Source of the DNA: Pedococcus dokdonensis
Lineage (GTDB): Bacteria > Actinomycetota > Actinomycetes > Actinomycetales > Dermatophilaceae
Assembly: GCF_900104525.1 (NCBI RefSeq)
Contig: NZ_LT629711.1
Location: forward strand, 62,001 to 126,000
DNA: 64,000 bases
Direction of reading: 5' to 3'
In this document: positions 1 through 64,000 of the stretch, in pieces
Layout: each line of letters starts with the position of its first letter
Position numbering within the stretch: the first letter of the stretch is position 1
Position numbers and translations under genes: made by a program
Notes under the pieces: generated by a model
The model's input: only the letters and a program-made list of their open reading frames with translations
Databases searched by the model: none
What the model was told of the DNA's origin: nothing

Positions 1-109
1 CGACGACCGGCCACCAGATCCACCGAGATCTCAGCTCTCGGGGGAGGGGGCAGTCGGCTGTTCGGGTGGGGTAGTCCCGATTCGGCGTCCGCGGTCCGCG
101 GCGTCGACC

Positions 110-115
110 TAGCGT
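110..115 (+). promoter_or_regulatory. Possible -10 box of the HNH lipoprotein gene
   Basis: TAGCGT lies 34 bases before the ATG at 150. The same hexamer recurs as a plausible -10 elsewhere in the window (gltA, photolyase). No convincing -35 is visible 17 bases upstream, so this is a weak call. The rest of positions 1-137 is GC-rich with no gene seen. Confidence 0.35.
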
Positions 116-149
116 GGCGTCCACCGAGTGAAAGTGCTTGTGCCTGCTC

Positions 150-1025
150 ATGTCCCGCCGCCCCGTCCCGCACCGGCCTGCCCTGGCCGGGGTGCTGCTG
201 ACGGTTCTGGCGGCCTCGGGCTGTGGCATCAGCGCGCTCGGAGCAGCGCCGGCCGCGACGGCACCGAGCACGCGAGCGACCGCACCGAGCACGCGAGCGA
301 TCGCACCGAGCACGCGAGCGACCGCACAGGTCGTTCCCGCTGCTGCACCCACCGCGACCACGGGGCGCACGGCGGCGAACCCCACGCCCGCCGCGACCAC
401 GCGGCATACGGCGGCGAAGCCCACGCCGGCCGCCACGCGGACGGTCCGGCCGGGCAGCGCCGTCGTCACGCTGGCGACGTTGACCATCAAGGGCCGGGCG
501 CCGCGGACGGGTTACGACCGCGCGCTGTTCGGGCAGGCGTGGGCCGACGTCGACCGCAACGGCTGCGACACCCGCAACGACGTCCTGCGTCGGGACCTCA
601 CCCACCTCACCCTCAAGGCGGACACGCACGGATGCCTCGTGCTGACCGGCACGCTCGCCGATCCCTACACGGGGCGGCGCATCGACTTCGTCCGCGGCCG
701 GGGCACGTCGAACGCCGTCCAGGTCGACCACGTCGTGGCCCTGTCGGACGCCTGGCAGAAGGGCGCGCAACGGTGGTCGACCACCACCCGCACGGCGTTC
801 GCGAACGACCCGCTCAACCTGCTCGCCGTGGACGGCCCCACCAACCAGCGCAAGGGCGACGGAGACGCCGCGACCTGGCTGCCGCCCCGCAAGGCCGGCC
901 GATGCGCCTACGTCGCCCGGCAGATCGCCGTCAAGCACCGCTACACGGTGTCCGTCACCGCCGCGGAGCGCGACGCCATGCTGCGCGTCCTGACCACCTG
1001 TCCCACGCAGCCGCTGCCCCACTGA
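150..1025 (+). CDS. Secreted lipoprotein with C-terminal HNH (DUF1524/GmrSD-type) nuclease domain
   Basis: The product is about 291 residues. It starts with a type II signal peptide whose lipobox LAASGC places the lipidated Cys near residue 25, so it is probably anchored outside the membrane. Residues about 30-100 are an Ala/Thr/Pro-rich linker built of short repeats. The C-terminal half carries the HNH signature of the DUF1524 family: VDHVVAL (Asp-His near 193-194), then NDPLNL and a TNQRKGD stretch, and ends with a conserved Cys/Tyr segment. Secreted members of this family are presumed DNA endonucleases; the substrate is unknown. A TTG four codons upstream (138) is in frame, but ATG 150 gives a normal signal peptide. 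Activity is inferred from the motif only. Confidence 0.82.
   Translation: MSRRPVPHRPALAGVLLTVLAASGCGISALGAAPAATAPSTRATAPSTRAIAPSTRATAQVVPAAAPTATTGRTAANPTPAATTRHTAAKPTPAATRTVRPGSAVVTLATLTIKGRAPRTGYDRALFGQAWADVDRNGCDTRNDVLRRDLTHLTLKADTHGCLVLTGTLADPYTGRRIDFVRGRGTSNAVQVDHVVALSDAWQKGAQRWSTTTRTAFANDPLNLLAVDGPTNQRKGDGDAATWLPPRKAGRCAYVARQIAVKHRYTVSVTAAERDAMLRVLTTCPTQPLPH
261..323 (+). repeat. Three 21-bp tandem repeats inside the HNH lipoprotein gene
   Basis: Three head-to-tail copies of a 21-base unit beginning gcaccgagcacgcg start at 261, 282 and 303; the second differs at one base. They encode APSTRAT/APSTRAI heptads of the linker. A second, degenerate Thr/Ala/Pro repeat follows at about 365-440. 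In-frame period and position in the linker suggest slippage-driven length variation. Confidence 0.9.
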
Positions 1026-1061
1026 CCGACAAGTCGAAGGCGCCGGGGTCGGGTGTCATGA

Positions 1062-1067
1062 CAGATT
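1062..1067 (+). promoter_or_regulatory. Putative leaderless -10 element (CAGATT) of the TOPRIM gene
   Basis: CAGATT is followed by exactly 7 bases and then ATG 1075, with no Shine-Dalgarno sequence between. This is the spacing expected if transcription starts at the A of the start codon. Confidence 0.45.
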
Positions 1068-1074
1068 GACCGGT

Positions 1075-1671
1075 ATGACCGTGTCCGCGCCCCTGCCCGT
1101 CCCCGAGGACGCCACGGCCTGGGTGCTGCTCGAAGGAGCCAGCGACGTCGCAGCGGTGCGGACCGTCGCCCACCGCGCCGGTCTCGACCTGGACGAGCGC
1201 GGCGTCGCGCTGGTCGACATGCACGGTGCGACCAACATCCGCCGGCACCTGCTGGCGGCGCATGCCCTCACCGACCGGCCACGGCTGCTCGGTATGTGCG
1301 ACGCGGGGGAGGCGCCGTTCTTCGTCCGCGCCCTGCGCCGAGTGGGCTGCCCGGTGGAGGACGCGGGCGACCTTCCACGCTGGGGCTTCCAGGTCTGCCA
1401 TCGCGACCTCGAGGACGAGCTGGTGAGGCGGCTCGGCGACGACGGCACGCGTGCGGTGCTGGAGGATCTCGGCCTCACCCAGCGGTTCGCGATGCTGGCC
1501 CAGCAGCCAGCGTGGGCGGGCGGGTCCTTCCACGAACAGGTGCATCGCTTCGCCGGCACGGCGTCCGGGCGCAAGGAGCTGATGGCCGAGGCGCTCGTCA
1601 AGCCGCTTGACCCCGCCGACCTGCCACCACCGTTGGCGGGCCTGCTCGGCTCGATCGTCCAGCTGCCCTAG
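1075..1671 (+). CDS. Small stand-alone TOPRIM domain protein (OLD-nuclease-like)
   Basis: The 198-residue product looks like an isolated TOPRIM domain. An early LLEGASDVAAV motif matches the strand-turn-helix carrying the conserved TOPRIM Glu, and a later LLGMCDAGE resembles the second acidic motif. Similar small actinobacterial proteins are annotated as TOPRIM or OLD-family nucleases without the ATPase part, and their role is unknown. The start is set at ATG 1075 because a -10-like hexamer sits 7 bases upstream; a TTG at 1066 is possible. The stop overlaps that of the convergent CNNM gene by 3-4 bases. No partner ATPase or helicase is encoded next to it, so a defence role cannot be claimed. 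Confidence 0.7.
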   Translation: MTVSAPLPVPEDATAWVLLEGASDVAAVRTVAHRAGLDLDERGVALVDMHGATNIRRHLLAAHALTDRPRLLGMCDAGEAPFFVRALRRVGCPVEDAGDLPRWGFQVCHRDLEDELVRRLGDDGTRAVLEDLGLTQRFAMLAQQPAWAGGSFHEQVHRFAGTASGRKELMAEALVKPLDPADLPPPLAGLLGSIVQLP

Positions 1672-2987
1672 GGCAGGAGCGACGCCCGCCCGTCGGTGGG
1701 CTCGTCGCCGCCCGCAGGAGGGGTGGGCCGCAAGCGCACCTCGGTGACCGCGTGGCGCTCGACGTCGGTGACCTCGATGCTCCAGCCGCCGACCTCGACG
1801 ACGTCCCCTGGCCGGTCGGGCACCCGGCCGAGCAGCTTGAGCACCAGCCCGGCGACGGTCGAGTAGTCAGCAGACGAGGGCAGGCCGAGCTCGACGTCGA
1901 GGTCGGTGAGGTCGTGGACCGGGAACGTGCCGGGAAGGATGAGGGCGCCGTCGTCACCGCGTTGGGCGTTGGCCAGATCGGGGTCGTTCTCGTCCCAGAT
2001 CTCCCCGACCACCTCCTCGAGCAGGTCCTCGAGGGTGACGATGCCGTCGACCGAGCCGTGCTCGTCGACCACGATCGCCATCTGCTGGCGCTCCTCGCGG
2101 AACCGGCGCAGGGCGTCGGACAGCCGCACCGTGTCGGGCAGCATCAGGGCGGGCTGGACGCGTGTGCCGACGAGGTCGTTGTCGCCGTCGACGACGGAGC
2201 CCCAGTGCACGATGCCGAGCACACGGTCGAGGTGGTGGCCCTGGGTGACCGGCACGCGGGAGTGCCCGGCGGCGGCCATCGCCTCGCGGGCCTGGGCGAC
2301 GGTCAGGTCACTGGCCAGCGACAGCACCGAGCCACGCGGGACGAGCACGTGCCGCACCAGCCGCTCGTGCAGCTCGAGGGCTCCGCTGATGATGTCGCGC
2401 TGCTCGGCGTCGAGTGCCGGGTTGCTGGTGACGAGGTCGCGCAGCTCCTCGGCCGAGATGTCCTCGGCCGTCGCCTCTGCGCGCCCACCGAACAACCGCA
2501 CCACGAGATCGGTGGACGCGCTCAGAACGGCCACGACCGGGCGCGAGAGCGTCGACAGCAGGTCGAGCGGCCGGGCCACCGCGAGGGCCCACGGTAGGGC
2601 GAGCTGCATGGCGAGCCGCTTGGGAGCGAGCTCGCCCAGGACCAGGGTGACGAACGCGAGCACCAGCGTCACCGCCGCCACCACGACCGGCTCGGCGGCC
2701 GAGCCCAGGAACTCCGCGTGCGGGACCAGCGGCTCCGCGAGCGACACCGCGGCCGTTGCCGAGGCGAGGAACCCGGCCAGCGTGATGCCGATCTGGATCG
2801 TCGCGAGGAAGCGGTTGGGGTCGCGGGCGAGGCGAACCAGCCGCCGGGCCCGCGCGCCACCGCTGCGCTCGAGCTGGCGCAGCTGCCCCTCCCTCAGCGA
2901 CACCAGGGCCATCTCGCTCCCTGCGAAGACGGCGTTGAGGAGCACGAGGGCTCCGACGAGGGCGATGTCGAGCCAATAGCCAGACAT
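1668..2987 (-). CDS. CNNM/CorC (HlyC/TlyC) family membrane protein with CBS pair
   Basis: The product is 439 residues. Residues 1-190 form a DUF21/CNNM transmembrane domain with an N-terminal helix followed by the typical AGSEMALVSL segment. Two CBS domains follow (about 200-330, including SVDGIVTLEDLLEEVVGEIWDE), then a C-terminal CorC_HlyC domain. Family members are implicated in Mg2+/Co2+ efflux or magnesium homeostasis; the older name hemolysin is misleading. ATG 2987 is chosen because an AGGTGA sequence lies upstream and the protein then begins with its first membrane helix; the extra 20 codons upstream look non-coding. Confidence 0.88.
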   Translation of the reverse strand: MSGYWLDIALVGALVLLNAVFAGSEMALVSLREGQLRQLERSGGARARRLVRLARDPNRFLATIQIGITLAGFLASATAAVSLAEPLVPHAEFLGSAAEPVVVAAVTLVLAFVTLVLGELAPKRLAMQLALPWALAVARPLDLLSTLSRPVVAVLSASTDLVVRLFGGRAEATAEDISAEELRDLVTSNPALDAEQRDIISGALELHERLVRHVLVPRGSVLSLASDLTVAQAREAMAAAGHSRVPVTQGHHLDRVLGIVHWGSVVDGDNDLVGTRVQPALMLPDTVRLSDALRRFREERQQMAIVVDEHGSVDGIVTLEDLLEEVVGEIWDENDPDLANAQRGDDGALILPGTFPVHDLTDLDVELGLPSSADYSTVAGLVLKLLGRVPDRPGDVVEVGGWSIEVTDVERHAVTEVRLRPTPPAGGDEPTDGRASLLP

Positions 2988-3058
2988 GGCTGGGTGGATC
3001 ACCTGTCCTTGGGGTGGGGAGTCCGGTGAACGTCCGGGTCCCCGCACGAGTTCCCGGC

Positions 3059-3099
3059 GCCTACGTCACTGCTCGCGGTGAGCGAGCAGTGACGTAGGC
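3059..3099 (-). terminator. Hairpin terminator after the VIT-family gene
   Basis: A perfect 18-bp stem (3059-3076 pairing with 3082-3099) around a 5-base loop lies 11 bases past the stop of the minus-strand VIT gene. There is no T-tract, as is usual in high-GC actinobacteria. Confidence 0.75.
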
Positions 3100-3110
3100 C
3101 GGACGCCCGG

Positions 3111-3836
3111 TCAGACCTGGGTGCCGACCAACGCGCCGATCCCGTAGGTCACGACCATCGCCAGCACGCCGCCGGCGACGTTGCGCAGCACGGCAGGCCG
3201 CACCGGCGCCTGGCCCAACCGCGCGCTGCCCCAGCCAGTGAACGCGAGCGCCACCACGACGGACACGGCGGTCACCGCGATCCGCGCGCTCGCGGGCGGC
3301 AGCAGGATCGCCAGGAGCGGCAGCAACGCGCCGACCGTGAAGGAGCCCATCGATGCCCAGGCCGCGTGCCAGGGGTTGGTCAGCTCCTCGGGGTCGATGC
3401 CCAGCTCGGCCTCGGCATGGGCGCCGAGCGCGTCGTGGTCGGTCAGCTGCTGGGCCACCTGCGCGGCCAGCTCGGGCGTCAGCCCCTTGTCCTGGTAGAT
3501 CTGGGCGAGCTCCTCGAGCTCCTCCTGCGGCATCTCGCGCAGCTCACGTTTCTCCTTGGCCAGCAACGCCTTCTCGGTGTCGCGCTGGGTGCTCACCGAC
3601 ACGTACTCGCCGGCCGCCATGCTCATCGCCCCCGCCGCCAGCCCGGCGATGCCGGCGGTGGCGATCGACGAGCGGTCGATCGTGGCCGCAGCCACGCCGA
3701 TCACGATGCCCGCGGTCGACACGATGCCGTCGTTGGCTCCGAGGACCCCGGCACGCAGCCAGTTGAGACGTGCGCCGATGCCCTGCTCGTGCTGCTCGCC
3801 CTCGTGCGGCTGGACCTCCGTCACAGCTTCACCCAC
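3111..3836 (-). CDS. VIT1/CCC1-family metal transporter
   Basis: The 241-residue protein has the VIT/CCC1 layout. An N-terminal pair of helices contains GANDGIVSTAGIVIGVA and a Met/Gly-rich helix, AAGAMSMAAGEYVSVSTQRDTE. A charged cytoplasmic segment rich in Glu and Lys follows (about 85-150), then three further helices. Family members move Fe2+ or Mn2+ across membranes, and the acidic middle segment is the known metal-binding region. It starts at GTG 3836 and overlaps the 3' end of the upstream pterin dehydratase gene by 8 bases, so the two are probably co-transcribed. Which metal it transports cannot be read from the sequence. Confidence 0.9.
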   Translation of the reverse strand: MGEAVTEVQPHEGEQHEQGIGARLNWLRAGVLGANDGIVSTAGIVIGVAAATIDRSSIATAGIAGLAAGAMSMAAGEYVSVSTQRDTEKALLAKEKRELREMPQEELEELAQIYQDKGLTPELAAQVAQQLTDHDALGAHAEAELGIDPEELTNPWHAAWASMGSFTVGALLPLLAILLPPASARIAVTAVSVVVALAFTGWGSARLGQAPVRPAVLRNVAGGVLAMVVTYGIGALVGTQV

Positions 3837-4137
3837 CCGCAGTCGCCCCCAGCTGGCTCGCCGCCTGGGCGATGCGGTGGGCGAGCTCGACGTCGAGCTG
3901 GGTCAGACCGCCCTCGGAGTGGGTCGACAGCGCGAAAGTAACTGTCCGCCAACGGATGTCGATGTCGGGGTGGTGGTCCATGTCCTCGGCCTCGACGGCG
4001 ACCTCATCGACCAGGCGGATCGCCGCAGAAAAGTCAGGGGCCTCGTAGGTCGCCCTGATCTCGTCGCCCTCACGCGTCCACCCGGTCAGGTCGCCCAGCT
4101 GACGAGTGATCTCCTCGTCGGTCAGCAGTCGGCTCAT
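3829..4137 (-). CDS. Pterin-4a-carbinolamine dehydratase-like protein
   Basis: The 102-residue product carries the PCD/DCoH signature: a DHHPDIDI motif supplying the active-site histidines, an RWRTVTFAL strand, and THSEGGLTQLD near the C-terminus. The family dehydrates 4a-hydroxytetrahydrobiopterin, recycling the cofactor of aromatic amino-acid hydroxylases, but many bacterial members occur without such an enzyme. None is visible nearby. ATG 4137 is preferred over a GTG 12 codons upstream because known members begin close to the LTDEEI segment. Confidence 0.9.
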   Translation of the reverse strand: MSRLLTDEEITRQLGDLTGWTREGDEIRATYEAPDFSAAIRLVDEVAVEAEDMDHHPDIDIRWRTVTFALSTHSEGGLTQLDVELAHRIAQAASQLGATAGG

Positions 4138-4225
4138 GGGCCCAACTCTGGCAAGGAAAGCCGCCCGTGTCACCGAAGCCCAGCCTCACCTCACCGAGCC
4201 GCGAGGCAGGCTCGCCCGCCAGACG

Positions 4226-4266
4226 CAGGTATGCCGCGTGCGCACCGTGCGCACGCGGCATACCTG
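4226..4266. terminator. Perfect 20-bp palindrome, likely terminator of the peptide ABC operon
   Basis: Arms 4226-4245 and 4247-4266 are perfectly complementary around one central base. It lies 18 bases past the stop of the last ABC gene and upstream of the pterin gene. Each arm contains the octamer GTATGCCG/CGGCATAC that recurs throughout the window. Confidence 0.75.
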
Positions 4267-4284
4267 TCGCGGTGTGGCGAGGGG

Positions 4285-5406
4285 TCAGAGGGCCTCGGTC
4301 ACGGAGGCGGGCCCCATGAAGTCGGTCTCGGACCCGTGGTCGCTCTGCGAGGTGAGCTGGGCCTTGACCTCGTGGGCCTTCAGCTCGCCCGCCTCGATCT
4401 GCTCGGCGAAGTGGCACGCCACCCGGTGGTTGGCCGGCACGCCGTCGATCTCGACCACGCGCAGCTCAGGCCGCTCGGTGTCGCACTTCGTCTCCTGCCG
4501 CCAGGGGCAGCGAGTGTGGAAGCGGCAGCCCTTGGGCGGGTTGGCCGGCGAGGGGAGGTCGCCGGTGAGCAGGATCCGCTCGCGCCGGTCCTCGATGAGC
4601 GGGTCTGGCACCGGCACGGCCGACATCAGCGCCCGCGTGTAGGGGTGCAGCGGTCGGGTGTAGAGCTCCTCGGCGTCGGACTCCTCGGCCAGGGCGCCGA
4701 GGTACATCACGCCGATCCGGTCGCTGATGTGGCGCACCACGGCCAGGTCGTGCGCCACCACGAGGTAGGTGAGCCCGAACTCGTCCTGGAGCTCCTCGAG
4801 CAGGTTGATCACCTGCGCCTGCACCGACACGTCGAGGGCCGAGACCGGCTCGTCCGCGACGATCAGCTTGGGGTTGACCGACAGGGCCCGGGCGATGCCG
4901 ATGCGCTGGCGCTGGCCGCCGGAGAACTCGTGCGGGTACTTCTTCAGCGCCGCCACCGGGAGGCCGACCGCCTTGAGCAGCTCGCGCAGCCTCGTGCCGG
5001 CCGCCTTGGAGTCCTTGGCCAGGCCGTGCGCCTTCATGCCCTCGAGGAGGAGCGACTCGACCGTCTGGCGCGGGTCGAGACTGCCCATCGGGTCCTGGAA
5101 GACCATCTGGATGTCCTGGCGCTTGTGGCGCAGCTCCTCGCCCTTCAGGGAGGCGATGTCGACCCCGTCGAAGTCGACCGACCCGGCGGTCGGCGGCTCG
5201 AGGTTGAGGATCGCCCGCCCGAGCGTCGACTTGCCGCAGCCGGACTCGCCGACGAGGCCGTAGGTCTCGCCCTTGTGGATCTGGAGGTCCACCCCGTCGA
5301 CCGCGTAGACGTGGCCGACGGTCTTGTCGAAGATGACGCCCTTGCGGATCGGGAAGTGGACCTTCACTCCCTTGACGTCGACGAGCACCTCGTCGCTCAC
5401 GGTCAT
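4285..5406 (-). CDS. dppF: Peptide ABC importer ATPase, DppF-type
   Basis: A 373-residue ATP-binding subunit. Walker A is GESGCGKST, the Q-loop is MVFQDPMGSLDPR, the signature is SGGQRQRIGIARAL, Walker B is LIVADEPVSALD, and the H-loop His is in VVAHDLAVV. The C-terminal oligopeptide-type extension contains the Cys-rich NPPKGCRFHTRCPW segment typical of Dpp/Opp ATPases, which can carry an iron-sulfur cluster. It starts at ATG 5406, overlapping the previous stop as ATGA, so the two ATPases are translationally coupled. It is the last gene of a five-gene operon and ends before a strong hairpin. Confidence 0.93.
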   Translation of the reverse strand: MTVSDEVLVDVKGVKVHFPIRKGVIFDKTVGHVYAVDGVDLQIHKGETYGLVGESGCGKSTLGRAILNLEPPTAGSVDFDGVDIASLKGEELRHKRQDIQMVFQDPMGSLDPRQTVESLLLEGMKAHGLAKDSKAAGTRLRELLKAVGLPVAALKKYPHEFSGGQRQRIGIARALSVNPKLIVADEPVSALDVSVQAQVINLLEELQDEFGLTYLVVAHDLAVVRHISDRIGVMYLGALAEESDAEELYTRPLHPYTRALMSAVPVPDPLIEDRRERILLTGDLPSPANPPKGCRFHTRCPWRQETKCDTERPELRVVEIDGVPANHRVACHFAEQIEAGELKAHEVKAQLTSQSDHGSETDFMGPASVTEAL

Positions 5407-6422
5407 CGGGACACCTCCACCGGGTTGTGGCACCGCAGGGCGCGGCTGCCCTCTTCCTCGAGCCGCGGCGACACCGTGACGCACCTGTCGATCGGCTGCG
5501 AGCAGCGCGGCGCGAAGGCGCACGCGTCGGCCCACGGCAGGTTGTCGGACACCGACCCCGGGATCGGCGTCAACCTCTCGCCGCGCGAGCCGTCGAGCCG
5601 CGGGATCGAGGCGAGCAGCCCGTGGGTGTAGGGGTGCCGCGGCGTCGCGAACAACGGGTGGCGGTCGCCGCGCTCGACGATCCGGCCGGCGTAGAGGACG
5701 TTCACCCGGTCGACGAGGCCAGCCACGACGCCGAGGTCGTGGGTGATCATCACCAGTGCGGTGCCGGTGTCCTCGACGAGGTCCTTGAGCAGGGCCAGGA
5801 TCTGCGCCTGGATCGTCACGTCCAGGGCGGTCGTCGGCTCGTCGGCGATCAGCAGGCGCGGCTCGCAGGCCAGTGCCATCGCGATCAGGGCGCGCTGGCG
5901 CATGCCACCGGACAGCTGGTGCGGGTAGTCCTTCAGGCGTCGGGTCGGGTCGGGGATCCCGACCTTCTCGAGCATCTCGCGCGCCTTGGGCATGGCCGCC
6001 TTGCGGGACAGTCCCTTGTGGCGTTCGAGCACCTCGGTGACCTGCAGGCCGATCGGCACCACGGGGTTCAGCGACGACAGCGGGTCCTGGAAGATCATCC
6101 CCAGGTCGCGACCACGGCGGTCGCGCATCTGCTCGCGGCTCTGGGCGAGCAGGTTGGTGCCGCCGTAGAGGACCTCGCCCTCGACCTTGACGCCCCGCTG
6201 GGGGAGCAGCCCCATGATCGCGAGGGAGGTCACCGACTTGCCACACCCGGACTCGCCGACCAGCCCGACCGTCTGGCCGGGGCGGACGTCGAAGCTGACG
6301 CCGTCGACGGCCACGAAGGGCTTCTCGCCCTGTCGGGTGAAGGTGACCTTGAGGTCGCGCACCGACAGCAGCGGTTCCTCGCGGTTGCCGCGGGTCTGGA
6401 CGTTCTGGAGGGTCTCGGTCAT
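5403..6422 (-). CDS. dppD: Peptide ABC importer ATPase, DppD-type
   Basis: A 339-residue ATPase partner of the downstream DppF-like protein. It shows Walker [11 protein letters not shown]-loop [12 protein letters not shown], signature [15 protein letters not shown], Walker [13 protein letters not shown] and H-loop MITHDLGVV, followed by the Cys-containing oligopeptide C-terminal domain (ACAFAPRC). ATG 6422 is preceded by AGGAGGTAGGG, a near-perfect ribosome-binding site lying in the end of dppC. Two ATPases, two permeases and one binding protein make a complete dipeptide/oligopeptide or nickel importer. Confidence 0.93.
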
Positions 6423-6429
6423 GGTCGCC

Positions 6430-7479
6430 CTACCTCCTGCTCTTGGGGTCGAGGGCCTCGCGCAGCGACTCACCCATCAGGGTGAAGCCCAGCGCGACGA
6501 TGATGATGCACAGCGCCGGCCACACGGCCAGGGCCGGGTTGTCGAAGATGTTGTTCTGCGCCTTGCCGAGCATCTGTCCCCACTCGGGCTTGCGGTCGTC
6601 GGGGTTCCCGAGCCCGAGGAACGACAGGGCGGCGGCGTCGATGATGGCCCCGGCGATGACGAGGGTGGCCTGCACGATGACCGGCCCGAGCGAGTTGGGC
6701 AGCATGTGCCGGAAGACGATCGCCGACCGTTTGACGCCCAGTGCCCGCGCCGCGAGGACGTGGTCGCTGGCGCGCTGGGCCAGCATCGACCCCCGCAGCA
6801 GCCGCGCGAAGATCGGCACCTGCACCGTCGCGATGGCGATGATCACGGTCCACTGGCTCGGCCGCGTCGCCAGGGCGGCGATGGACACGGCCAGCAGCAG
6901 CGACGGGATCGACAGCATGACGTCGACGAAGCGCATCACGAGCGAGTCGACCCAGCCGCCGAAGGCCCCCGCGAGGACTCCGAGGGCGAGTCCACCCGTC
7001 AGCCCGAACAGGGTGGCGAACACGCCGACGATGAGGGTCTGCCGGCTGCCCACGATGAGCCGGGACAGGTAGTCGCGTCCAGAGGTGTCGGCCCCGAGCG
7101 GGAAGCCCGGCTCCGGACCCGGCACCGGGTTGGACTGCGGTCGCACCTTGTTGAGCAGGAGGCCGGCCGCGGGGTCGTGCGGGGCGATGAGGGGGGCGAA
7201 GATCGCGATCAGGATGAACAGCACGGTGATGCCCGCGCCGAGCAGGAAGACCGGGTTGCGGCGCAGCCGGCGCCACGCACTGGCGATGAGGGAGACGCCA
7301 GAGCTCTCCTCGATGCGACCGGCATCGTCGACGGTGAGCAGCGCGGTGCCGGCGGCCGAACCGCCACCGACCCTGCGCGCACCGGCTGTCGCGGCCAGGT
7401 CGTCGATCCGCTGCTTCTTGCCGGAGGGGGTCAGGTTCTTGGGGTCCAGCGGGGTGTTGGGGTTGTCGGGATTGCTCAC
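6430..7479 (-). CDS. dppC: Peptide ABC importer permease, DppC-type
   Basis: The 349-residue permease has an unusually long N-terminal cytoplasmic extension (about 75 residues) before the first membrane helix, FLLGAGITVLFILIAIF. The periplasmic segment contains PLGADTSGRDYLSRL, typical of DppC. The EAA loop that contacts the ATPases is ARALGVKRSAIVFRHMLPN. Start is GTG 7479, four bases after the dppB stop, with GAGGTGA upstream. Co-transcribed with dppB, dppD and dppF. Confidence 0.93.
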   Translation of the reverse strand: MSNPDNPNTPLDPKNLTPSGKKQRIDDLAATAGARRVGGGSAAGTALLTVDDAGRIEESSGVSLIASAWRRLRRNPVFLLGAGITVLFILIAIFAPLIAPHDPAAGLLLNKVRPQSNPVPGPEPGFPLGADTSGRDYLSRLIVGSRQTLIVGVFATLFGLTGGLALGVLAGAFGGWVDSLVMRFVDVMLSIPSLLLAVSIAALATRPSQWTVIIAIATVQVPIFARLLRGSMLAQRASDHVLAARALGVKRSAIVFRHMLPNSLGPVIVQATLVIAGAIIDAAALSFLGLGNPDDRKPEWGQMLGKAQNNIFDNPALAVWPALCIIIVALGFTLMGESLREALDPKSRR

Positions 7480-7483
7480 CGGG

Positions 7484-8494
7484 TCACCTCGTCCGCACTC
7501 GGGGGTCGATCACGGCATACGCGATGTCGACCAGAAGGTTGATGATGACGAAGGTGACGGCAGCCATGAGGATGCACACCTGGAGCACTGCGTAGTCGCG
7601 ACGGGTGAACGCCACCTGGACGGCCTCACCGATGCCGCCCCACGAGAAGACGCGCTCGGTCAGCACCGCACCGACCAGGAGGCCGCCGGTCTGCAGGCCG
7701 ATCGTCGTCACGACGGGGAGCAGGGCGTTGCGCAGGACGTGCCGCCCGCGGATCACCTTGTTGGTCAGGCCCTTGGACTCGGCGGTCCGCACGTAGTCCT
7801 CGTCCATGACGTCGAGCACCGAGGCCCGGGTGATGCGGAAGATGACCGCGAACGGGATCGTCGCGAGCGCCAGGCTGGGGAGCAGGAGGTGCTTCAGGGC
7901 GTCCCACACCGCGTCCCACTCGCGGGTCAGGATGCCGTCGAGGACGAAGAAGTCGGTGATGCGGGTGGCGTCGATCCCCGGGTCCTGACGACCCGAGACC
8001 GGCAGCCAGTGCAGCTGGATGGCGAAGAAGTACTTGAGCATGAAGCCGAGGAAGAAGACCGGCACGGCCACGCCGATCAGCGAGCCGACGACCGACAGGT
8101 TGTCGAACCAGGAGGCCTTGCGGCGGGCGGCCATGTAGCCCAGCGGGATGCCGAGGGCGATCGCGAAGAGGAGGGCGAAGAAGCTCAGCTCCAGGGTCGC
8201 GGGGAAGCGCTGGATGAAGACCTGCATCGCGTCGACCCCTGGCTGGACGCCGGTGCTCGCGCCGAACTGGCCCCTGGCGGCCCGCTTCATGAACTCCCAG
8301 TACTGCACGTAGATCGGCTGGTCGAGCCCCAGCGCCTTCTCGAGGGCGGCGCGGCGCTCGGGGGTGGCCTTCTCACCCAGGATGGCGGACACCGTGCCGC
8401 CGGGGAGGGCGCGCAGCCAGAGGAAGACCAGCAGGGACAGGACGAAGACCACCCCCACCATCTGCAACAGCCTTCGCAGGATGAATCTCAGCAC
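7484..8494 (-). CDS. dppB: Peptide ABC importer permease, DppB-type
   Basis: A 336-residue inner-membrane permease with the DppB/OppB pattern: N-terminal MLRFILRRLLQMVGVVF helix, then LPGGTVSAILGEKATPE in the external loop, and the EAA motif RTAESKGLTNKVIRGRHVLRNAL. It starts at GTG 8494 with GAAGGAGA about ten bases upstream. A 200-base gap containing a strong hairpin separates it from the binding-protein gene, so its expression is probably lower than that of the binding protein. Confidence 0.93.
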   Translation of the reverse strand: MLRFILRRLLQMVGVVFVLSLLVFLWLRALPGGTVSAILGEKATPERRAALEKALGLDQPIYVQYWEFMKRAARGQFGASTGVQPGVDAMQVFIQRFPATLELSFFALLFAIALGIPLGYMAARRKASWFDNLSVVGSLIGVAVPVFFLGFMLKYFFAIQLHWLPVSGRQDPGIDATRITDFFVLDGILTREWDAVWDALKHLLLPSLALATIPFAVIFRITRASVLDVMDEDYVRTAESKGLTNKVIRGRHVLRNALLPVVTTIGLQTGGLLVGAVLTERVFSWGGIGEAVQVAFTRRDYAVLQVCILMAAVTFVIINLLVDIAYAVIDPRVRTR

Positions 8495-8621
8495 GGTGGC
8501 TCAATCTCCTTCACTGACGACGCCGCGGGACGGGTCTCGCAGAGTCTCGGACGACCGGAGTCGATCATGGCCCGACGGGCCGGCACAAGCAGGCGACACG
8601 CTTTCATGACTGCGACTACAT

Positions 8622-8663
8622 GACTGTGGCCGCCCCAGCGGTTGTGCTGGGGCGGCCACAGTC
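8622..8663 (-). terminator. Intra-operon hairpin between binding protein and permease genes
   Basis: A perfect 18-bp stem (8622-8639 with 8646-8663) and 6-base loop lies 31 bases past the binding-protein stop. It probably attenuates transcription into dppBCDF or stabilises the upstream mRNA, giving excess binding protein. Confidence 0.75.
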
Positions 8664-8694
8664 CTAGCTGGTGCTCACCGAGGCGAGCCTCAGG

Positions 8695-10371
8695 TCACTT
8701 GCTCACCGTCACCGACGAGAACGTCTCGGCGGTCAGCGGGCTGGCCACGAGGCCCTGGACCTTCTTGCTGACGACGAGCGCCGGCGGGGAGTGGCTGATC
8801 GCCAGACCCGGGAGGTCGTTCTCCATGATCTCCTGGTTGAGCTTCTCGTAGGCGGTGGCCCGCTGGCCCTCGTCCACGATCGAGTCAGCAGCCTCGAGGT
8901 CGGCCGAGAGCTTCGCACCGTACGAGGTCGCACTGGTGTGGAAGTCGTTCGACTTGAGGTTGCCGAAGAAGGTGCCGATGAAGTTGTCGGCCGAGTTGTA
9001 GTCACCGGTCCAGCCGAGCAACCACGCGTCGTACCCACCGTTGTCCACGGTGTCGAGGTAGCCGCCGTTCCACGGCTTGGTGACCACGTTGACCTTGATG
9101 CCGACCGCCTCGAGGTCGCCGCGCAGCGCCTCGTAGATCTTCTGCGGGTCCGGCATGTAGGGACGCGACACCTCGGACGGGTAGGCGAACGTCAGGGTCA
9201 TGCCGTCGGCGCCGGCCTCCTTGAGGAGCGACTGGGCCTTGGCCTTGTCGTAGGCGTAGGGCTGGAGGTCCTTGTTGTAGCCGGCCACGGTGTCGGGCAT
9301 GAACTGCGTCGCCACCTGGGCGCCCTCGGGCAGCTGGGTCTTGACCAGCTGGTCACGGTTCAGCGCGTAGTAGAGGGCCTGACGGACCTTGAGGTCCTTC
9401 AGCTTCGGGTTCTTGGCCGGGTTGAGCCCCATGTAGAGGACGTTGAAGGCCGGGCGGACGAGGACGTTGTTGCCCGAGTCCTTGAGGCCCTTCCAGTCGG
9501 CCGGGTTCGGGAGGTCGTAGCCGTCGATGCTGCCGGCCTCGAGCTCCTGGCGACGGGTGCTCTCGTCGGGGATGATCTTGAAGACCAGCTTGGCCGTCTT
9601 CGCCTTCTCGCCCCAGTAGCTGTCGTTGCGCACGAGCGTGACCGTCTTGTTGGCCTCGTCGTACTTGTCCAGCTTGTAGGGGCCGGTGCCGACCGGGTTC
9701 TTCGAGTAGGCCGGGTAGCCGAAGCCCTCGCCCTGCTTGGTGACGTTGTTGGCGTCACCGGCCTTGAGGGCCTTGGGCGACTGCATCGAGAACGAGTCGA
9801 GCGACAGGGCCGTCGGGAACTTCGACGTCGCGCGGCTGATCTTGACTACCGCCGTCATGTCGTCCTTGGCCGTGCAACCCTGGTAGAGGGCATTGGCCGC
9901 GTCGGACTTGAACGCGCCCATCACGTCGGACCAGTACGCGGCCGGGCCGCCGGCCGCGGTCTCGTTCTGGTCGAACATGCGCTCGAAGTTGTAGCAGACG
10001 GCCTCAGCGTTGAACGCCTCGCCGTCCCAGAACTTGACGCCCTCGCGCAGGGTGAAGGTCCACTCCTTGCCGTCGGCGCTGGCTTCCCACTTGGTGGCCA
10101 GCTCGGGCTCGATGTCGGCGGTGCCGGGCTTGATGCCGACCAGTCCCTCCATCATCTGGCGGGTGACCCGGAAGGTCTCACCGTCAGTGGCGTAGAACGG
10201 GTCGAACAGCTCGGGGGCGCCGGCGGCGCCGAAGGTGATCGTGTCCTTGACGTCCCCACCGCCACTCGACGGGTTGTCGTTCGAGTTTCGGTCGGACTGG
10301 GCACAGGCTGCCAGCGTGAGGGCCAGCGTCGTCGCCAAGGCGACCGGGGCCGCCTTCCGCGTGAGCTTCAT
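8695..10371 (-). CDS. dppA: Peptide ABC importer substrate-binding lipoprotein (SBP family 5)
   Basis: The 558-residue precursor has a lipoprotein signal peptide with lipobox LAAC (Cys near 23), so the mature protein is tethered outside the membrane. It has the family 5 solute-binding fold, with a WTFTLREGVKFWDGEAF segment near residue 100 and a YMPDPQKIYEALRGDLEAVG region in the second lobe. It captures peptides, or in some relatives nickel complexes, for the DppBCDF transporter encoded downstream. GAGG lies 8 bases before ATG 10371. Ligand specificity cannot be read from the sequence. Confidence 0.92.
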   Translation of the reverse strand: MKLTRKAAPVALATTLALTLAACAQSDRNSNDNPSSGGGDVKDTITFGAAGAPELFDPFYATDGETFRVTRQMMEGLVGIKPGTADIEPELATKWEASADGKEWTFTLREGVKFWDGEAFNAEAVCYNFERMFDQNETAAGGPAAYWSDVMGAFKSDAANALYQGCTAKDDMTAVVKISRATSKFPTALSLDSFSMQSPKALKAGDANNVTKQGEGFGYPAYSKNPVGTGPYKLDKYDEANKTVTLVRNDSYWGEKAKTAKLVFKIIPDESTRRQELEAGSIDGYDLPNPADWKGLKDSGNNVLVRPAFNVLYMGLNPAKNPKLKDLKVRQALYYALNRDQLVKTQLPEGAQVATQFMPDTVAGYNKDLQPYAYDKAKAQSLLKEAGADGMTLTFAYPSEVSRPYMPDPQKIYEALRGDLEAVGIKVNVVTKPWNGGYLDTVDNGGYDAWLLGWTGDYNSADNFIGTFFGNLKSNDFHTSATSYGAKLSADLEAADSIVDEGQRATAYEKLNQEIMENDLPGLAISHSPPALVVSKKVQGLVASPLTAETFSSVTVSK

Positions 10372-10486
10372 GTATACCTCGCTTGATGTGCGATCTTTGG
10401 TCGACCCGGTCGGGCGCCAAGGGTGGTGCTGGGTGCTGCCGTCCGCAGGAGGCGTGCGTGCGCAAACCTTCGGCGGTTGTCGGGTG

Positions 10487-10492
10487 ACCCTA
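10487..10492 (-). promoter_or_regulatory. Possible -10 box for the peptide ABC operon
   Basis: On the minus strand this is TAGGGT, about 115 bases before the binding-protein ATG. The divergent mutT-like gene starts at 10549, so this 177-base space serves both directions. No clear -35 was found. Confidence 0.35.
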
Positions 10493-10548
10493 GCGAGAAC
10501 TCCGGTCGCTGCACCCGTGCGCCGCGGAAATTAACAAAAGTGAGACCC

Positions 10549-10995
10549 ATGTCCGAAAGAGCCCGTGCTACGACCCGTGAGGTCGTGGGCGCCGCGGTCG
10601 TCGACGACCTCGCCCGCCCGACCCGGTTGCTGGCTGCCCGCCGCACGGAGCCGCCGGCGCTCGCGGGCGGCTGGGAGTTCCCCGGGGGCAAGATCGACCC
10701 GGGCGAGACGCCCGAGGCGGCGCTGCACCGGGAGCTGCTCGAGGAGCTCGGCGTCGAGGTCGTCCTCGGTGAGCGCGTGCCGGGTCCACTCGCGCGGGGT
10801 CGGTGGCCGTTGGGGGAGTCCTGGGCGATGACCGTCTGGTTCGCGGTCGTGTCCCGGGGCGAGCCGGCCCCGATCGAGGACCACGACGAGCTGCGCTGGC
10901 TCGCTCCGGACGAGCTCGACGCGGTGCCCTGGCTGCCCGCCGACCTCCCGATCGTCCACGCCATCGCGCCCCACCTCCGCGCGCCCCTGAGGTGA
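10549..10995 (+). CDS. mutT2: NUDIX hydrolase, MutT-type (8-oxo-dGTP/pyrophosphohydrolase)
   Basis: The 148-residue protein contains a perfect Nudix box, [17 protein letters not shown] followed by LEELGVEV, matching GX5EX7REUXEEXGU and giving the Mg2+-binding Glu residues. The preceding GGWEFPGG is typical of the MutT/8-oxo-dGTP branch that cleans oxidised nucleotides. In M. tuberculosis, as I recall, mutT2 (Rv1160) also lies upstream of typA, which supports the MutT2 assignment. ATG 10549 follows GTGAGAC; the 42 codons that could extend it upstream look like intergenic sequence. Confidence 0.85.
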
Positions 10996-11028
10996 GGTGT
11001 GCCGCGGGGGCGCCGCAGCGGCATACCT
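10995..11028 (+). terminator. Hairpin after the mutT-like gene
   Basis: AGGTGTGCCGC (10995-11005) pairs with GCGGCATACCT (11018-11028), allowing one G-U pair. It begins at the mutT stop codon and precedes the typA promoter. The right arm contains CGGCATAC. Confidence 0.55.
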
Positions 11029-11100
11029 GGCGTGTGGTGGGTGGTGTGGTCGTGCTCACGCGCGCAGGTGCGCGTGGTCAGCGCGTGCTCAAAAGCCTGA

Positions 11101-11106
11101 GACAAT
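11101..11106 (+). promoter_or_regulatory. Putative leaderless -10 element (GACAAT) of typA
   Basis: GACAAT is 7 bases before ATG 11114. It overlaps an alternative in-frame ATG at 11105, which argues that 11114 is the functional start. Confidence 0.5.
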
Positions 11107-11113
11107 GGTGCTC

Positions 11114-12997
11114 ATGCCCATGAAGACCCGCGGTGACATCCGCAATGTCGCCATCGTTGCCCACGTCGACCACGGAAAGACCACGCTGGTCGACAAGATG
11201 CTCTGGGAGGCCGGCGCGTTCGGCGAGCACCAGCACGTCGACGAGCGGGCGATGGACTCCGGTGACCTCGAGCGCGAGAAGGGGATCACCATCCTCGCGA
11301 AGAACACCGCCATCCACTACGCCGGCAAGGCGGCCGCCGACGCGGGCCTGGCCGACGGCGCGACGATCAACATCATCGACACCCCTGGCCACGCCGACTT
11401 CGGTGGCGAGGTCGAGCGCGGCCTGTCGATGGTCGACGGTGTCGTCCTTCTCGTGGACGCCAGCGAGGGCCCGCTCCCGCAGACCCGCTTCGTGCTGCGC
11501 AAGGCGCTCGCGGCCAAGATGCCCGTCGTCCTCTGCATCAACAAGGTCGACCGTCCCGACTCGCGCATCGCCGAGGTCGTCGACGAGGTCTACGAGCTGT
11601 TCATGGACCTCGATGCCGACGAGCACCAGATCGAGTTCCCGATCGTCTACGCCTCGGCCAAGAACGGCTGCGCGTCGATGAACCGACCCGAGAACGGCGG
11701 CCTGCCCGACACCGACAACCTCGAGGCGCTGTTCGCCACGATCCTCGACACCATCCCGGCGCCGGTCTACGACGACGAGGCCCCGCTGCAGGCGCACGTC
11801 ACGAACCTCGACGCGTCCAACTTCCTCGGCCGCCTCGCCCTGCTGCGCGTGCACAACGGCACGATCAAGAAGGGCCAGCAGGTCGCGTGGTGCAAGGTCG
11901 ACGGCAGCGTCGAGCGGGTCAAGATCACCGAGCTGCTGATGACCGAGGCGCTGGAGCGCAAGCCGGCCGAGTCCGCCGGGCCCGGTGACATCATCGCGAT
12001 CGCGGGCATCCCCGAGATCATGATCGGCGAGACCCTGGCCGATGCGGAGAACCCGATCCCGCTGCCCGTCATCACCGTCGACGAGCCGGCCATCTCGATG
12101 ACCATCGGCACCAACACCAGCCCCATGGTGGGCCGGGTGCGCGGCTCGAAGGTCACCGCGCGGATGGTCAAGGACCGCCTCGACAAGGAGCTGGTCGGCA
12201 ACGTCTCGCTGCGCGTCCTGGCCACCGAGCGCCCTGACGCGTGGGAGGTGCAGGGTCGCGGTGAGCTGGCCCTGGCGATCCTGGTCGAGCAGATGCGGCG
12301 TGAGGGTTACGAGCTGACCGTCGGCAAGCCGCAGGTCGTCACCCGCGAGATCGACGGCAAGACCCACGAGCCCGTCGAGCGCCTCACCATCGACACTCCC
12401 GAGGAGTTCCTCGGCGCGATCACCCAGATCCTCGCCGCCCGCAAGGGCCGCATGGAGCAGATGACCAACCACGGCACCGGCTGGATCCGGATGGAGTTCC
12501 TCGTGCCGTCCCGCGGGCTCATCGGCTTCCGCACGATGTTCCTCACCGAGACGCGCGGCACCGGTATCGCCCACCACGTCTTCGAGGACTACGAGCCGTG
12601 GTTCGGCACCATCACGACCCGCACCAGCGGCTCCCTCGTGTCCGACCGCACCGGGGTCGTGACCTCCTACGCGATGGTCAACCTCCAGGAGCGCGGCACC
12701 CTCTTCGTCGACCCGACGACCGAGGTCTACGAGGGCATGATCATCGGTGAGAACTCCCGCGCCGACGACATGGACGTCAACATCACCAAGGAGAAGAAGC
12801 TCACCAACGTGCGCGCCTCCTCCTCGGACAACTTCGAGAAGATCGTGCCGCCGCGCAAGCTGAGCCTCGAGCAGTCGCTGGAGTTCTGCCGCGAGGACGA
12901 GTGCGTCGAGGTCACGCCCGAGGCCGTTCGCATCCGCAAGGTCGAGCTCGACCAGACCGTCCGCGCCCGCACCGCCGCCCGGGCGCGCAACGCCTGA
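11114..12997 (+). CDS. typA: Translational GTPase TypA/BipA
   Basis: The 627-residue product is a ribosome-binding GTPase of the EF-G class, needed for ribosome assembly or stress adaptation. G1 is AHVDHGKTT, G2/switch I is LEREKGITILAKN, G3 is DTPGHADFGGEVER and G4 is NKVD. A beta-barrel domain, an EF-G-like domain (about 405-490) and the TypA-specific C-terminal domain, with GLIGFRTMFLTETRG, follow. ATG 11114 is chosen over 11105 and 11120 because of the upstream -10-like element. The lpqW-like gene begins 3 bases after its stop, as in mycobacteria. Confidence 0.96.
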   Translation: MPMKTRGDIRNVAIVAHVDHGKTTLVDKMLWEAGAFGEHQHVDERAMDSGDLEREKGITILAKNTAIHYAGKAAADAGLADGATINIIDTPGHADFGGEVERGLSMVDGVVLLVDASEGPLPQTRFVLRKALAAKMPVVLCINKVDRPDSRIAEVVDEVYELFMDLDADEHQIEFPIVYASAKNGCASMNRPENGGLPDTDNLEALFATILDTIPAPVYDDEAPLQAHVTNLDASNFLGRLALLRVHNGTIKKGQQVAWCKVDGSVERVKITELLMTEALERKPAESAGPGDIIAIAGIPEIMIGETLADAENPIPLPVITVDEPAISMTIGTNTSPMVGRVRGSKVTARMVKDRLDKELVGNVSLRVLATERPDAWEVQGRGELALAILVEQMRREGYELTVGKPQVVTREIDGKTHEPVERLTIDTPEEFLGAITQILAARKGRMEQMTNHGTGWIRMEFLVPSRGLIGFRTMFLTETRGTGIAHHVFEDYEPWFGTITTRTSGSLVSDRTGVVTSYAMVNLQERGTLFVDPTTEVYEGMIIGENSRADDMDVNITKEKKLTNVRASSSDNFEKIVPPRKLSLEQSLEFCREDECVEVTPEAVRIRKVELDQTVRARTAARARNA

Positions 12998-13000
12998 GCA

Positions 13001-14746
13001 GTGCGGTCCTCGATGCAGGCCCGCCGACCACGCAGGACCACGGTCCTCGCCGTGGGCGCAGCACTCGCTGCGCTCACGGCGTCGGCCTGCACGGGCAACG
13101 CCACCGACGACCCGAGCGACACCGGGCCGGCCGGCCAGCTGACCGTGCTGTCCCTGGGGCCGGTGGCGACGTGGGACCCGCAGCGGATCTCCAGCCCGCA
13201 GGACATCGCGTTCGCCGGCCGGGTCTTCACCCGCACCCTGACCGCCTTCCCGTCCGGTGCCGACGCCGCCCGGCAGCGGGCGGTCGAGGGCGACCTCGCG
13301 ACCAACGCGGGAAGCGTCGACCCGAGCCTGAAGCGCTGGACCTTCCAGCTGCGCGACGGCGTGAAGTGGCAGGACGGGTCTCCGGTCACCTGTGCGGATG
13401 TCCGCTACGGCGTCTCCAGGTCGTTCGCCGAGCCGTTCGCCGCGGAGGGGCTCAACTTCCCGCTGGCCTACCTCGACATCCCGCGCAAGCCCGACGGCTC
13501 CTCGGTCTACGTCGGTCCCTTCGCCAAGGACACCGACGGGCAGGCGGCCTTCGACAAGGCGGTCCGGTGCGACGGCACCACGGTCACCTTCCTGCTCAGC
13601 ACGCCGATGGCCGACTTCAACCAGGTCGTGGCGCTGCCGGTCTTCGCGCCCGTCAAGCAGGCCCAGGACCGGGCCGCCGACGGCACGTATGCCGTGTTCT
13701 CCAACGGCCCCTACCAGCTGAAGGGTGTGTGGAGCCCGAGCGCTGGGGGCACCTTCGAGCGAAACCCGCAGTGGGACAATGCAACCGACCCGATCCGCGA
13801 GGCGAAGCCGACCACTGTCGACTACGTCGAGGGCACCGAGTCGCAGACCGCCGTCCAGCAGGTGATCAACGACGCAGGGGTGCACCGGCGAGCGATCACC
13901 CTCGACTCCGCTCCGCCCGCCATGCAGCAGCACGTGCTGACCGACGCGGCGCTCAAGGCGCGCTCGGTGAACCCCTCCGCCCAGTTCGTCGACTACCTGG
14001 CGCCCAACGTGAGCAAGGGCGTCATGCGCAACCCGACGGTGCGCACCGCCCTCGCCCTCTCGACCAACCGCGAGGGCTACGTCAACGCCCTCGGTGGAGC
14101 CAGCGCGGCCTCGGAGGCGTACTCCCTCATCGGTCCGGCCCTGCCGGGGCACAGCGACGACGACCCGGTCGGCGCGGGACCGGCGGGTGACGCGGGGCGG
14201 GCGAAGGCGGCGCTCCAGGAGTCGGGGCTGACCCTGCCGGTGAAGATCCGGGTGGCCTACCGCTCCACGCCCACGGCCGACAAGGCAATGGCGGCGCTGG
14301 TCAACGGCTGGGAGTCGGCTGGTTTCAAGGTCAGCCTCCAGCCGCTCACCAAGGACTACTTCGCCGAGATCTCCAAGCCGGCCCAGGCGGCTCGCACCGA
14401 CGTCTTCTGGGCCAACTGGGCGCCGGCATGGCCGTCCGCGTCCACCGTCCTCCCGCCGCTGTTCGACAGCCGCCTCAACCTCTCGTCGAGCGGCACCGGC
14501 CGTGACTTCGGCGGGTTCACCGATCCGGCGGTCAACGCCGAGATCACGAGGATCGGCACGGTGTCGGATCCTGCGGCGAGCGCCGAGGCCTGGAGCAACC
14601 TGGACGCGTCCCTCGCCGAGCGCGGTGTCTTCGTCGCCCTCGCGCAGCGCAAGGCGCTCTACGTCGCGGGCAGCGCCGTGACCGGACTGTCCGCGAACGA
14701 GGCGCTGGGCGGGTTCGTCGACCTCGCCGCCGTGGGTGTGGAATAG
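13001..14746 (+). CDS. lpqW: LpqW-like lipoprotein of the SBP family 5 fold
   Basis: The 581-residue product has a lipoprotein signal peptide (lipobox TASAC) and the family 5 solute-binding fold (WTFQLRDGVKWQDGSPV near residue 110). Despite the fold, no permease or ATPase gene is adjacent. Instead it directly follows typA and precedes mshB. From memory, M. tuberculosis has lpqW (Rv1166) immediately after typA (Rv1165), and LpqW controls flow through phosphatidylinositol-mannoside/lipoarabinomannan synthesis rather than transport. I therefore call it LpqW-like. The start is GTG 13001, with ATG 13013 possible. An ordinary orphan binding protein remains the alternative. Confidence 0.75.
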   Translation: MRSSMQARRPRRTTVLAVGAALAALTASACTGNATDDPSDTGPAGQLTVLSLGPVATWDPQRISSPQDIAFAGRVFTRTLTAFPSGADAARQRAVEGDLATNAGSVDPSLKRWTFQLRDGVKWQDGSPVTCADVRYGVSRSFAEPFAAEGLNFPLAYLDIPRKPDGSSVYVGPFAKDTDGQAAFDKAVRCDGTTVTFLLSTPMADFNQVVALPVFAPVKQAQDRAADGTYAVFSNGPYQLKGVWSPSAGGTFERNPQWDNATDPIREAKPTTVDYVEGTESQTAVQQVINDAGVHRRAITLDSAPPAMQQHVLTDAALKARSVNPSAQFVDYLAPNVSKGVMRNPTVRTALALSTNREGYVNALGGASAASEAYSLIGPALPGHSDDDPVGAGPAGDAGRAKAALQESGLTLPVKIRVAYRSTPTADKAMAALVNGWESAGFKVSLQPLTKDYFAEISKPAQAARTDVFWANWAPAWPSASTVLPPLFDSRLNLSSSGTGRDFGGFTDPAVNAEITRIGTVSDPAASAEAWSNLDASLAERGVFVALAQRKALYVAGSAVTGLSANEALGGFVDLAAVGVE

Positions 14747-14750
14747 CCAC

Positions 14751-15653
14751 GTGACCGCCGACCCCGCGAACCTGCTCTTCGTCCATGCCCACCCGGACGA
14801 CGAGACGCTCACCGCCGGGCTCACCATGGCCCGCGCCGTGCGTGACGGCCACCGGGCGCACGTGCTCACCTGCACGTTGGGGGAGGAGGGCGAGGTCATC
14901 CCGCCGGCGCTGCAGCACCTCGACGCAGCCCACGACGACACCCTGGGGCCCTACCGCCTCGGCGAGCTGAGCGCCGCGATGGCCGTGCTCGGCGTGAGCC
15001 ACGAGGTGCTGGGGGCGGCTGCGGACGGCAGCGCGCTCTCGCGCTACCGCGACTCGGGCATGGCGGGCACCCCCAGCGCAGCCCACCCCGATGCCTTCGT
15101 CAACGCCGACGTCTCCGAGGCAGCCGGGCTCGTCGCCGACGTCATCCGCCGGGTGCGCCCCGAGGTCGTGGTGACCTACGACGAGCACGGTGGCTACCTC
15201 CACCCCGACCACGTGCAGACCCACCGCGTCACCTGCGCAGCGGTCGCCTCGCTGCCCCCGGCCGACCGACCCCGCCTGTATGCCGTGCTGGTGCCGGAGT
15301 CCTGGGCCCGCGAGGACCGCGAGTGGCTGGCCGAGCACCCGGTGGAGGGGAGCGGCTGGGCGCTGCCCGACCCGGACGGCGCCTACCCGCCGTCCGTGGT
15401 GCCCGACCACCTCGTCACCCACGAGGTGGTCAGCCCAGAGCTCGTGCCGGTGCAGGCCGCAGCCCTGCGCGAGCACGCCACCCAGGTGACCGTGGCGCCG
15501 TCGGGCGACACCTACGCGCTCTCCAACGACGTCGCCGCGCGCATCCCGGGTCGGGAGGGCTTCGCGCTCCTCGACCCGGCCACCGGCGGCCTCGCAACCG
15601 TCGACGCGACGGCGAGCGGGCGCCATACCGACCTCCTGGAGCGTGACCGGTGA
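14751..15653 (+). CDS. mshB: Mycothiol biosynthesis deacetylase MshB
   Basis: The 300-residue protein is a PIG-L/LmbE-fold zinc deacetylase. HAHPDDE near residue 13-19 provides two zinc ligands and the catalytic Asp, and HPDHVQTHR supplies the third ligand. It is predicted to deacetylate GlcNAc-inositol to GlcN-inositol, the second step of mycothiol synthesis. The length and the VVTYDEHGGYLHPDH segment match MshB rather than other PIG-L proteins. GTG 14751 lies 4 bases after the upstream stop, so it is probably co-transcribed with the lpqW-like gene. GTG 14736 is an alternative start. Confidence 0.88.
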   Translation: MTADPANLLFVHAHPDDETLTAGLTMARAVRDGHRAHVLTCTLGEEGEVIPPALQHLDAAHDDTLGPYRLGELSAAMAVLGVSHEVLGAAADGSALSRYRDSGMAGTPSAAHPDAFVNADVSEAAGLVADVIRRVRPEVVVTYDEHGGYLHPDHVQTHRVTCAAVASLPPADRPRLYAVLVPESWAREDREWLAEHPVEGSGWALPDPDGAYPPSVVPDHLVTHEVVSPELVPVQAAALREHATQVTVAPSGDTYALSNDVAARIPGREGFALLDPATGGLATVDATASGRHTDLLERDR

Positions 15654-16201
15654 GCGCCGCCGACGCCGCCCGTCCTCTGGGACCGACCGCACCGGTGCCG
15701 GGCGCGGCCGACCCGGCCGTCGACGCCGACCGGTTCCGGCTGGCGCTGGGCCGGTTCGCCACGGGCGTCACCGTGCTCACGACCTTCAGCGACGGGCACG
15801 ACCACGCGATGACCGCCAACGCCGTCACGTCGGTCTCGGTGGACCCGCTGCTCGTGCTGGTCTGCGTCGAGCTGGATGCCCGGTTCCACGACGCGATCAC
15901 CGAGTCGGGAGTGTGGGGCATCAGCATCCTCGGCGCCGAGCAGCGCGCCGTGGCCCAGTGGTTGTCCACGCAGGGGCGGCCGCTGCACGGCCAGCTCGAC
16001 CGCATCCCGCACCACCGCGGCACGGCCACCGGGGTGGCTCTGCTCGACGGCGCGCTCGCGACCCTCGAGCTGCGCACCACGGCCGTTCACCCGGCAGGTG
16101 ACCACAGCATCGTGGTCGGCGAAGTAGTCTCACTGGCGAGCACCGAGCACCCAGCCGACGCGCTCGTCTACTACCGCAGCCGCTACCAGACCCTCAAGTG
16201 A
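15650..16201 (+). CDS. Flavin reductase-like FMN-binding protein
   Basis: This 183-residue protein has the flavin reductase/split-barrel pattern: FRLALGRFATGVTVLTT, then AMTANAVTSVSVDPLLVLVCV, and a conserved GEVVSL near the C-terminus. Such enzymes reduce FMN with NAD(P)H, often for a partner monooxygenase; no partner is next to it. The GTG start overlaps the mshB stop by 4 bases (GTGA), indicating coupling. The substrate is unknown. Confidence 0.85.
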   Translation: MSAADAARPLGPTAPVPGAADPAVDADRFRLALGRFATGVTVLTTFSDGHDHAMTANAVTSVSVDPLLVLVCVELDARFHDAITESGVWGISILGAEQRAVAQWLSTQGRPLHGQLDRIPHHRGTATGVALLDGALATLELRTTAVHPAGDHSIVVGEVVSLASTEHPADALVYYRSRYQTLK

Positions 16202-16214
16202 TGGGAGCCCGCCC

Positions 16215-17894
16215 GTGAAGGACAGCGGTTCCGCCGCCCTGCGCCTCGGGATCGCCGTCGCGGTGCTGCTCGCGGGCTACCTCGGGTTGGCGTGGTTCCT
16301 CGGACGCCACATCCCGTCCAACTCCACCGTCGCCGGTGTCCCGGTCGGTGGCATGTCCCCCCAGAGGGCGGAGGACACCCTGCGCCGGGCCCTCGCGTCG
16401 CGCGAGACCGCCAAGGTCACGCTGCAGGCCGGTGACAAGACCTTCCAGCTCGATCCCCGGGCGGCCGGGCTGTCGATCGACTACGCCGGCACCGTCGACG
16501 GCCTCTCGGGTTTCAGCCTCAATCCGGGCGACGTCTGGGACAACCTGTCCGGCGGCTCCGACGAGGAGCTCGAGACGACGGTCGACCGCGACAAGCTGGT
16601 GTCCGCGCTGAAGGGGGCTGGGGCGACCCTCGACACCGCCGTCGTCCAGGGCTCCGTGACCTTCCCGGGCGGCAAGGTGAAGGCAGTCAAGCCCGTCGAG
16701 GGCTCGACCATGTCGGTCGACGGGACCGCCGACGAGGTCGCGGCCCGCTGGCCGAGCACCACGCCGATCGCCCCGCGCGTCGACAAGGTGCCCCCGGCCG
16801 TGACGGCCCAGGAGGTCGACCGGGCGGTCGCCGAGTTCGCGACGCCGGCCGTCTCCAGCCCGGTGACGGTCAAGGTGGGCGCGAAGTCCTTCGCGGTCCA
16901 GCCGGCCTCGTTCGCGCCCGCGCTCTCGATGAAGGCGGACGGGTCCGGCAAGCTGGCACCGTCGGTCGACAACGCGAAGCTCGTTGCGGCAGTGCGGAAG
17001 TCGGCTTCGGCAGCTGGCCTCGAGGAGAAGCCGCGCGATGCCAAGATCACCTTCAAGGGCAACAAGCCGGTCGTGGTGCCCTCTGCCGCGGGCGCGACCC
17101 TCGACGAGAAGTCGGTGGTCGCGACGTTCGTCCCGGCCCTCACCTCGCCGGACCGCACCGCGACCGTCACGACCGCCGTGGTGCAACCCAAGCTCACGAC
17201 GGCTGCCGCCGAGAAGATCAAGCCCCGCGAGGTGGTCTCGACCTTCACGACCTACTTCCCCTACAACCCGCCGCGCACCGAGAACATCACGATCGCCGCC
17301 CGCACCCTCAACGGCACCTACGTGGGACCGGGTGAGCAGTTCAGCCTCAACAAGGTCCTGGGTCAGCGGACCGCCGCCAAGGGCTACAACCCGGCCCCGG
17401 TCATCAACAACGGCCGACTGACGACCGACTATGGCGGCGGCATCTCGCAGCTCTCGACCACGACCTTCAACGCCGCGTTCTTCTCCGGCGTCAAGATCGA
17501 CGAGTACCTCGCGCACAGCTTCTACATCTCGCGCTATCCCGAGGGCCGTGAGGCAACCATCTCCTGGCCCGACGTCGACCAGAAGTGGACCAACGACACC
17601 GGCTACGGGATCCTCATCCAGTCCTTCGTCTCCAACGGTTCCGTGACGGTCACCTTCCACGGCACCAAGGTGTGGGACATCGAGGCGGTAAAGGGGCCGC
17701 GGCGCAACATCGTCCAGCCGCGCACGATCGTCGACGACAAGCCCGGCTGCGTGACCCAGACGCCCAGCACCGGCTTCGACGTGACGGTCTCGCGGATCTT
17801 CAAGAAGGCCGGCAAGACGGTGCGCACGTCCACGTTCAGCACGCACTACATCCCCGAGGACAAGGTCACCTGCACGCACCCCGACGCGAACTGA
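16215..17894 (+). CDS. VanW-family membrane-anchored protein
   Basis: A 559-residue protein with one N-terminal membrane helix (about 9-30), then two repeated peptidoglycan-binding-like modules (the second with SKSFAVQPASFAP-like sequence), and a C-terminal VanW domain. The latter shows TLNGTYVGPGEQFSLNKVLG, YGGGISQLSTTTFNAAFFSG and FYISRYPEGREATI. VanW is found in vancomycin-resistance clusters but its biochemical role is unresolved. An external, cell-wall-associated position is likely. GTG 16215 has GGGAG 9 bases upstream and is 13 bases past the flavin reductase stop, so it can be the last gene of the typA-led run. Confidence 0.86.
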   Translation: MKDSGSAALRLGIAVAVLLAGYLGLAWFLGRHIPSNSTVAGVPVGGMSPQRAEDTLRRALASRETAKVTLQAGDKTFQLDPRAAGLSIDYAGTVDGLSGFSLNPGDVWDNLSGGSDEELETTVDRDKLVSALKGAGATLDTAVVQGSVTFPGGKVKAVKPVEGSTMSVDGTADEVAARWPSTTPIAPRVDKVPPAVTAQEVDRAVAEFATPAVSSPVTVKVGAKSFAVQPASFAPALSMKADGSGKLAPSVDNAKLVAAVRKSASAAGLEEKPRDAKITFKGNKPVVVPSAAGATLDEKSVVATFVPALTSPDRTATVTTAVVQPKLTTAAAEKIKPREVVSTFTTYFPYNPPRTENITIAARTLNGTYVGPGEQFSLNKVLGQRTAAKGYNPAPVINNGRLTTDYGGGISQLSTTTFNAAFFSGVKIDEYLAHSFYISRYPEGREATISWPDVDQKWTNDTGYGILIQSFVSNGSVTVTFHGTKVWDIEAVKGPRRNIVQPRTIVDDKPGCVTQTPSTGFDVTVSRIFKKAGKTVRTSTFSTHYIPEDKVTCTHPDAN

Positions 17895-18370
17895 CGCCCT
17901 GCGACCCGGTCGTCGGGTTGTCGCGGAACCGGCGGGTGATCGCGTGCGGGAGCGCTGCTGTCGGGCTTCCGACGTCTGCGCGCTCGGGCCGGCGTCGCCC
18001 GTGAGGTCGCTGGTCAGGGAGTCGTGGACGAGCGAGCACCGTCGGCGATCCGCCAGTCGAGACCTCGCCGTGATGTCCGATATCACCTGATTTACCGTGC
18101 AACCGCCCGAGCGTCGATTTCACACCCCGAGAGCGGTTGGCTACTGTCCTGCGACGTCGATCCGAGGGTGCCCCCGCATCCCGGGCCGGTGTCCGGAGCC
18201 TCCTGCAGGGAGGTGGCCGTCGGAAGCGCGTCCAGCAGGACGCCACCGCCGTCTGGGTGACCAGCTCTGCCGCAGGTGCAGGTCTGGCACTCGTCGGTGC
18301 GCACGAAGCGCTGTTCCGCGCGAGCCATGCCCGAGCCACGGCCCTCACCCCTCAGGGCCCAAGGAGACCA
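17895..18370 (+). other. 476-base gene-free leader before the Tat-exported protein
   Basis: No gene is supported here. The downstream reading frame is open back to 18137, but composition and the strong ribosome-binding site at 18361 argue against that extension. A possible promoter is TTTCAC (18118-18123), an 18-base spacer and TACTGT (18142-18147), which would give a 5' untranslated region of about 215 bases. I recognised no riboswitch class in it. Confidence 0.4.
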
Positions 18371-19555
18371 ATGCCCACCCCCCGCAGAACCGTCCTCAAG
18401 CGCCTCGGTGCCGCCGCCGTCGCCACGACCGGCGTCGCCGTCATCGGCGCACCGCACGCGTCGGCTGCGACCGCCTCCGCCGAGGACGACATCCTCCTCG
18501 ACTCCTTCAGCGGCACCGACGACCAGAAGCTCACCGCTGCCCTCGACGTGGCCCGGAACTCGAGCCCGCGCCGCCCGATCCGGCTCTCTCCCCGCAGCCA
18601 CAGCTTCAGCCAGACCCGGACGACGTTCTCCGGCCTGCGCATCCTCGGCCCCAACGTCGGCTGGCAGAACCCGGAGATCGCCAACACCTCCGGTGCCCTC
18701 CCGCAGTGCAACGTGACGCTGAACTGCGGCAGCGGCCCCAAGTCGTGGCTGGTCGGCACCGAGACGACCTACAACGTCATGGTCGCCGGCATCACGTTCA
18801 AGTCCTCGAACGCGGTGACGCAGTTCTACCACCACCCGTTCAGCGCCGGGACGTCCTACGCCACGACCCTGGACACCCTCAGCTTCTACGGCTTCAAGCA
18901 CGTCCTGGGCACCCCGGCCGACCCGTTCTCGATGACGCTGGTCACCACCAAGGGCTCCTGGACCTGTGTCGCCGTGCAGGACACCCAGTTCTCGCTGCGT
19001 GGCTCGGACAACTTCCTCTGGGTCGCCGGCGACATGAACTACGGGTGGCAGGGCGCCAACGGCGGCCGCTACCTGATGCGTTTCTCGAACCTGTCGAAGA
19101 CCGCGGTCCGGCACCTCTACCTGACGGCTCGCGGCGGCTCACGGGCGATCCTGGTCGAGGGCCCGGAGTCCCAGCAGGGTGGGCTCGACTTCTCGGACTG
19201 CGTGGTCGAGGGTCAGAACCTCAACGACCCGGCCATGGGCGCCCTCATCGTCGTCAACGGCGGCGGGGTGTCGTTCACGAACACCAAGCTGAACTTCGGC
19301 ATGGCGCGCCCGACCGACTTCACCGACCAGAAGGACACCGGGCTGATCATGGTGCAGGGCGGGACCGCCCTGCTGACGAACACCTGGACCAACCGCGCCG
19401 CTGCCACGTCGGAGTCGGTGCCCGTGGTCGCCGTGTCGGGCGGCACGGCATACGTGAACCTCGTCATGGGCATGGGCGGCAACTGGAACGGCAAGCCGCG
19501 GGTGACGCGCACCGGTGGCACCCTGGTGCCGGACGCGTCCGTCACAGTCGCCTGA
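18371..19555 (+). CDS. Tat-exported protein, probable right-handed beta-helix
   Basis: The 394-residue precursor begins PRRTVLKRLGAAAVATTG, a twin-arginine signal ending near ASAA (residue 33), so it is exported folded. The rest is rich in Asn, Thr, Ser and Gly in short strand-turn periods (for example GGVSFTNTKLNFGM and GGTALLTNTWTNR), as in beta-helix pectate-lyase or tailspike-like proteins. I do not recognise a catalytic motif, so no enzyme activity is claimed. The start is ATG 18371, 5 bases after AAGGAG. It stands alone between a long leader and a short repeat region. Confidence 0.65.
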   Translation: MPTPRRTVLKRLGAAAVATTGVAVIGAPHASAATASAEDDILLDSFSGTDDQKLTAALDVARNSSPRRPIRLSPRSHSFSQTRTTFSGLRILGPNVGWQNPEIANTSGALPQCNVTLNCGSGPKSWLVGTETTYNVMVAGITFKSSNAVTQFYHHPFSAGTSYATTLDTLSFYGFKHVLGTPADPFSMTLVTTKGSWTCVAVQDTQFSLRGSDNFLWVAGDMNYGWQGANGGRYLMRFSNLSKTAVRHLYLTARGGSRAILVEGPESQQGGLDFSDCVVEGQNLNDPAMGALIVVNGGGVSFTNTKLNFGMARPTDFTDQKDTGLIMVQGGTALLTNTWTNRAAATSESVPVVAVSGGTAYVNLVMGMGGNWNGKPRVTRTGGTLVPDASVTVA

Positions 19556-19610
19556 CCCGCGCAGGGCTGGTGCCACCGCGACCGGTGCCTGGGACGGCGC
19601 AAGTCAGGTC

Positions 19611-19674
19611 GGCGCCAGCTCGCCCGGTGCACCGGATGGCGCCACCCCGGACGGCGCCAGCTCGAGTGGTGCAC
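19611..19674 (+). repeat. 42-base direct repeat downstream of the beta-helix gene
   Basis: GGCGCCAGCTCG occurs at 19611 and again at 19653, each followed by a shared gtgcac a few bases on; a related ggcgccacccc lies between. It occupies the space between two convergent genes. It may be a degenerate tandem array or a remnant terminator. Confidence 0.5.
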
Positions 19675-19697
19675 GAGAGTCCCCCTGGCCCCTGCGA

Positions 19698-20111
19698 CTA
19701 CCGCACGAGGTGGGCGTAGGGGTCCGGGCGCTCGGCCTCGCTGCGCAGGACGCAGAACTCGTTGCCCTCGGGGTCGGCCAGCGTCACCCAGCCGGTGCCC
19801 GGCCCGTGCTGGTCGCGCAGGTCGTGCACGAGGGTCGCGCCCGCCTCGAACAGCCGCTCGACCTCCTCGTTCATGGTGCGGTCCGTGGGCCAGAGGTCGA
19901 AGTGGATGCGGTTCTTCACCGTCCGGCCCTCCGGCACCTCGATGAACAGGATCCGCTGGCGGCCGTCGGGGGAGAAGATCATGCACTCCTCGTGGCCCGG
20001 GAGGTTGGGGTCGCGCGGGTCCTCGGAGAACCCGAGCACGCCGCACCACCAGACCGACTGGGCGTGCGCGTCTCGGGAGTCGATCGTGGTGTGCGAGATG
20101 CGTGACGTCAT
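19698..20111 (-). CDS. VOC/glyoxalase-fold protein
   Basis: The 137-residue protein shows the two betaalphabetabetabeta halves of the vicinal oxygen chelate fold: HTTIDSRDAHAQSVWWCGVLGF at the start, and a C-terminal WVTLADPEGNEFCVL carrying the usual metal-ligand Glu. It matches the actinobacterial Glyoxalase_6-like subgroup of unknown substrate. ATG 20111 is the first Met of the conserved region. It lies 110 bases downstream of the GNAT gene on the same strand. Confidence 0.82.
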   Translation of the reverse strand: MTSRISHTTIDSRDAHAQSVWWCGVLGFSEDPRDPNLPGHEECMIFSPDGRQRILFIEVPEGRTVKNRIHFDLWPTDRTMNEEVERLFEAGATLVHDLRDQHGPGTGWVTLADPEGNEFCVLRSEAERPDPYAHLVR

Positions 20112-20221
20112 GACGCCACTCTGTCGGGCCCGCCCTCCCGGGTGCCAGCGGGTTTTCCCAGGGGTCCGCACCCCTCGAGACGAGCTCGCCCACCGGGTCG
20201 GCTGAGCGGCGCGCGACCGCC

Positions 20222-21265
20222 TCAGCCCTGGGTGAGGTACGCGTACGACGAGTGCACGTCGAAGCCGAGCCGCCGGTAGAGCCTGATCGCCGTCGTGTTG
20301 TCGTGCTCGACCTGCAGGTGGACCAGGCTGGTGCCTTCCTCGCGCAGGCGCGCTGCGAGGGCGGCGGTGAGGTGGGCGGCCAGACCGCGTCCTCGGTATG
20401 CCGGGTCGGTCCAGACCGCGCCGAGCCCGGCCCAGCCTGCGCCGATCCCCATGCGCGCCACCGCGATCGGCGTCGTTCCTGCAGCGTCGGAGGCTCGCAG
20501 CCCGAGCTGTTGTGACAGGCCGCCGCCGGGCGTGATGCTGGCGAACAGCACGCGAGGGCTGTCGCGCAGCACCGCCTCGGTGGCGCCCTCCACCGTGGCT
20601 CGGGTCTTGCGGTACGCCTCCAGCCACGGGGGCGTGAGCTCCGAGGTGATGACCACGGCCGGGCCGCCGGGATCGGCGGCCGCGATGGTGTCGCGGTCCG
20701 CCGTGAGGTTGAGGGTGCGGCTGCCGACGCTGTATCCCCGAGCCAGCAGCAGCGCGCCCAGCGGGTCGTCGCCCGGGTCGAAACCCTCGGGCCCGGCGAG
20801 GGCGAACTTGGCTGGGAGTCCGCGCGCGGCATACCAGTCCTCGACGTCGTCGACGGCGTCGGACAGGGGCCGGCCAGGGCTCCCGACGGGCACCACCGAG
20901 TTGCCGCGCTGGGTGTAACCCTGGGATGCACGCAGCGCCCAGTCGCCGAGGGTCGACCGCTCGACCGCACCCCACGCCGGTGTCATCACCCGCTGCAGGT
21001 CCTCGATCGACACCGCGAGGTGGGCGGCGCCGCGTCGCGTCGGCCTGGGCGGCACCTCCTTGGCGGCCTCGACCCTGGCCAGCTCGACCGTCACCAGACC
21101 CCGGGAGGTCTCGACCTGCAGGGTGTCGTCGTCGCGGGCGACCAGGGTGCCGACTGCGTCGGTGAGCGTGGCGCCGGTGGCGGGGTCGGGTGCCGGCAGC
21201 CGCCACCGGACCACAACTCGGGACCCGAGGGGGAGGTTGCTGACGTCGGCCGACATGAGCCGCAT
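20222..21265 (-). CDS. GNAT N-acetyltransferase (cg3035/Rv0428c-like)
   Basis: The 347-residue product has an N-terminal small barrel-like domain (about 1-75, GSRVVVRWRLP and GTLVARDDDTL) and a C-terminal GNAT domain. The acetyl-CoA-binding loop is YRGRGLAAHLTAAL, followed by LQVEHDNTTAIRLYRRLGF near the C-terminus. This architecture recalls the actinobacterial cg3035/Rv0428c group; the acyl acceptor is unknown. ATG 21265 or 21256 may be used. It is transcribed divergently from the ferredoxin gene with only 12 bases between start codons. Confidence 0.82.
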   Translation of the reverse strand: MRLMSADVSNLPLGSRVVVRWRLPAPDPATGATLTDAVGTLVARDDDTLQVETSRGLVTVELARVEAAKEVPPRPTRRGAAHLAVSIEDLQRVMTPAWGAVERSTLGDWALRASQGYTQRGNSVVPVGSPGRPLSDAVDDVEDWYAARGLPAKFALAGPEGFDPGDDPLGALLLARGYSVGSRTLNLTADRDTIAAADPGGPAVVITSELTPPWLEAYRKTRATVEGATEAVLRDSPRVLFASITPGGGLSQQLGLRASDAAGTTPIAVARMGIGAGWAGLGAVWTDPAYRGRGLAAHLTAALAARLREEGTSLVHLQVEHDNTTAIRLYRRLGFDVHSSYAYLTQG

Positions 21266-21270
21266 AGTAT
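21265..21270 (+). promoter_or_regulatory. Putative leaderless -10 element (TAGTAT) of the ferredoxin gene
   Basis: TAGTAT is 7 bases before ATG 21278. There is no room for an untranslated leader because the divergent GNAT start codon occupies the same bases. Confidence 0.6.
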
Positions 21271-21277
21271 GTGCGCC

Positions 21278-21604
21278 ATGACGTACGTGATCGCCCAGCC
21301 TTGTGTGGACCTCAAGGACAAGGCCTGCATCGAGGAATGTCCGGTCGACTGCATCTACGAAGGCGAGCGGTCCCTCTACATCCACCCTGACGAGTGCGTC
21401 GACTGTGGTGCGTGCGAGCCGGTCTGCCCCGTCGAGGCGATCTACTACGAGGACGACACCCCCGAGCAGTGGGCCGACTACTACAAGGCCAACGTCGAGT
21501 TCTTCGACGACCTCGGCAGCCCTGGTGGCGCCGCCAAGCTCGGGATGATCCCCAAGGACCACCCGCTGATCGCCGACCTGCCCCCGCAGTCGCACGACGA
21601 GTGA
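21278..21604 (+). CDS. fdxA: 7Fe/8Fe-type ferredoxin
   Basis: A 108-residue ferredoxin of the actinobacterial FdxA/FdxC type. The N-terminal MTYVIAQPCVDLKDKACIEE and ECPVDCIYEG carry ligands of one cluster, and ECVDCGACEPVCPVEAI is a complete CxxCxxCxxxCP motif for a [4Fe-4S] cluster. The first motif has the spacing expected for a [3Fe-4S] centre. It probably donates electrons to cytochromes P450 or other reductases. The next gene is dapC, 13 bases downstream, the same order as M. tuberculosis fdxC-dapC. Confidence 0.95.
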   Translation: MTYVIAQPCVDLKDKACIEECPVDCIYEGERSLYIHPDECVDCGACEPVCPVEAIYYEDDTPEQWADYYKANVEFFDDLGSPGGAAKLGMIPKDHPLIADLPPQSHDE

Positions 21605-21617
21605 TCGGCGTGGTGGC

Positions 21618-22748
21618 GTGAGCGTTCGCGCCCTGCCCGACTTCCCCTGGGACTCGCTCGCTCCGGCCAAGGAGCGGGCGAGTGCTGTTCCCGGTGGCAT
21701 CGTCGACCTGTCGGTCGGCACTCCGGTCGACCCCACGCCCGCTGTCGTCCAAGAGGCGTTGCGGGCTGCCGCCGACGCCCCTGGCTACCCGTTGACCTAC
21801 GGCACTGCGCCCCTGCGCGAGGCCGTGGCGGCGTGGTTCGCCCGGCGCCGCGGGGTGCCCGCGCTCGATCCGGACGGCGTGATGCCGACGATCGGGTCCA
21901 AGGAGCTGGTGGCGTGGCTGCCCACCCTGCTGGGTCTCGGAGCCGGAGACGTCGTCGGGTTCCCGGGCATCGCCTACCCGACCTACGACGTGGGCGCCCG
22001 CCTCGCCGGCGCCAGGCCGCAGGTCGTCGACGGCCTCGCGGCGCTCGGCCCGCTGACCGCGGCCACGACCCCGAAGCTGTTGTGGCTCAACAGTCCCAGC
22101 AACCCGACCGGTCGCGTCCTGGGTGTGGACCACCTCGCCAAGGTCGTCGCGTGGGCCCGCCAGCACGGCGTGGTCGTCGCCAGCGACGAGTGCTACGCCG
22201 AGCTCGACTGGCGGCCCGAGAGCGCGCGCGACGGGGGCTCGCCCACGACGCCGAGCATCCTGGACCCGCGGGTCTGCGGCGACAGCCACGAGGGTCTGCT
22301 GGCGGTCTACTCCACGAGCAAGCAGTCCAACCTCGCGGGCTACCGAGCCGCCTTCGTCGCGGGCGACGTGGCCCTGGTCCGCCGGCTCCTCGAGGTCCGC
22401 AAGCACGCCGGGATGATCGTGCCCTGGCCGGTCCAGCAGGCGCTGACCGCCGCCCTCGGCGACGACGTCCACGTGGCCGAGCAGAAGGCGAGGTATGCCG
22501 CGCGGCGGGCCACGCTGCGCGCAGCCGTCGAAGGCTTCGGGCTCCGCGTCGACCACTCCGACGCCGGTCTCTACCTCTGGGCGACCAGGGGGGAGGACGC
22601 ATTGGCGACGGTCGATGCGTTGGCCGCCCGCGGCATACTCGTGGCGCCCGGCAGCTTCTACGGCGAAGCCGGCCGGCAGCACGTCCGCATCGCCCTCACC
22701 GCCACCGACGAGCGCATCGCCACGGCGGCCGAACGGCTGGCGGGCTGA
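21618..22748 (+). CDS. dapC: N-succinyldiaminopimelate aminotransferase DapC
   Basis: A 376-residue class I/II PLP aminotransferase. The PLP lysine is in STSKQSNLAGYR, with the upstream NSPSNPTGR and DECYAELDW motifs that hold the cofactor. Position after the ferredoxin gene, as in M. tuberculosis Rv1177-Rv1178, supports DapC. The enzyme converts N-succinyl-2-amino-6-ketopimelate to N-succinyl-LL-DAP in lysine and peptidoglycan precursor synthesis, acting between DapD and DapE, both encoded in this window. GTG 21618 is 13 bases past the ferredoxin stop. Confidence 0.92.
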   Translation: MSVRALPDFPWDSLAPAKERASAVPGGIVDLSVGTPVDPTPAVVQEALRAAADAPGYPLTYGTAPLREAVAAWFARRRGVPALDPDGVMPTIGSKELVAWLPTLLGLGAGDVVGFPGIAYPTYDVGARLAGARPQVVDGLAALGPLTAATTPKLLWLNSPSNPTGRVLGVDHLAKVVAWARQHGVVVASDECYAELDWRPESARDGGSPTTPSILDPRVCGDSHEGLLAVYSTSKQSNLAGYRAAFVAGDVALVRRLLEVRKHAGMIVPWPVQQALTAALGDDVHVAEQKARYAARRATLRAAVEGFGLRVDHSDAGLYLWATRGEDALATVDALAARGILVAPGSFYGEAGRQHVRIALTATDERIATAAERLAG

Positions 22749-22757
22749 CCGCCTCGA

Positions 22758-22788
22758 TTGTCTGAGCCCGCCACCCGTGGGGTAGCGT
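22758..22788 (+). promoter_or_regulatory. Candidate gltA promoter
   Basis: TTGTCT (22758-22763), a 19-base spacer and TAGCGT (22783-22788). It would leave a leader of about 65 bases containing partially self-complementary sequence before the GGAGGA ribosome-binding site. Confidence 0.45.
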
Positions 22789-22859
22789 CGCAGTGCGCGG
22801 GAAGCGCCTGGGCAGCACACGGTTCTGGGCGCCCGCTTCACGTGGAGGACGGATCACAC

Positions 22860-24155
<1,296 letters not shown>

Positions 24156-24161
24156 CCCGCC

Positions 24162-24243
24162 CCCTGCACGAACCTTTGCTAGCAAAGGAAACCGGTTGGT
24201 GGACAGGTTGCAACCTGTCCACCAACCGGTTTCTTGTGCTGGG
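24162..24243 (+). repeat. 82-bp double-palindrome repeat, copy 1
   Basis: It consists of CCTTTGCTAGCAAAGG (16-bp palindrome, 24173-24188) followed by a 44-base palindrome with perfect 22-bp arms and no loop (24189-24210 with 24211-24232). It sits 6 bases past the gltA stop, between the convergent gltA and winged-helix/nuclease genes. The same 82-base unit recurs inverted at 25336-25417 and directly at 34974-35055. Likely roles are a bidirectional terminator or a REP-like mobile repeat. Confidence 0.93.
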
Positions 24244-24263
24244 TGGACCCGGATGCCGCCACC

Positions 24264-25265
24264 TCAGCGGTGTCGCCCCCGACGAGCTCTCGCCCGGGCA
24301 GCCTCGATCCGCTTCCTGACCAGGTGCAGGTCGTCGAGCTCGCTCCAGGTGAATCGGGCGAACTCCACCGTCGCCTGCATCCGCACGTCCTCCTCACGGC
24401 GCTTCTCGGCCGCCAGGTTCTCGCGGCGAGCCATGGCAGAGCCGGCCGGGCCCGTGGCGCTGGCCAGCGAGTACTTCGCGAGGCCGTCGAACTCCACGAC
24501 CACCGGCTCGTCGTCCAGCCCGAAGTCGCCGCGGTAGCCCCGGGAGCCGGCCAGAGGCACCTGAGGCGTGAAGGAGTAGCCCAGAGTCCGCATCGCGTGG
24601 GCCAGGCGGGTCTCCCCGGGCGACTCGTGTCGCCCGTCGACGTGGGCCAGGAGCTGCCTGACAACGGGTATGCCGGGGTGGTGGGTGTGCGCCGCCACGG
24701 CCCGTTCGAGCTCCTCCCGACCGACCAGGCCGCGATGCAGCGCGGCATCCGCGGCGATCAGGCTGTCCATGGGCACCCGACAGGTCGCGTCGTCCGGCGG
24801 GTAGAGGCCGACCTGGACGGCAGCGTGGGCCGGCGTCACCGTCTGGTATCCACCGGACCCGGCGACGGGGTCGGCCTCGACGCGCGGATGGATGACGGCC
24901 GACCTGCGGTGTCGGGTGTGGTCGTTGGCGGTGCGACACAGGTGGGCTGTGGTGAGGTCGGCCTGCCACATCGGCAGCTCGTGGAGCACCAGTGCCGACT
25001 GGTGGCTGGCGACGACCCGGCCGTCGAAGGACTTGAGGAGGGCGGTCACCAGCAGCCGATGCCGGCGGCGTGCCTCGTCGAACGTGTCGTCACCCTCCCA
25101 GGGCGCACGTTCCGAATTCGGCGACCGCACGGCATACCAGCCCCTGATCACCCGGAAGAGGGTCCCTGCGCGGACGCGGGCGCGCATGCCAGCGGGGTCG
25201 ATGCCGAGCGTCAGGGCTGTCGCGGTGGAGATGAGGTGATCATCGGCGAGGTCGTGCAAGTCCAT
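24264..25265 (-). CDS. AbiEi-like winged-helix protein with DUF559/Vsr-like nuclease-fold C-terminus
   Basis: The 333-residue product starts with a winged-helix segment (about 1-50, LISTATALTLGIDPAGMRA and GTLFRVIRGWYAV) like the AbiEi antitoxin domain of type IV toxin-antitoxin systems. The C-terminal third has YRGDFGLDDEPVVVEFDG (about 265-285), an Asp-x(n)-Glu-x-Asp arrangement as in DUF559/Vsr PD-(D/E)XK folds, then a charged helical tail. Many actinobacteria carry such genes without an AbiEii toxin, and none is present here. It is bracketed by inverted copies of an 82-bp palindromic repeat, which is unusual. The function is unknown; catalytic competence of the nuclease-like part is inference. 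Confidence 0.75.
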   Translation of the reverse strand: MDLHDLADDHLISTATALTLGIDPAGMRARVRAGTLFRVIRGWYAVRSPNSERAPWEGDDTFDEARRRHRLLVTALLKSFDGRVVASHQSALVLHELPMWQADLTTAHLCRTANDHTRHRRSAVIHPRVEADPVAGSGGYQTVTPAHAAVQVGLYPPDDATCRVPMDSLIAADAALHRGLVGREELERAVAAHTHHPGIPVVRQLLAHVDGRHESPGETRLAHAMRTLGYSFTPQVPLAGSRGYRGDFGLDDEPVVVEFDGLAKYSLASATGPAGSAMARRENLAAEKRREEDVRMQATVEFARFTWSELDDLHLVRKRIEAARARARRGRHR

Positions 25266-25335
25266 GCGCACCAAGGGTGCCGGACTCGTCGACGACGCGT
25301 GGCGACCCTGTGGACAACCTTGGCTCGGGGGCTGT

Positions 25336-25417
25336 CCCAGCACAGGAAACCGCGTGGTGGACAGGTTGCAACCTGTCCACCAACCGGTTTCCTTTGCTAG
25401 CAAAGGTTCGTGCAGGG
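25336..25417 (-). repeat. 82-bp double-palindrome repeat, copy 2 (inverted)
   Basis: The same unit as at 24162-24243 but on the opposite strand, so the TGCACGAACC ends of both copies face away from the gene between them. The 44-base palindrome is centred at 25368/25369 and has two mismatches in its left arm (GC for GT). It is 70 bases upstream of the nuclease-like gene and 19 bases past the next gene's stop. Confidence 0.93.
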
Positions 25418-25435
25418 GGGGGCAGGGGGCAGGGG

Positions 25436-26326
25436 TCAGGGGGCGAATGTGACCGTCACGGTGTTGGCCTTGCCGCCCTTGGCGTCGTGCCACTGCCACC
25501 CGGAGGAGTTGCGGGTGCGGGTCCACTCGCGCGAGCCGACGCGCACCGAGGTGGCGCCGTGCTGGGAGGCCTTGGCCACGGCATACGCGCCGGCGCTCCA
25601 GGCGGCCCGCTCCGAACCGGCGCTGACGGTCACGGTGCGGCCGCTGACGGTGGCCTTGACGCCGAGCTCCTTGGCCAGCGCGGCCTTCAGGGCCGCGGGG
25701 TCGCCCTCGCCGGCCGCGGGGTCGTCGAGGCGGCAACCCAGGCCCTCGGGGGAGTGCCCGCTCAGGGTGGAGGCGAGCAGCCGCCCCTCCTGCTCGTGGT
25801 CGGCGTACGCCTCGGGGTAGGCGCTCTTCTGCACCTTCTGCGCGATCTCGGTGATCCGCATGTCCTCGTAGCCGTCGATCTTCACGAGCGCGTCGTAGAA
25901 CTTGTTGGTCGCGTAGACGGGGTCGAGGATCTGCTCGACGGTGCCCCAGCCCTGGCTCGGGCGCTGCTGGAACAGCCCCACCGAGTCGCGGTCGCCGTAC
26001 TTGAGGTTGCGCAGCTTGGATTCCTGGATCGCCGTGGCGATGGCGATGGTGGCGGCCCGGGCGGGCAGCCCCCGCTTCTCGGCGATCGCCTCGATGGTCG
26101 CCGCGTATGCCGTCTGGCTCGGGTCGAAGTCGACGCTCGATCCCAGCGCGGTGGCCTGGCACCGGGGCCCGCCGAAGTTGGTGACCAGCCCGCGGGCACC
26201 GACGAACCCCGCCACGACCAGCCCACCGGCGAGCAGGACCAGCACCAGCCGGGTGACGAGCTTGCTGGTCCGCGACGGCCGGTGCTGCTCCGCCAGGACG
26301 ACCCCGCCGCGCCTAGTCGTTGGCAT
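25436..26326 (-). CDS. Membrane-anchored lysozyme/transglycosylase-like protein
   Basis: A 296-residue protein with a single N-terminal membrane helix (about 24-45) and an external domain. The segment [17 protein letters not shown], with [19 protein letters not shown] downstream, resembles the catalytic Glu region of soluble lytic transglycosylase/lysozyme folds, as seen in actinobacterial proteins often mislabelled heavy metal transporter. The C-terminal half ([15 protein letters not shown]) may be a binding domain. Its start overlaps the end of dapD by 14 bases, so it is expressed with dapD. A role in cell-wall remodelling is inference. Confidence 0.7.
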
Positions 26327-27242
26327 GCAGGGCCGAGTTCAGGACGATGCCGTGACCGTCGCGGGCCCGCGCCTCGACGGTGCCGGTGACGGAGTTGCGG
26401 AGGAAGAGCAGGTTGGACTGGCCGGAGAGCTCGCGCGCCTTGACCACCCGGCCGTCGCTGAGCGTGACCTTGGTGCCGGCGGTGAGGTAGAGGCCGGCCT
26501 CGACCACGCAGTCGTCGCCGAGCGCGATGCCCAGACCCGACTCGGCGCCGAGCAGGCAGCGCTCGCCGATGCTGACGCGCTCGGTGCCACCACCGGACAG
26601 CGTGCCCATCGTGGAGGCACCGCCACCGATGTCGGAGCCGTCGCCGACGACGACGCCCTGGCTGATCCGCCCCTCGACCATCGAGTGGCCGAGCGTGCCG
26701 GCGTTGTAGTTGACGAACCCCTCGTGCATGACCGTCGTGCCGGGCGCCAGGTGGGCGCCGAGCCGGACCCGGTCGGCGTCGCCGATCCGCACCCCGGCGG
26801 GCACCACGTAGTCCGTCATCCGCGGGAACTTGTCGACCCCGAGCACGTTGACCGTGCCGCGCATGCGGAGTCGTGCGCGGGTGAGCTCGAAGCCCTCGAC
26901 GGCACACGGGCCCGCGGTGGTCCAGACGACGTTGGTGAGCACGCCGAACAGGCCGTCGAGGTTGACGGTGTTGGGCTCGACCAGGCAGTGCGACAGCAGG
27001 TGAAGGCGCAGGTAGGCGTCGGACGGGTCGGCCGGAGCGGCGTCGAGGTCGACCTCGACATCGACGATGACGCGGCGCACGCGCCGCAGCTCGTCAGCAC
27101 CGACCAGGGCCCGCAGCTCCTCGGGGGCGCTCGCGCCGGCAGGGCGCTGGCCCAGGGCCGGCTGGGGGTACCAGGTGTCCAGCACGACACCGTCCGTGGT
27201 CGTGGTGGCCAGCCCGAAGCCCCATGCGGTGCGCTCACTCAT
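26313..27242 (-). CDS. dapD: Tetrahydrodipicolinate N-succinyltransferase DapD
   Basis: The 309-residue protein is the actinobacterial-type DapD. It has an N-terminal alpha/beta domain and a left-handed beta-helix of hexapeptide repeats from about residue 150 ([20 protein letters not shown], then the [13 protein letters not shown] and [14 protein letters not shown] loops). It uses succinyl-CoA to open tetrahydrodipicolinate in the succinylase branch of DAP synthesis. It is divergent from dapE, the next-but-one enzyme of the pathway, with 110 bases between starts. A -10-like TAGGCT lies 6 bases before ATG 27242. Confidence 0.95.
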
Positions 27243-27248
27243 GCCGCA

Positions 27249-27254
27249 AGCCTA
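27249..27254 (-). promoter_or_regulatory. Putative leaderless -10 element (TAGGCT) of dapD
   Basis: On the minus strand TAGGCT is 6 bases before ATG 27242, with no ribosome-binding site between. Confidence 0.55.
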
Positions 27255-27352
27255 AGGGAGCAGAGCAGGTGCCTCGGACCGGTCCGGGGACCGGTCGGGA
27301 CGGTCCTCCCCGGCGTCTCCGGGTGACCGGGTCGGCTGCGGGAGGGGTCGAT

Positions 27353-28465
27353 ATGGTGGCGAACATGGCGAACCACACCAGCCCGACCGCAGCGGCGACA
27401 CCGGCCCTCGACCTGTCCGCCGACATCGTCACCCTCACCGCCGCGCTCTGCGACATCGAGTCGGTGAGCCTCGACGAAGCCACCGTCTGCGATGCGATCG
27501 AGGCCGCGTTGGCCCCGCTCGGGCACCTGGCCGTCACGCGGATCGGCAACACCCTGGTCGCGCGCACCGACCTCGGTCGCGACGAGCGGGTCGTCCTCGC
27601 CGGCCACATCGACACGGTGCCGCTGACCAAGGACCCCGCCAACCTGCCCACCCGCCGGGAGGGCGACGACCTCGTCGGCCGGGGCACCGTCGACATGAAG
27701 GGCGGGGTGGCCGTCCAGCTGAAGGCGGCCCTGGTGACCGAGCCGAGCCGCGACCTCACCTTCGTCTTCTACGAGGGCGAGGAGATCGACAGCCGGCACA
27801 ACGGCCTGCTGCACGTGCAGCAGCAGCGGCCCGAGCTGATCGACGACGCCGACTTCGCGGTGCTGCTCGAGCCGACCGCGAGCCAGGTCGAGGGTGGCTG
27901 CAAGGGCACCCTGCGCGTCGACGTGATCGTCCGGGGCGTCGCCGCCCACTCGGCCCGCCCCTGGAACGGCCGCAACGCCATCCACGACGCCAACGCCGTC
28001 CTCACCCGGCTGACCGCCTACGAGACCTCGACGATCACCGTCGACGGGCTGGACTACCACGAAGCCATGAACGCCACCGGCATCCGCGGGGGCATCGCCG
28101 GCAACGTCATCCCGGACGAGTGCGTGGTCACGGTCAACTACCGCTACGCGCCCGACAAGTCGGCCGACGAGGCCCTGCTGCACGTCAAGGACCTCTTCGA
28201 GGGCTTCGACGTCGTCTGCCTCGACAACGCCCCGGGGGCGCGACCGGGGCTCGACCTGCCGGCTGCCAAGGCGTTCGTCGACGCGCTCGCCGTGCCGGTC
28301 ATCGCCAAGGAGGGCTGGACCGACGTCGCGCGGTTCTCCGAGATGGGCATCGCCGCCGTCAACTTCGGGCCGGGTGACCCCAACCTCGCGCACCACGACG
28401 ACGAGCGGGTGCCGGTCAGCCAGCTGCAGTCCGCCGAGACCGCCCTCCTGCGCTGGCTGGCCTGA
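27353..28465 (+). CDS. dapE: Succinyl-diaminopimelate desuccinylase DapE
   Basis: The 370-residue M20-family metallohydrolase removes succinate from N-succinyl-LL-DAP to give LL-DAP. Visible motifs are LAGHIDTVP (first metal ligand), GRGTVDMKGGVA (bridging Asp), YEGEEID (catalytic Glu and ligand), and a C-terminal AHHDDERV (last ligand). ATG 27353 has GGGAGG 7 bases upstream; ATG 27365 is an alternative. With dapC and dapD in the same window, the succinylase route to meso-DAP is well represented. Confidence 0.94.
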   Translation: MVANMANHTSPTAAATPALDLSADIVTLTAALCDIESVSLDEATVCDAIEAALAPLGHLAVTRIGNTLVARTDLGRDERVVLAGHIDTVPLTKDPANLPTRREGDDLVGRGTVDMKGGVAVQLKAALVTEPSRDLTFVFYEGEEIDSRHNGLLHVQQQRPELIDDADFAVLLEPTASQVEGGCKGTLRVDVIVRGVAAHSARPWNGRNAIHDANAVLTRLTAYETSTITVDGLDYHEAMNATGIRGGIAGNVIPDECVVTVNYRYAPDKSADEALLHVKDLFEGFDVVCLDNAPGARPGLDLPAAKAFVDALAVPVIAKEGWTDVARFSEMGIAAVNFGPGDPNLAHHDDERVPVSQLQSAETALLRWLA

Positions 28466-28597
28466 CGCCGAACCGTCCGACGATGGGGGTATGCCGCCGG
28501 GTCGCCGTCCGGGGCGCCGACCGCGTCGCCGTCCGCGTCGCCGTCCGGGGCAGCGTCCGCGTTGCCGGTGCCGGTGCTGTCGCGATCGCCGAGAGCG

Positions 28598-29950
28598 TCA
28601 GCCGGTCGGCTGCTCGCCGAACCCCAGGGGCTCCCGGCTCACCAGGTAGGTCGCCCAGTTCAGCTTCGTCACGGTCCCGTCCGCGGCGTAGGTGACCCGC
28701 AGCGGTTCGCCCCGCTCCCGCCCCGAGATGGTGCGGAAGGTGGTGTCGTCGATCCGCTCGAAGACCGACGGCGCGCGGTCCGCCGGCGCCGAGTCGGCCC
28801 GGGCCTCGAGCCGGCCCTCGCGCACCGAGAAGGTGAAGCCGGACCCCTCGGAGAACCACCTCCCGAGCAGCGGCACCAGGTTGTCGGGCACGGACGTGCC
28901 CGGCCGCCACGGTTCGGCCTCGGCGGGGTCGTGCTCGAGGACGATCTCACCGAGGGCGATCGAGAGCTCGGCGGGGTCGGGCGTGGACGAGCTGTTCATC
29001 AGCGCGATGCCACCGGTGCCGCTCTCCCGGTGGGTGAAGACGCCCGTCACCTGACCGGGCATGCCGCCGGTGTGCCCCACCCAGGTCCGCTTGCCGGGTG
29101 ACCGCATCAGGAAGAAGCCGAGCCCCATCGCACCGCTCCAGCTCTCGGTGTCGAGCACCAGCTGCGGCTGGCACATCTCCTCGAAGGTGTCGGGCGACAG
29201 GATCGAAGGATCCGGGTCGGCCACGAAGCCCGACCACGTCGCGAGGTCGGTCACGGTGCTGGCGAGCGCGCCGCACGGGCCCATCGCACGCAGGTCCACG
29301 ACCGGCTCCACGCGGGGCACGTCGTGGAACGGCTGGACGTGGTAGCCGATCGCCCGCGGGCCGTCATCGAACCCGACCGTGGTGCGGGTCATGCCGAGTG
29401 GCTGCAGGATCCGCGTGCGCAGGACCTCCTCCCAGGGGCGTCCCTCGAGACGCTCGACGAGCTGGCCCAGCACGGCATACACGATGTTGGAGTAGTGGAA
29501 GTGGTCGTGCGGCCGACCCACCCGCTCGATGGCGTTGAAGTCGCTCATCAGGGTCGTGGCGTCCGGTTGCCGGAGGGTCTCCCAGATGTCCCCGAGCGGT
29601 TCACGGGCCAGGCCGGTGGCGTGCGAGAGGGCCTGGCGCACGGTGGCCCGGTGGGTCACGCCCGGCAGGTGCTGGTCGAGGGTGTCGTCGAGGTCGAGCC
29701 GGCCCTCGTCGCGCAGTGCCATCACCAGCACGGCGGTGAAGCTCTTGGTGTTGGAGGCGATGAGGAACTGGTCGTCCGGGCCGGGCACCCGCGGTGCCGC
29801 GACGTCGGCCGTGCCGACCCCGTCGCACCAGAGGAGGTCTCCACGGCGCACCACGGCTGCGGCGAGACCGGGCACGCGCCCGGTGCGCTGGCGGTCGATG
29901 CCGAGGTCGCGGAGTCGTCGGACCGTCGTGTCCTGCAGGGTGGTGTCCAC
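28598..29950 (-). CDS. Serine beta-lactamase-family hydrolase (class C/PBP-like)
   Basis: The 450-residue protein has the penicillin-recognising fold: SxxK as SNTK (near residue 70), YxN as YSN (about 155), and HTGG (about 290), then a small C-terminal beta domain. No signal peptide is visible, so it is probably cytoplasmic. This family includes esterases, D-aminopeptidases and carboxypeptidases, and the substrate is open. The start is set at GTG 29950 because TAGGGT lies 7 bases upstream; ATG 29968 would put that hexamer inside the gene. The 132 bases between dapE and this gene contain GTCGCCGTCCG-type low-complexity repeats. Confidence 0.82.
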   Translation of the reverse strand: MDTTLQDTTVRRLRDLGIDRQRTGRVPGLAAAVVRRGDLLWCDGVGTADVAAPRVPGPDDQFLIASNTKSFTAVLVMALRDEGRLDLDDTLDQHLPGVTHRATVRQALSHATGLAREPLGDIWETLRQPDATTLMSDFNAIERVGRPHDHFHYSNIVYAVLGQLVERLEGRPWEEVLRTRILQPLGMTRTTVGFDDGPRAIGYHVQPFHDVPRVEPVVDLRAMGPCGALASTVTDLATWSGFVADPDPSILSPDTFEEMCQPQLVLDTESWSGAMGLGFFLMRSPGKRTWVGHTGGMPGQVTGVFTHRESGTGGIALMNSSSTPDPAELSIALGEIVLEHDPAEAEPWRPGTSVPDNLVPLLGRWFSEGSGFTFSVREGRLEARADSAPADRAPSVFERIDDTTFRTISGRERGEPLRVTYAADGTVTKLNWATYLVSREPLGFGEQPTG

Positions 29951-29957
29951 GTCGTCG

Positions 29958-29963
29958 ACCCTA
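29958..29963 (-). promoter_or_regulatory. Putative leaderless -10 element (TAGGGT) of the serine hydrolase gene
   Basis: TAGGGT on the minus strand is 7 bases before GTG 29950. It faces the LOG gene's own element at 30003, so two divergent starts share 65 bases. Confidence 0.5.
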
Positions 29964-30002
29964 GCCATCGCGATGCCGCGGGGGACGGCGCACCGGCTCG
30001 CG

Positions 30003-30008
30003 TAGGTT
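30003..30008 (+). promoter_or_regulatory. Putative leaderless -10 element (TAGGTT) of the LOG-family gene
   Basis: TAGGTT is 7 bases before GTG 30016, with no Shine-Dalgarno sequence. Confidence 0.5.
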
Positions 30009-30015
30009 GTGGTGC

Positions 30016-30828
30016 GTGAGCGACGAGACGCAGGCAGACGACGCTCGGACGGCCGGTGCCACCGAGCGCGACGAGGACTACCCGGGCTTCGACTACCACA
30101 CCGGACCGGTGACGTTGCGGGGGTCGCGGGTGCCCGGCACCACCACCGACCAGCGGCTGCTCGACAGCCGCGGTCCGAGCGACTGGCTGCACACCGACCC
30201 GTGGCGGGTGATGCGCATCCAGAGCGAGTTCGTCGAGGGGTTCGGCGCGTTGGCCGAGCTCGGCCCGGCCGTCAGCGTGTTCGGCTCGGCCCGCACCAAG
30301 CCCGGCACCCCCTTCTACGAGCTCGCCACCCACGTGGGTCGTCGCCTCGTGGAGGAGGGGTATGCCGTCATCACCGGCGGCGGTCCCGGCGCCATGGAGG
30401 CGGCCAACAAGGGAGCCCGCGAGGCGGGCGGCGCCAGCGTCGGGCTGGGCATCGAGCTGCCCTTCGAGCAGGGCCTCAACGAGCACGTGAACCTCGGTGT
30501 GAACTTCCGCTACTTCTTCGCCCGCAAGACGATGTTCGTCAAGTACGCCCAGGGCTTCATCGTCCTGCCCGGTGGGTTCGGCACGCTGGACGAGCTGTTC
30601 GAGGCCGTGACGCTGGTGCAGACCCAGAAGGTCACCTCCTTCCCGATCGTGCTGATGGGCACCGACTACTGGGGCGGCCTGTTCGACTGGCTGCGCGGCA
30701 CCGTCCTCGAGGCTGGCACGGTCAGCCAGAAGGACGTCGACCTGCTGCACCTCACCGACGACGTCGACGAGGCGGTCCTGCTGGTGACCGTGGCCGAGGA
30801 CCACGTCCCGCCGAAGCACCCCGAGTAG
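30016..30828 (+). CDS. LOG-family (TIGR00730) Rossmann-fold phosphoribohydrolase-like protein
   Basis: The 270-residue protein carries the two LOG signatures, GGGPGAMEAANKGAREAGG and LPGGFGTLDELFEAVTLVQ, with a catalytic Arg/Glu arrangement. Family members release the base from cytokinin or nucleoside 5'-monophosphates. In M. tuberculosis Rv1205, near dapE, is of this family. GTG 30016 is chosen over a TTG/ATG-like start nine bases upstream because of the TAGGTT element. It has a longer N-terminus than minimal LOG proteins (about 70 extra residues). Confidence 0.88.
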   Translation: MSDETQADDARTAGATERDEDYPGFDYHTGPVTLRGSRVPGTTTDQRLLDSRGPSDWLHTDPWRVMRIQSEFVEGFGALAELGPAVSVFGSARTKPGTPFYELATHVGRRLVEEGYAVITGGGPGAMEAANKGAREAGGASVGLGIELPFEQGLNEHVNLGVNFRYFFARKTMFVKYAQGFIVLPGGFGTLDELFEAVTLVQTQKVTSFPIVLMGTDYWGGLFDWLRGTVLEAGTVSQKDVDLLHLTDDVDEAVLLVTVAEDHVPPKHPE

Positions 30829-30874
30829 CCAGACCCGGGGAGTTCGGGGGATGGACGGGACCGGCGTGGCCACC

Positions 30875-30880
30875 GATGAT
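30875..30880 (+). promoter_or_regulatory. Putative leaderless -10 element (GATGAT) of the 81-residue protein
   Basis: GATGAT is 6 bases before GTG 30887. Confidence 0.35.
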
Positions 30881-30886
30881 GGGTAC

Positions 30887-31132
30887 GTGACCATCTCGCC
30901 GCTGCCGCGTCATGGTGACGTCATCGTCGGCCGGGACGTCACCGGTCGCACGCTGCGCATCTCCGGCCACCCGGAGAGCGGACGGGTCGTCCTGTCGATC
31001 TGGCAGGACACCGTGTGCAGGGCCACCCTGCGGCTCGCCCCCGAGGACGTCCCCGACTTCGTCGCCATGCTGACGAGGACCGCGATCGCGAACGCGGATG
31101 ACCAGACCCACGAGCTGGGAACGGCGGGCTGA
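30887..31132 (+). CDS. Small hypothetical protein
   Basis: An 81-residue protein that I do not recognise. It begins VTISPLPRHGDVIVGRDVTGR, is predicted to be mostly beta-strand followed by a helix (VPDFVAMLTRTAIANA), and has no signal peptide or membrane segment. GTG 30887 is preferred over ATG 30851 because of the upstream GATGAT. It lies between the LOG gene and the DivIVA-domain gene on the same strand. Codon use is strongly third-position GC, supporting a real gene. Confidence 0.65.
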   Translation: MTISPLPRHGDVIVGRDVTGRTLRISGHPESGRVVLSIWQDTVCRATLRLAPEDVPDFVAMLTRTAIANADDQTHELGTAG

Positions 31133-31157
31133 GTAGGTCGCTCGCAGCAGTTCGTGC

Positions 31158-31163
31158 GACGAT
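31158..31163 (+). promoter_or_regulatory. Putative leaderless -10 element (GACGAT) of the DivIVA-domain gene
   Basis: GACGAT is 6 bases before GTG 31170; there is no ribosome-binding site. Confidence 0.35.
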
Positions 31164-31169
31164 CGGCCG

Positions 31170-31448
31170 GTGATCTGGGTCTTCTTCATCGCGATCGGCG
31201 TCCTCCTCGTCGGAGGTTTCGCCGCGCTCGTGGTGGGCCGGGTGGGTTACGACCCGCTCGCCGAGCCCACCACCACCCAGGCCGACCCGGTGCTCACCGA
31301 GGAGTTCGGGGCGGGGGAGATCGCCGCCGTCCGGTTCGACACCGCCCTGCGTGGCTACCGGATGGACCAGGTGGACGCGGTGCTCGACCAGCTGCAGCAC
31401 CGGATCGAGGAGCTCGAGGCCCGGCTCGCAGCGGACCACCGTCGCTGA
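31170..31448 (+). CDS. Membrane protein with DivIVA domain
   Basis: This 92-residue protein has one N-terminal membrane helix (about 3-24) and a C-terminal DivIVA segment, RFDTALRGYRMDQVDAVLDQL, followed by a short coiled coil. It resembles M. tuberculosis Rv1209, which lies next to tag (Rv1210) as here. Such proteins may recruit other factors to curved or polar membrane; the role is not established. Confidence 0.85.
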   Translation: MIWVFFIAIGVLLVGGFAALVVGRVGYDPLAEPTTTQADPVLTEEFGAGEIAAVRFDTALRGYRMDQVDAVLDQLQHRIEELEARLAADHRR

Positions 31449-31451
31449 CCC

Positions 31452-31907
31452 ATGGCCGAGTTCCACCTCACCCGCCGCTCCACCGCGCCCCCCGCGGCGG
31501 TGTGGGACGTCGTGACCGACTTCGCGGCATACGGTGACTGGATGCCGGCCACCCGCATGCGGGTCGATGCCGGTGGGCCCCGCCCGGGCTGGGGGTTCGC
31601 GGGGATCAGCGGGCTGGGACGCGTCGGTTTCTCCGACTCGATGCTGGTGTCGGTCTGGGAGCCGCCGGGGCCGGACGGGCGCGGGGCGTTCCGGGTCGTG
31701 AAGACCGGCCGGCTGCTGAGTGGCTGGGCCGAGGTGACCGTCGAACCCGACGGGACCGGCACCCGTCTGGACTGGCATGAGGACGTCGTGGTGCGGCCGC
31801 TGCCCTTCAAGCGGTGGTTCGCGCCACTGCTCGATCGCGCCAACGACTGGCTCTACGGTCGGGCGGTCGACGCCATGCTGGCCCACGCCGAAGAGCGCAG
31901 CCGGTGA
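31452..31907 (+). CDS. SRPBCC/START-like ligand-binding protein
   Basis: A 151-residue SRPBCC protein: FHLTRRSTAPPAAVWDVVTDFAAYGDWMP opens the helix-grip fold, a WHEDVVV strand follows, and a long C-terminal helix ends the domain. It binds an unknown hydrophobic ligand. It starts 3 bases after the DivIVA-domain gene and overlaps tag by 4 bases, so the three form a coupled unit. Confidence 0.82.
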   Translation: MAEFHLTRRSTAPPAAVWDVVTDFAAYGDWMPATRMRVDAGGPRPGWGFAGISGLGRVGFSDSMLVSVWEPPGPDGRGAFRVVKTGRLLSGWAEVTVEPDGTGTRLDWHEDVVVRPLPFKRWFAPLLDRANDWLYGRAVDAMLAHAEERSR

Positions 31908-32488
31908 GCAGCGGGCTCGTCGTCGGCGCGGACGGCCTCAGCCGGTGCGCCTGGGCCGGATCGGCGCCGGACTACCTCGACTACCACGACACCGAGTGGG
32001 GCGTGCCCGTGCACGGTGAGCAGGCCCTCTACGAGCGGCTCACCCTCGAGGCATTCCAGTCCGGGCTCGCGTGGATCACCATCCTGCGCAAGCGGGAGGG
32101 GTTCCGGGCGGCGTTCGCCGGCTTCGACCCCGAGGTGGTGGCGCGGTTCGACGACCGTGACCGCGACCGCCTCATGGCCGACGCCGGCATCGTCCGCAAC
32201 CGGCTCAAGATCGACGCCGCGATCCGGAACGCCGCCGCGGTGCTGGCCCTGCGCGAGGCCGGCGGGCTCGACGCGCTGATCTGGTCGCACGCGCCGAGCG
32301 ACCACGTGCCGCCGCGCACCACCGGCGACTTCCGCGCCACCTCACCGGAGTCCGTCGCCCTGGCCAAGGCCCTCAAGAAGGCCGGCTTCGTCTTCGTCGG
32401 ACCGACCACGATGTATGCCGCGATGCAGGCCTGCGGTCTCGTCGACGACCACCTCGCGGGCTGCCACCGGGCGGGCGGAGCCCGATGA
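31904..32488 (+). CDS. tag: DNA-3-methyladenine glycosylase I
   Basis: The 194-residue protein is Tag, which excises 3-methyladenine in base excision repair. It contains CAWAGSAPDYLDYHDTEWG with the conserved Cys and Trp, then ERLTLEAFQSGLAWITILRKR. The zinc-binding set is completed by His residues and the C-terminal CHR. GTG 31904 overlaps the preceding stop (GTGA). Its end overlaps the first glycosyltransferase gene by 4 bases, giving a tightly packed run. Confidence 0.95.
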   Translation: MSSGLVVGADGLSRCAWAGSAPDYLDYHDTEWGVPVHGEQALYERLTLEAFQSGLAWITILRKREGFRAAFAGFDPEVVARFDDRDRDRLMADAGIVRNRLKIDAAIRNAAAVLALREAGGLDALIWSHAPSDHVPPRTTGDFRATSPESVALAKALKKAGFVFVGPTTMYAAMQACGLVDDHLAGCHRAGGAR

Positions 32489-33678
32489 TGCGCAGCCTCG
32501 GTGCGAGGGTGGCGGTGGCCTACCTCGCGCTGCGGGCGGTGTCGGCGGTGCTGCTGGTGCTGGCCAGCCGCGACCAGGTCGTCATGCCCGACTGGACCGG
32601 GCCCACGGTCGAGCCGATCGACATGAGCGTGCTCTGGGACGGCAGCTGGTACCGCCACATCGCCGAGCACGGCTACCCGCACGACCTGCCGGTCGACCCC
32701 GGCAGCGGCCGGGTCTCCCAGAACGCCTGGGCCTTCTACCCCCTCTTCCCGCTGCTGTCCAAGCTGCTCATGCAGCTGACCGGGCTCGGCTTCCCGGTGG
32801 TCGCATCGGCCCTCTCCCTGGTCTGCGGGCTCGGTGCCGCGCTGATCATGGGACGGCTGCTGGCCGACCGGGTCGGCGACCGCCTGGCGCTCGCCACCGT
32901 CGCCGCGTGGGGTGCCTTCCCGGCGGCCGTCTCGCTCCAGATCGCCTACACCGAGGCGATCGCGATGCTCGTGCTCTGCGCACTGCTGTGGGCGCTGACC
33001 CGCCGCAGCTGGGTCGCGGTCGGTGCGCTGGCCGTGCTCCTCGGGGTCACCCGGCCGATCGCCGTGCCGGTGGCGGTGGTCGTCGCCGTGGCGCTGTTCG
33101 CGCGCTGGCGCCGCCGCGGCGCCGAACCCATCGGGCCGGGCGAGTACACCGCGGGGGCCGTGGCCCTGGCCGGCTCGGCCCTCGGGGCGGTCGCCTGGCC
33201 GCTGATCGCGTGGCGGGTCACCGGTGTGCGCAGCGCCTACACCGACACCATGGCGTCGTGGCGGGTCGACGGCGCGATCACGCCGTTCAAGCCGTGGCTC
33301 GGCATGTCGCAATGGACCTTCCGCGAGTTCGAGGGCGGCGCCGTCTACGGGCCGGTCGCGCTCGCGGCCCTCGCCACGACGATCGTCGTCCTCACCTGCG
33401 GGCCCTGGGCGACCGCGCTGGGAGTGGAGCTGCGGGCCTGGTGCCTGGCCTACCCGGCATACCTCGCCGTTGTCCTCGACCCGTTCACGAGCATCTTCCG
33501 CTACGCCCTCCCGCTCTTCCCCCTGTTCGCCGTGCTGCTGGGCGGTCTCTCCAGCGACCGGGGCAGGAGCTGGTTGTGGGCCCGGGCCGGCACGCTGATC
33601 GCGATCGGCGTGGCCGGGCAGGCGCTGTGGATCTGGAAGCTGCTCGTCTACCACCCTCCCTCGGACTACCCGCCGTGA
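32485..33678 (+). CDS. GT-C fold (PIG-V-like) membrane glycosyltransferase, copy 1
   Basis: A 397-residue polytopic membrane protein with about nine hydrophobic helices. The large external loop after helix 1 contains WDGSWYRHIAEHGYP and a following AWAFYPLFPLL, the pattern of PIG-V/GT-C mannosyltransferases with the Asp of WD as catalytic base. It probably uses polyprenyl-phosphate mannose as donor to extend a cell-envelope lipid. It is paralogous to the next gene. The start overlaps the tag stop (ATGA). The acceptor is unknown. Confidence 0.78.
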   Translation: MMRSLGARVAVAYLALRAVSAVLLVLASRDQVVMPDWTGPTVEPIDMSVLWDGSWYRHIAEHGYPHDLPVDPGSGRVSQNAWAFYPLFPLLSKLLMQLTGLGFPVVASALSLVCGLGAALIMGRLLADRVGDRLALATVAAWGAFPAAVSLQIAYTEAIAMLVLCALLWALTRRSWVAVGALAVLLGVTRPIAVPVAVVVAVALFARWRRRGAEPIGPGEYTAGAVALAGSALGAVAWPLIAWRVTGVRSAYTDTMASWRVDGAITPFKPWLGMSQWTFREFEGGAVYGPVALAALATTIVVLTCGPWATALGVELRAWCLAYPAYLAVVLDPFTSIFRYALPLFPLFAVLLGGLSSDRGRSWLWARAGTLIAIGVAGQALWIWKLLVYHPPSDYPP

Positions 33679-34958
33679 CCGTCACCGTGCTCTCCGGGCT
33701 GCGCTCGGTGGTGACCTCCCAGGGGCGCAGTGCCCTGGGAGGGTGGGCGCTGCGCCGTCCCGTCGTCTTCCTGCTGCTCTGGTATGCCGCGACGCGCGTC
33801 GTCGCGCTGCTCGCCATGGGGGTGGCGGCGACGTGGTTCCAGACCCCGGCCGGCGTGGGCCACCTCGACCCGACGGTCGGCGACATCCTCGGCAACTGGG
33901 ACACCATCTGGTACCGCAGGGTCGCCACGCAGGGCTACCCCGTGCCACTGCCCGCCGACCCCGACACCGGGCTGCTCACCTACAGCGCGTGGGCGTTCTA
34001 CCCCGCCTTCCCCTTCCTCGTCCGTGGCCTGATGGCCACGGGTGTGTCCTTCGAGGTCGCCGGGGTGGCGCTCAACCTCCTCCTCGGCGCGGTCTGCACG
34101 CTGCTGGTGTGGCGCTGCTTCGGCTTCGCGCTGCACGCCTCGCCGCAGCCGGCCCGCGAACGCCTCGCCCTGGTGACCGCCGCTCTCTGGTGTCTCTACC
34201 CGGCGACCGGGATCCTCGTGATGCCCTACACCGAGGCGCTCGCGGGGGTGCTGATCGCGGGGTCGCTGCTCCTGCTCATGCAACGGCGCTACGCCTGGGT
34301 CGCGATCCTGGTGCTGGTGCTGGGGTTCACCCGCTCGGCCGCGCCGGGTATCGCGTGCGCCGCCATCGCCCACCTCGTGCTGCGTTGGCGTGACGACCGG
34401 GCGGCGGGAGTCAAGCCGATCGGTGGCCAGTGGGTGACGGCCGGCCTCATGCTGGTGTCGACCGGGGTCTCCTCGATCGCCTGGCCGGTGGTCGTCGGCA
34501 TCACCAGCGGGCTGCCTCGGGCGTTCTTCGACGTGCAGGCCGCCTGGGGCCAGAAGCCCGAGTCCGGGCCCTTCGTGCTCTGGCTCGCGTGGGCCTGGGA
34601 TGCCCACGGCATCGTCGGCGTCACCATCCTGGTCGGGCTGGTCGCCACCTACATCGCGCTCATCCTGGGGCGGCACGGCCGGTGGCTCGCCCTCGAGCTG
34701 CGGGTCTGGGCGCTGGCCTACCCGCTCTACCTGCTGGCCGTCGTGCGGCCGATCACGAGCATGTGGCGGTTCCTGCTGCTCGACTTCCCGCTCGCGGCGG
34801 TGGTCGCGTCGGTGGCCATGCGCACCTCCACCGGAGCGCGGGTGGTGGCGCACTGGCGACGGCGGGTCGGCGTGGTCGCGCTGGTGCTGCTCGTGGGGAT
34901 GTTCTGGTTCACCTGCACCCTGCTGACCTACACGCCGTGGGCCTCGGCACCACCGTGA
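33675..34958 (+). CDS. GT-C fold (PIG-V-like) membrane glycosyltransferase, copy 2
   Basis: A 427-residue paralogue of the preceding protein, sharing WDTIWYRRVATQGYP, AWAFYPAFPFLVRGL and the VMPYTEALAG helix. GTG 33675 overlaps the previous stop, so the two are translated together. Tandem duplicated GT-C enzymes may act as a pair or on successive residues. It ends before an 82-bp palindromic repeat. Confidence 0.78.
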   Translation: MTVTVLSGLRSVVTSQGRSALGGWALRRPVVFLLLWYAATRVVALLAMGVAATWFQTPAGVGHLDPTVGDILGNWDTIWYRRVATQGYPVPLPADPDTGLLTYSAWAFYPAFPFLVRGLMATGVSFEVAGVALNLLLGAVCTLLVWRCFGFALHASPQPARERLALVTAALWCLYPATGILVMPYTEALAGVLIAGSLLLLMQRRYAWVAILVLVLGFTRSAAPGIACAAIAHLVLRWRDDRAAGVKPIGGQWVTAGLMLVSTGVSSIAWPVVVGITSGLPRAFFDVQAAWGQKPESGPFVLWLAWAWDAHGIVGVTILVGLVATYIALILGRHGRWLALELRVWALAYPLYLLAVVRPITSMWRFLLLDFPLAAVVASVAMRTSTGARVVAHWRRRVGVVALVLLVGMFWFTCTLLTYTPWASAPP

Positions 34959-34973
34959 CCCGCCGCTGCCGAG

Positions 34974-35055
34974 CCCTGCACGAACCTTTGCTAGCAGAGG
35001 AAACCGGGTGAGGGACAGGTTGCAACCTGTCCCTCACCCGGTTTCCTGTGCTGGG
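34974..35055 (+). repeat. 82-bp double-palindrome repeat, copy 3
   Basis: The same unit and orientation as copy 1. The 44-base palindrome (35001-35022 with 35023-35044) is perfect even though its arms differ from copy 1 at several places: each change in the left arm is matched in the right. It lies between the convergent glycosyltransferase and enoyl-CoA hydratase genes. The short palindrome has one mismatch. Confidence 0.93.
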
Positions 35056-35078
35056 ACGCGCTGTCTACGCCGCCCGGG

Positions 35079-35948
35079 TCACTCGCCGGTGAAGACCGGC
35101 TTCTCCTTGGCGAGGAAGGCCGCGACAGCCGCTCGGTGGTCGGAGGTCCCACCGGTCAAGGTCATGTAGTCGCCCTCGGTGGCCAGGGACTCCGACAAAC
35201 CGTGGCCCGCGCTGAACGCCACCGCGCGGCGGATCGACCCGTAGGCGAGGGTCGGGCCGGCGGCGAGCCGGGTGGCCAGGTCCCGCACGGTGGCGTCGAG
35301 GTCCTCGGCGGCCACCACCTGGGTCACCAGGCCGAGGGAGAGGCACTCGTCGGCGGGCACCGTGCGCGGCAGCAGGAGCAGCTCCTTGGCCCGGGCCGGG
35401 CCGACGAACCGCTGCAGCGACCACGAGGTGCCCGAGTCGCAGGAGAGGGCGATCCCGGCGAACGCGAGGTTGAACCCCGCGGTGTCGACCATCACCCGGA
35501 AGTCGGCGGCCAGCGCGAAGCCCGCGCCCGCCCCGGCCGCGACACCGTTGAGCGCGGCGACCACGGGCTTGTTCATCGTCGCGAGCAGCTCGACCACCGG
35601 GTTGTAGTGCCGCGCCACCGTCTCCCAGAGCGAGGGGTCGTCGGCCTGCAGGAGGGTGATGTGCTCACGCAGGTCCTGGCCCACGCAGAACGCCCGCCCG
35701 GTGCCGGTCAGCACCACGCAGCGGACCGCCGGGTCCTGCGCGACCTCGGTCAGTGCGCTGACCAGGGCGTCCTTGGTGGCGGTGTCGAGCGAGTTCATCG
35801 CGTCCGGACGGTTCAGGCGCACCGTGGCCACCGCGCCGTCCCGCTCGACCAGGACGGGGACGCCCGGCTGGGTGGTCGTGGCGGTGGTGGTGGCAGTGGT
35901 GGTGGCAGTGGTCGGGTCGGCGTTCTCGTCGGCGGTGGTGTCGCTCAT
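35079..35948 (-). CDS. Enoyl-CoA hydratase/isomerase family protein
   Basis: The 289-residue crotonase-fold protein has an N-terminal Thr/Ala low-complexity tail (TATTTATTT) and then the hydratase core. RAFCVGQDLREH forms the first oxyanion segment, GVAAGAGAGFALAADFRV the second, and LSCDSGTSWSLQRFVG follows. Where classical hydratases have a Glu near GLD, this protein has a Ser-Cys-Asp-Ser segment like PaaG-type phenylacetate isomerases, so the exact reaction is uncertain. ATG 35948 has CAGGAT 6 bases upstream. It is transcribed alone. Confidence 0.85.
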   Translation of the reverse strand: MSDTTADENADPTTATTTATTTATTTQPGVPVLVERDGAVATVRLNRPDAMNSLDTATKDALVSALTEVAQDPAVRCVVLTGTGRAFCVGQDLREHITLLQADDPSLWETVARHYNPVVELLATMNKPVVAALNGVAAGAGAGFALAADFRVMVDTAGFNLAFAGIALSCDSGTSWSLQRFVGPARAKELLLLPRTVPADECLSLGLVTQVVAAEDLDATVRDLATRLAAGPTLAYGSIRRAVAFSAGHGLSESLATEGDYMTLTGGTSDHRAAVAAFLAKEKPVFTGE

Positions 35949-35954
35949 GGCGCC

Positions 35955-35960
35955 ATCCTG
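35955..35960 (-). promoter_or_regulatory. Putative leaderless -10 element (CAGGAT) of the enoyl-CoA hydratase gene
   Basis: CAGGAT on the minus strand is 6 bases before ATG 35948. Confidence 0.4.
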
Positions 35961-36006
35961 CCGGACCGCCCTCCGACCCGGATTTCGCCTGTGAGGTGGT
36001 TCACGG

Positions 36007-36012
36007 GATAAT
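36007..36012 (+). promoter_or_regulatory. -10 box (GATAAT) upstream of the DUF3117 gene
   Basis: GATAAT is close to consensus and AT-rich against its surroundings, about 90 bases before ATG 36103. TTTCGC at 35983-35988 could be a -35 with an 18-base spacer. It would give an untranslated leader of roughly 85 bases. Confidence 0.5.
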
Positions 36013-36102
36013 GGAGCAAATCTGGCGCGCGCGGGGCTGATCTCTGGCACTGGCGTGGATGCGCGTGGCCAGCAGCAGACCACGCCGAACGGAAGGACTC
36101 TC

Positions 36103-36276
36103 ATGGCGGCAATGAAGCCGAGGACCGGCGACGGCCCGCTCGAGGTGACCAAGGAGGGTCGCGGCATCGTCCTGCGCATGCCGCTCGAGGGTGGCGGCCG
36201 ACTCGTCGTCGAGATGACTCCCGACGAGGTGCGCGCCCTGGGCGACGCGATCGACAACTGCGAGGGCCTCAAGTAG
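36103..36276 (+). CDS. DUF3117 small protein
   Basis: A 57-residue protein nearly identical in pattern to the strictly actinobacterial DUF3117 family: AAMKPRTGDGPLEVTKEG, then PLEGGGRLVVEMTPDEV and a short C-terminal helix. M. tuberculosis Rv1211, next to tag, is this family. The function is unknown. GGAAGGA lies 6 bases before the ATG. It has its own promoter and terminator, suggesting strong monocistronic expression. Confidence 0.93.
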   Translation: MAAMKPRTGDGPLEVTKEGRGIVLRMPLEGGGRLVVEMTPDEVRALGDAIDNCEGLK

Positions 36277-36292
36277 TCCCCCCTGCACCTTT

Positions 36293-36330
36293 CGAGGACC
36301 CCCACCGGCACCTGTCGGTGGGGGTCCTCG
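36293..36330 (+). terminator. Terminator hairpin of the DUF3117 gene
   Basis: A perfect 15-bp GC-rich stem (36293-36307 with 36316-36330) and 8-base loop begins 17 bases after the stop codon. Confidence 0.8.
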
Positions 36331-36368
36331 CGCGTGCAGGGGTATGCGGTGTGCGCCGGCCGGGTGGG

Positions 36369-36374
36369 TAGGGT
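36369..36374 (+). promoter_or_regulatory. Putative leaderless -10 element (TAGGGT) of pepA
   Basis: TAGGGT is 7 bases before GTG 36382. Confidence 0.5.
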
Positions 36375-36381
36375 CGGGTCC

Positions 36382-37905
36382 GTGCCTGCTCCCGAACTGC
36401 TCGACCCCGCTGCCAGTGCCTGGACCATCTCCGCGGAGCCCCTCGCCGACGTCCTCGCCGACCTCGATCCCGATGACCTCCTGCTCGCCCTGCCGGTCCC
36501 CGCTGGTGGTCTCCCCACCACCGGCAACGGCGCGAAGGCGCTGGCCCTCGTGGGCCTCGACGCCGCGCAGGTGTCGGCCACCCACGAGCCGAAGTCGGAC
36601 GCGGGCGCGCTGACGGCGATCCCGCTCGCGCCCGGGGAGCGCCCGGCCCGCAAGGTGCTCCTGGTGGGGGTCGCCGAGGGCTCGCCCGCCGACCTGCGAG
36701 CAGCGGGGGCCGCCCTGGGCCGGGCCGGCAAGGGGCACGCTGCGCTCGTCACGACCGTGGGCGCCGGGGGCACGCGGGCCGGTCAGTCCGCGTTGGCCGA
36801 GGGCCTGGCGCTGGGCGGCTACTCGAGCCCGCGGTGGTTGGGTGAGGGAGCCAAGCCCTCGCCCTCGCCGGCCGCCGAGGTGGCCCTGGTGGGGTCGTAC
36901 GACGAGCCGTCCGTGCGGCACGCGGTCGTGCGCGCCCGCGCGTCCATGCTCGCCCGCAACCTCGCCGTCGTGCCCTCGAACACCAAGAACCCCGCCTGGA
37001 TGGCGGCGCAGGCCCGCACCCTGGCCGGGCGCAGCGGCCTCGACGTCCGGGTGTGGGGCGAGCGCGAGCTCCGTGCCGAGGGGTTCGGGGGTCTGCTCGC
37101 CGTCGGTGGCGCGTCCGCGACGCCGCCCCGGCTCGTCCAGCTCGACTACGTGCCCGAGGGAGCGACCGCCCGGACCCCCCTGGTCGTCCTCGTGGGCAAG
37201 GGCATCACCTTCGACACCGGTGGCCTCGACATCAAGCCGGTCGACGGCATGCTCGCGATGAAGACCGACATGAGCGGCTCGGGCATCGTCCTGGCCGTCC
37301 TCGCCGCCTGCCGCCAACTGGCGGTGCCGGTGAAGGTGACCGGCCTGCTCGCGCTCGCCGAGAACGCCGTCGGCGCAGCGGCCTACCGACCGGGCGACGT
37401 GGTCACCCAGTACGGCGGGCGCACCGTGGAGATCGGCAACACCGATGCGGAGGGCCGCATCGTGATGGCCGACGCGCTGGCCTACGCCGACCTGCACCTC
37501 GAGCCCACGGTGCTGCTCGACATCGCCACCCTCACCGGCGCGGCCCGGGTGGCCCTGGGCCGCTCGATGGCCCCGGTCTACGCGACCGACGACGCGCTCA
37601 GGCGGGCGCTCGTCTCCGCGGGCGAGGCCACCGGCGAGCTGCTCTGGCCCATGCCCCTGGTGGAGGACTACCGCGCCTCGCTCGACAGCGACGTCGCCGA
37701 CATCAGCCACATCGCGGGCACCGGAGGCGGCGGCGGCTCGATCTCGGCAGCATTGTTCCTGCGCGAGTTCGTGGGCGCGCGACGCTGGGCACACCTCGAC
37801 ATCGCCGGGGTGGGTCGCTCCGACGTCGACCGCGGACTCCTCACCAAGGGCGGGACGGGCTTCGGGGCCCGCCTGCTGCTCACCTGGCTGGAGGAGATGT
37901 CATGA
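36382..37905 (+). CDS. pepA: Leucyl aminopeptidase (M17)
   Basis: The 507-residue enzyme has the M17 layout: a variable N-terminal domain and a C-terminal two-metal catalytic domain. GKGITFDTGGLDIKP supplies a metal ligand and the catalytic Lys region, MKTDMSGSG another ligand, and NTDAEGRIVMADAL is the family signature with the catalytic Arg. It releases N-terminal residues from peptides in the cytoplasm. GTG 36382 is chosen for the TAGGGT element; an upstream ATG at 36334 falls in the terminator. Confidence 0.93.
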   Translation: MPAPELLDPAASAWTISAEPLADVLADLDPDDLLLALPVPAGGLPTTGNGAKALALVGLDAAQVSATHEPKSDAGALTAIPLAPGERPARKVLLVGVAEGSPADLRAAGAALGRAGKGHAALVTTVGAGGTRAGQSALAEGLALGGYSSPRWLGEGAKPSPSPAAEVALVGSYDEPSVRHAVVRARASMLARNLAVVPSNTKNPAWMAAQARTLAGRSGLDVRVWGERELRAEGFGGLLAVGGASATPPRLVQLDYVPEGATARTPLVVLVGKGITFDTGGLDIKPVDGMLAMKTDMSGSGIVLAVLAACRQLAVPVKVTGLLALAENAVGAAAYRPGDVVTQYGGRTVEIGNTDAEGRIVMADALAYADLHLEPTVLLDIATLTGAARVALGRSMAPVYATDDALRRALVSAGEATGELLWPMPLVEDYRASLDSDVADISHIAGTGGGGGSISAALFLREFVGARRWAHLDIAGVGRSDVDRGLLTKGGTGFGARLLLTWLEEMS

Positions 37906-38258
37906 ACGCCGGATACGGACTGAGCGTGCGCTGGTCCCTGGACTCCGCCCCGGAGGGGGTGGCGCAGGAGCTGCGCGACTACGTCGTCGGCACGTCGATG
38001 GCCAAGTTCATGTTCCTCGACGGGCTGGCCTTCAAGACCTGGCGGATGGTCGAGGGGGAGTGGTTCGAGGGCACCTACGTCTTCGACGAGAAGGTCTACC
38101 GCGACGACTTCCAGCGTGAGTTCTCCGCCACCGCGGCCGAGTCGGCCGGCAGCACCATCATCGGGTCGGCCCCGACCCTGATCGAGCCGTTCGAGGTCGT
38201 GGCGATCGCCGAGGGGCCCGGCCGGTTCCGCCGGGGCCCCGGCCCCGGCTCCGCCTGA
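37902..38258 (+). CDS. Small protein, possibly YdhR-like monooxygenase fold
   Basis: A 118-residue protein overlapping the pepA stop as ATGA. MAKFMFLDGLAFKTWRMVEGEWF and TYVFDEKVYRDDF resemble the dimeric alpha/beta-barrel YdhR/ABM class, in which the Lys-Trp segment precedes a strand reporting on an odd one-substrate oxygenase. The match is weak, so treat the function as unknown. The C-terminus is Gly/Pro/Arg-rich. It converges with the O-methyltransferase gene with no gap. Confidence 0.6.
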   Translation: MNAGYGLSVRWSLDSAPEGVAQELRDYVVGTSMAKFMFLDGLAFKTWRMVEGEWFEGTYVFDEKVYRDDFQREFSATAAESAGSTIIGSAPTLIEPFEVVAIAEGPGRFRRGPGPGSA

Positions 38259-38891
38259 CTAGCGCTTGACGGCGGCCAGCATGCCGTCGCCGACCGGCAG
38301 GAGGGCCGGGATCAGCCGCTCGTCGTCGCGCAGCGACTTGCCGAGGTCGCGCAGCACCGAGGTCTGCTCGTCGCGGGCGGCCGGGTCGGCCACCTTGTCG
38401 TGCCACAACATGTTGTCCAGCACCAGCACGCCGCCGGAGCGCAGCAGGCGTATGCCGTGGCTGACGTACTCGGGGTACTCCACCTTGTCGCCGTCGATGA
38501 CGACCATGTCGTAGGCGCCGTCGGTCATCCGCGGCAGCACGTCGAGCGCGCGCCCGGTGATCACCCGGGTGCGCTGGTGGGCGATGCCGGCCTCGGCGTA
38601 TGCCTTCTTGGCCACGTTCTGGTGCTCGGCCTCGACGTCGATGGTCGTGAGGATGCCGTCCTCGGGCATGCCCTGCAGCATCCACAGCCCCGACGTGCCG
38701 GCGCCGGTGCCGACCTCGACCACCGACTTCGCCTTCACCGCGGCCGCGAGAAGACGCAGCAGCACCCCCGCACCGTTGCCGACGGGGACCGCCCCCAGCT
38801 CCTCGCCCCGGCGCCGCGCCGACTCGATCACCTCGTTCTCGGTGACGAACTCCTCGGCGTAGGCCCAGCTGGCCGGCTTCTGTGCGCTCAT
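38259..38891 (-). CDS. SAM-dependent O-methyltransferase (family 3, Rv1220c-like)
   Basis: A 210-residue class I methyltransferase of the CCoAOMT/MdmC type. [18 protein letters not shown] is the SAM-binding loop, [10 protein letters not shown] ends the second strand, [15 protein letters not shown] holds metal-binding Asp residues, and [12 protein letters not shown] follows. It is divergent from sigE, the same arrangement as M. tuberculosis Rv1220c-sigE. The substrate is unknown. Start is ATG 38891 from the TAGGGT element 7 bases upstream. Confidence 0.9.
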
Positions 38892-38898
38892 GCCGCAA

Positions 38899-38904
38899 AC
38901 CCTA
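38899..38904 (-). promoter_or_regulatory. Putative leaderless -10 element (TAGGGT) of the O-methyltransferase gene
   Basis: TAGGGT on the minus strand is 7 bases before ATG 38891. Confidence 0.55.
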
Positions 38905-38962
38905 CTGCCGCGAGGGGGACGAACCGGGCACCACGGCATACAGCAAACGCTCAGGTTGTTGG

Positions 38963-38989
38963 GGAACGATGCAGGCCACTCGGTCGTCT
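38963..38989 (+). promoter_or_regulatory. Candidate ECF-type (autoregulated) promoter of sigE
   Basis: GGAAC (38963-38967), a 17-base spacer and CGTCT (38985-38989) fit the GGAAC-N16-17-CGTT pattern used by SigE/SigH-type ECF sigma factors. It lies about 55 bases before the GTG of sigE, consistent with self-activation after envelope stress. Confidence 0.6.
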
Positions 38990-39040
38990 GGACCGAATGA
39001 CAGTGTGTGCGCCACCCGGCGCCCGACGGAGGTGAGGGAC

Positions 39041-39709
39041 GTGTCCGCGACCGACACGATCGGTACGGCCCGGCAGGACGTCCAGGGGGACGCCCCAGGG
39101 GAGGCGCCCGCGTGGGTGCCGCCGACCTGGGAGGAGATCGTCGAGCAGCACTCGGCCCGCGTCTACCGCCTCGCCTACCGCCTGACCGGCAACCCGCACG
39201 ACGCCGAGGACCTCACCCACGACGTCTTCATCCGCGTCTTCCGTTCGCTGCACAGCTACCAGCCGGGCACCTTCGAGGGCTGGCTGCACCGCATCACCAC
39301 CAACGTCTTCCTCGACAAGATGCGGCGCAAGCAGCGGATCCGCTTCGACGCGCTGTCCGACGAGTCCGCGGCCCGGCTGCCCAGTCGTGAGATGGGGCCC
39401 GAGGGCACCTTCGACGCCACCCACTTCGACGACGACGTCCAGCGCGCCCTCGACGCGCTCTCGCCCGACTTCCGCGCGGCCGTGGTGCTGTGCGACATCG
39501 AGGGCCTGTCCTACGAGGAGATCGCGGCCACCCTGGGCGTCAAGCTCGGCACCGTGCGCTCGCGCATCCACCGCGGCCGGGCCCAGCTGCGCGAGGCCCT
39601 CGCGCACCGCGACCCCAAGCTCGCCCGTCCCGCCGTGGACGCCGACCGCGCGCCCGTCGCCAAGCGCCGGATCCCGGTGCTCGGCCGGGCGGTGCACGGG
39701 TCACGATGA
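39041..39709 (+). CDS. sigE: ECF RNA polymerase sigma factor SigE
   Basis: The 222-residue sigma factor has region 2 ([29 protein letters not shown]) and region 4 ([25 protein letters not shown]). It directs transcription of envelope-stress genes. Genes for an anti-sigma factor, HtrA and TatB follow with overlapping codons, the order of the M. tuberculosis sigE-rseA-htrA-tatB locus. GTG 39041 is preceded by GGAGGTGAGGG. Regulation is likely by binding to the zinc-containing anti-sigma protein encoded next. Confidence 0.95.
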
Positions 39710-40338
39710 GCCGCCCGCTGTGGGCAGGAGTGCCGGGTGCGAGCCTCACCGGGGGCCGTGGCCGGTGCCTCGGCGACCAGCTGACGTCCTACGCCGACCG
39801 CGCCATGGACGACGCGACCCTGCTGCGGTGGGACCGTCACGTGGTCAGCTGCCAGTGCTGCCGGGCCGCCGTCGACGAGGAGCGTCGCGTGCTGGCCGCG
39901 CTGCGCTCGTCGGCCGACTCGCCCGTCCCCGGTGACCTGCGCGGCATGCTGCTGGCCCTCGCGACGCAGCTGCCGACCGCGACCCTCGAGGGTCCGGAGG
40001 CGACCCGCGCGCCCGTGCCGCCCCCCATCCCGGTCGCACCGGTGCGGGTCGTCGACCGCGGCACTCCGGCGCTGCACCGTTCGGCCGGACGAGCCACGGT
40101 CTACGCCGGCCTCGCCGCCGGAGCGACTGCTGCCGCGGCCCTCAGCCTCGTGGTCAGCGGTGGCCTGACCTCGACCAACCCGAGCTCGCCCCCTGTCGTG
40201 CAGCGGGCCAAGCCGGTCACACCGGGCTTCGCGACGGCCGCCTTCACGGTCCGCGGCCTGGGGAGCTCCCCGGCGACCCCCTCCGGCACACCCTCCGTGG
40301 GCACGGTGCGTGGTCGTTCGGCACAATCGACACCATGA
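39706..40338 (+). CDS. rseA: Anti-sigma-E factor RseA with zinc-finger (zf-HC2) domain
   Basis: A 210-residue protein. The N-terminal part has a zinc-binding [15 protein letters not shown] motif (His-x3-Cys-x2-Cys, about 46-53) that grips the sigma factor and can sense thiol oxidation. A possible membrane segment lies at about 128-150 ([19 protein letters not shown]). Its ATG overlaps the sigE stop (ATGA). In mycobacteria, RseA is released by phosphorylation and degradation, but no PknB-type site can be asserted here. Confidence 0.88.
40322..40327 (+). promoter_or_regulatory. Possible internal leaderless -10 element (CACAAT) before htrA
   Basis: CACAAT is 7 bases before ATG 40335, although this ATG also overlaps the rseA stop. 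It could give htrA an independent basal promoter inside the sigE operon. Confidence 0.4.
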
Positions 40339-41975
40339 GCGACGAGCGACCTCCGGAAGGCCACGACCGGCCGGCACCTGCCGACCCCGCGTCCGAGCCG
40401 ACCGCCGAGGTGCGCTCCGAGCCGACCCCCGAACCCGTCTGGGACCCGTGGGCGCCGCCCGGTCGCTCCAGCGGTGACCAGACCCAGCCGGTGGACCTCC
40501 ACCACACCCAGGAGCTGCAGGGCCACTCGCCACAGCCCCCCACCCAGGCTTCGCCAGAGCCGCAGGGCTCGTCACAGCCACAGCCGCCCGCTGTCGAGGA
40601 GCCGGTGTGGGCCGCCGAGCCCACCGGCTGGCCGTTCGACTCACCAGCTGCCGAGCCGGTCGCCCAGCAGCCTGCTCCGGAGCCCACTGGCTTCCCGACC
40701 GAGGCGGCAGCCCAGGGGCCGCTCGGCGGTGGCCCGCAGCCCACGTCCCCCTCCGCCACGGGATGGGACCCGATCTCCAGCCCCACCGCCGACGCCGGGT
40801 ATGCCGGCCAGCCGGCACCGTGGGTCGGCCAGCGCCCGCCCGAGGCCAGCGCACCGCAGCAGAAGGGCCCCGGCTGGGGCGCCCTGGTGGCGGTGTCCGC
40901 GATCGCTGCGCTGGTGGCTGCCTGCCTGGGTGGGGTGTTCGGTGGCTGGCTGAGCTCGACCGGCCGCATCGACTTCAGCGGGCTCGACCGCACGCCCTCC
41001 TCGATCCCCTCGGCCGGGGCCGGCTCGACCGCGCGGCCGCAGGGCTCGATCGCCAACATCGCCGCCAACGCGCTCCCCAGCGTCGTCACCATCAAGGTCG
41101 ACGGTGCCGACGGGGGAGGCACCGGCTCGGGGTTCGTGATCGACCGCGACGGCCACATCATCACCAACAACCACGTCGTCGCCAGTGCCGCGAGCGGCGG
41201 CACGATCAAGGTGGAGCTGGCCAACGGCACCGAGATCGACGCCACCATCGCGGGGCGCGACGGTTCCTACGACCTGGCCGTCCTGAAGACCAGCCGCACC
41301 GACCTCGAGCCGCTCGTGATCGGGTCGTCCAAGGACGTCGTCGTCGGCGACCAGGTGATCGCCGTGGGCGCCCCGCTGGGCCTGGAGTCCACCGTCACCA
41401 GCGGCATCGTCAGCGCCCTGAACCGTCCGGTCAGCCCCGGCGGTGACGGCAACCAGCAGTCCTACATCAACGCCATCCAGACCGACGCCGCGATCAACCC
41501 GGGCAACAGTGGTGGACCGTTGCTCAACATGGCGGGCCAGGTGATCGGCGTGAACTCCGCGATCGCCCGCATCCCGGGCGCCACCGACACGCAGTCGGGC
41601 AACATCGGCGTGGGCTTCTCGATCCCCAGCGACCAGGTGCTCAAGACAGCCGAGCAGCTGATCAAGACCGGTTCGGCCCAGCACCCGGTCATCGGTGTCG
41701 TGCTCGACCGCGAGTTCACCGGCGACGGGGTGCGCATCCTCGCCAAGGAGAGCGACACGAGCGGGCCCCCGATCGACCCGCAGGGTCCGGCGGCCAAGGC
41801 CGGCATCAAGGCGGGTGACGTCATCGTCGAGTTCGACGGCCGTCGCGTCACCGATCCCGACGACCTGGTCGTCGCCATCCGCGCCAAGAGCGTCGGCGAC
41901 TCCGTGTCGATGAAGGTGCGTCGCGGCAGCGAGACGATCAGCGTCACGCTCACCCTCTCCGGCTCGGCCAAGTAG
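40335..41975 (+). CDS. htrA: Membrane-anchored HtrA/DegP serine protease with PDZ domain
   Basis: The 546-residue protein has a long Pro/Gln/Ser-rich cytoplasmic tail (1-180), one membrane helix (about 184-206), a trypsin-like domain and a PDZ domain. The catalytic triad is visible as His in ITNNHVVAS, Asp in GSYDLAVLKTS and Ser in NPGNSGGPLLN. PDZ signals include VIGVVLDREF and AKAGIKAGDVIVEFDG. It degrades misfolded envelope proteins and, in mycobacteria, feeds back on the SigE system. The start overlaps the rseA stop. Confidence 0.95.
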   Translation: MSDERPPEGHDRPAPADPASEPTAEVRSEPTPEPVWDPWAPPGRSSGDQTQPVDLHHTQELQGHSPQPPTQASPEPQGSSQPQPPAVEEPVWAAEPTGWPFDSPAAEPVAQQPAPEPTGFPTEAAAQGPLGGGPQPTSPSATGWDPISSPTADAGYAGQPAPWVGQRPPEASAPQQKGPGWGALVAVSAIAALVAACLGGVFGGWLSSTGRIDFSGLDRTPSSIPSAGAGSTARPQGSIANIAANALPSVVTIKVDGADGGGTGSGFVIDRDGHIITNNHVVASAASGGTIKVELANGTEIDATIAGRDGSYDLAVLKTSRTDLEPLVIGSSKDVVVGDQVIAVGAPLGLESTVTSGIVSALNRPVSPGGDGNQQSYINAIQTDAAINPGNSGGPLLNMAGQVIGVNSAIARIPGATDTQSGNIGVGFSIPSDQVLKTAEQLIKTGSAQHPVIGVVLDREFTGDGVRILAKESDTSGPPIDPQGPAAKAGIKAGDVIVEFDGRRVTDPDDLVVAIRAKSVGDSVSMKVRRGSETISVTLTLSGSAK

Positions 41976-41984
41976 GAGGCGGGG

Positions 41985-42332
41985 ATGGCTGGCGTCAACG
42001 GCTGGGAGTTCATCGCCCTGATCGTGCTGGCGGTCGTGATCCTGGGCCCCGAGCGGCTGCCCGAGTATGCCGCGAAGCTGGGTCGGCTCGTGCGCCAGGC
42101 GCGGGCGATGGCCGAGGGTGCGAAGGGTCAGCTGCGCGAGCAGATGGGGCCCGAGTTCGACGACATCGACTGGCGCCAGTACGACCCGCGCCAGTACGAC
42201 CCGCGCCGGATCGTGCGCGAGGCGCTGCTCGACCCCTCACCCGTCGACGGCGGCGGTGGGTCGGGGTTCGGCCCCGGGTCGGCGACCCGTGACGAGAGCA
42301 AGCCGACCCCCTACGACGACGACGCCACCTGA
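41985..42332 (+). CDS. tatB: Sec-independent translocase component TatB
   Basis: A 115-residue protein with an N-terminal helix (GWEFIALIVLAVVILGPERLPEYAAKLG), containing the Gly-Pro hinge before an amphipathic helix, and a charged tail. The LGPERLP motif is typical of TatB. It cooperates with TatA and TatC in exporting folded proteins such as the Tat-signal proteins at 18371 and 49950. TAGGAGGCGGGG precedes the ATG. Fourth gene of the sigE block, ended by a strong terminator hairpin. Confidence 0.92.
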   Translation: MAGVNGWEFIALIVLAVVILGPERLPEYAAKLGRLVRQARAMAEGAKGQLREQMGPEFDDIDWRQYDPRQYDPRRIVREALLDPSPVDGGGGSGFGPGSATRDESKPTPYDDDAT

Positions 42333-42357
42333 CCCCGACGCCACCTGACCCCGACGG

Positions 42358-42429
42358 CGCTATCTCATGCAAAAGGCGAGTTAGCGCCGGCACGAGGCGG
42401 CGCTAACTCGCCTTTTGCATGAGATAGCG
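42358..42429. terminator. Bidirectional terminator hairpin (AAAAGGCGAG family), copy A
   Basis: A perfect 32-bp stem (42358-42389 with 42398-42429) around an 8-base loop, containing AAAAGGCGAGTTAGCGCCG and its complement, which ends in CTTTT. It sits between convergent tatB and mrp, reading as a U-tailed terminator in both directions. The same sequence recurs at 53879-53930 and in the 52-bp tandem array beyond it. The mrp stop codon (CGCTGA) lies just past it. Confidence 0.92.
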
Positions 42430-42433
42430 ACGG

Positions 42434-43579
42434 TCAGCGGCCGACGGGGGAGAGACCCAGCGAGCGGCCCGCGAGACCCCGGGACCGGGTGGCCAGACCA
42501 CGTGCGATCGCCCGCAGCGACACCGCAGCCGGCGACTCGGGGTCGCGCAGCACGACCGGGTTGCCCTCGTCGGCGCCCTCGCGCAGGTTGGTGTCGAGCG
42601 GGATCTGACCCAGCAGCGGCACCTCGGCGCCGACCGCGCGGGTCAGTGACTCGGCCACCGCCCGCCCTCCGCCGGACCCGAAGATCTCCTGGCGCGAGCC
42701 GTCGGGCAGCTCGAGCCAGGACATGTTCTCGATCACGCCGACGATCCGCTGGTGGGTCTGCAGCGCAATCGAGCCGGCCCGCTCGGCCACCTCGGCGGCA
42801 GCCTGTTGCGGGGTGGTCACGACGAGGATCTCGGCAGTGGGGATCAGCTGGGCGACCGAGATCGCGATGTCACCGGTGCCGGGCGGCAGGTCGAGCAGGA
42901 GCACGTCGAGGTCGCCCCAGAAGACGTCTCCGAGGAACTGCTGCAGCGCGCGGTGCAGCATCGGCCCACGCCAGACCACGGGCTGGTTGCCGGGCACGAA
43001 CATGCCGATCGAGATGACCTTCACGTCGTGCGACACCGGCGGCAGGATCATGTCGTCGACCTGGGTCGGCTTGTGCTCGACCCCGAGCATGCGGGGCACC
43101 GAGAAGCCGTAGACGTCGGCGTCCACGACACCCACCCGCAGGCCGCTGGCCGCGAGCGAGGCCGCGAGGTTGACGGTGACGGACGACTTGCCGACGCCCC
43201 CCTTGCCGGACGCCACGGCATACACGCGGGTGAGCGAGCCGGGCTTGGCGAACGGGATCTCGCGCTCGGCGGTGCCGCCGCGCAGCTGCTGGCGCAGGGC
43301 GCCGCGCTGCTCGTCGCTCATCACTCCGAGGGTGACGTCGACTCCGGTCACACCGGGCAGCTTCGACAGGGCCGCGGTGGTGTCCTTGGTCAGCGTGTCC
43401 TTCATCGGGCAGCCCGAGACGGTGAGCAGGATCGTCACCGCGACCCGTCCGGCGTCGTCGACCCCCACGCTCTCGACCATCCCGAGCTCGGTGACGGGCT
43501 TGCGGATCTCGGGGTCGATGACCGTGGACAGCGCCTGGAGCAGGGCGTCCTCGGTCACGGGTGCAGCGGGGGCGGACAT
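42434..43579 (-). CDS. mrp: Mrp/NBP35-family P-loop ATPase
   Basis: The 381-residue protein has an N-terminal MIP18/DUF59 domain (about 1-90) and a C-terminal deviant Walker A ATPase domain, GKGGVGKSSVTVNLAASLA, with DADVYGFSVPRML and DLPPGTGD downstream. The family loads or carries Fe-S clusters. The CxxC found in many ApbC proteins is not evident at the C-terminus. ATG 43579 has TAGCAT 6 bases upstream, and the TAG of that element is also the stop codon of the upstream DUF1003 gene. Confidence 0.94.
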   Translation of the reverse strand: MSAPAAPVTEDALLQALSTVIDPEIRKPVTELGMVESVGVDDAGRVAVTILLTVSGCPMKDTLTKDTTAALSKLPGVTGVDVTLGVMSDEQRGALRQQLRGGTAEREIPFAKPGSLTRVYAVASGKGGVGKSSVTVNLAASLAASGLRVGVVDADVYGFSVPRMLGVEHKPTQVDDMILPPVSHDVKVISIGMFVPGNQPVVWRGPMLHRALQQFLGDVFWGDLDVLLLDLPPGTGDIAISVAQLIPTAEILVVTTPQQAAAEVAERAGSIALQTHQRIVGVIENMSWLELPDGSRQEIFGSGGGRAVAESLTRAVGAEVPLLGQIPLDTNLREGADEGNPVVLRDPESPAAVSLRAIARGLATRSRGLAGRSLGLSPVGR

Positions 43580-43585
43580 GCCCCC

Positions 43586-43591
43586 ATGCTA
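43586..43591 (-). promoter_or_regulatory. Putative leaderless -10 element (TAGCAT) of mrp
   Basis: TAGCAT on the minus strand is 6 bases before ATG 43579 and overlaps the stop codon of the DUF1003 gene. Confidence 0.5.
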
Positions 43592-44158
43592 GGTCGCGCC
43601 GTGCTCCCGCGAAGAACCGGTCGGGCCCGTGGGACTGTCATCTGCCTCACGTCGGCGCACCTCGAGCCCGCGCTCCTCGAGCTCGTCGAGCAGGCCGCGC
43701 AGCTCGGAGCGCAGGAAGTCGCGGGTGGCGGCATCACCCATCGCGTGCCGCAGCGACGCCACCTCGCGGGTGAGGTACTCGGTGTCGGCGAGGTTGCGCT
43801 CGTCGCGGGCGCGGTCCTGCTCCAGGGCGACCCGGTCACGGTCGGCCTGGCGGTTCTGCGCGAGCAGGATGAGCGGCGCGGCATACGAGGCCTGCAGGCT
43901 CAGCATCAGCGTGAGGAAGATGAACGGGTAGTTGTCGAACCGCCAGTCCTTCGGTGACACGAGGTTCCAGGCCACCCAGAAGACGACGAACACCGTCATC
44001 GCGATGAGGAACTGCGCCGTGCCCATGAACCGGGCGAACTGCTCGCTCCACCGCCCGAAGGTCTCCTGGCTCATGGTGGGGCGGGGCAGCAGGGCCCGGC
44101 GGGTCTCGCGGGGCTGGTCGAGCCGGGTGCTGGACACCCGGCGGTCGCGCTCAGCCAT
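43589..44158 (-). CDS. DUF1003 membrane protein
   Basis: A 189-residue protein with two membrane helices (about 48-70 and 82-102) flanking the DUF1003 signature SPKDWRFDNYPFIFLTLMLS, then a charged coiled-coil tail (about 110-165). It resembles M. tuberculosis Rv1231c, located beside mrp and the MgtE-like gene as here. The function is unknown; a divalent-cation link is suggested only by its neighbour. The start overlaps the MgtE-like gene by 8 bases. Confidence 0.88.
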   Translation of the reverse strand: MAERDRRVSSTRLDQPRETRRALLPRPTMSQETFGRWSEQFARFMGTAQFLIAMTVFVVFWVAWNLVSPKDWRFDNYPFIFLTLMLSLQASYAAPLILLAQNRQADRDRVALEQDRARDERNLADTEYLTREVASLRHAMGDAATRDFLRSELRGLLDELEERGLEVRRREADDSPTGPTGSSREHGAT

Positions 44159-45424
44159 GGGTCACCTCGTGCCGGTCCTCGCGCCAGTCGTCGGGGAGGA
44201 TGTGGTCGAGCACGTCGTCGACCGTGACCGCGCCGATCAGGCGGCCATCGGCGTCGACCACGGGGACGCCGACGAGGTTGTAGGTGGCCAGGATCCGCGT
44301 CACCTGACCGAGCGGCGCGTCCGCGGTGAGTGGCTCGATCTCCTTGTCGAGGATGCCGCCGATGGCGCCGTGGGGAGGCTCGCGCAGCAGCCGCTGGATG
44401 TGCACGATGCCGAGGAACTTGCCGGTGGGGGTCTCGTGGGGCGCGCGGCAGACGTAGACCGTGGACGCCAGGGCGGGCGAGATCTCGGCGCGACGAACCA
44501 CGGCGAGGGCCTCGGCGATCGACGCCTCGGGGCCGAGGATGACCGGCTCGGTGGTCATCATGCCGCCGGCCGACTCCTCGTCGTAGGTCAGCAGCCGGCG
44601 CAGGTCGGCGGCCTCGTCCGGCTCCATCAGCTGGAGCAGCTCCTCCTGCTTCTCGGCGGTGAGGTTGTGCAGCAGGTCGGTGGCGTCGTCGGGCTCCATC
44701 GCCTCGAGCACGTCGGCCGCGCGCTCCACAGGGAGGGTCTCGAGGATCTCGACCTGGTCGTCCTCGGGGAGCTCCTCGAGCACGTCGGCGAGCTTGTCGT
44801 CGTCCATCGCCTCGGCGACCTCGGCCCGCCGCTTGGGGAGAGGTCGTGGATGACGCCGGCGAGGTCGGCCGACTTCAGGTCGTCGTAGGTCTCGAGCAGC
44901 ATGGCCGCCGACTGGCCGGCGCTGGACTGGTGGATGCCGGTGACGTCCTCGACGGGCACCAGCACGGTGGCCCCCCTGCGCCGTCGGAACGGCCCGAGCG
45001 AGCTGCGCCCGGTGCCCTGGCGGACGAACACCTTGGACACCGCCCAGTCGCGGCTGCGCTCCTGCTCGATCGCGACGTCCTCGACGGTCGCCTCGTAGTC
45101 GCCCTCGGGGTCGCGGACGGTGACCGGTCGCTCGAGGATCTCGGCCATCACCAAGACCTCGTTGGTGCGCTGCTCGAACCGGCGCATGTTGACCAGGCCG
45201 GTGGTGATGACCTGGCCGCCGTCGACCGAGGTGACGCGCGTCATCGGCACGAAGACGCGCCGTCGGCCGGGCACCTCGACGACGAGCCCGAGGATGCGGG
45301 GTCGCCGCCGCGAGGCCCCGAACGTCACGACGACATCGCGCACCCGACCGACCTGGTCACCGAGCGGGTCGAACACGCTCAGGCTGGTCAGGCGGCCGAC
45401 GAAGACGCGCGACGGAGTGCTCAC
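44151..45424 (-). pseudogene. MgtE-N/CBS domain protein (Rv1232c-like) interrupted by a frameshift
   Basis: Two frames together encode one expected protein of about 424 residues. The 5' part (45424 to about 44840) has a PRC-barrel-like domain (FVGRLTSLSVFDPLGDQVGR). The 3' part has the MgtE N-domain (DDDKLADVLEELPEDDQVEIL) and a CBS pair. The break is near 44832-44840, where the minus strand reads CTCTCCCCAAGCGG: one extra base would continue as PKRRAEVAEAMDDD, which matches the expected family sequence. The homopolymer C-run suggests a one-base deletion or sequencing error. ATG 44807 could still allow the C-terminal part to be made. No CorA-like channel domain is present. Confidence 0.8.
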
Positions 45425-45430
45425 GCGGCA

Positions 45431-45436
45431 AGGCTA
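45431..45436 (-). promoter_or_regulatory. Putative leaderless -10 element (TAGCCT) of the MgtE-like gene
   Basis: TAGCCT on the minus strand is 6 bases before GTG 45424. Confidence 0.5.
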
Positions 45437-45445
45437 TCCGGCTGG

Positions 45446-46030
45446 TCAGCGCTCGTCGGGGAGGCGGTTCCCACGCCGTCGGCGTGGCCGCCCGCGCCAG
45501 TGCCACGGGCGCCAGGTGGCGGTGGTGGCCTCGCTGGGCGGGACGGGTGCGGCCCCGGACGTGGTGGAGTAGTGGCCGGGCCCCTCGACCGGCGCACCGA
45601 AGGGGTGGAGGCCGCGCACCGTGCACTCCCGCGCCCAGCGGTCGACGACGTCGTCGGGAGCGTTCAGCCGGCCCGCCCTGAGCGCGTCGGTGGCTGCGCC
45701 CCAGCCCTCGTCGTCCGGCCCGATCCCGTGGACGGTGGCCTGCACGGTGAGCAGCCGTCCACCGGTGTCCTTGCTCCGGAGGATGAGCTGCACCTCGTCG
45801 GGGAGCCAGGGCAGGCTCTGCTCGCCCGGGCCGGACACGACGTACACGGTGTCGTCGGCCCAGGCGTGCCAGAACGGCCAGGCGCGGTCACCTGGCGGCT
45901 GCACCCACATCAGGCCGGACTTCGACGCTGCCTCGGCGAACAGTGCGGTGACGTTGAGCGGCGGCGCGACTGCCTCGTCGGTGCCCTCGTCGCTGCCCTG
46001 GACGGCGGGCTCGGGCGCGCTCTCGGTCAC
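45446..46030 (-). CDS. Hypothetical protein
   Basis: A 194-residue protein that I do not recognise. It has an acidic N-terminus, a central part rich in Trp and Gly (KSGLMWVQPPGDRAWPFWH, VYVVSGPGEQSLPWLPDEV) that could be a split-barrel fold, and a basic Arg-rich tail (RPRRRRGNR). No signal peptide or membrane helix is present. It starts at GTG 46030, divergent from the CoA-ester lyase gene. A PPOX-type flavin-binding role is possible but unsupported. Confidence 0.65.
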   Translation of the reverse strand: MTESAPEPAVQGSDEGTDEAVAPPLNVTALFAEAASKSGLMWVQPPGDRAWPFWHAWADDTVYVVSGPGEQSLPWLPDEVQLILRSKDTGGRLLTVQATVHGIGPDDEGWGAATDALRAGRLNAPDDVVDRWARECTVRGLHPFGAPVEGPGHYSTTSGAAPVPPSEATTATWRPWHWRGRPRRRRGNRLPDER

Positions 46031-46069
46031 ACGTGAACTGTGTCATAACCGCGCCGAGACTGTCGCTGC

Positions 46070-46075
46070 TAGCGT
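46070..46075 (+). promoter_or_regulatory. Putative leaderless -10 element (TAGCGT) of the CoA-ester lyase gene
   Basis: TAGCGT is 6 bases before GTG 46082. Confidence 0.5.
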
Positions 46076-46081
46076 CGCCGC

Positions 46082-47164
46082 GTGCGCAGCCCCAAGGACT
46101 TCTTCGCCCCGCTCGCCGTCGGCGCCCCCACACCCCTGCGCGAGGTGCCGGCCCGCCCGTCGCGGGTGATCCACTTCTTCGACCCGAGCAACGCGAAGAT
46201 GGCCGCCAAGGTCCCGGCCATGGTGGGGACCGTCGACGTCCTGCTCGGCAACCTCGAGGACGCCGTCAGGGCAGCCCGCAAGGAGGCCGCCCGCGCCGGA
46301 CTCGTGGAGATCGCCCGCGGCACCGACTTCGGTGAGGCGACCCAGCTCTGGACGCGGATCAACTCCCTCGACAGCCCGTGGGCCCTCGACGACCTCACCA
46401 CCCTCGTCACCGAGGTCGGCGACAAGCTCGACGTCATCATGGTGCCGAAGGTCCAGGGCCCGGAGGACATCCACTACGTCGACCGGCTGCTCGCCCAGCT
46501 CGAGGCCAGGGCCGGGTTGCAGCGCCCGATCCTCGTGCACGCCATTCTCGAGACGGCCCGCGGTGTGGCCAACGTCGAGCAGATCGCCGGCGCCAGCCCG
46601 CGCATGCAGGGCCTGTCGCTCGGCCCCGCCGACCTCGCCGCCGACCGCCGGATGAAGACGACCCGTGTGGGTGGTGGGCACCCCGGCTACCTCGTGCGCC
46701 AGGACCCGGTCGATGGCGACATCAACGCGAATCGCCAGACGTACCAACAAGATCTGTGGCACTACACGATCGCGCGGATGGTCGACGCCTGCGCGATGCA
46801 CGGGATCTTCCCCTACTACGGCCCGTTCGGTGACATCCAGGACGTCGTCGCCTGCGAGGACCAGTTCCGCAACGCCTTCCTGCTCGGGTGCGTGGGCACG
46901 TGGTCGCTGCACCCGGTGCAGGTCGAGATCGCCAAGCGCGTCTTCAGCCCGTCCGCCGAGGACGTCGCGCACGCCCGACGGGTCGTGGCGGCGATGGGCG
47001 ACGGCACGGCTGCGGTGATGCTCGACGGCAAGATGGAGGACGACGCGTCGCTGAAGCAGTGCCTGGTCATGCTCGAGCTCGCCGAGCGGCTCGCCGCCAC
47101 CGACCCCGAGCTCGCGCAGCTGTATGCCGCGGAGCCGGGTCCCAGCGAAGGCGCGGGTGCCTGA
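46082..47164 (+). CDS. HpcH/HpaI-CitE family CoA-ester lyase, probable malyl-CoA lyase
   Basis: The 360-residue protein is a TIM-barrel lyase of the CitE/malyl-CoA lyase group, with [38 protein letters not shown] (metal-binding Glu) and [12 protein letters not shown]. Extra length and the C-terminal [17 protein letters not shown] fit L-malyl/beta-methylmalyl-CoA lyase rather than citrate lyase. Such an enzyme cleaves malyl-CoA to acetyl-CoA and glyoxylate, or acts in the ethylmalonyl-CoA pathway. It is paired with a second, shorter CitE-like gene one base downstream. The pathway assignment is inference. Confidence 0.82.
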
Positions 47165-47165
47165 C

Positions 47166-48044
47166 GTGGCCGGTCCCACGGGATACCGACCACGTCGTTC
47201 GGTGCTCTACATGCCTGCCTCGAACGAGCGGGCGCTGGAGAAGGCCAGGACGCTGGCCGTCGACGCGCTCATCCTCGACCTCGAGGACGCGGTCGCGCCC
47301 GACGCGAAGGAGCAAGCGCGAGAGAACGCGTGCCACGCGGCCTCGTCGGGGGACTACGGCCGTCGTGAGGTGACGATCCGGGTCAACGCCGTGGGCACCC
47401 AGTGGCACGCGGCCGACCTGGCCGCTGCTGCGGTGGCCGGTCCGGACGCCATCGTGGTGCCCAAGGTCGAGACGGGGGAGCAGGTCCGTGCTCTGGCCAC
47501 GGCCCTGGAGGCGGCCGGCGCCCCGGAACGCACGCAGCTGTGGGTGATGGTCGAGACGCCGCAGGCGGTCTTCAACGCCCGCGAGATCGCCGCTGCGTCG
47601 GACCGCCTGAGCGTCTTGGTGCTCGGGACGAACGACCTGGTCAAGGAGCTCGCTGCCGAGCACGTGCCCGGTCGCCAGCCGGTGCTCACCGCACTCTCCC
47701 TCGCGGTGCTGGCCGCCCGGTCGGCGGGCAAGGTCGTGCTCGACGGGGTCTACAACGACGTGCAGGACGCCGAGGGCTTCGCCGCGGAGTGCGAGCAGGG
47801 GCGGCAGCTGGGCTTCGACGGCAAGACCCTCATCCACCCGGGGCAGGTCGAGGCCTGCAACGCGGCGTTCGCGCCCAGCGAGGCGGCGGTGGAGGACGCC
47901 AGGGGGGTGCTGGCGGCCTGGGAGTCCGGCGCCGGGGCGGGCGTCGTCACGCACCGGGGGCGGTTGGTGGAGAGCCTCCACGTGGAGACCGCGCAGCGGG
48001 TGCTGGCCGTTCACGAGGCGATCTCGGGCCTCGACGCGGACTGA
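47166..48044 (+). CDS. CitE-like protein, possible (3S)-malyl-CoA thioesterase
   Basis: A 292-residue CitE-family protein. RSVLYMPASNERALEKARTL opens the barrel, LILDLEDAVAPDAKEQAR carries the metal-binding residues, and MVETPQAVFNAREIA and GFDGKTLIHPGQVE follow. A shorter CitE-like paralogue next to a malyl-CoA lyase is the arrangement of mcl1 and mcl2 (malyl-CoA thioesterase) in ethylmalonyl-CoA organisms. Its GTG start is one base after the preceding stop. The exact thioester substrate is unknown. Confidence 0.78.
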   Translation: MAGPTGYRPRRSVLYMPASNERALEKARTLAVDALILDLEDAVAPDAKEQARENACHAASSGDYGRREVTIRVNAVGTQWHAADLAAAAVAGPDAIVVPKVETGEQVRALATALEAAGAPERTQLWVMVETPQAVFNAREIAAASDRLSVLVLGTNDLVKELAAEHVPGRQPVLTALSLAVLAARSAGKVVLDGVYNDVQDAEGFAAECEQGRQLGFDGKTLIHPGQVEACNAAFAPSEAAVEDARGVLAAWESGAGAGVVTHRGRLVESLHVETAQRVLAVHEAISGLDAD

Positions 48045-48274
48045 CTCCGGCGGCATACCGGGCTGGTTGAGAAATCAACCGGAAATCGAGGCAACCTTTC
48101 GGCCGCGCACGGCGTCTTGGTGGATGCGGTCGCCCTCGGGGGGAGGGCGGCCGCGCCATGTGTCTGCAGGTCACGTTTCGGCGCGGGGGACAACCGAAAC
48201 CGGCCGGTGTGCGTCACCATGTCTGAGTAGGCGTTGCCTGCGGACCGCGTCCGCCGGCCAGGGAAGGGGACACG

Positions 48275-49165
48275 ATGGACCGCAGGCGGACGGGAGCACG
48301 CTCGGCGCTGGCCGCGACCGTGCTGGTCGGGGCGCTCGCACTGAGTGGCTGTGGCGGCATCACCTTCGGCAAGAACACGTCGGGGACGCCCTCGGCGGGA
48401 GGCGCCACCAGCACCACCGACCCGGCCACGCCGACCGACCCGGGCACGTCCACGCCCGAGCCCACCACTCCCACGACGACCACTCCGGCGCCTACCACGA
48501 CGACGGTGACGCCACAGCCGACCAGCAAGCCGACCCCGACCAAGCCGAAGCCGAAGCCGACCCCGGTCGAGGGCGACACCCTGCACTCCGGCGACAGGGG
48601 CCCCTACGTCAAGCAGGTCCAGCAGCAGCTGTCGGCCCTGGGCTACTGGAACGGCGCGGCCGATGGCGTCTACGGCGGGCTCACCTCGCAGGCCGTGATG
48701 GCGCTGCAGAAGGCAGCCGGCCTCGGTCGCGACGGTGTCTTCGGCCCGGCCACCGCCAAGGCGCTGCGCAACGGTGTGCGACCGCAGTCGAGGATCGGCG
48801 GCACGGGCATCGAGATCGACAAGGCCCGGCAGGTCCTGCTCGTCGTCCGCGGCGGCAAGGTCACCATGATCCTCAACACCAGCACCGGCAGCGGCCAGCA
48901 GTACACCAGCGGCGGCGCGACCCACACCGCCCTGACGCCGGCCGGCACCTACAGCACCTTCCGCTCGGTGGACCACCTCGACAAGGGCCCCCTCGGTGAC
49001 CTGTGGCGGCCGCGCTACTTCAACGGTGGCATCGCGGTGCACGGGGCGGGCAGCGTGCCCGGCTTCCCGGCCTCGCACGGCTGCGCCCGCGTGAGCAACC
49101 CGGCGATGGACATGATCTGGGCCAACGGCATCATGCCGATCGGCGGCCGCGTCGTCGTCTACTGA
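48275..49165 (+). CDS. L,D-transpeptidase lipoprotein (YkuD) with peptidoglycan-binding domain
   Basis: The 296-residue precursor has a lipobox (LSGC), a long Thr/Pro-rich linker (about 30-105) that likely spans the wall, a PG_binding_1 domain (GDRGPYVKQVQQQLSALGYW) and a YkuD domain. The catalytic Cys lies in ASHGCARVSN, with the His upstream in GGIAVHGAG. It forms 3-3 crosslinks or attaches proteins to peptidoglycan. GGGAAGGGG precedes ATG 48275. Its stop overlaps the convergent esterase gene by 7 bases. The 230 bases upstream hold no gene; a GAAA-loop hairpin lies at 48065-48080. Confidence 0.93.
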   Translation: MDRRRTGARSALAATVLVGALALSGCGGITFGKNTSGTPSAGGATSTTDPATPTDPGTSTPEPTTPTTTTPAPTTTTVTPQPTSKPTPTKPKPKPTPVEGDTLHSGDRGPYVKQVQQQLSALGYWNGAADGVYGGLTSQAVMALQKAAGLGRDGVFGPATAKALRNGVRPQSRIGGTGIEIDKARQVLLVVRGGKVTMILNTSTGSGQQYTSGGATHTALTPAGTYSTFRSVDHLDKGPLGDLWRPRYFNGGIAVHGAGSVPGFPASHGCARVSNPAMDMIWANGIMPIGGRVVVY

Positions 49166-49950
49166 CGGTCGTACTGACGGCGCACCCACTCGAGCTGCGG
49201 GCCGCCGTGGCTGGTCCAGTACTCCGCGGTGTGCCCACCCTTGTCGAAGGTGAGCTCGGCCGACGGGAGCGCCTTTCCGAACGCCTTGTTGCCGGGGACG
49301 AAGGGGTCGGAGCGCCCGCAGTCCATCCGCACCGGGATCTTCGACAGCACGTCCGTGCGCCTGAACACGTCGTGGGCGATGAAGTCCGCGCGGTCGTCGA
49401 ACGCGCCCTCCGCGCTGAGCTCCGGCGCGGTCCAGAGGGCGGCGCTCTCCGCGACGACCGCGAACACCGCGTCGGGTCCGAGCTCGCTGGCCAGCAGCAG
49501 CGAACCGTAGCCCCCCATCGACCAGCCCAGGAAGGCGACCTTGCCCTCGTAGCCGGTCTCACGGCGCACGAGCGGCAGGAAGTCGTCGATGACCATCGCC
49601 CCGGTGTCGACACCGACCCGGCGGGCGTGCCAGTAGAAGTCACCCCCGTCGACGGAGGCGAGGGTCAGGCCGGTCTCCTTCACGTGCTCGTGCAGCTTCA
49701 TGATCCGGAACGCGTGTGAGGCGTCGCCGCCCTTGCCGTGCAGCACCACGACCACCGGCGCGGCGGCGCTTGAACCGGACGGCGACGGGGCTTGGGCCAG
49801 CTGCCAGTTCAGCACGTGCCCGGGCAGGTGGCTGCTGCGCAGGGTGCCGGACCGCACTGGCACGGCACCGGAGCCACGGCAGCCCGCAAGGGCCACGGCG
49901 CCGGCCCCCGCCGCTCCGGCGAGCAGGGAGCGGCGGGTCAGCGTGGCCAT
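49159..49950 (-). CDS. Exported alpha/beta-hydrolase (esterase) with Tat-lipoprotein signal
   Basis: A 263-residue protein with a twin-arginine signal (TRRSLLAGAAGAGAVALAGC) that also has a lipobox, so it is probably a Tat-exported lipoprotein. The nucleophile elbow is GWSMGG, with the Asp in CGRSDPF and the His in KGGHTAEY. HGKGGDASHAF is the oxyanion loop. It resembles the esterase D/antigen 85-like group, though no mycolyltransferase claim is made. ATG 49950 has TAGGGT 6 bases upstream. Confidence 0.88.
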   Translation of the reverse strand: MATLTRRSLLAGAAGAGAVALAGCRGSGAVPVRSGTLRSSHLPGHVLNWQLAQAPSPSGSSAAAPVVVVLHGKGGDASHAFRIMKLHEHVKETGLTLASVDGGDFYWHARRVGVDTGAMVIDDFLPLVRRETGYEGKVAFLGWSMGGYGSLLLASELGPDAVFAVVAESAALWTAPELSAEGAFDDRADFIAHDVFRRTDVLSKIPVRMDCGRSDPFVPGNKAFGKALPSAELTFDKGGHTAEYWTSHGGPQLEWVRRQYDRQ

Positions 49951-49956
49951 GGCACC

Positions 49957-49962
49957 ACCCTA
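49957..49962 (-). promoter_or_regulatory. Putative leaderless -10 element (TAGGGT) of the exported hydrolase gene
   Basis: TAGGGT on the minus strand is 6 bases before ATG 49950. Confidence 0.5.
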
Positions 49963-50002
49963 GGACGGCCGGGACCACACCTCGGGTATGCCGCGTGCCT
50001 GG

Positions 50003-50842
50003 CTACCAGCGCGACGTCGCCTCGGCGACCAGGTCGCCGAGCAGCTCGCCCTCGTCGACCTCGAGCCCCTTGCTGACGAACCACCGGCACATGTTGGCGA
50101 CATCGCGTTCCAGGAACTCGAAGCCGCGGGGGTTGCCGATGATGTCCACGATCTGCGGCCAGTCGATGATGACCAGCCGCTCGTCGTGCAGCAGGACGTT
50201 GTAGGGCGACAGGTCGCCGTGCGTCCACCCACGCCGGGCGAGGGTGACCATCGAGCTGCGCAGCTGCTCGAAGAGCTCTGGCAGCAGGTCTGCGGCCGGT
50301 CTGGTCTGGGCGAGCCGGGGTGCCGCCTCGCCCTCGCCGCCGATGAACTCCATCAGCATCTCGCGGTCGCTCAGCTGGACCGGGTAGGGGACGGGCAGAC
50401 CCATCTCCCACAGCGTCCCGAGCGCCTCGAACTCGGCAACGGCCCACTGCCCTGACAGCAGCTCCTTGCCGTACTCGGTGCGCCGGGACATGGCCCGCAT
50501 CTCGCGACTGCGCCGGACGCGACGGCCCTCGTGGTAGCCGGCGTCCCGGTGGAACAGGCGGTGCTCGCCGGTCCGGTAGCGCTTGGCGGCGAGGAACGAG
50601 TCCACGGCCGGCGTGGTGGTGCCGTCGGGGATCCAGCGGCGGACGATGTGGACGTCCGCCTCCTTGCCCGTCTTGAGGACGCCGAGGTCGGACTCGACCG
50701 CACCGAGCGCGGTGATGACCCAGTCGGGTCGGGGTTTCGGACCGTGCGTGGCACCGTCCCAGCTCGACCAACGCTCACCCTCGGGGGGCGCGTCGGGAAG
50801 GCTGTCAAACGAGAACTGGTCGTTCTCCTGAAAAGCGTGCAA
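50003..50842 (-). CDS. RIO1-family serine protein kinase
   Basis: The 279-residue protein has the RIO kinase core: a GKEADVHIVRRW glycine-loop region, AAKRYRTGEHRLF with the ATP-binding Lys, the catalytic THGDLSPYNVLLHD (His-Gly-Asp), and IIDWPQIVDI supplying the metal-binding Asp. Bacterial RIO proteins are poorly understood; the eukaryotic relatives act in ribosome maturation. The start is unclear: no ATG or GTG fits, and TTG 50842 (after GGAG) is the best choice. A small upstream frame at 50805-50903 overlaps the start. Confidence 0.88.
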   Translation of the reverse strand: MHAFQENDQFSFDSLPDAPPEGERWSSWDGATHGPKPRPDWVITALGAVESDLGVLKTGKEADVHIVRRWIPDGTTTPAVDSFLAAKRYRTGEHRLFHRDAGYHEGRRVRRSREMRAMSRRTEYGKELLSGQWAVAEFEALGTLWEMGLPVPYPVQLSDREMLMEFIGGEGEAAPRLAQTRPAADLLPELFEQLRSSMVTLARRGWTHGDLSPYNVLLHDERLVIIDWPQIVDIIGNPRGFEFLERDVANMCRWFVSKGLEVDEGELLGDLVAEATSRW

Positions 50843-50903
50843 CGGAAGACTCCATCGTGAGAAGGGGGTGGGCGCAAGGGCAGCCCGGAACAGTCGTGGA
50901 CAT
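50805..50903 (-). CDS. Possible 32-residue leader peptide upstream of the RIO kinase gene
   Basis: A short frame beginning MSTTVPGCPCAHPLL has AAGGAGGGCCGAC before its ATG at 50903, a better ribosome-binding site than that of the RIO gene. It ends at 50805, 37 bases inside the RIO coding region in another frame. It could couple or restrain kinase translation. It may equally be a chance frame. Confidence 0.3.
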   Translation of the reverse strand: MSTTVPGCPCAHPLLTMESSVARFSGERPVLV

Positions 50904-51108
50904 GTCGGCCCTCCTTCATCGATGGTGCGTCCCGCGATGCGGGGGACGTCCGCGCGGCAGGTGACCACGCGGCATACCAAACCAGCGTGACAGGCGGGCC
51001 GGCCGCCGCGCCACTGATTTTCAGCGCGCCTTCGCGTCCAGGCGTGATGCACGTCGCGGGTGGGCAGGCTCACACGGGCTGAACCTGTGCTGGCGGTGAG
51101 TCGCTCGG

Positions 51109-51114
51109 CATACT
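51109..51114 (+). promoter_or_regulatory. Putative leaderless -10 element (CATACT) of the acyl-CoA dehydrogenase gene
   Basis: CATACT is 7 bases before ATG 51122 and overlaps an octamer CGGCATAC. Confidence 0.45.
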
Positions 51115-51121
51115 CGCCGGT

Positions 51122-52321
51122 ATGTCCAGACTGCAGCAGACCGATGGCCTGACCGAGGAGCAGATCGAGCTGGTGAAGCTCGTGCGCGAGTTCGTCGACG
51201 AGCAGATCATCCCGGTGGCGCAGGAGCTCGAGCACCAGGACGAGTACCCCACCGAGATCGTCGAGGGCATGAAGGAGATGGGGATCTTCGGGCTGATGAT
51301 CCCCGAGGAGTACGGCGGCCTGGGCGAGTCGCTGCTCACCTACGCGCTGGTGGTCGAGGAGATCGCCCGCGGCTGGATGTCGGTGAGCGGCATCGTCAAC
51401 ACCCACTTCATCGTCGCCTACATGCTGCTGCAGCACGGCACCGAGGAGCAGAAGCAGCGCTACCTGCCGCGGATGGCGACCGGCGAGGTGCGCGGCGCCT
51501 TCTCGATGAGCGAGCCCGGCCTCGGCTCGGACGTCTCCGCGATCCGCACCAAGGCGGTGCGCGACGGCGACACCGACAACTGGTCGATCACCGGTCAGAA
51601 GATGTGGCTCACCAACGGCGGCAGTGCGAATCTCGTTGCGGTGCTGGTGAAGACGGACCTCGGCGCCGAGTCGGTCTACAAGAACATGACGACCTTCCTC
51701 GTGGAGAAGGAGCCCGGCTTCGGCGAGACCGCCCAGGGCGTCACCATCCCGGGGAAGATCGAGAAGATGGGCTACAAGGGCGTCGACACGACCGAGCTCG
51801 TCCTCGAGGGGCACCGGACGACCAGCGCGCAGATCCTCGGCGGCGAGCCCGGCAAGGGCTTCTACCAGATGATGGACGGCGTCGAGGTCGGTCGCGTCAA
51901 CGTCGCCGCCCGCGCCTGCGGGGTGTCGATGCGAGCCTTCGAGCTGGGGATCGCCTACTCCCAGCAGCGCGAGACGTTCGGCAAGAAGATCGCCGAGCAC
52001 CAGGGCATCCTCTTCCGGCTGGCCGACATGGCCACCAAGGTCGAGGCCAGCCACCAGATGATGGTCAAGGCCGCCCGGCTCAAGGACTCCGGCGCGCGCA
52101 ACGACCTCGAGGCCGGGATGGCCAAGTACCTCGCCGCCGAGAACTGCGCGGACGTCGTCGAGCAGTCGTTCCGGATCCACGGCGGCTACGGCTACTCCAA
52201 GGAGTACGAGATCGAGCGCCTCTACCGCGAGGCCCCGATGCTGCTGATCGGCGAGGGCACCGCCGAGATCCAGAAGATGATCATCGGCCGCCGCCTCCTC
52301 GAGGACTTCAAGCTCAAGTGA
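51122..52321 (+). CDS. Acyl-CoA dehydrogenase
   Basis: A 399-residue FAD enzyme with the usual domains: N-terminal helices, a middle beta-domain (AFSMSEPGLGSDVSAIRTKA and WLTNGGSANLVAVLV), and a C-terminal helical domain (RQRETFGKKIAEHQ-like segment, then GGYGYSKEYEIERLYREAP). The catalytic Glu is expected in ERLYREAP or near GEGTAEIQ. It oxidises an acyl-CoA thioester to the enoyl-CoA. Proximity to the CitE-like pair allows methylsuccinyl-CoA as substrate, but fatty or branched acyl-CoA is equally possible. Confidence 0.9.
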   Translation: MSRLQQTDGLTEEQIELVKLVREFVDEQIIPVAQELEHQDEYPTEIVEGMKEMGIFGLMIPEEYGGLGESLLTYALVVEEIARGWMSVSGIVNTHFIVAYMLLQHGTEEQKQRYLPRMATGEVRGAFSMSEPGLGSDVSAIRTKAVRDGDTDNWSITGQKMWLTNGGSANLVAVLVKTDLGAESVYKNMTTFLVEKEPGFGETAQGVTIPGKIEKMGYKGVDTTELVLEGHRTTSAQILGGEPGKGFYQMMDGVEVGRVNVAARACGVSMRAFELGIAYSQQRETFGKKIAEHQGILFRLADMATKVEASHQMMVKAARLKDSGARNDLEAGMAKYLAAENCADVVEQSFRIHGGYGYSKEYEIERLYREAPMLLIGEGTAEIQKMIIGRRLLEDFKLK

Positions 52322-52427
52322 CGGGTAGGCCGCGTGGCCCGGCCACGCGGCATACCCCGCCGGCGCCCTCAGGTGTCGCACGGGAGGCGTCCAGCGCGCT
52401 CCCAGAGGGTTTTGAGACACTGGCCCC

Positions 52428-53018
52428 ATGAGCACGCAGCCCAATGCCATGGCCAGGTCCCGTGCGGTCCTGTCGCTGGAGTACCCGATGTCCCTCGGGC
52501 GGTACGACACCTACGACAAGGCCCAGAAGGCCGTCGACTACCTGTCCGACCACGAGTTCCCGGTGCAGAACGTCCTCATCGTGGGCACCGACCTCAAGCA
52601 GCTCGAGCGCGTGACCGGTCGGCTCACCCGGCAGCGGGTCGCAGTGGGTGGGCTCGTCTCCGGCGCGTGGCTCGGACTGTTCGTCGGGCTGATCTTCGCG
52701 CTCTTCGACACGGGCAACGGCGCCGGCCTCCTGGGCATCCTGCTGACGGTGGCGTTCGGTGCGGTGTTCGGGCTGATCTGGGCCCTGATCGGCTACGCGC
52801 TGACCGGCGGCAACCGTGACTTCACCTCGGTCATGCAGGTCGTCGCGACCCAGTACGAGGTGCTCGTGGAGCACAAGTTCGTCGCCCAGGGCCGCGAGCT
52901 GCTGACCAAGATGGACCCGATGGCGGCCGCCCAGGCGCAGGTCGACGCCGCCCGCGAGGCAGAGCGCCAACGGGCCGCCAGCGAGCAGGTGACCCCTCCG
53001 CCCCCTGCTCAGGGCTGA
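52428..53018 (+). CDS. General stress protein-like membrane protein (Rv1234-like)
   Basis: The 196-residue protein begins with a YflT-type general stress domain (YDTYDKAQKAVDYLSDHEFPVQNVLIVG) and has two hydrophobic helices (about 76-98 and 104-126), then a mostly helical tail ending PPPPAQG. It resembles M. tuberculosis Rv1234, which follows Rv1232c/Rv1233c. The function is unknown. GACACT lies 6 bases before ATG 52428, another possible leaderless start. Confidence 0.82.
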   Translation: MSTQPNAMARSRAVLSLEYPMSLGRYDTYDKAQKAVDYLSDHEFPVQNVLIVGTDLKQLERVTGRLTRQRVAVGGLVSGAWLGLFVGLIFALFDTGNGAGLLGILLTVAFGAVFGLIWALIGYALTGGNRDFTSVMQVVATQYEVLVEHKFVAQGRELLTKMDPMAAAQAQVDAAREAERQRAASEQVTPPPPAQG

Positions 53019-53024
53019 GGCGCT

Positions 53025-53082
53025 CGCGAGTCTTTGAGGGACCCGAGGGACCAGGACCCGTCAGATCCCGCGAAGACTCGCG
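53025..53082 (+). terminator. Weak stem-loop after the general stress gene
   Basis: CGCGAGTCTT (53025-53034) pairs with AAGACTCGCG (53073-53082), enclosing a 38-base GGGAC-rich loop. It begins about 7 bases after the stop codon. Confidence 0.45.
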
Positions 53083-53118
53083 CGCGGCGGGGGGAGGCGC
53101 GGACCCGGCCGCGCGGCA

Positions 53119-53124
53119 TACCCT
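53119..53124 (+). promoter_or_regulatory. Putative leaderless -10 element (TACCCT) of the PIG-L gene
   Basis: TACCCT is 7 bases before ATG 53132 and overlaps CGGCATAC. Confidence 0.4.
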
Positions 53125-53131
53125 CCATCCC

Positions 53132-53875
53132 ATGACTGAGACCGGAGGGGACAAGCCCACACTCGCCGACTTCGGCGACGACTTCGCGTCCGTGCTGTGC
53201 GTCGTGGCGCACCCGGACGACATCGAGTACGGAACCGCCGCAGCTGTCGCGAAGTGGACCGCCGCCGGCAAGACGGTGACCTACTTCCTGCTGACCAAGG
53301 GGGAGGCAGGGATCGACACCATGCACCCCGACGAGGCGGCTCGGGTGCGTGAACAGGAGGAGCGCGACGGGGCGGCGATCGTCGGCGTCAGCGAGGTCGA
53401 CTTCGGCACCCACCGTGACGGCAACGTCGAGTACGGCCTGGCGTTGCGCCGCGACATCAGCCGCGAGATCCGGCGCCGCAAGCCCGACGTGGTCGTCACC
53501 GGCCACTACGGCGACCGGTTCGTCCAGGGCATGCTCAACCAGGCCGACCACCGGGCAGTCGGGCTCGCCACCGTCGACGCCGTCGCGGACGCGGGGAACC
53601 GGTGGATCTTCCCCGAGCTGGTCGACGAGGGGTTCGAGCCGTGGAACGTCAAGCGGCTCTGCTTCGGCGGCTCGCCGACGCCTACCCACTTCGTCGACGT
53701 GGGGGAGCACTTCGACCAGGCAGTCGCGTCGCTGGAGGCGCACGAGGCCTACAACTCCGCGCTGCCGGACGAGTTCCCCAAGCCCGCCGAGCTGATCGGC
53801 ATGATCCTCGGCTGGGGTGGTCAGGCCGCCGGGGTCGACAAGGCCCTCACCCTCGACGTCGTCGAGCGTCGCTGA
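53132..53875 (+). CDS. PIG-L family deacetylase
   Basis: A 247-residue zinc deacetylase-like protein: VVAHPDDIEYG supplies the metal ligands and catalytic Asp, GEAGIDTM follows, and NQADHRAVG gives the third ligand. It is shorter than MshB (14751) and belongs to a different PIG-L branch, perhaps the mycothiol S-conjugate amidase-like or a sugar deacetylase group. The substrate is unknown. It ends ERR-stop, where CGTCGCTGATCC abuts the palindromic terminator family. Confidence 0.88.
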   Translation: MTETGGDKPTLADFGDDFASVLCVVAHPDDIEYGTAAAVAKWTAAGKTVTYFLLTKGEAGIDTMHPDEAARVREQEERDGAAIVGVSEVDFGTHRDGNVEYGLALRRDISREIRRRKPDVVVTGHYGDRFVQGMLNQADHRAVGLATVDAVADAGNRWIFPELVDEGFEPWNVKRLCFGGSPTPTHFVDVGEHFDQAVASLEAHEAYNSALPDEFPKPAELIGMILGWGGQAAGVDKALTLDVVERR

Positions 53876-53878
53876 TCC

Positions 53879-53930
53879 ATGCAAAAGGCGAGTTAGCGCC
53901 GCTGGAGCGGCGCTAACTCGCCTTTTGCAT
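53879..53930. terminator. Bidirectional terminator hairpin (AAAAGGCGAG family), copy B
   Basis: A perfect 25-bp stem (53879-53903 with 53906-53930) and 2-base loop, carrying the same AAAAGGCGAGTTAGCGCC/CTTTT sequence as 42358-42429. It lies 3 bases past the PIG-L stop and reads into the convergent pepP gene's array. Confidence 0.9.
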
Positions 53931-54108
53931 GAGCTGGCGACGGGTGAGCGGGCACAGAGCGGCGCTAACTCGCCTTTTGCATGAGCTGGCGACGGGTGAG
54001 CGGGCACAGAGCGGCGCTAACTCGCCTTTTGCATGAGCTGGCGACGGGTCAGCGGGCACAGAGCGGCGCTAACTCGCCTTTTGCATGAGCTGGCGACGGG
54101 TCAGCGGG
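53931..54108. repeat. 52-bp tandem array built from half a terminator and the pepP stop region
   Basis: Units start at 53931, 53983, 54035 and 54087 (three full, one 22-base partial), each beginning GAGCTGGCGACGGG. Units 1 and 2 read tgagcg and unit 3 and the partial read tcagcg. Each holds one arm of the terminator (GCGGCGCTAACTCGCCTTTT) and, read on the minus strand, a copy of the pepP terminal CGCTGA or a variant. The partial unit runs into the pepP stop codon (54101-54103). Confidence 0.95.
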
Positions 54109-55591
54109 ACTGGACGTCGCGGATCCAGGCCTCCACGTCGGCCGACGTGCGGGGCATGGCCGCGGACAGGTTCTCGTGGCCGTCCTCGGTCACCAGGACG
54201 TCGTCCTCGATCCGCACCCCGATGCCCCGGAACCGCTCCGGCGCCTTGAGGTCGTCGGCCTTGAAGTAAAGGCCCGGCTCGACGGTCAGCACCATGCCGG
54301 GCAGCAGCTCGGCGTCCATGTACTCCTCACGCGTGGCCAGCGCACAGTCGTGCACGTCGAGGCCGAGGTGGTGGCTGGTGCCGTGCACCATCCAGCGCCG
54401 GTGGTACTGGCCGTGCTCCTTGTCGAGAGTGTCCTCGACCGAGATCCCTTCGGGCAGCAGTCCCCACGCGTGCAGGTGCTCGGCGATCACGCGGATCGCG
54501 GCGGCGTGCACGTCGGAGAACTTGTTGCCGGGCTTCACGGCGGCCAGCCCGGCCTCCTGGGCTGCGTAGACCGCGTCGTAGACCTCGCGCTGGGCGTCGG
54601 TGAAGGTGCCGTTGGCCGGGAGCGTGCGGGTGATGTCGGCGGTGAACAGCGAGTCGACCTCGACCCCGGCGTCGAGCAGGATCAGGTCGCCGTCCTTGAG
54701 CTCACCGGTGTTCTTGATCCAGTGCAGCGTGGTCGCGTGGTCGCCGGCGGCGGCGATCGAGTCGTAGCCGACGCCGTTGCCCTCGTGGCGTGCCGTGAGA
54801 CCGAACACGCCCTCGACCCAGCGCTCGCCGCGACCCTTGGCGACGGCCTCGGGCAGGTCGGCGATCACGGCGTCGAAGCCGTGGTGGGTGGCCGCGACCG
54901 CCTTGCGCATCTCCTCGACCTCCCACTCGTCCTTGGTCAGGCGCAGGGTCGACAGGAAGTGCGCGAGCTCGTCGTCGGCCTCGGTGAGGTCGTCCTGCTC
55001 GGTGGTCTCGTCGGTGCGGGCCGCGTCGAGCTCGCGGGTCAGGTCGCGGTCGGCGTCGCGGACCAGCCGCACCGACACCTCGCCGGCGTCCTTGACCACG
55101 GCGTCGGAGAACTCGTCGATGTGGCGGCCGGTGACGCCGAGCTCGGTCTCGATGTCCTCGATCGTCGGCCGCGCGCCGACCCAGAACTCGCCGTAGCGGG
55201 CATCGGCGAAGAACTCGTCGGTGTCGCGCCCGGCGAGCGGGCGGAAGTAGAGGATCGCCTCGTGGGTGCCGTCGTCGCGCGGCTCGAGGACGAGCACGGC
55301 ATCGGGTTCGCGGTCACCACCCAGTCCGGTGAGGTGGACGAACGCGCTGTGCGGCCGGAAGACGTAGTCGGTGTCGTTGCTGCGCACCTTCAGTCCGCCG
55401 GCGGGGATCACCAGCCGGTCGCCCTCGAAGGCGGCGCTCACCGCGGCACGCCGGGCCGCGGCATAGCGGGCGGCCTCGCTCAGCTCGCTCGGACCCGGGC
55501 GACGCGGTGCCCAGTCCTCGGCGACGAACGCACGGAACTCGTCCGTGGTGGGGCGGGCGCGGTTCTCCGGCTTCTGCTGCTCTTCGCTCAC
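54101..55591 (-). CDS. pepP: Xaa-Pro aminopeptidase (M24B)
   Basis: The 496-residue enzyme removes N-terminal residues before proline. The creatinase-type N-domain precedes a pita-bread domain whose metal ligands are visible: Asp in LLDAGVEVDS, Asp in TADITRTLP, His in HGTSHHLGLDVHD, Glu in VLTVEPGLYF and Glu in GVRIEDDVLVTEDG. GTG 55591 follows CACGAT by 6 bases, preferred over ATG 55612. The 3' end runs into a 52-bp tandem repeat that supplies its CGC-TGA terminus. Confidence 0.93.
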   Translation of the reverse strand: MSEEQQKPENRARPTTDEFRAFVAEDWAPRRPGPSELSEAARYAAARRAAVSAAFEGDRLVIPAGGLKVRSNDTDYVFRPHSAFVHLTGLGGDREPDAVLVLEPRDDGTHEAILYFRPLAGRDTDEFFADARYGEFWVGARPTIEDIETELGVTGRHIDEFSDAVVKDAGEVSVRLVRDADRDLTRELDAARTDETTEQDDLTEADDELAHFLSTLRLTKDEWEVEEMRKAVAATHHGFDAVIADLPEAVAKGRGERWVEGVFGLTARHEGNGVGYDSIAAAGDHATTLHWIKNTGELKDGDLILLDAGVEVDSLFTADITRTLPANGTFTDAQREVYDAVYAAQEAGLAAVKPGNKFSDVHAAAIRVIAEHLHAWGLLPEGISVEDTLDKEHGQYHRRWMVHGTSHHLGLDVHDCALATREEYMDAELLPGMVLTVEPGLYFKADDLKAPERFRGIGVRIEDDVLVTEDGHENLSAAMPRTSADVEAWIRDVQSR

Positions 55592-55597
55592 CGGCCC

Positions 55598-55603
55598 ATC
55601 GTG
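55598..55603 (-). promoter_or_regulatory. Putative leaderless -10 element (CACGAT) of pepP
   Basis: CACGAT on the minus strand is 6 bases before GTG 55591. Confidence 0.4.
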
Positions 55604-55659
55604 CCACGACACGAGGCGGCCTCGTCCGTCTGGTGGGTTTGGTCCGGGTCGTCCTTTGC

Positions 55660-55665
55660 CAGCAT
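55660..55665 (+). promoter_or_regulatory. Putative leaderless -10 element (CAGCAT) of the secreted protein gene
   Basis: CAGCAT is 6 bases before ATG 55672. Confidence 0.4.
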
Positions 55666-55671
55666 CGGGGG

Positions 55672-56496
55672 ATGGCGCGGCACAGGGGCAAGGCCAGACG
55701 TTTTGCCGTCATCAGTGGGGGCGCCCTGCTGGTGGTGGCCCTGGGAGTGGGCGGAGCGTATGCCGCCATGACCGGGGGCATGGCCAGGCCACCTGCCGCG
55801 GCTGGCAGCTCGACGACGTCTTCACCATCGGCTTCCTCGTCGAGCTCCTCGAGCAGCACCACGCCCGCCTCGACCGGCACCCCGTCGGGCCAGGCATCGA
55901 CCGGCACCTCGTCGACCCCGGGCAGCGCGTCCTCCAGCACCACGTCGGCGAACGCCGACGCGACCGCGGCGGCAGCGCTCGCCACGTGCGTCACGACGGT
56001 GCGGGCCCAACAGAGTCTTGCGACCGCGGCGGCCGCGTCGGCGCGGGACTGGCGACTGCACACCGACGCCCAGCGCAAGTTCGACTCGGGGACCTTCACC
56101 GTGCAGCAGACGAAGGCGCAGTGGGCCGCCTCGAAGGCGCGCGGGCCGGCCGACCTCGCGGCCTGGACCCGCGCCGTCGCGGCCGTGGACCGCGTCAAGG
56201 GTGGTTGTGCGGGTCTGGCGACTGCCACGGCAGGCTCCCCGGCCGAGGGCGCCGCGAAGAAGTGCACCGCGCGGACGGCGGCGCTGTCGAAGGTGGCGGC
56301 CGCCGGCGCTGTCGTGCACCGGCAGTGGGCGGCGCACCTCACGATGATGGCCCACAAGGAGCACACCGCCGAGGCTGCCTACCTCGAGCGCTGGGCTGCG
56401 ATGGTCGAGGACGCGGGACCCGCTTTGGCGACCTACCGCGGCGCCGCGGCCGCGCTGGCCAGGGCGCCGGCGTGCGCCACCGTCCCGAGTGGGTGA
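55672..56496 (+). CDS. Secreted or membrane-anchored protein with Ser/Thr linker
   Basis: A 274-residue protein of unknown function. A basic start and one hydrophobic segment (FAVISGGALLVVALGVGGAYA) form a signal anchor, residues about 40-95 are a Ser/Thr/Pro-rich linker including an eight-Ser run, and the rest is an Ala-rich helical domain with four Cys residues (ATCVTTV, GGCAG, KKCTART, PACATV) that could pair. It resembles other actinobacterial cell-surface proteins without a named family. Divergent from pepP with 80 bases between starts. Confidence 0.72.
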   Translation: MARHRGKARRFAVISGGALLVVALGVGGAYAAMTGGMARPPAAAGSSTTSSPSASSSSSSSSTTPASTGTPSGQASTGTSSTPGSASSSTTSANADATAAAALATCVTTVRAQQSLATAAAASARDWRLHTDAQRKFDSGTFTVQQTKAQWAASKARGPADLAAWTRAVAAVDRVKGGCAGLATATAGSPAEGAAKKCTARTAALSKVAAAGAVVHRQWAAHLTMMAHKEHTAEAAYLERWAAMVEDAGPALATYRGAAAALARAPACATVPSG

Positions 56497-56515
56497 GAGA
56501 CCTGCAGGGTGACGG

Positions 56516-57517
56516 TCAGCCGTCGGCGAGGAGCGCGAGCACGGCCTTCTCGACCGCCGCCTGGCGGCGCTCAGGAGTGCGGTAGCGCCGCGGGTCCACG
56601 GCGATGGTCGAGCCCGACTCGTAGCGGTCGAGCACCCGGGGGTCGATGTAGGAGTTCTTGGCGATCGTCGGGGTGTTGCCGAGGTATCCGGAGACCTCCT
56701 CGACGGCCGCCTTGATCGCACGCTTGCGCGACGCCTTGGTGTCGCCCGGCTCGTCGGTGCTCGCGAGCGCCACGGCGGCCAGCACGGTCGCGTGCCAGGT
56801 GCGGAAGTCCTTGGCGGTCAGCTCACCCCCGAGCAGGTCGGCGAGGTAGGCGTTCACGGCGGTGGAGTCGAGATCGGCCCAGCGCCGGGCGTCCTGGTAG
56901 GCCAGCAGCCTGCGACTGGCCGACTTGCGTCGTCGCATCCGGTCGAGCGCCGCGATGGCGGCGGCGTCGTCGATCTCGATGCTGTGCTCGATCCCCGACT
57001 TGCCGACGAAGGTGAAGACGATGACGTCGCCCTTGCGGCGGACGTGCTGCCGCTCCAGGGTGGTCAGCCCGAACGACCCGTTGTCCTGGGTGTAGGCGTC
57101 GTTGCCGATCCGGAAGTAGCCGAGGTCGAGCAGCCGGACGGCGGTCGCGGTGGCCCGCCCACGCGGCATCCCCTCGAGGGCGAGGTCGGCCAGGATCCGA
57201 CGGCGGGCCGCGGGCAGCTTCGCCGCCGCCGCCAGCACGCGGTCGAACTTGCTCTGGTCCTGCTTGAGCCGCCAGACCGGGTGGTAGAGGTACTGCCGCC
57301 GCCCTGCCACGTCGGTGCCGACGGCCTGGATGTGGCCCTGGGGGAGCGGGCAGATCCAGACGTCCTCCCAGGCCGGCGGGATCGCCAGCGACCGGATCCG
57401 CTCGACGTCGTCAGCGCCCAGCCGCTGCCCGTCGGCATCGAGGTAGACGAAGCCCTTGCCGGCCCGCCGCCGCCGCCAACCCTTCATCTGCGGCGACACC
57501 CTGCGCAACCTCGACAC
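56516..57517 (-). CDS. DNA topoisomerase IB
   Basis: The 333-residue enzyme is a poxvirus-type topoisomerase IB that relaxes supercoils by single-strand nicking. The conserved FRIGNDAYTQDNGSFGLTTL and RTWHATVLAAVAL segments hold catalytic Arg/His residues, and KNSYIDPRVLDRYE contains the nucleophilic Tyr. GTG 57517 is 2 bases after the SRPBCC stop, so it is the last gene of the photolyase operon. Bacterial type IB enzymes are optional; why it is tied to this operon is unclear. Confidence 0.92.
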   Translation of the reverse strand: MSRLRRVSPQMKGWRRRRAGKGFVYLDADGQRLGADDVERIRSLAIPPAWEDVWICPLPQGHIQAVGTDVAGRRQYLYHPVWRLKQDQSKFDRVLAAAAKLPAARRRILADLALEGMPRGRATATAVRLLDLGYFRIGNDAYTQDNGSFGLTTLERQHVRRKGDVIVFTFVGKSGIEHSIEIDDAAAIAALDRMRRRKSASRRLLAYQDARRWADLDSTAVNAYLADLLGGELTAKDFRTWHATVLAAVALASTDEPGDTKASRKRAIKAAVEEVSGYLGNTPTIAKNSYIDPRVLDRYESGSTIAVDPRRYRTPERRQAAVEKAVLALLADG

Positions 57518-57519
57518 GG

Positions 57520-57948
57520 CTAGAGCCTGTCGAGGGCGGACTTGAGGGTCTTGGCGGTGTCGTTGCCGAGCTTGTTGAGCAGCGGCATGGCCAGCGGCCA
57601 CAGCCAGCGACCGAGCCCGGTGAACGAGAACTCCGCCCGGTAGTCGACCGAGGAACCGGACCCCTCGGGCGTGACCGTGATGGTGTCGCGGCTGGTGGTC
57701 GTCTCGTTGCGCCCGACGATGACGAAGCCGTTATCACCGACGCTCTCGAGGGTGTAGTCGAGGTCGACGGTGCGGCCGGCGAACTTCGAGACGTTGTGCC
57801 AGACGGTGCCGGGGCCGCCGTCCCCCGAGAGCAGCTCGCAGCTGACCGTGCCGGAGTCCCACTCGACGGCGTTCTCGAAGTCGAGCAGGTAAGGAAGGGC
57901 GCGGCTGGGGGGTGTGGTGGTGCTGACGGTGCGCTGCACGGTGGGCAT
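57520..57948 (-). CDS. SRPBCC/polyketide-cyclase-like protein
   Basis: A 142-residue SRPBCC-fold protein: VQRTVSTTTPPSRALPYLLDF opens the helix-grip, then FSFTGLGRWLWPLAMPLLNKLG is the long helix near the C-terminus. Ligand unknown. ATG 57948 follows AGGAGCC by 7 bases. Upstream are 17-18-base tandem repeats; downstream topoisomerase IB starts 2 bases after its stop. Confidence 0.82.
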   Translation of the reverse strand: MPTVQRTVSTTTPPSRALPYLLDFENAVEWDSGTVSCELLSGDGGPGTVWHNVSKFAGRTVDLDYTLESVGDNGFVIVGRNETTTSRDTITVTPEGSGSSVDYRAEFSFTGLGRWLWPLAMPLLNKLGNDTAKTLKSALDRL

Positions 57949-57977
57949 CAGGTGGCTCCTGTGGTTCGGGGCGGGTC

Positions 57978-58048
57978 GAGGGTGTTTCGGAGGCGAGGGT
58001 GTTTCGGAGTTCGAGGGTGTTTTCGGAGGCGAGGGTGTTTCGGAGACG
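57978..58048 (-). repeat. Four 17-18-base tandem repeats before the SRPBCC gene
   Basis: GAGGGTGTTTCGGAG-type units start at 57978, 57995, 58013 and 58031, with small indels between them. They fill the only sizeable gap (124 bases) inside the photolyase operon. Read on the minus strand they would encode Ser-Glu-Thr-Pro-Ser-Pro-Pro-Lys repeats, but no gene start supports translation. Confidence 0.85.
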
Positions 58049-58072
58049 AGGTCTGGGCGGTTCGGTGCCGGA

Positions 58073-59488
58073 TCAGTGCCGCGGGTTGCGTCGGGCGATC
58101 GCGGTGGTGAGGGCGGTGGCGAAGGCGCACCACCCGGCATACGCGAGCAGTCCGGTGGCCTTACCCCGTCCGGCCGGCGCCACACGTCGGGCCAGGTCGA
58201 CACTGCTGGCGGTGAGGGCGGCGCACTCGGCGGCGGCCACCCAGGGGCGGTGGGCGCGGAAGAAGAGTCCGGTCCAGCCGGCGTTGAGGACCATGTTGAC
58301 CGCCAGCGCGCGTTCGAGGTTGCGCGCGTCGTCGGGGCGGTCGCGCTCGGCCAGCACCGACGACGCAGCGGCGGTGAGCAGCGCGACCTCGGCGTAGAGG
58401 CCGGTCCAGACCACCGGGAAGGCGGCCGGCGGGGGCTGCCACGCAGGCTTGTCGAGCTTGGCGTACCACCGGGACCCGGGGTCGGTGAGGGCCGACCCCA
58501 CGACGGCCGCCGTGGCGACGGTGGCGGTGGTCCGCCGGACGGTTCGCCGCCAGAGGAGCGGGTCGACGGTGCGCAATGCGGACCGGACGGCCTCGTCGAA
58601 GCCCCGCAGCCCGCCCGGTGGCTCGCCGATCGCGGTCTGCACGTCGTCCTCGTGGCAGATCGCCTCGTGGACGAGGCTGCCCACCAGCGGGCGCGCGATG
58701 CCCGCGGAGATCGGTGTGACCAGCCCGACCCAGAGCCCGGCGAGCCGGGGTGTGAGTACCGGCACCGACACGACCAGCCGCCGACCGAGCCCGGCCACGC
58801 GGGCGTAGCGCTGCATCATCTCCGCGTAGGTGAGCACCTCGGGTCCGCCGATGTCGAAGGTGCGGTTGCTGTCGCGGGGGAGGTCGGCCGCGCCGACGAG
58901 GTAGTGGACGACGTCGTCGACCGCGATCGGCTGGATCCGGTTGTCGACCCACTTGGGGGCGACCATCGCGGGCAGCCGCTCGGTGAGGTGGCGCAGCATG
59001 TCGAAGGAGGCCGAGCCGTCGCCCAGCACGACACCGGCCTGGAGCACGGTGGCTGGGACGGGTGCGGCGAGGAAGATCTCGCCCACCTCGACCCGTGATG
59101 CCAGGTGCTCGGACAGCTCGCCGGAGGGGTGCAGCCCGCTGAGGTAGACGAGCCGACCCGTGCCCGCGTCGGCTGCCGCCGCCGCGAAGCCCTGCGCCAT
59201 GGTGCGGTCGCGCTCGACGAAGCTGCCCTGTCCATCCATCGAGTGCAGGAGGTAGTACGCCACCTCGACACCTTCGAGGGCGCGGCCGAGGTCGTCCGGC
59301 GAGGTCGCGTCGCCGGTGACCACCTCGACGTCGTCCTGCCAGGGGCGGCCGTGCAGTCCCGCGGCCTTGCGGGTCAGCACCCGCACCTGCCAGCCGGCGT
59401 CGAGCAGTGCCGGCACCAGCTGCCCGCCGATGTAGCCGGTGGCGCCGGTGACGAGGGCCGTGCGGGGCCCTGCGGTGGTGTCGGTCAT
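58073..59488 (-). CDS. SDR-family oxidoreductase fused to a TspO/MBR domain
   Basis: The 471-residue protein has an atypical short-chain dehydrogenase (NmrA/DUF2867-like) part: VTGATGYIGGQLVPAL near residue 13 binds NAD(P), and YYLLHSMDG and DIGGPEVLTYAEMM are typical of the group. After residue about 325 a TspO-like five-helix domain follows: WYAKLDKPAWQPPPAAFPVVWT, then NAGWTGLFF, a pattern of tryptophan-rich sensory proteins. TspO binds porphyrins and responds to light or redox stress. The CPBP gene ends 3 bases before it. Confidence 0.85.
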   Translation of the reverse strand: MTDTTAGPRTALVTGATGYIGGQLVPALLDAGWQVRVLTRKAAGLHGRPWQDDVEVVTGDATSPDDLGRALEGVEVAYYLLHSMDGQGSFVERDRTMAQGFAAAAADAGTGRLVYLSGLHPSGELSEHLASRVEVGEIFLAAPVPATVLQAGVVLGDGSASFDMLRHLTERLPAMVAPKWVDNRIQPIAVDDVVHYLVGAADLPRDSNRTFDIGGPEVLTYAEMMQRYARVAGLGRRLVVSVPVLTPRLAGLWVGLVTPISAGIARPLVGSLVHEAICHEDDVQTAIGEPPGGLRGFDEAVRSALRTVDPLLWRRTVRRTTATVATAAVVGSALTDPGSRWYAKLDKPAWQPPPAAFPVVWTGLYAEVALLTAAASSVLAERDRPDDARNLERALAVNMVLNAGWTGLFFRAHRPWVAAAECAALTASSVDLARRVAPAGRGKATGLLAYAGWCAFATALTTAIARRNPRH

Positions 59489-59491
59489 GAG

Positions 59492-60247
59492 TCAGCTCCC
59501 GGTGGACAGGACGGCGGGCAGGAGGAAGAGCATCCCGAGCGACCACGTGAGGTGCGTGACGACCGGGCCGAGGATGCCGCCGGTGACCCGGCGCTGCAGC
59601 GCCGTGAGCAGCCCGAGCAGGGCGGCGGCCAGGACGAGCAGGGGTATGCCGGCGCCGACCGTGGTCAGCGCGTAGACGACGGTGGTGATCGCGACGGCGT
59701 GCCGACGCCCGACGGCCGCGTAGAGGGCTCCGCGGAAGTAGAGCTCCTCGGCCACGCCGTTGACCGCGGTGATCGCCGCCACGATGGCCAGCGAACCGAG
59801 TCGCGCGTGGTCGAGGAGGTGCTCGACCGGGTCGCGCAGCAGCGGCACCCGGGCGACGACGAGGGCGCCGGCGAGGAAGATGGCCAGCAACAGCGCGCCG
59901 AGCGCGAGGGACTGCACGATCGGTCGGGCGTCCTCGCCGCCGGCGCGGGTGTGCGCGCGACCGAGGTGCAGCGGCCCCGAGGCGACGGCGCCCACGGCCC
60001 ACACGGCAGCCAGACCGAGACCGGCGACGTAGAAAAGCGGGTCGCCGGGCTGGATCCGCAGCGCGAAGGCGAGCACGACGGCTCCGACCACCAGCGTGAC
60101 GAGGGCGACGACCCGTCGGCGGTGGAACGCGGCGTCACTCTCGGTGTGGTCGCGGGCGACCGGCGTGACCAGGGCTGCGCGGATGAAGTCGCCCACCTCC
60201 CGCAGCGGGTGCAGCCCTGGACGGTGTCCTCGGGTGGGGTCGGTCAT
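59492..60247 (-). CDS. CPBP (CAAX-like) intramembrane metalloprotease
   Basis: A 251-residue membrane protein with about seven helices and the Abi/CPBP signature: GVAEELYFRGALYAAV (EExxxR motif) and a later VVTHLTWSLGML with the metal-binding His. Such proteins cleave membrane peptides; bacterial targets are mostly unknown. The ATG overlaps the photolyase stop (ATGA). Confidence 0.87.
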   Translation of the reverse strand: MTDPTRGHRPGLHPLREVGDFIRAALVTPVARDHTESDAAFHRRRVVALVTLVVGAVVLAFALRIQPGDPLFYVAGLGLAAVWAVGAVASGPLHLGRAHTRAGGEDARPIVQSLALGALLLAIFLAGALVVARVPLLRDPVEHLLDHARLGSLAIVAAITAVNGVAEELYFRGALYAAVGRRHAVAITTVVYALTTVGAGIPLLVLAAALLGLLTALQRRVTGGILGPVVTHLTWSLGMLFLLPAVLSTGS

Positions 60248-61647
60248 CGCCGGACTGCTTCGTACCGCCTCAGCGCCTCACGCCGCTCGTCGGCGTGGTC
60301 GACCACCGGCTCGGGGTAGCCGTGCGCGTAGCCGTCGTCGTGCTTCCACGGCTCGTGCACCGCCGGACCCCGGAGGTGGGCCAGCTCCGGCACGTAGCGC
60401 CGGACGTAGTTGCCCTCGGGGTCGAACCGCAGCCCCTGCGTGATCGGGTTGAACACCCGGAAGTAGGGGGAGGCGTCGGTGCCCGTGCCGGCCACCCACT
60501 GCCAGCCGTGGTTGTTCGAGGCGATGTCGCCGTCGATGAGGTGGTCGAGGAAGTGCCGGGCGCCCACCGGCCACCACACGTGCAGGTCCTTGGTGAGGAA
60601 GCTGGCCGTGACCATCCGCATCCGGTTGTGCATCCAGCCCTCCTGGAGCAGCTGTCGCATGGCGGCGTCGACCACGGGGTAGCCGGTGCGGCCCTGGCGC
60701 CACGCGTCGACCAGGTCGGCGGCCTGGTCCTCGTCGGCGTACTCCATCCCGGACAGGGCCGGCCGCAGGTCGTGCCAGGCCGAGCGGGGGTGGCGCCAGA
60801 GCACGTCGGCGTAGAACTCGCGCCAGGCCAGCTCGGTCTCGAACTTGTCCGCACCCTGGCCCAGGTTGCGGCGTCCGTCGTGCAGGTCGGCGAGCATGGT
60901 GCGGGGGTGCACCGCGCCGATCTTGAGGTAGGGCGACATGCGCGACACCCCGTCGAGGTCGGCGCGGTCGCGGTCCTTGCCGTAGTCGGCCAGCGCCCCG
61001 TCGCGGAACTCCGCCCACCGCTCCAGCGCGGCGTCCTCGCCGGCTGCCGGCAGGTCCGGCAGGCCCTTGGCCTCACGCGCCTTCTTGAGAGTGGTGCGGG
61101 CCTGCTGTTCCGAGCTCACGCTGGCCAGCCGCAGACCCTTCGGCTCCGTGGCCGGTCCCGGCCAGCCGTGCTGACGCCATGCCTTGGAGAACGGCGTGAA
61201 GACCTTGTACTCGGACCCCTCGCCGTTGGTCACCGTCCCCGGCCCCACGGCATACGGGGTGCCGGTCTCGACCCAGCGCACGCCGGCCTCGTCGAGCGCC
61301 GCGGCCACGGCACGGTCGCGACGACGACCGGCGGGCGTGGTCTCCCGGGAGACGTGCACGGAACCCGCGCCGAGCTCGGCGGCGAGGGCGGGGACGATCT
61401 TCACCGGGTCGCCCTCCCGGATGCAGAGCCGCCCGTCGTAGGCCGCCTCGGTCGCCTTGAGGGTCTCGGCCAGCCAAGCCCGGCGCACCGTGCCGGCGCT
61501 GCGCCACAGCGCCGGGTCGAGGACGAACACCGCGGCCACCTCGCCCTGCCCGTCGTCCGAGCGGGCCGCGTCGTGGGCCGCCCCCAGAGCGGGCAGGTCA
61601 CCCCGGCGCAGGTCGCGGCGCAGCCAGAGGATGCTCGGCGACGGCAT
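60244..61647 (-). CDS. phrB: Deoxyribodipyrimidine photolyase (class I)
   Basis: The 467-residue enzyme repairs UV cyclobutane dimers with light. The N-terminal antenna-binding alpha/beta domain starts ILWLRRDLRRGDLPAL. The FAD domain includes SRMSPYLKIGAVHPRT, ELAWREFYADVLW, NRMRMVTASFLTKDLHVWW and NNHGWQWVAGTGTDASPYF. ATG 61647 has AGGAG 8 bases upstream. It leads an operon with CPBP, SDR-TspO, SRPBCC and topoisomerase IB genes. Confidence 0.95.
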   Translation of the reverse strand: MPSPSILWLRRDLRRGDLPALGAAHDAARSDDGQGEVAAVFVLDPALWRSAGTVRRAWLAETLKATEAAYDGRLCIREGDPVKIVPALAAELGAGSVHVSRETTPAGRRRDRAVAAALDEAGVRWVETGTPYAVGPGTVTNGEGSEYKVFTPFSKAWRQHGWPGPATEPKGLRLASVSSEQQARTTLKKAREAKGLPDLPAAGEDAALERWAEFRDGALADYGKDRDRADLDGVSRMSPYLKIGAVHPRTMLADLHDGRRNLGQGADKFETELAWREFYADVLWRHPRSAWHDLRPALSGMEYADEDQAADLVDAWRQGRTGYPVVDAAMRQLLQEGWMHNRMRMVTASFLTKDLHVWWPVGARHFLDHLIDGDIASNNHGWQWVAGTGTDASPYFRVFNPITQGLRFDPEGNYVRRYVPELAHLRGPAVHEPWKHDDGYAHGYPEPVVDHADERREALRRYEAVRR

Positions 61648-61694
61648 GGGGCTCCTCTCGGTTCGGCGACGTTCAGCGACAGGTCGAAGGCACC

Positions 61695-61723
61695 ACGCTA
61701 ACCGCCTGACCTGCAATGTTCAA
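61695..61723 (-). promoter_or_regulatory. Promoter of the photolyase operon
   Basis: On the minus strand TTGAAC (61718-61723), exactly 17 bases, then TAGCGT (61695-61700). The hexamers and spacing fit a sigma-A-type promoter, with transcription near 61688 and a leader of about 40 bases. An imperfect TGCA inverted repeat (about 61712-61733) overlaps the -35 and might be an operator. Confidence 0.65.
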
Positions 61724-61760
61724 AGTATGTGCAACCTTCCGGTGCTGTCGGCGGATCGGG

Positions 61761-63479
61761 TCAGAGGGTGCCGTCCGGGCCGCTGCGCCGCGCCTCGTCG
61801 GCGCTCGCGTCGTCGGGCATGGTCTGGCTCACCCGCTCGGCCTCGACCCGGCCGAGGTAGATCTCGATCTCCTCCTTGGTGCGCGCCTCGTCCCACCCGA
61901 GGACCGGCGCGACGAGGGCGGCCGCAGCCGGCGCCGCCGACACCCCGCGGTCCCACGCCTCGATCGAGATGCGGGTGCGCCGGGTGAGGACGTCGGTGAG
62001 GTGCAGCGCCCCCTCGTGGGAGGCGGCGTAGACGACCTCGGCGCAGAGGTGGTCCTCCGCGCCCTCCAGCGGCTGGCCCAGCTCCGGCCGCTCGGCGACC
62101 AGGCCGAGCACCTCCTGGGTCAGGGACCCGTAGCGGCGCAGCAGGTGCTCGATCCGGGCGACGTGCAGGCCGGAGCTGCGAGCCAGCGCCTGCCGCTGGT
62201 TCCAGGCGGCCTGGTAGCCGACCCCGCCGAGCAGGGGGATCGTGTCGGTCGTGGACTCGGCGGTGCGACCCGGAATGGCCTGGGCCGCCTCGTCGACGGC
62301 GTCCTTGGCCATCACGCGGTAGGTCGTGTACTTGCCGCCGGCGACGACGACGAGTCCCGGCGCGCTGTGGGCCACCACGTGCTCGCGGGACAGCTTGCTG
62401 GTCGACTCGGACTCCCCGGCGAGCAGCGGGCGCAACCCGGCGTACACGCCCTCGACGTCCTCGTGGGTCAGCGGCGTCGCCAGGACCCGGTTGACGTGGT
62501 CCAGCAGGTAGTCGATGTCGGCGCGGGTCGCCGCGGGGTGGGCCTTGTCGAGCGCCCAGTCGGTGTCGGTCGTGCCGAGGATCCAGTGCCGACCCCACGG
62601 GATCACGAAGAGCACGGACTTCTCGGTGCGCAGGATCAGCCCGGTCGAGGAGTGGATCCGGTCGCGGGGGACGACGAGGTGGATGCCCTTCGAGGCACGC
62701 ACGTGGAACTGGCCGCGCTCGCCGACCATCGCCTGGGTGTCGTCGGTCCACACCCCCGTGGCGTTGACGATCTGCTTGGCGTTGATGACGAACTCGCGGT
62801 CGGTCAGCTTGTCGACCGCTCGCACCCCGGTGACGCGCTCGCCCTGGCGCAGGAAGCCGACGGCCGCCACGCGGTTTGCGACGTGGGCGCCGTAGCTGGC
62901 GGCCGTGCGGGCCAGCTCCATGGTGTGCCGGGCGTCGTCGACCTGCGCGTCGTAGTACTGGACCGCGCCGGTCAGGGCACTGCTCTTGAGGCTCGGCATG
63001 AGGCGCAGCGCCTGGCGCCGGGTGAGGTGTCGGTGGTGGGGGAGGCCGCCGCCGTGGCCGGAGCTCATCGCCATCGCGTCGTAGAGGGCGATGCCCGACC
63101 CGACGTAGGCGCGCTCCCAACCGTGGTGGGTCAGCGGGTAGAGGAACGGGACGGGGCGCACCAGGTGGGGCGCGAGCCGGGTGAGCAGGAGGCCGCGCTC
63201 GTGCAGCGCCTCGCGCACCAGCGCGAAGTCGAGCATCTCGAGGTAGCGCAGGCCGCCGTGGACCAGCTTGCTGCTGCGCGACGAGGTGCCGCTCGCGAAG
63301 TCGCGCTGCTCGATCAGGCCGGTGGACAGGCCACGGGTGACGGCGTCGAGGGCGGTGCCGGAGCCGACGACACCCCCGCCGATCACGAGCAGGTCGAGCT
63401 CCTCGCCACTGCCGAGCTGCTCGATCGCGCGGTCACGGCGCTGCGGCGAGAGCGTCGTGTCGGTGCCAGCCAGACCCAT
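61761..63479 (-). CDS. glpD: Aerobic glycerol-3-phosphate dehydrogenase GlpD
   Basis: The 572-residue FAD enzyme oxidises glycerol-3-phosphate to DHAP at the membrane. VIGGGVVGSGTALDAVTRG binds FAD, ASGTSSRSSKLVHGGLRYLE is the GlpD signature, and WILGTTDTDW and TAGGKYTTYRVMAKDA-like segments follow. A C-terminal helical domain (about 400-530) is typical. It starts 3 bases after glpK, with which it forms a glycerol operon. Confidence 0.95.
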   Translation of the reverse strand: MGLAGTDTTLSPQRRDRAIEQLGSGEELDLLVIGGGVVGSGTALDAVTRGLSTGLIEQRDFASGTSSRSSKLVHGGLRYLEMLDFALVREALHERGLLLTRLAPHLVRPVPFLYPLTHHGWERAYVGSGIALYDAMAMSSGHGGGLPHHRHLTRRQALRLMPSLKSSALTGAVQYYDAQVDDARHTMELARTAASYGAHVANRVAAVGFLRQGERVTGVRAVDKLTDREFVINAKQIVNATGVWTDDTQAMVGERGQFHVRASKGIHLVVPRDRIHSSTGLILRTEKSVLFVIPWGRHWILGTTDTDWALDKAHPAATRADIDYLLDHVNRVLATPLTHEDVEGVYAGLRPLLAGESESTSKLSREHVVAHSAPGLVVVAGGKYTTYRVMAKDAVDEAAQAIPGRTAESTTDTIPLLGGVGYQAAWNQRQALARSSGLHVARIEHLLRRYGSLTQEVLGLVAERPELGQPLEGAEDHLCAEVVYAASHEGALHLTDVLTRRTRISIEAWDRGVSAAPAAAALVAPVLGWDEARTKEEIEIYLGRVEAERVSQTMPDDASADEARRSGPDGTL

Positions 63480-63482
63480 GTC

Positions 63483-64000
63483 CTACCCCTCGTCGACGTC
63501 CACCCAGTCCAGGGTGCGTTCCACGGCCTTGCGCCACCCGGCATACCCGTCGCTGCGCTGCCGGTCGGACCAGGTCGGTGACCACCGCTTCGACTCCTGC
63601 CAGTTGGCGCGGAGCTCGTCGGTGTCCGACCAGAACCCGGTGGCCAGACCTGCAGCGTAGGCCGCGCCGAGCGCGGTCGTCTCGGCGACCACGGGCCGGG
63701 ACACGGGAACGCCGAGGATGTCGGACTGGAGCTGCATGCAGAGGTCGTTCGCGGTGACGCCGCCGTCGACCTTGAGCACCTCCAGCTCGACTCCGCTGTC
63801 CTTCGTCATCGCGTCAGAGACGTCGCGGGTCTGGTAGCAGATCGCCTCGAGGGTGGCCCGCGCCAGATGGGCGTTGGTGTTGAACCGGCTCATGCCGACG
63901 ATCGCCCCGCGGGCGTCCGGTCGCCAGTAGGGGGCGAACAGGCCCGAGAAGGCGGGCACGAAGTAGAGCCCGCCGGTGTCGTCGACCTGCTTGGCGAGCC
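63483..64000 (-). CDS. glpK: Glycerol kinase GlpK, C-terminal part (cut by window end)
   Basis: Only the last 172 or so residues are visible: [20 protein letters not shown], then [20 protein letters not shown] and [21 protein letters not shown], which match the C-terminal FGGY kinase domain. GlpK phosphorylates glycerol, feeding GlpD. The gene continues past position 64000, so start and promoter are not seen. Confidence 0.95.

Follow-up and report, generated by a model that had tools for sequence, protein, structure and literature searches.

Overall, we propose, with a probability of roughly 60%, that positions ~24157 to 25422 of the window form a one-gene mobile element, in which two inverted palindromic repeats are the ends of a unit that carries a single AbiEi-Vsr gene (Table 1). 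The window is the whole stretch of 64,000 nt that we analyzed from Pedococcus dokdonensis (GCF_900104525.1, NZ_LT629711.1, 62,001-126,000; own genome coded G000). Comparison of the sequences shows that the gene is found together with its repeats, that related units have other repeats and lie at other sites, and that the cognate repeats also exist as scattered solo copies. The best reading is that the unit may function in the manner of a REPtron or TIRtron, with an unrelated enzyme, and we infer that the nuclease does the moving.

Table 1. Features of the putative element and its surroundings (positions in the window)
Feature	Position	Strand	Basis or remark
gltA (citrate synthase, name by eye); unit just beyond its 3' end	22860..24155	+	
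82-bp palindromic terminal repeat, 3' side of the AbiEi-like gene	24162..24243	+	sequence match; hairpin z -9.65
Outer small palindrome CCTTTGCTAGCAAAGG	24173..24188	.	listed as G000:C1:86173
Central palindrome GGACAGGTTGCAACCTGTCC of the long hairpin	24201..24220	.	
333-aa gene, AbiEi-antitoxin-like part and Vsr/I-Bth0305I-like nuclease domain	24264..25265	-	domains by predicted structure
Box TTGTCCACAGG, between terminal repeat and start codon, ~50 bp ahead of the latter	25307..25317	-	
82-bp palindromic terminal repeat, 5' side of the gene	25336..25417	-	inverted relative to 24162-24243
Neighboring host gene, adjoins the gltA site also in several genus genomes	25436..26326	-	
Solo 82-bp copy between two convergent genes	34974..35055	+	home-made gene caller

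An earlier, sequence-only reading of this DNA had described three 82-bp copies of one repeat, two of them bracketing the gene in inverted orientation and the third lying alone, and sequence matching recovered all three where it had placed them. The double palindrome that it had reported is real as well: each copy consists of the small palindrome CCTTTGCTAGCAAAGG, with one mismatch in the third copy, adjoining a long hairpin centered on GGTTGCAACC. In both flanking copies the outer end TGCACGAACC points outward, which for the 24162-24243 repeat is towards gltA, and the inner end GTGCTGGG points towards the gene. The arms that flank the gene amount to an 87-nt inverted repeat with 95% complementarity and a spacing of 1092 nt. 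The core GACAGGTTGCAACCTGTC occurs three times in the window at no more than 3 mismatches versus 0.02 occurrences expected from shuffles, and the three copies fold as single-stranded DNA far better than their shuffles do (z -9.65, -10.14 and -7.25). No Rfam family matched window positions 20000-40000 at gathering thresholds. Covariation in the central stem was considered as proof of an RNA function and rejected, the effect being too weak (162 of 234 paired cells, with a shuffle mean of 152 and a maximum of 168).

The 333-aa protein is predicted to be a fusion in which residues ~1-210, with a wHTH and an NTase-like region, resemble the DNA-binding AbiEi antitoxin and residues ~213-330 form a Vsr/I-Bth0305I-like nuclease domain. 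The nuclease fold was predicted with confidence in the structure model, and seven residues, E218, D247, E258, D260, K264, E287 and K288, are invariant in 51 sequences and are likely catalytic. Sequence-based classification was sparse. PADLOC AbiEi models matched the protein, Pfam returned only AbiEi_4 below its cut-off and one weak, spurious family, and NCBIfam held no family for it. The predicted structure is what ties the protein to known folds; in a sequence-profile search of the PDB, the two matches obtained were both insignificant (E 0.81 and 0.99). Among the Foldseek matches listed, 6y8q_A alone reached E ≤ 0.001; Toxoplasma gondii mitoribosome chains were interleaved in rank with Vsr and I-Bth0305I, and a module of human FASTKD4 and other RAP-like matches ranked lower. 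A total of 407 homologues were found at E ≤ 1e-5, 120 of them listed; genes of this kind bear labels that include antitoxin and very-short-patch-repair endonuclease, or no label. Plasmid and phage collections contained no protein match at E 1e-5.

Additionally, the box TTGTCCACAGG recurs in front of related genes. With no more than 2 mismatches, 32 of 43 homologues have it in the stretch from 150 bp ahead of the matched start to 30 bp past it, compared with 4 of 43 for an equal downstream stretch in either orientation; all nine close homologues have an exact copy at 50-54 bp upstream. Within the window, exact TTGTCCACA occurs once, at this box. We take TTGTCCACAGG to resemble the actinobacterial DnaA box; alternatively, it could be a promoter element.

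The link between gene and repeat that the sequence-only reading had suspected is supported by other genomes, where homologues carry inverted repeats of their own. We examined 43 homologues, namely three genes of the own genome plus the top 40 other matches from a search of relatives in which 45 of 58 genomes had a match (left out of the top-40 set: G017:C18, G017:C12 (contig ends), G069:C210 and G025:C22:505899). Forty-two of them come from the family of the window and one (L158, in G207) from another family of the order; L128 and L131 are clipped by contig ends and were retained. At each locus, the left flank and the reverse-complemented right flank were aligned locally. Flanking inverted repeats scored above 45, a limit that was set after the first results, in 27 of 43 homologues (26/42 without the own gene). 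The sequence of the repeat differs among the homologue clades, and many of the repeats are palindromic by eye. Within the window, 249 sliding 1-kb intervals were scored, and that of the AbiEi-like gene alone exceeded the limit, with a runner-up at 37. In the arms of nine close units, an outer CTxTGCTAGC-type motif and an inner direct copy of it were recognized in 16 of 18 cases, with an identical offset of 60 bp from start to start in 13 of these 16 arms and a different one in three. I-Bth0305I is described as dimerizing on a target of nearly 60 bp (PMC3943268).

The same pattern was seen around DUF559 (PF04480) genes of the genus. The test covered the 30 of 33 matches for which a locus was available; 26 of the 30 lie outside the homologue set and four genes belong to both. 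The limit was passed at 19 loci and missed at 11, and after merging of both sets 42 of 69 distinct genes passed. Two of the passing DUF559 genes, L231 and L239, lie in the window's own genome. Tandem copies of the repeat unit were observed within the arms of two DUF559 genes, L231 (G000, C1:2091640) and L223 (G146, C22:83989).

Such scores might arise by chance or from a general property of high-GC gene ends. Sixteen of the 43 homologues fall below the limit, the largest local control reached 44, and one DUF559 locus (L225, score 65) scored up to 46 when shuffled. Chance is already contradicted as an explanation by the controls, which exceeded 45 in 0 of 74 equal intervals at the same loci, 0 of 248 other window intervals and 0 of 30 same-geometry intervals for the DUF559 loci (largest 33), and we consider it negligible; 50 shuffles of each homologue locus gave a top score of 40. 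The sequence-only reading had also offered that the gene was dropped into a repeat-rich site. This fails to explain the bracketing of homologues elsewhere by unrelated repeats.

In the own genome (3.94 Mb, one contig), we located 26 places of the window's repeat, two at the gene and 24 elsewhere. Full 82-base matches to the query account for 6 of the 26, whose remaining 20 members differ by greater length, higher symmetry or more divergence. The earlier reading would have been refuted by finding the 82-bp unit at hundreds of gene ends with no preference for this gene family; the genome has these 26. Two paralogues of the gene in the same genome (35% and 28% identity) are more than 40 kb from every copy of the 82-bp type, and each of them (L074 and L075) has its own, different inverted repeat. 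As comparison with the window indicates, the solo copies are mainly found where the ends of two genes converge. According to a home-made gene caller, of which at least one row (L069) is visibly wrong, 17 of the 26 copies occupy convergent gaps, nine tandem gaps and none a divergent gap, versus 10 convergent gaps among 63 in the window.

This distribution bears on the possibility that the repeats are operators, bound by an AbiEi-like regulator, such that the copies at the gene serve autoregulation, the solo copies make up a regulon, and the nuclease acts in defense. AbiEi and Rv2827c do bind 23-bp inverted repeats in their own promoters, and a third protein, Rv1044, did not bind its own promoter (PMC7319586). 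The matches of PADLOC AbiEi models would fit such a role. The protein shares its AbiEi parts with AbiEi antitoxins and Rv2827c and differs from them in being fused to a nuclease. The absence of copies from divergent gaps and their preference for convergent genes speak against operators, as does the second arm, which lies downstream of the gene. Moreover, no AbiEii/MenT toxin gene was recognized by eye in the immediate neighbors at 11 loci. We therefore regard regulation as a very improbable function of the repeats.

Cognate solo copies were also found in relatives. In G138, the repeat around a homologue of 37% identity occurs at nine places, of which two flank the gene in inverted orientation and seven are solo. 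G147 has a repeat related to that of G138 on both sides of its homologue, with one flanking copy diverged and ambiguous in orientation, and two solo copies. In G207, which belongs to another family of the order, the repeat flanks a homologue of 33% identity in inverted orientation and occupies at least 41 distinct places, at least 39 of them solo; overlapping rows were merged for this count, which is a lower bound with 40 of 47 candidates scored. A congener, G189, holds 17 places of the G207 repeat. Altogether, gene-flanking and solo copies were seen in four genomes with three repeat types (G000; G138 and G147; G207), and a simple estimate puts the chance of two random copies bracketing the named gene at the order of 1e-6 each in G000, G138 and G207. 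An exact-pattern search of the family found the repeat in 1 of 186 genomes, and it is uninformative on relatives because these use diverged or unrelated repeats. A contig search with the 18-base core returned 12 records. The same repeat type was present in two of the seven looked at, Nostocoides jenkinsii (L112) and Phycicoccus sp. Soil802 (L116), and the 8-kb stretches around these two gave no match to the 333-aa protein.

The repeat type of the window is also present in G140 and G144, in which the best homologue found is only 37% identical; there, the repeat may persist without the gene, or something else may move it. The latter corresponds to another explanation, in which the palindromes are mobile bidirectional terminators of REP-like kind spread by a different enzyme, and the nuclease gene is a passenger or profits from insulation. 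The strong hairpins of the copies and the excess of convergent gaps are in keeping with it, as are the two genomes that hold the repeat type without a close homologue. A passenger, however, would not match a different repeat each time, and the homologue clades carry unrelated repeats of their own, which are dispersed as well in the three types examined. Additionally, the Y1 transposase (PF01797), the only transposase searched genome-wide, was found in 0 of 11 genus genomes, with controls positive in 5 of 14. We consider it unlikely that the gene merely travels with the repeats, and favor a mobile unit that is moved by its own nuclease.

Units closely related to that of the window occupy several sites. 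The nine close homologues (the own gene and L122-L129, at least 48% identity) lie at four sites whose neighbors were named by eye: gltA (G000 and G145), citrate synthase 2/serC (G142, G143, the second copy of G145, G138, and G100, for which only the serC side is seen and the other side is clipped), prs (G139) and nagA/cydA (G165). Two of the four sites recur among the nine. As a separate observation, two of the four sites follow genes for citrate synthase paralogues, namely gltA and citrate synthase 2, and in G145 both of these sites are occupied by a unit (L099, L122, L123-L126). Downstream of gltA, the 11 genus genomes show the window's unit in two, another nuclease gene with its own palindromes in four, and neither in five. 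The four (G144, G139, G143 and G142; loci L100, L102, L106 and L108) have a different, DUF559-like gene with another palindrome on both sides, and these palindromes contain AGTGAGCGC or a variant of it. In the five others, no such gene was seen within the ~400 bases read, and a hairpin is present there in G146. A cassette fixed in all relatives with the repeats absent, which the sequence-only reading had named as an outcome that would count against it, is not what we found, the unit being at gltA in 2 of 11 genomes.

A free-standing endonuclease of homing type might produce part of this picture by cutting the allelic empty site at the 3' end of citrate synthase genes, with the unit copied in by homologous recombination and the palindromes as co-converted ends or as targets. 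The protein shares a predicted Vsr-like nuclease fold with I-Bth0305I, a homing endonuclease of the EDxHD/Vsr-like type; unlike I-Bth0305I, the unit of the window lies outside an intron, has terminal repeats and solo repeat copies, and is found at more than one site. The units that adjoin prs and nagA/cydA (names by eye) argue against homing into citrate synthase loci. Homing endonuclease genes are not known to have inverted terminal repeats or dispersed solo repeats, and the unit has both. We therefore doubt that homing accounts for the unit, and return to the reading of a mobile element with palindromic ends.

Comparison with relatives also covered the solo copies. Twenty-one of the 24 solo sites were aligned with one or two relatives (G144, G140) and judged by eye, some of the alignments being poor; the same repeat type was present in the relative at five sites (one of them a fragment) and an unrelated palindrome at six. 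Among these palindromes, one is similar to the repeat that surrounds nuclease gene L249 of G144, and a second to that around L148. It is as if such intergenic sites were landing places for several element families. Sites L165, L171, L172, L175, L176 and L195 were observed to hold the window's repeat in G000 and unrelated palindromes in G144 or G140. No clean empty site was found in the comparison with relatives, and none could be defined, as the intergenic DNA is too diverged. In agreement with the earlier remark that no target-site duplication was obvious, none was seen by eye at the gene, at the solo copies of the own genome or at the 21 G207 places that were read out, which have sharp ends.

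The likeness to REP-RAYT pairs that the sequence-only reading had proposed stands as an analogy but not as membership. As in REPtrons (REP with RAYT/TnpA-REP, Y1 HUH), the gene is bracketed by inverted palindromes (in G000, G138 and G207), the palindromes are dispersed between genes with many in convergent gaps, and the repeat sequences are specific to the element. However, the enzyme here is a predicted AbiEi-Vsr nuclease, and no Y1/HUH gene was found in the 11 genus genomes. The GTAG or CGTC end characteristic of REPs is absent from the window's repeat type, with no such conserved end in its 26 aligned own copies, and the units measure ~75-98 bp compared with 20-40 bp for REPs. The TIRtron/TIRYT resembles the unit in its long terminal inverted repeats; as described in PMC3733652, these flank Y1 genes and are partly self-complementary, some being palindromic and some having dispersed families. 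The TIRs have a counterpart here, whereas the tyrosine HUH transposase is replaced by an unrelated nuclease. MITEs of insertion sequences are comparable in that they, too, are short palindromes that lack autonomy and relate to the ends of a larger unit. Unlike in insertion sequences, no DDE transposase family matched the ORFs of the unit (the gene by Pfam; five overlapping mechanical ORFs match none); no target-site duplication was seen.

Based on this comparison, we suggest a possible model for the spread of the unit. The AbiEi part would bind the half-sites that recur within its own palindrome, in line with the 23-bp inverted repeats bound by AbiEi and Rv2827c, and the nuclease would cut or nick there, or at a comparable target in 3' intergenic DNA. 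Repair of this break, probably in the course of replication, would then insert a copy of the complete unit or of one palindrome. A hairpin form of the substrate and a coupling to replication are speculation.

Extending the model beyond the window, we put even odds on a widespread and undescribed class of actinobacterial elements. In these elements, a Vsr/EDxHD nuclease with an AbiEi-like or other fused DNA-binding part would recognize its own palindrome and carry its gene as well as solo palindromes to 3' intergenic sites; the upstream DnaA-box-like motif might link this process to replication. Many of the orphan genes annotated as "DUF559" or "AbiEi family antitoxin domain" would then encode such enzymes. 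We call the enzyme and the assembly categorically new, whereas the strategy of a gene with dispersed cognate palindromes is already known. A search by title and start of abstract in the open-licence PMC literature found no paper that joins DUF559/AbiEi nucleases with palindromic repeats. If these proteins are the enzymes of palindrome-bounded mobile units, genes that are now labeled as antitoxin or Vsr, or carry no label, would gain a function. In that case, one source of REP-like repeats where genomes lack RAYT would become testable, and Vsr-fold nucleases would be added to the enzymes by which non-autonomous DNA is spread; their specificity, for their own palindrome, could be assayed directly.

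Separately from the element, the word GGCATACC was encountered 20 times in the window on both strands, at positions that include 4228-4235, 24667-24674 and 63540-63547, versus 0.65 occurrences expected from dinucleotide shuffles. With a single match in the window, the similar word GCCATACC shows no such excess, and GGCATACC looks like an over-used signal word.
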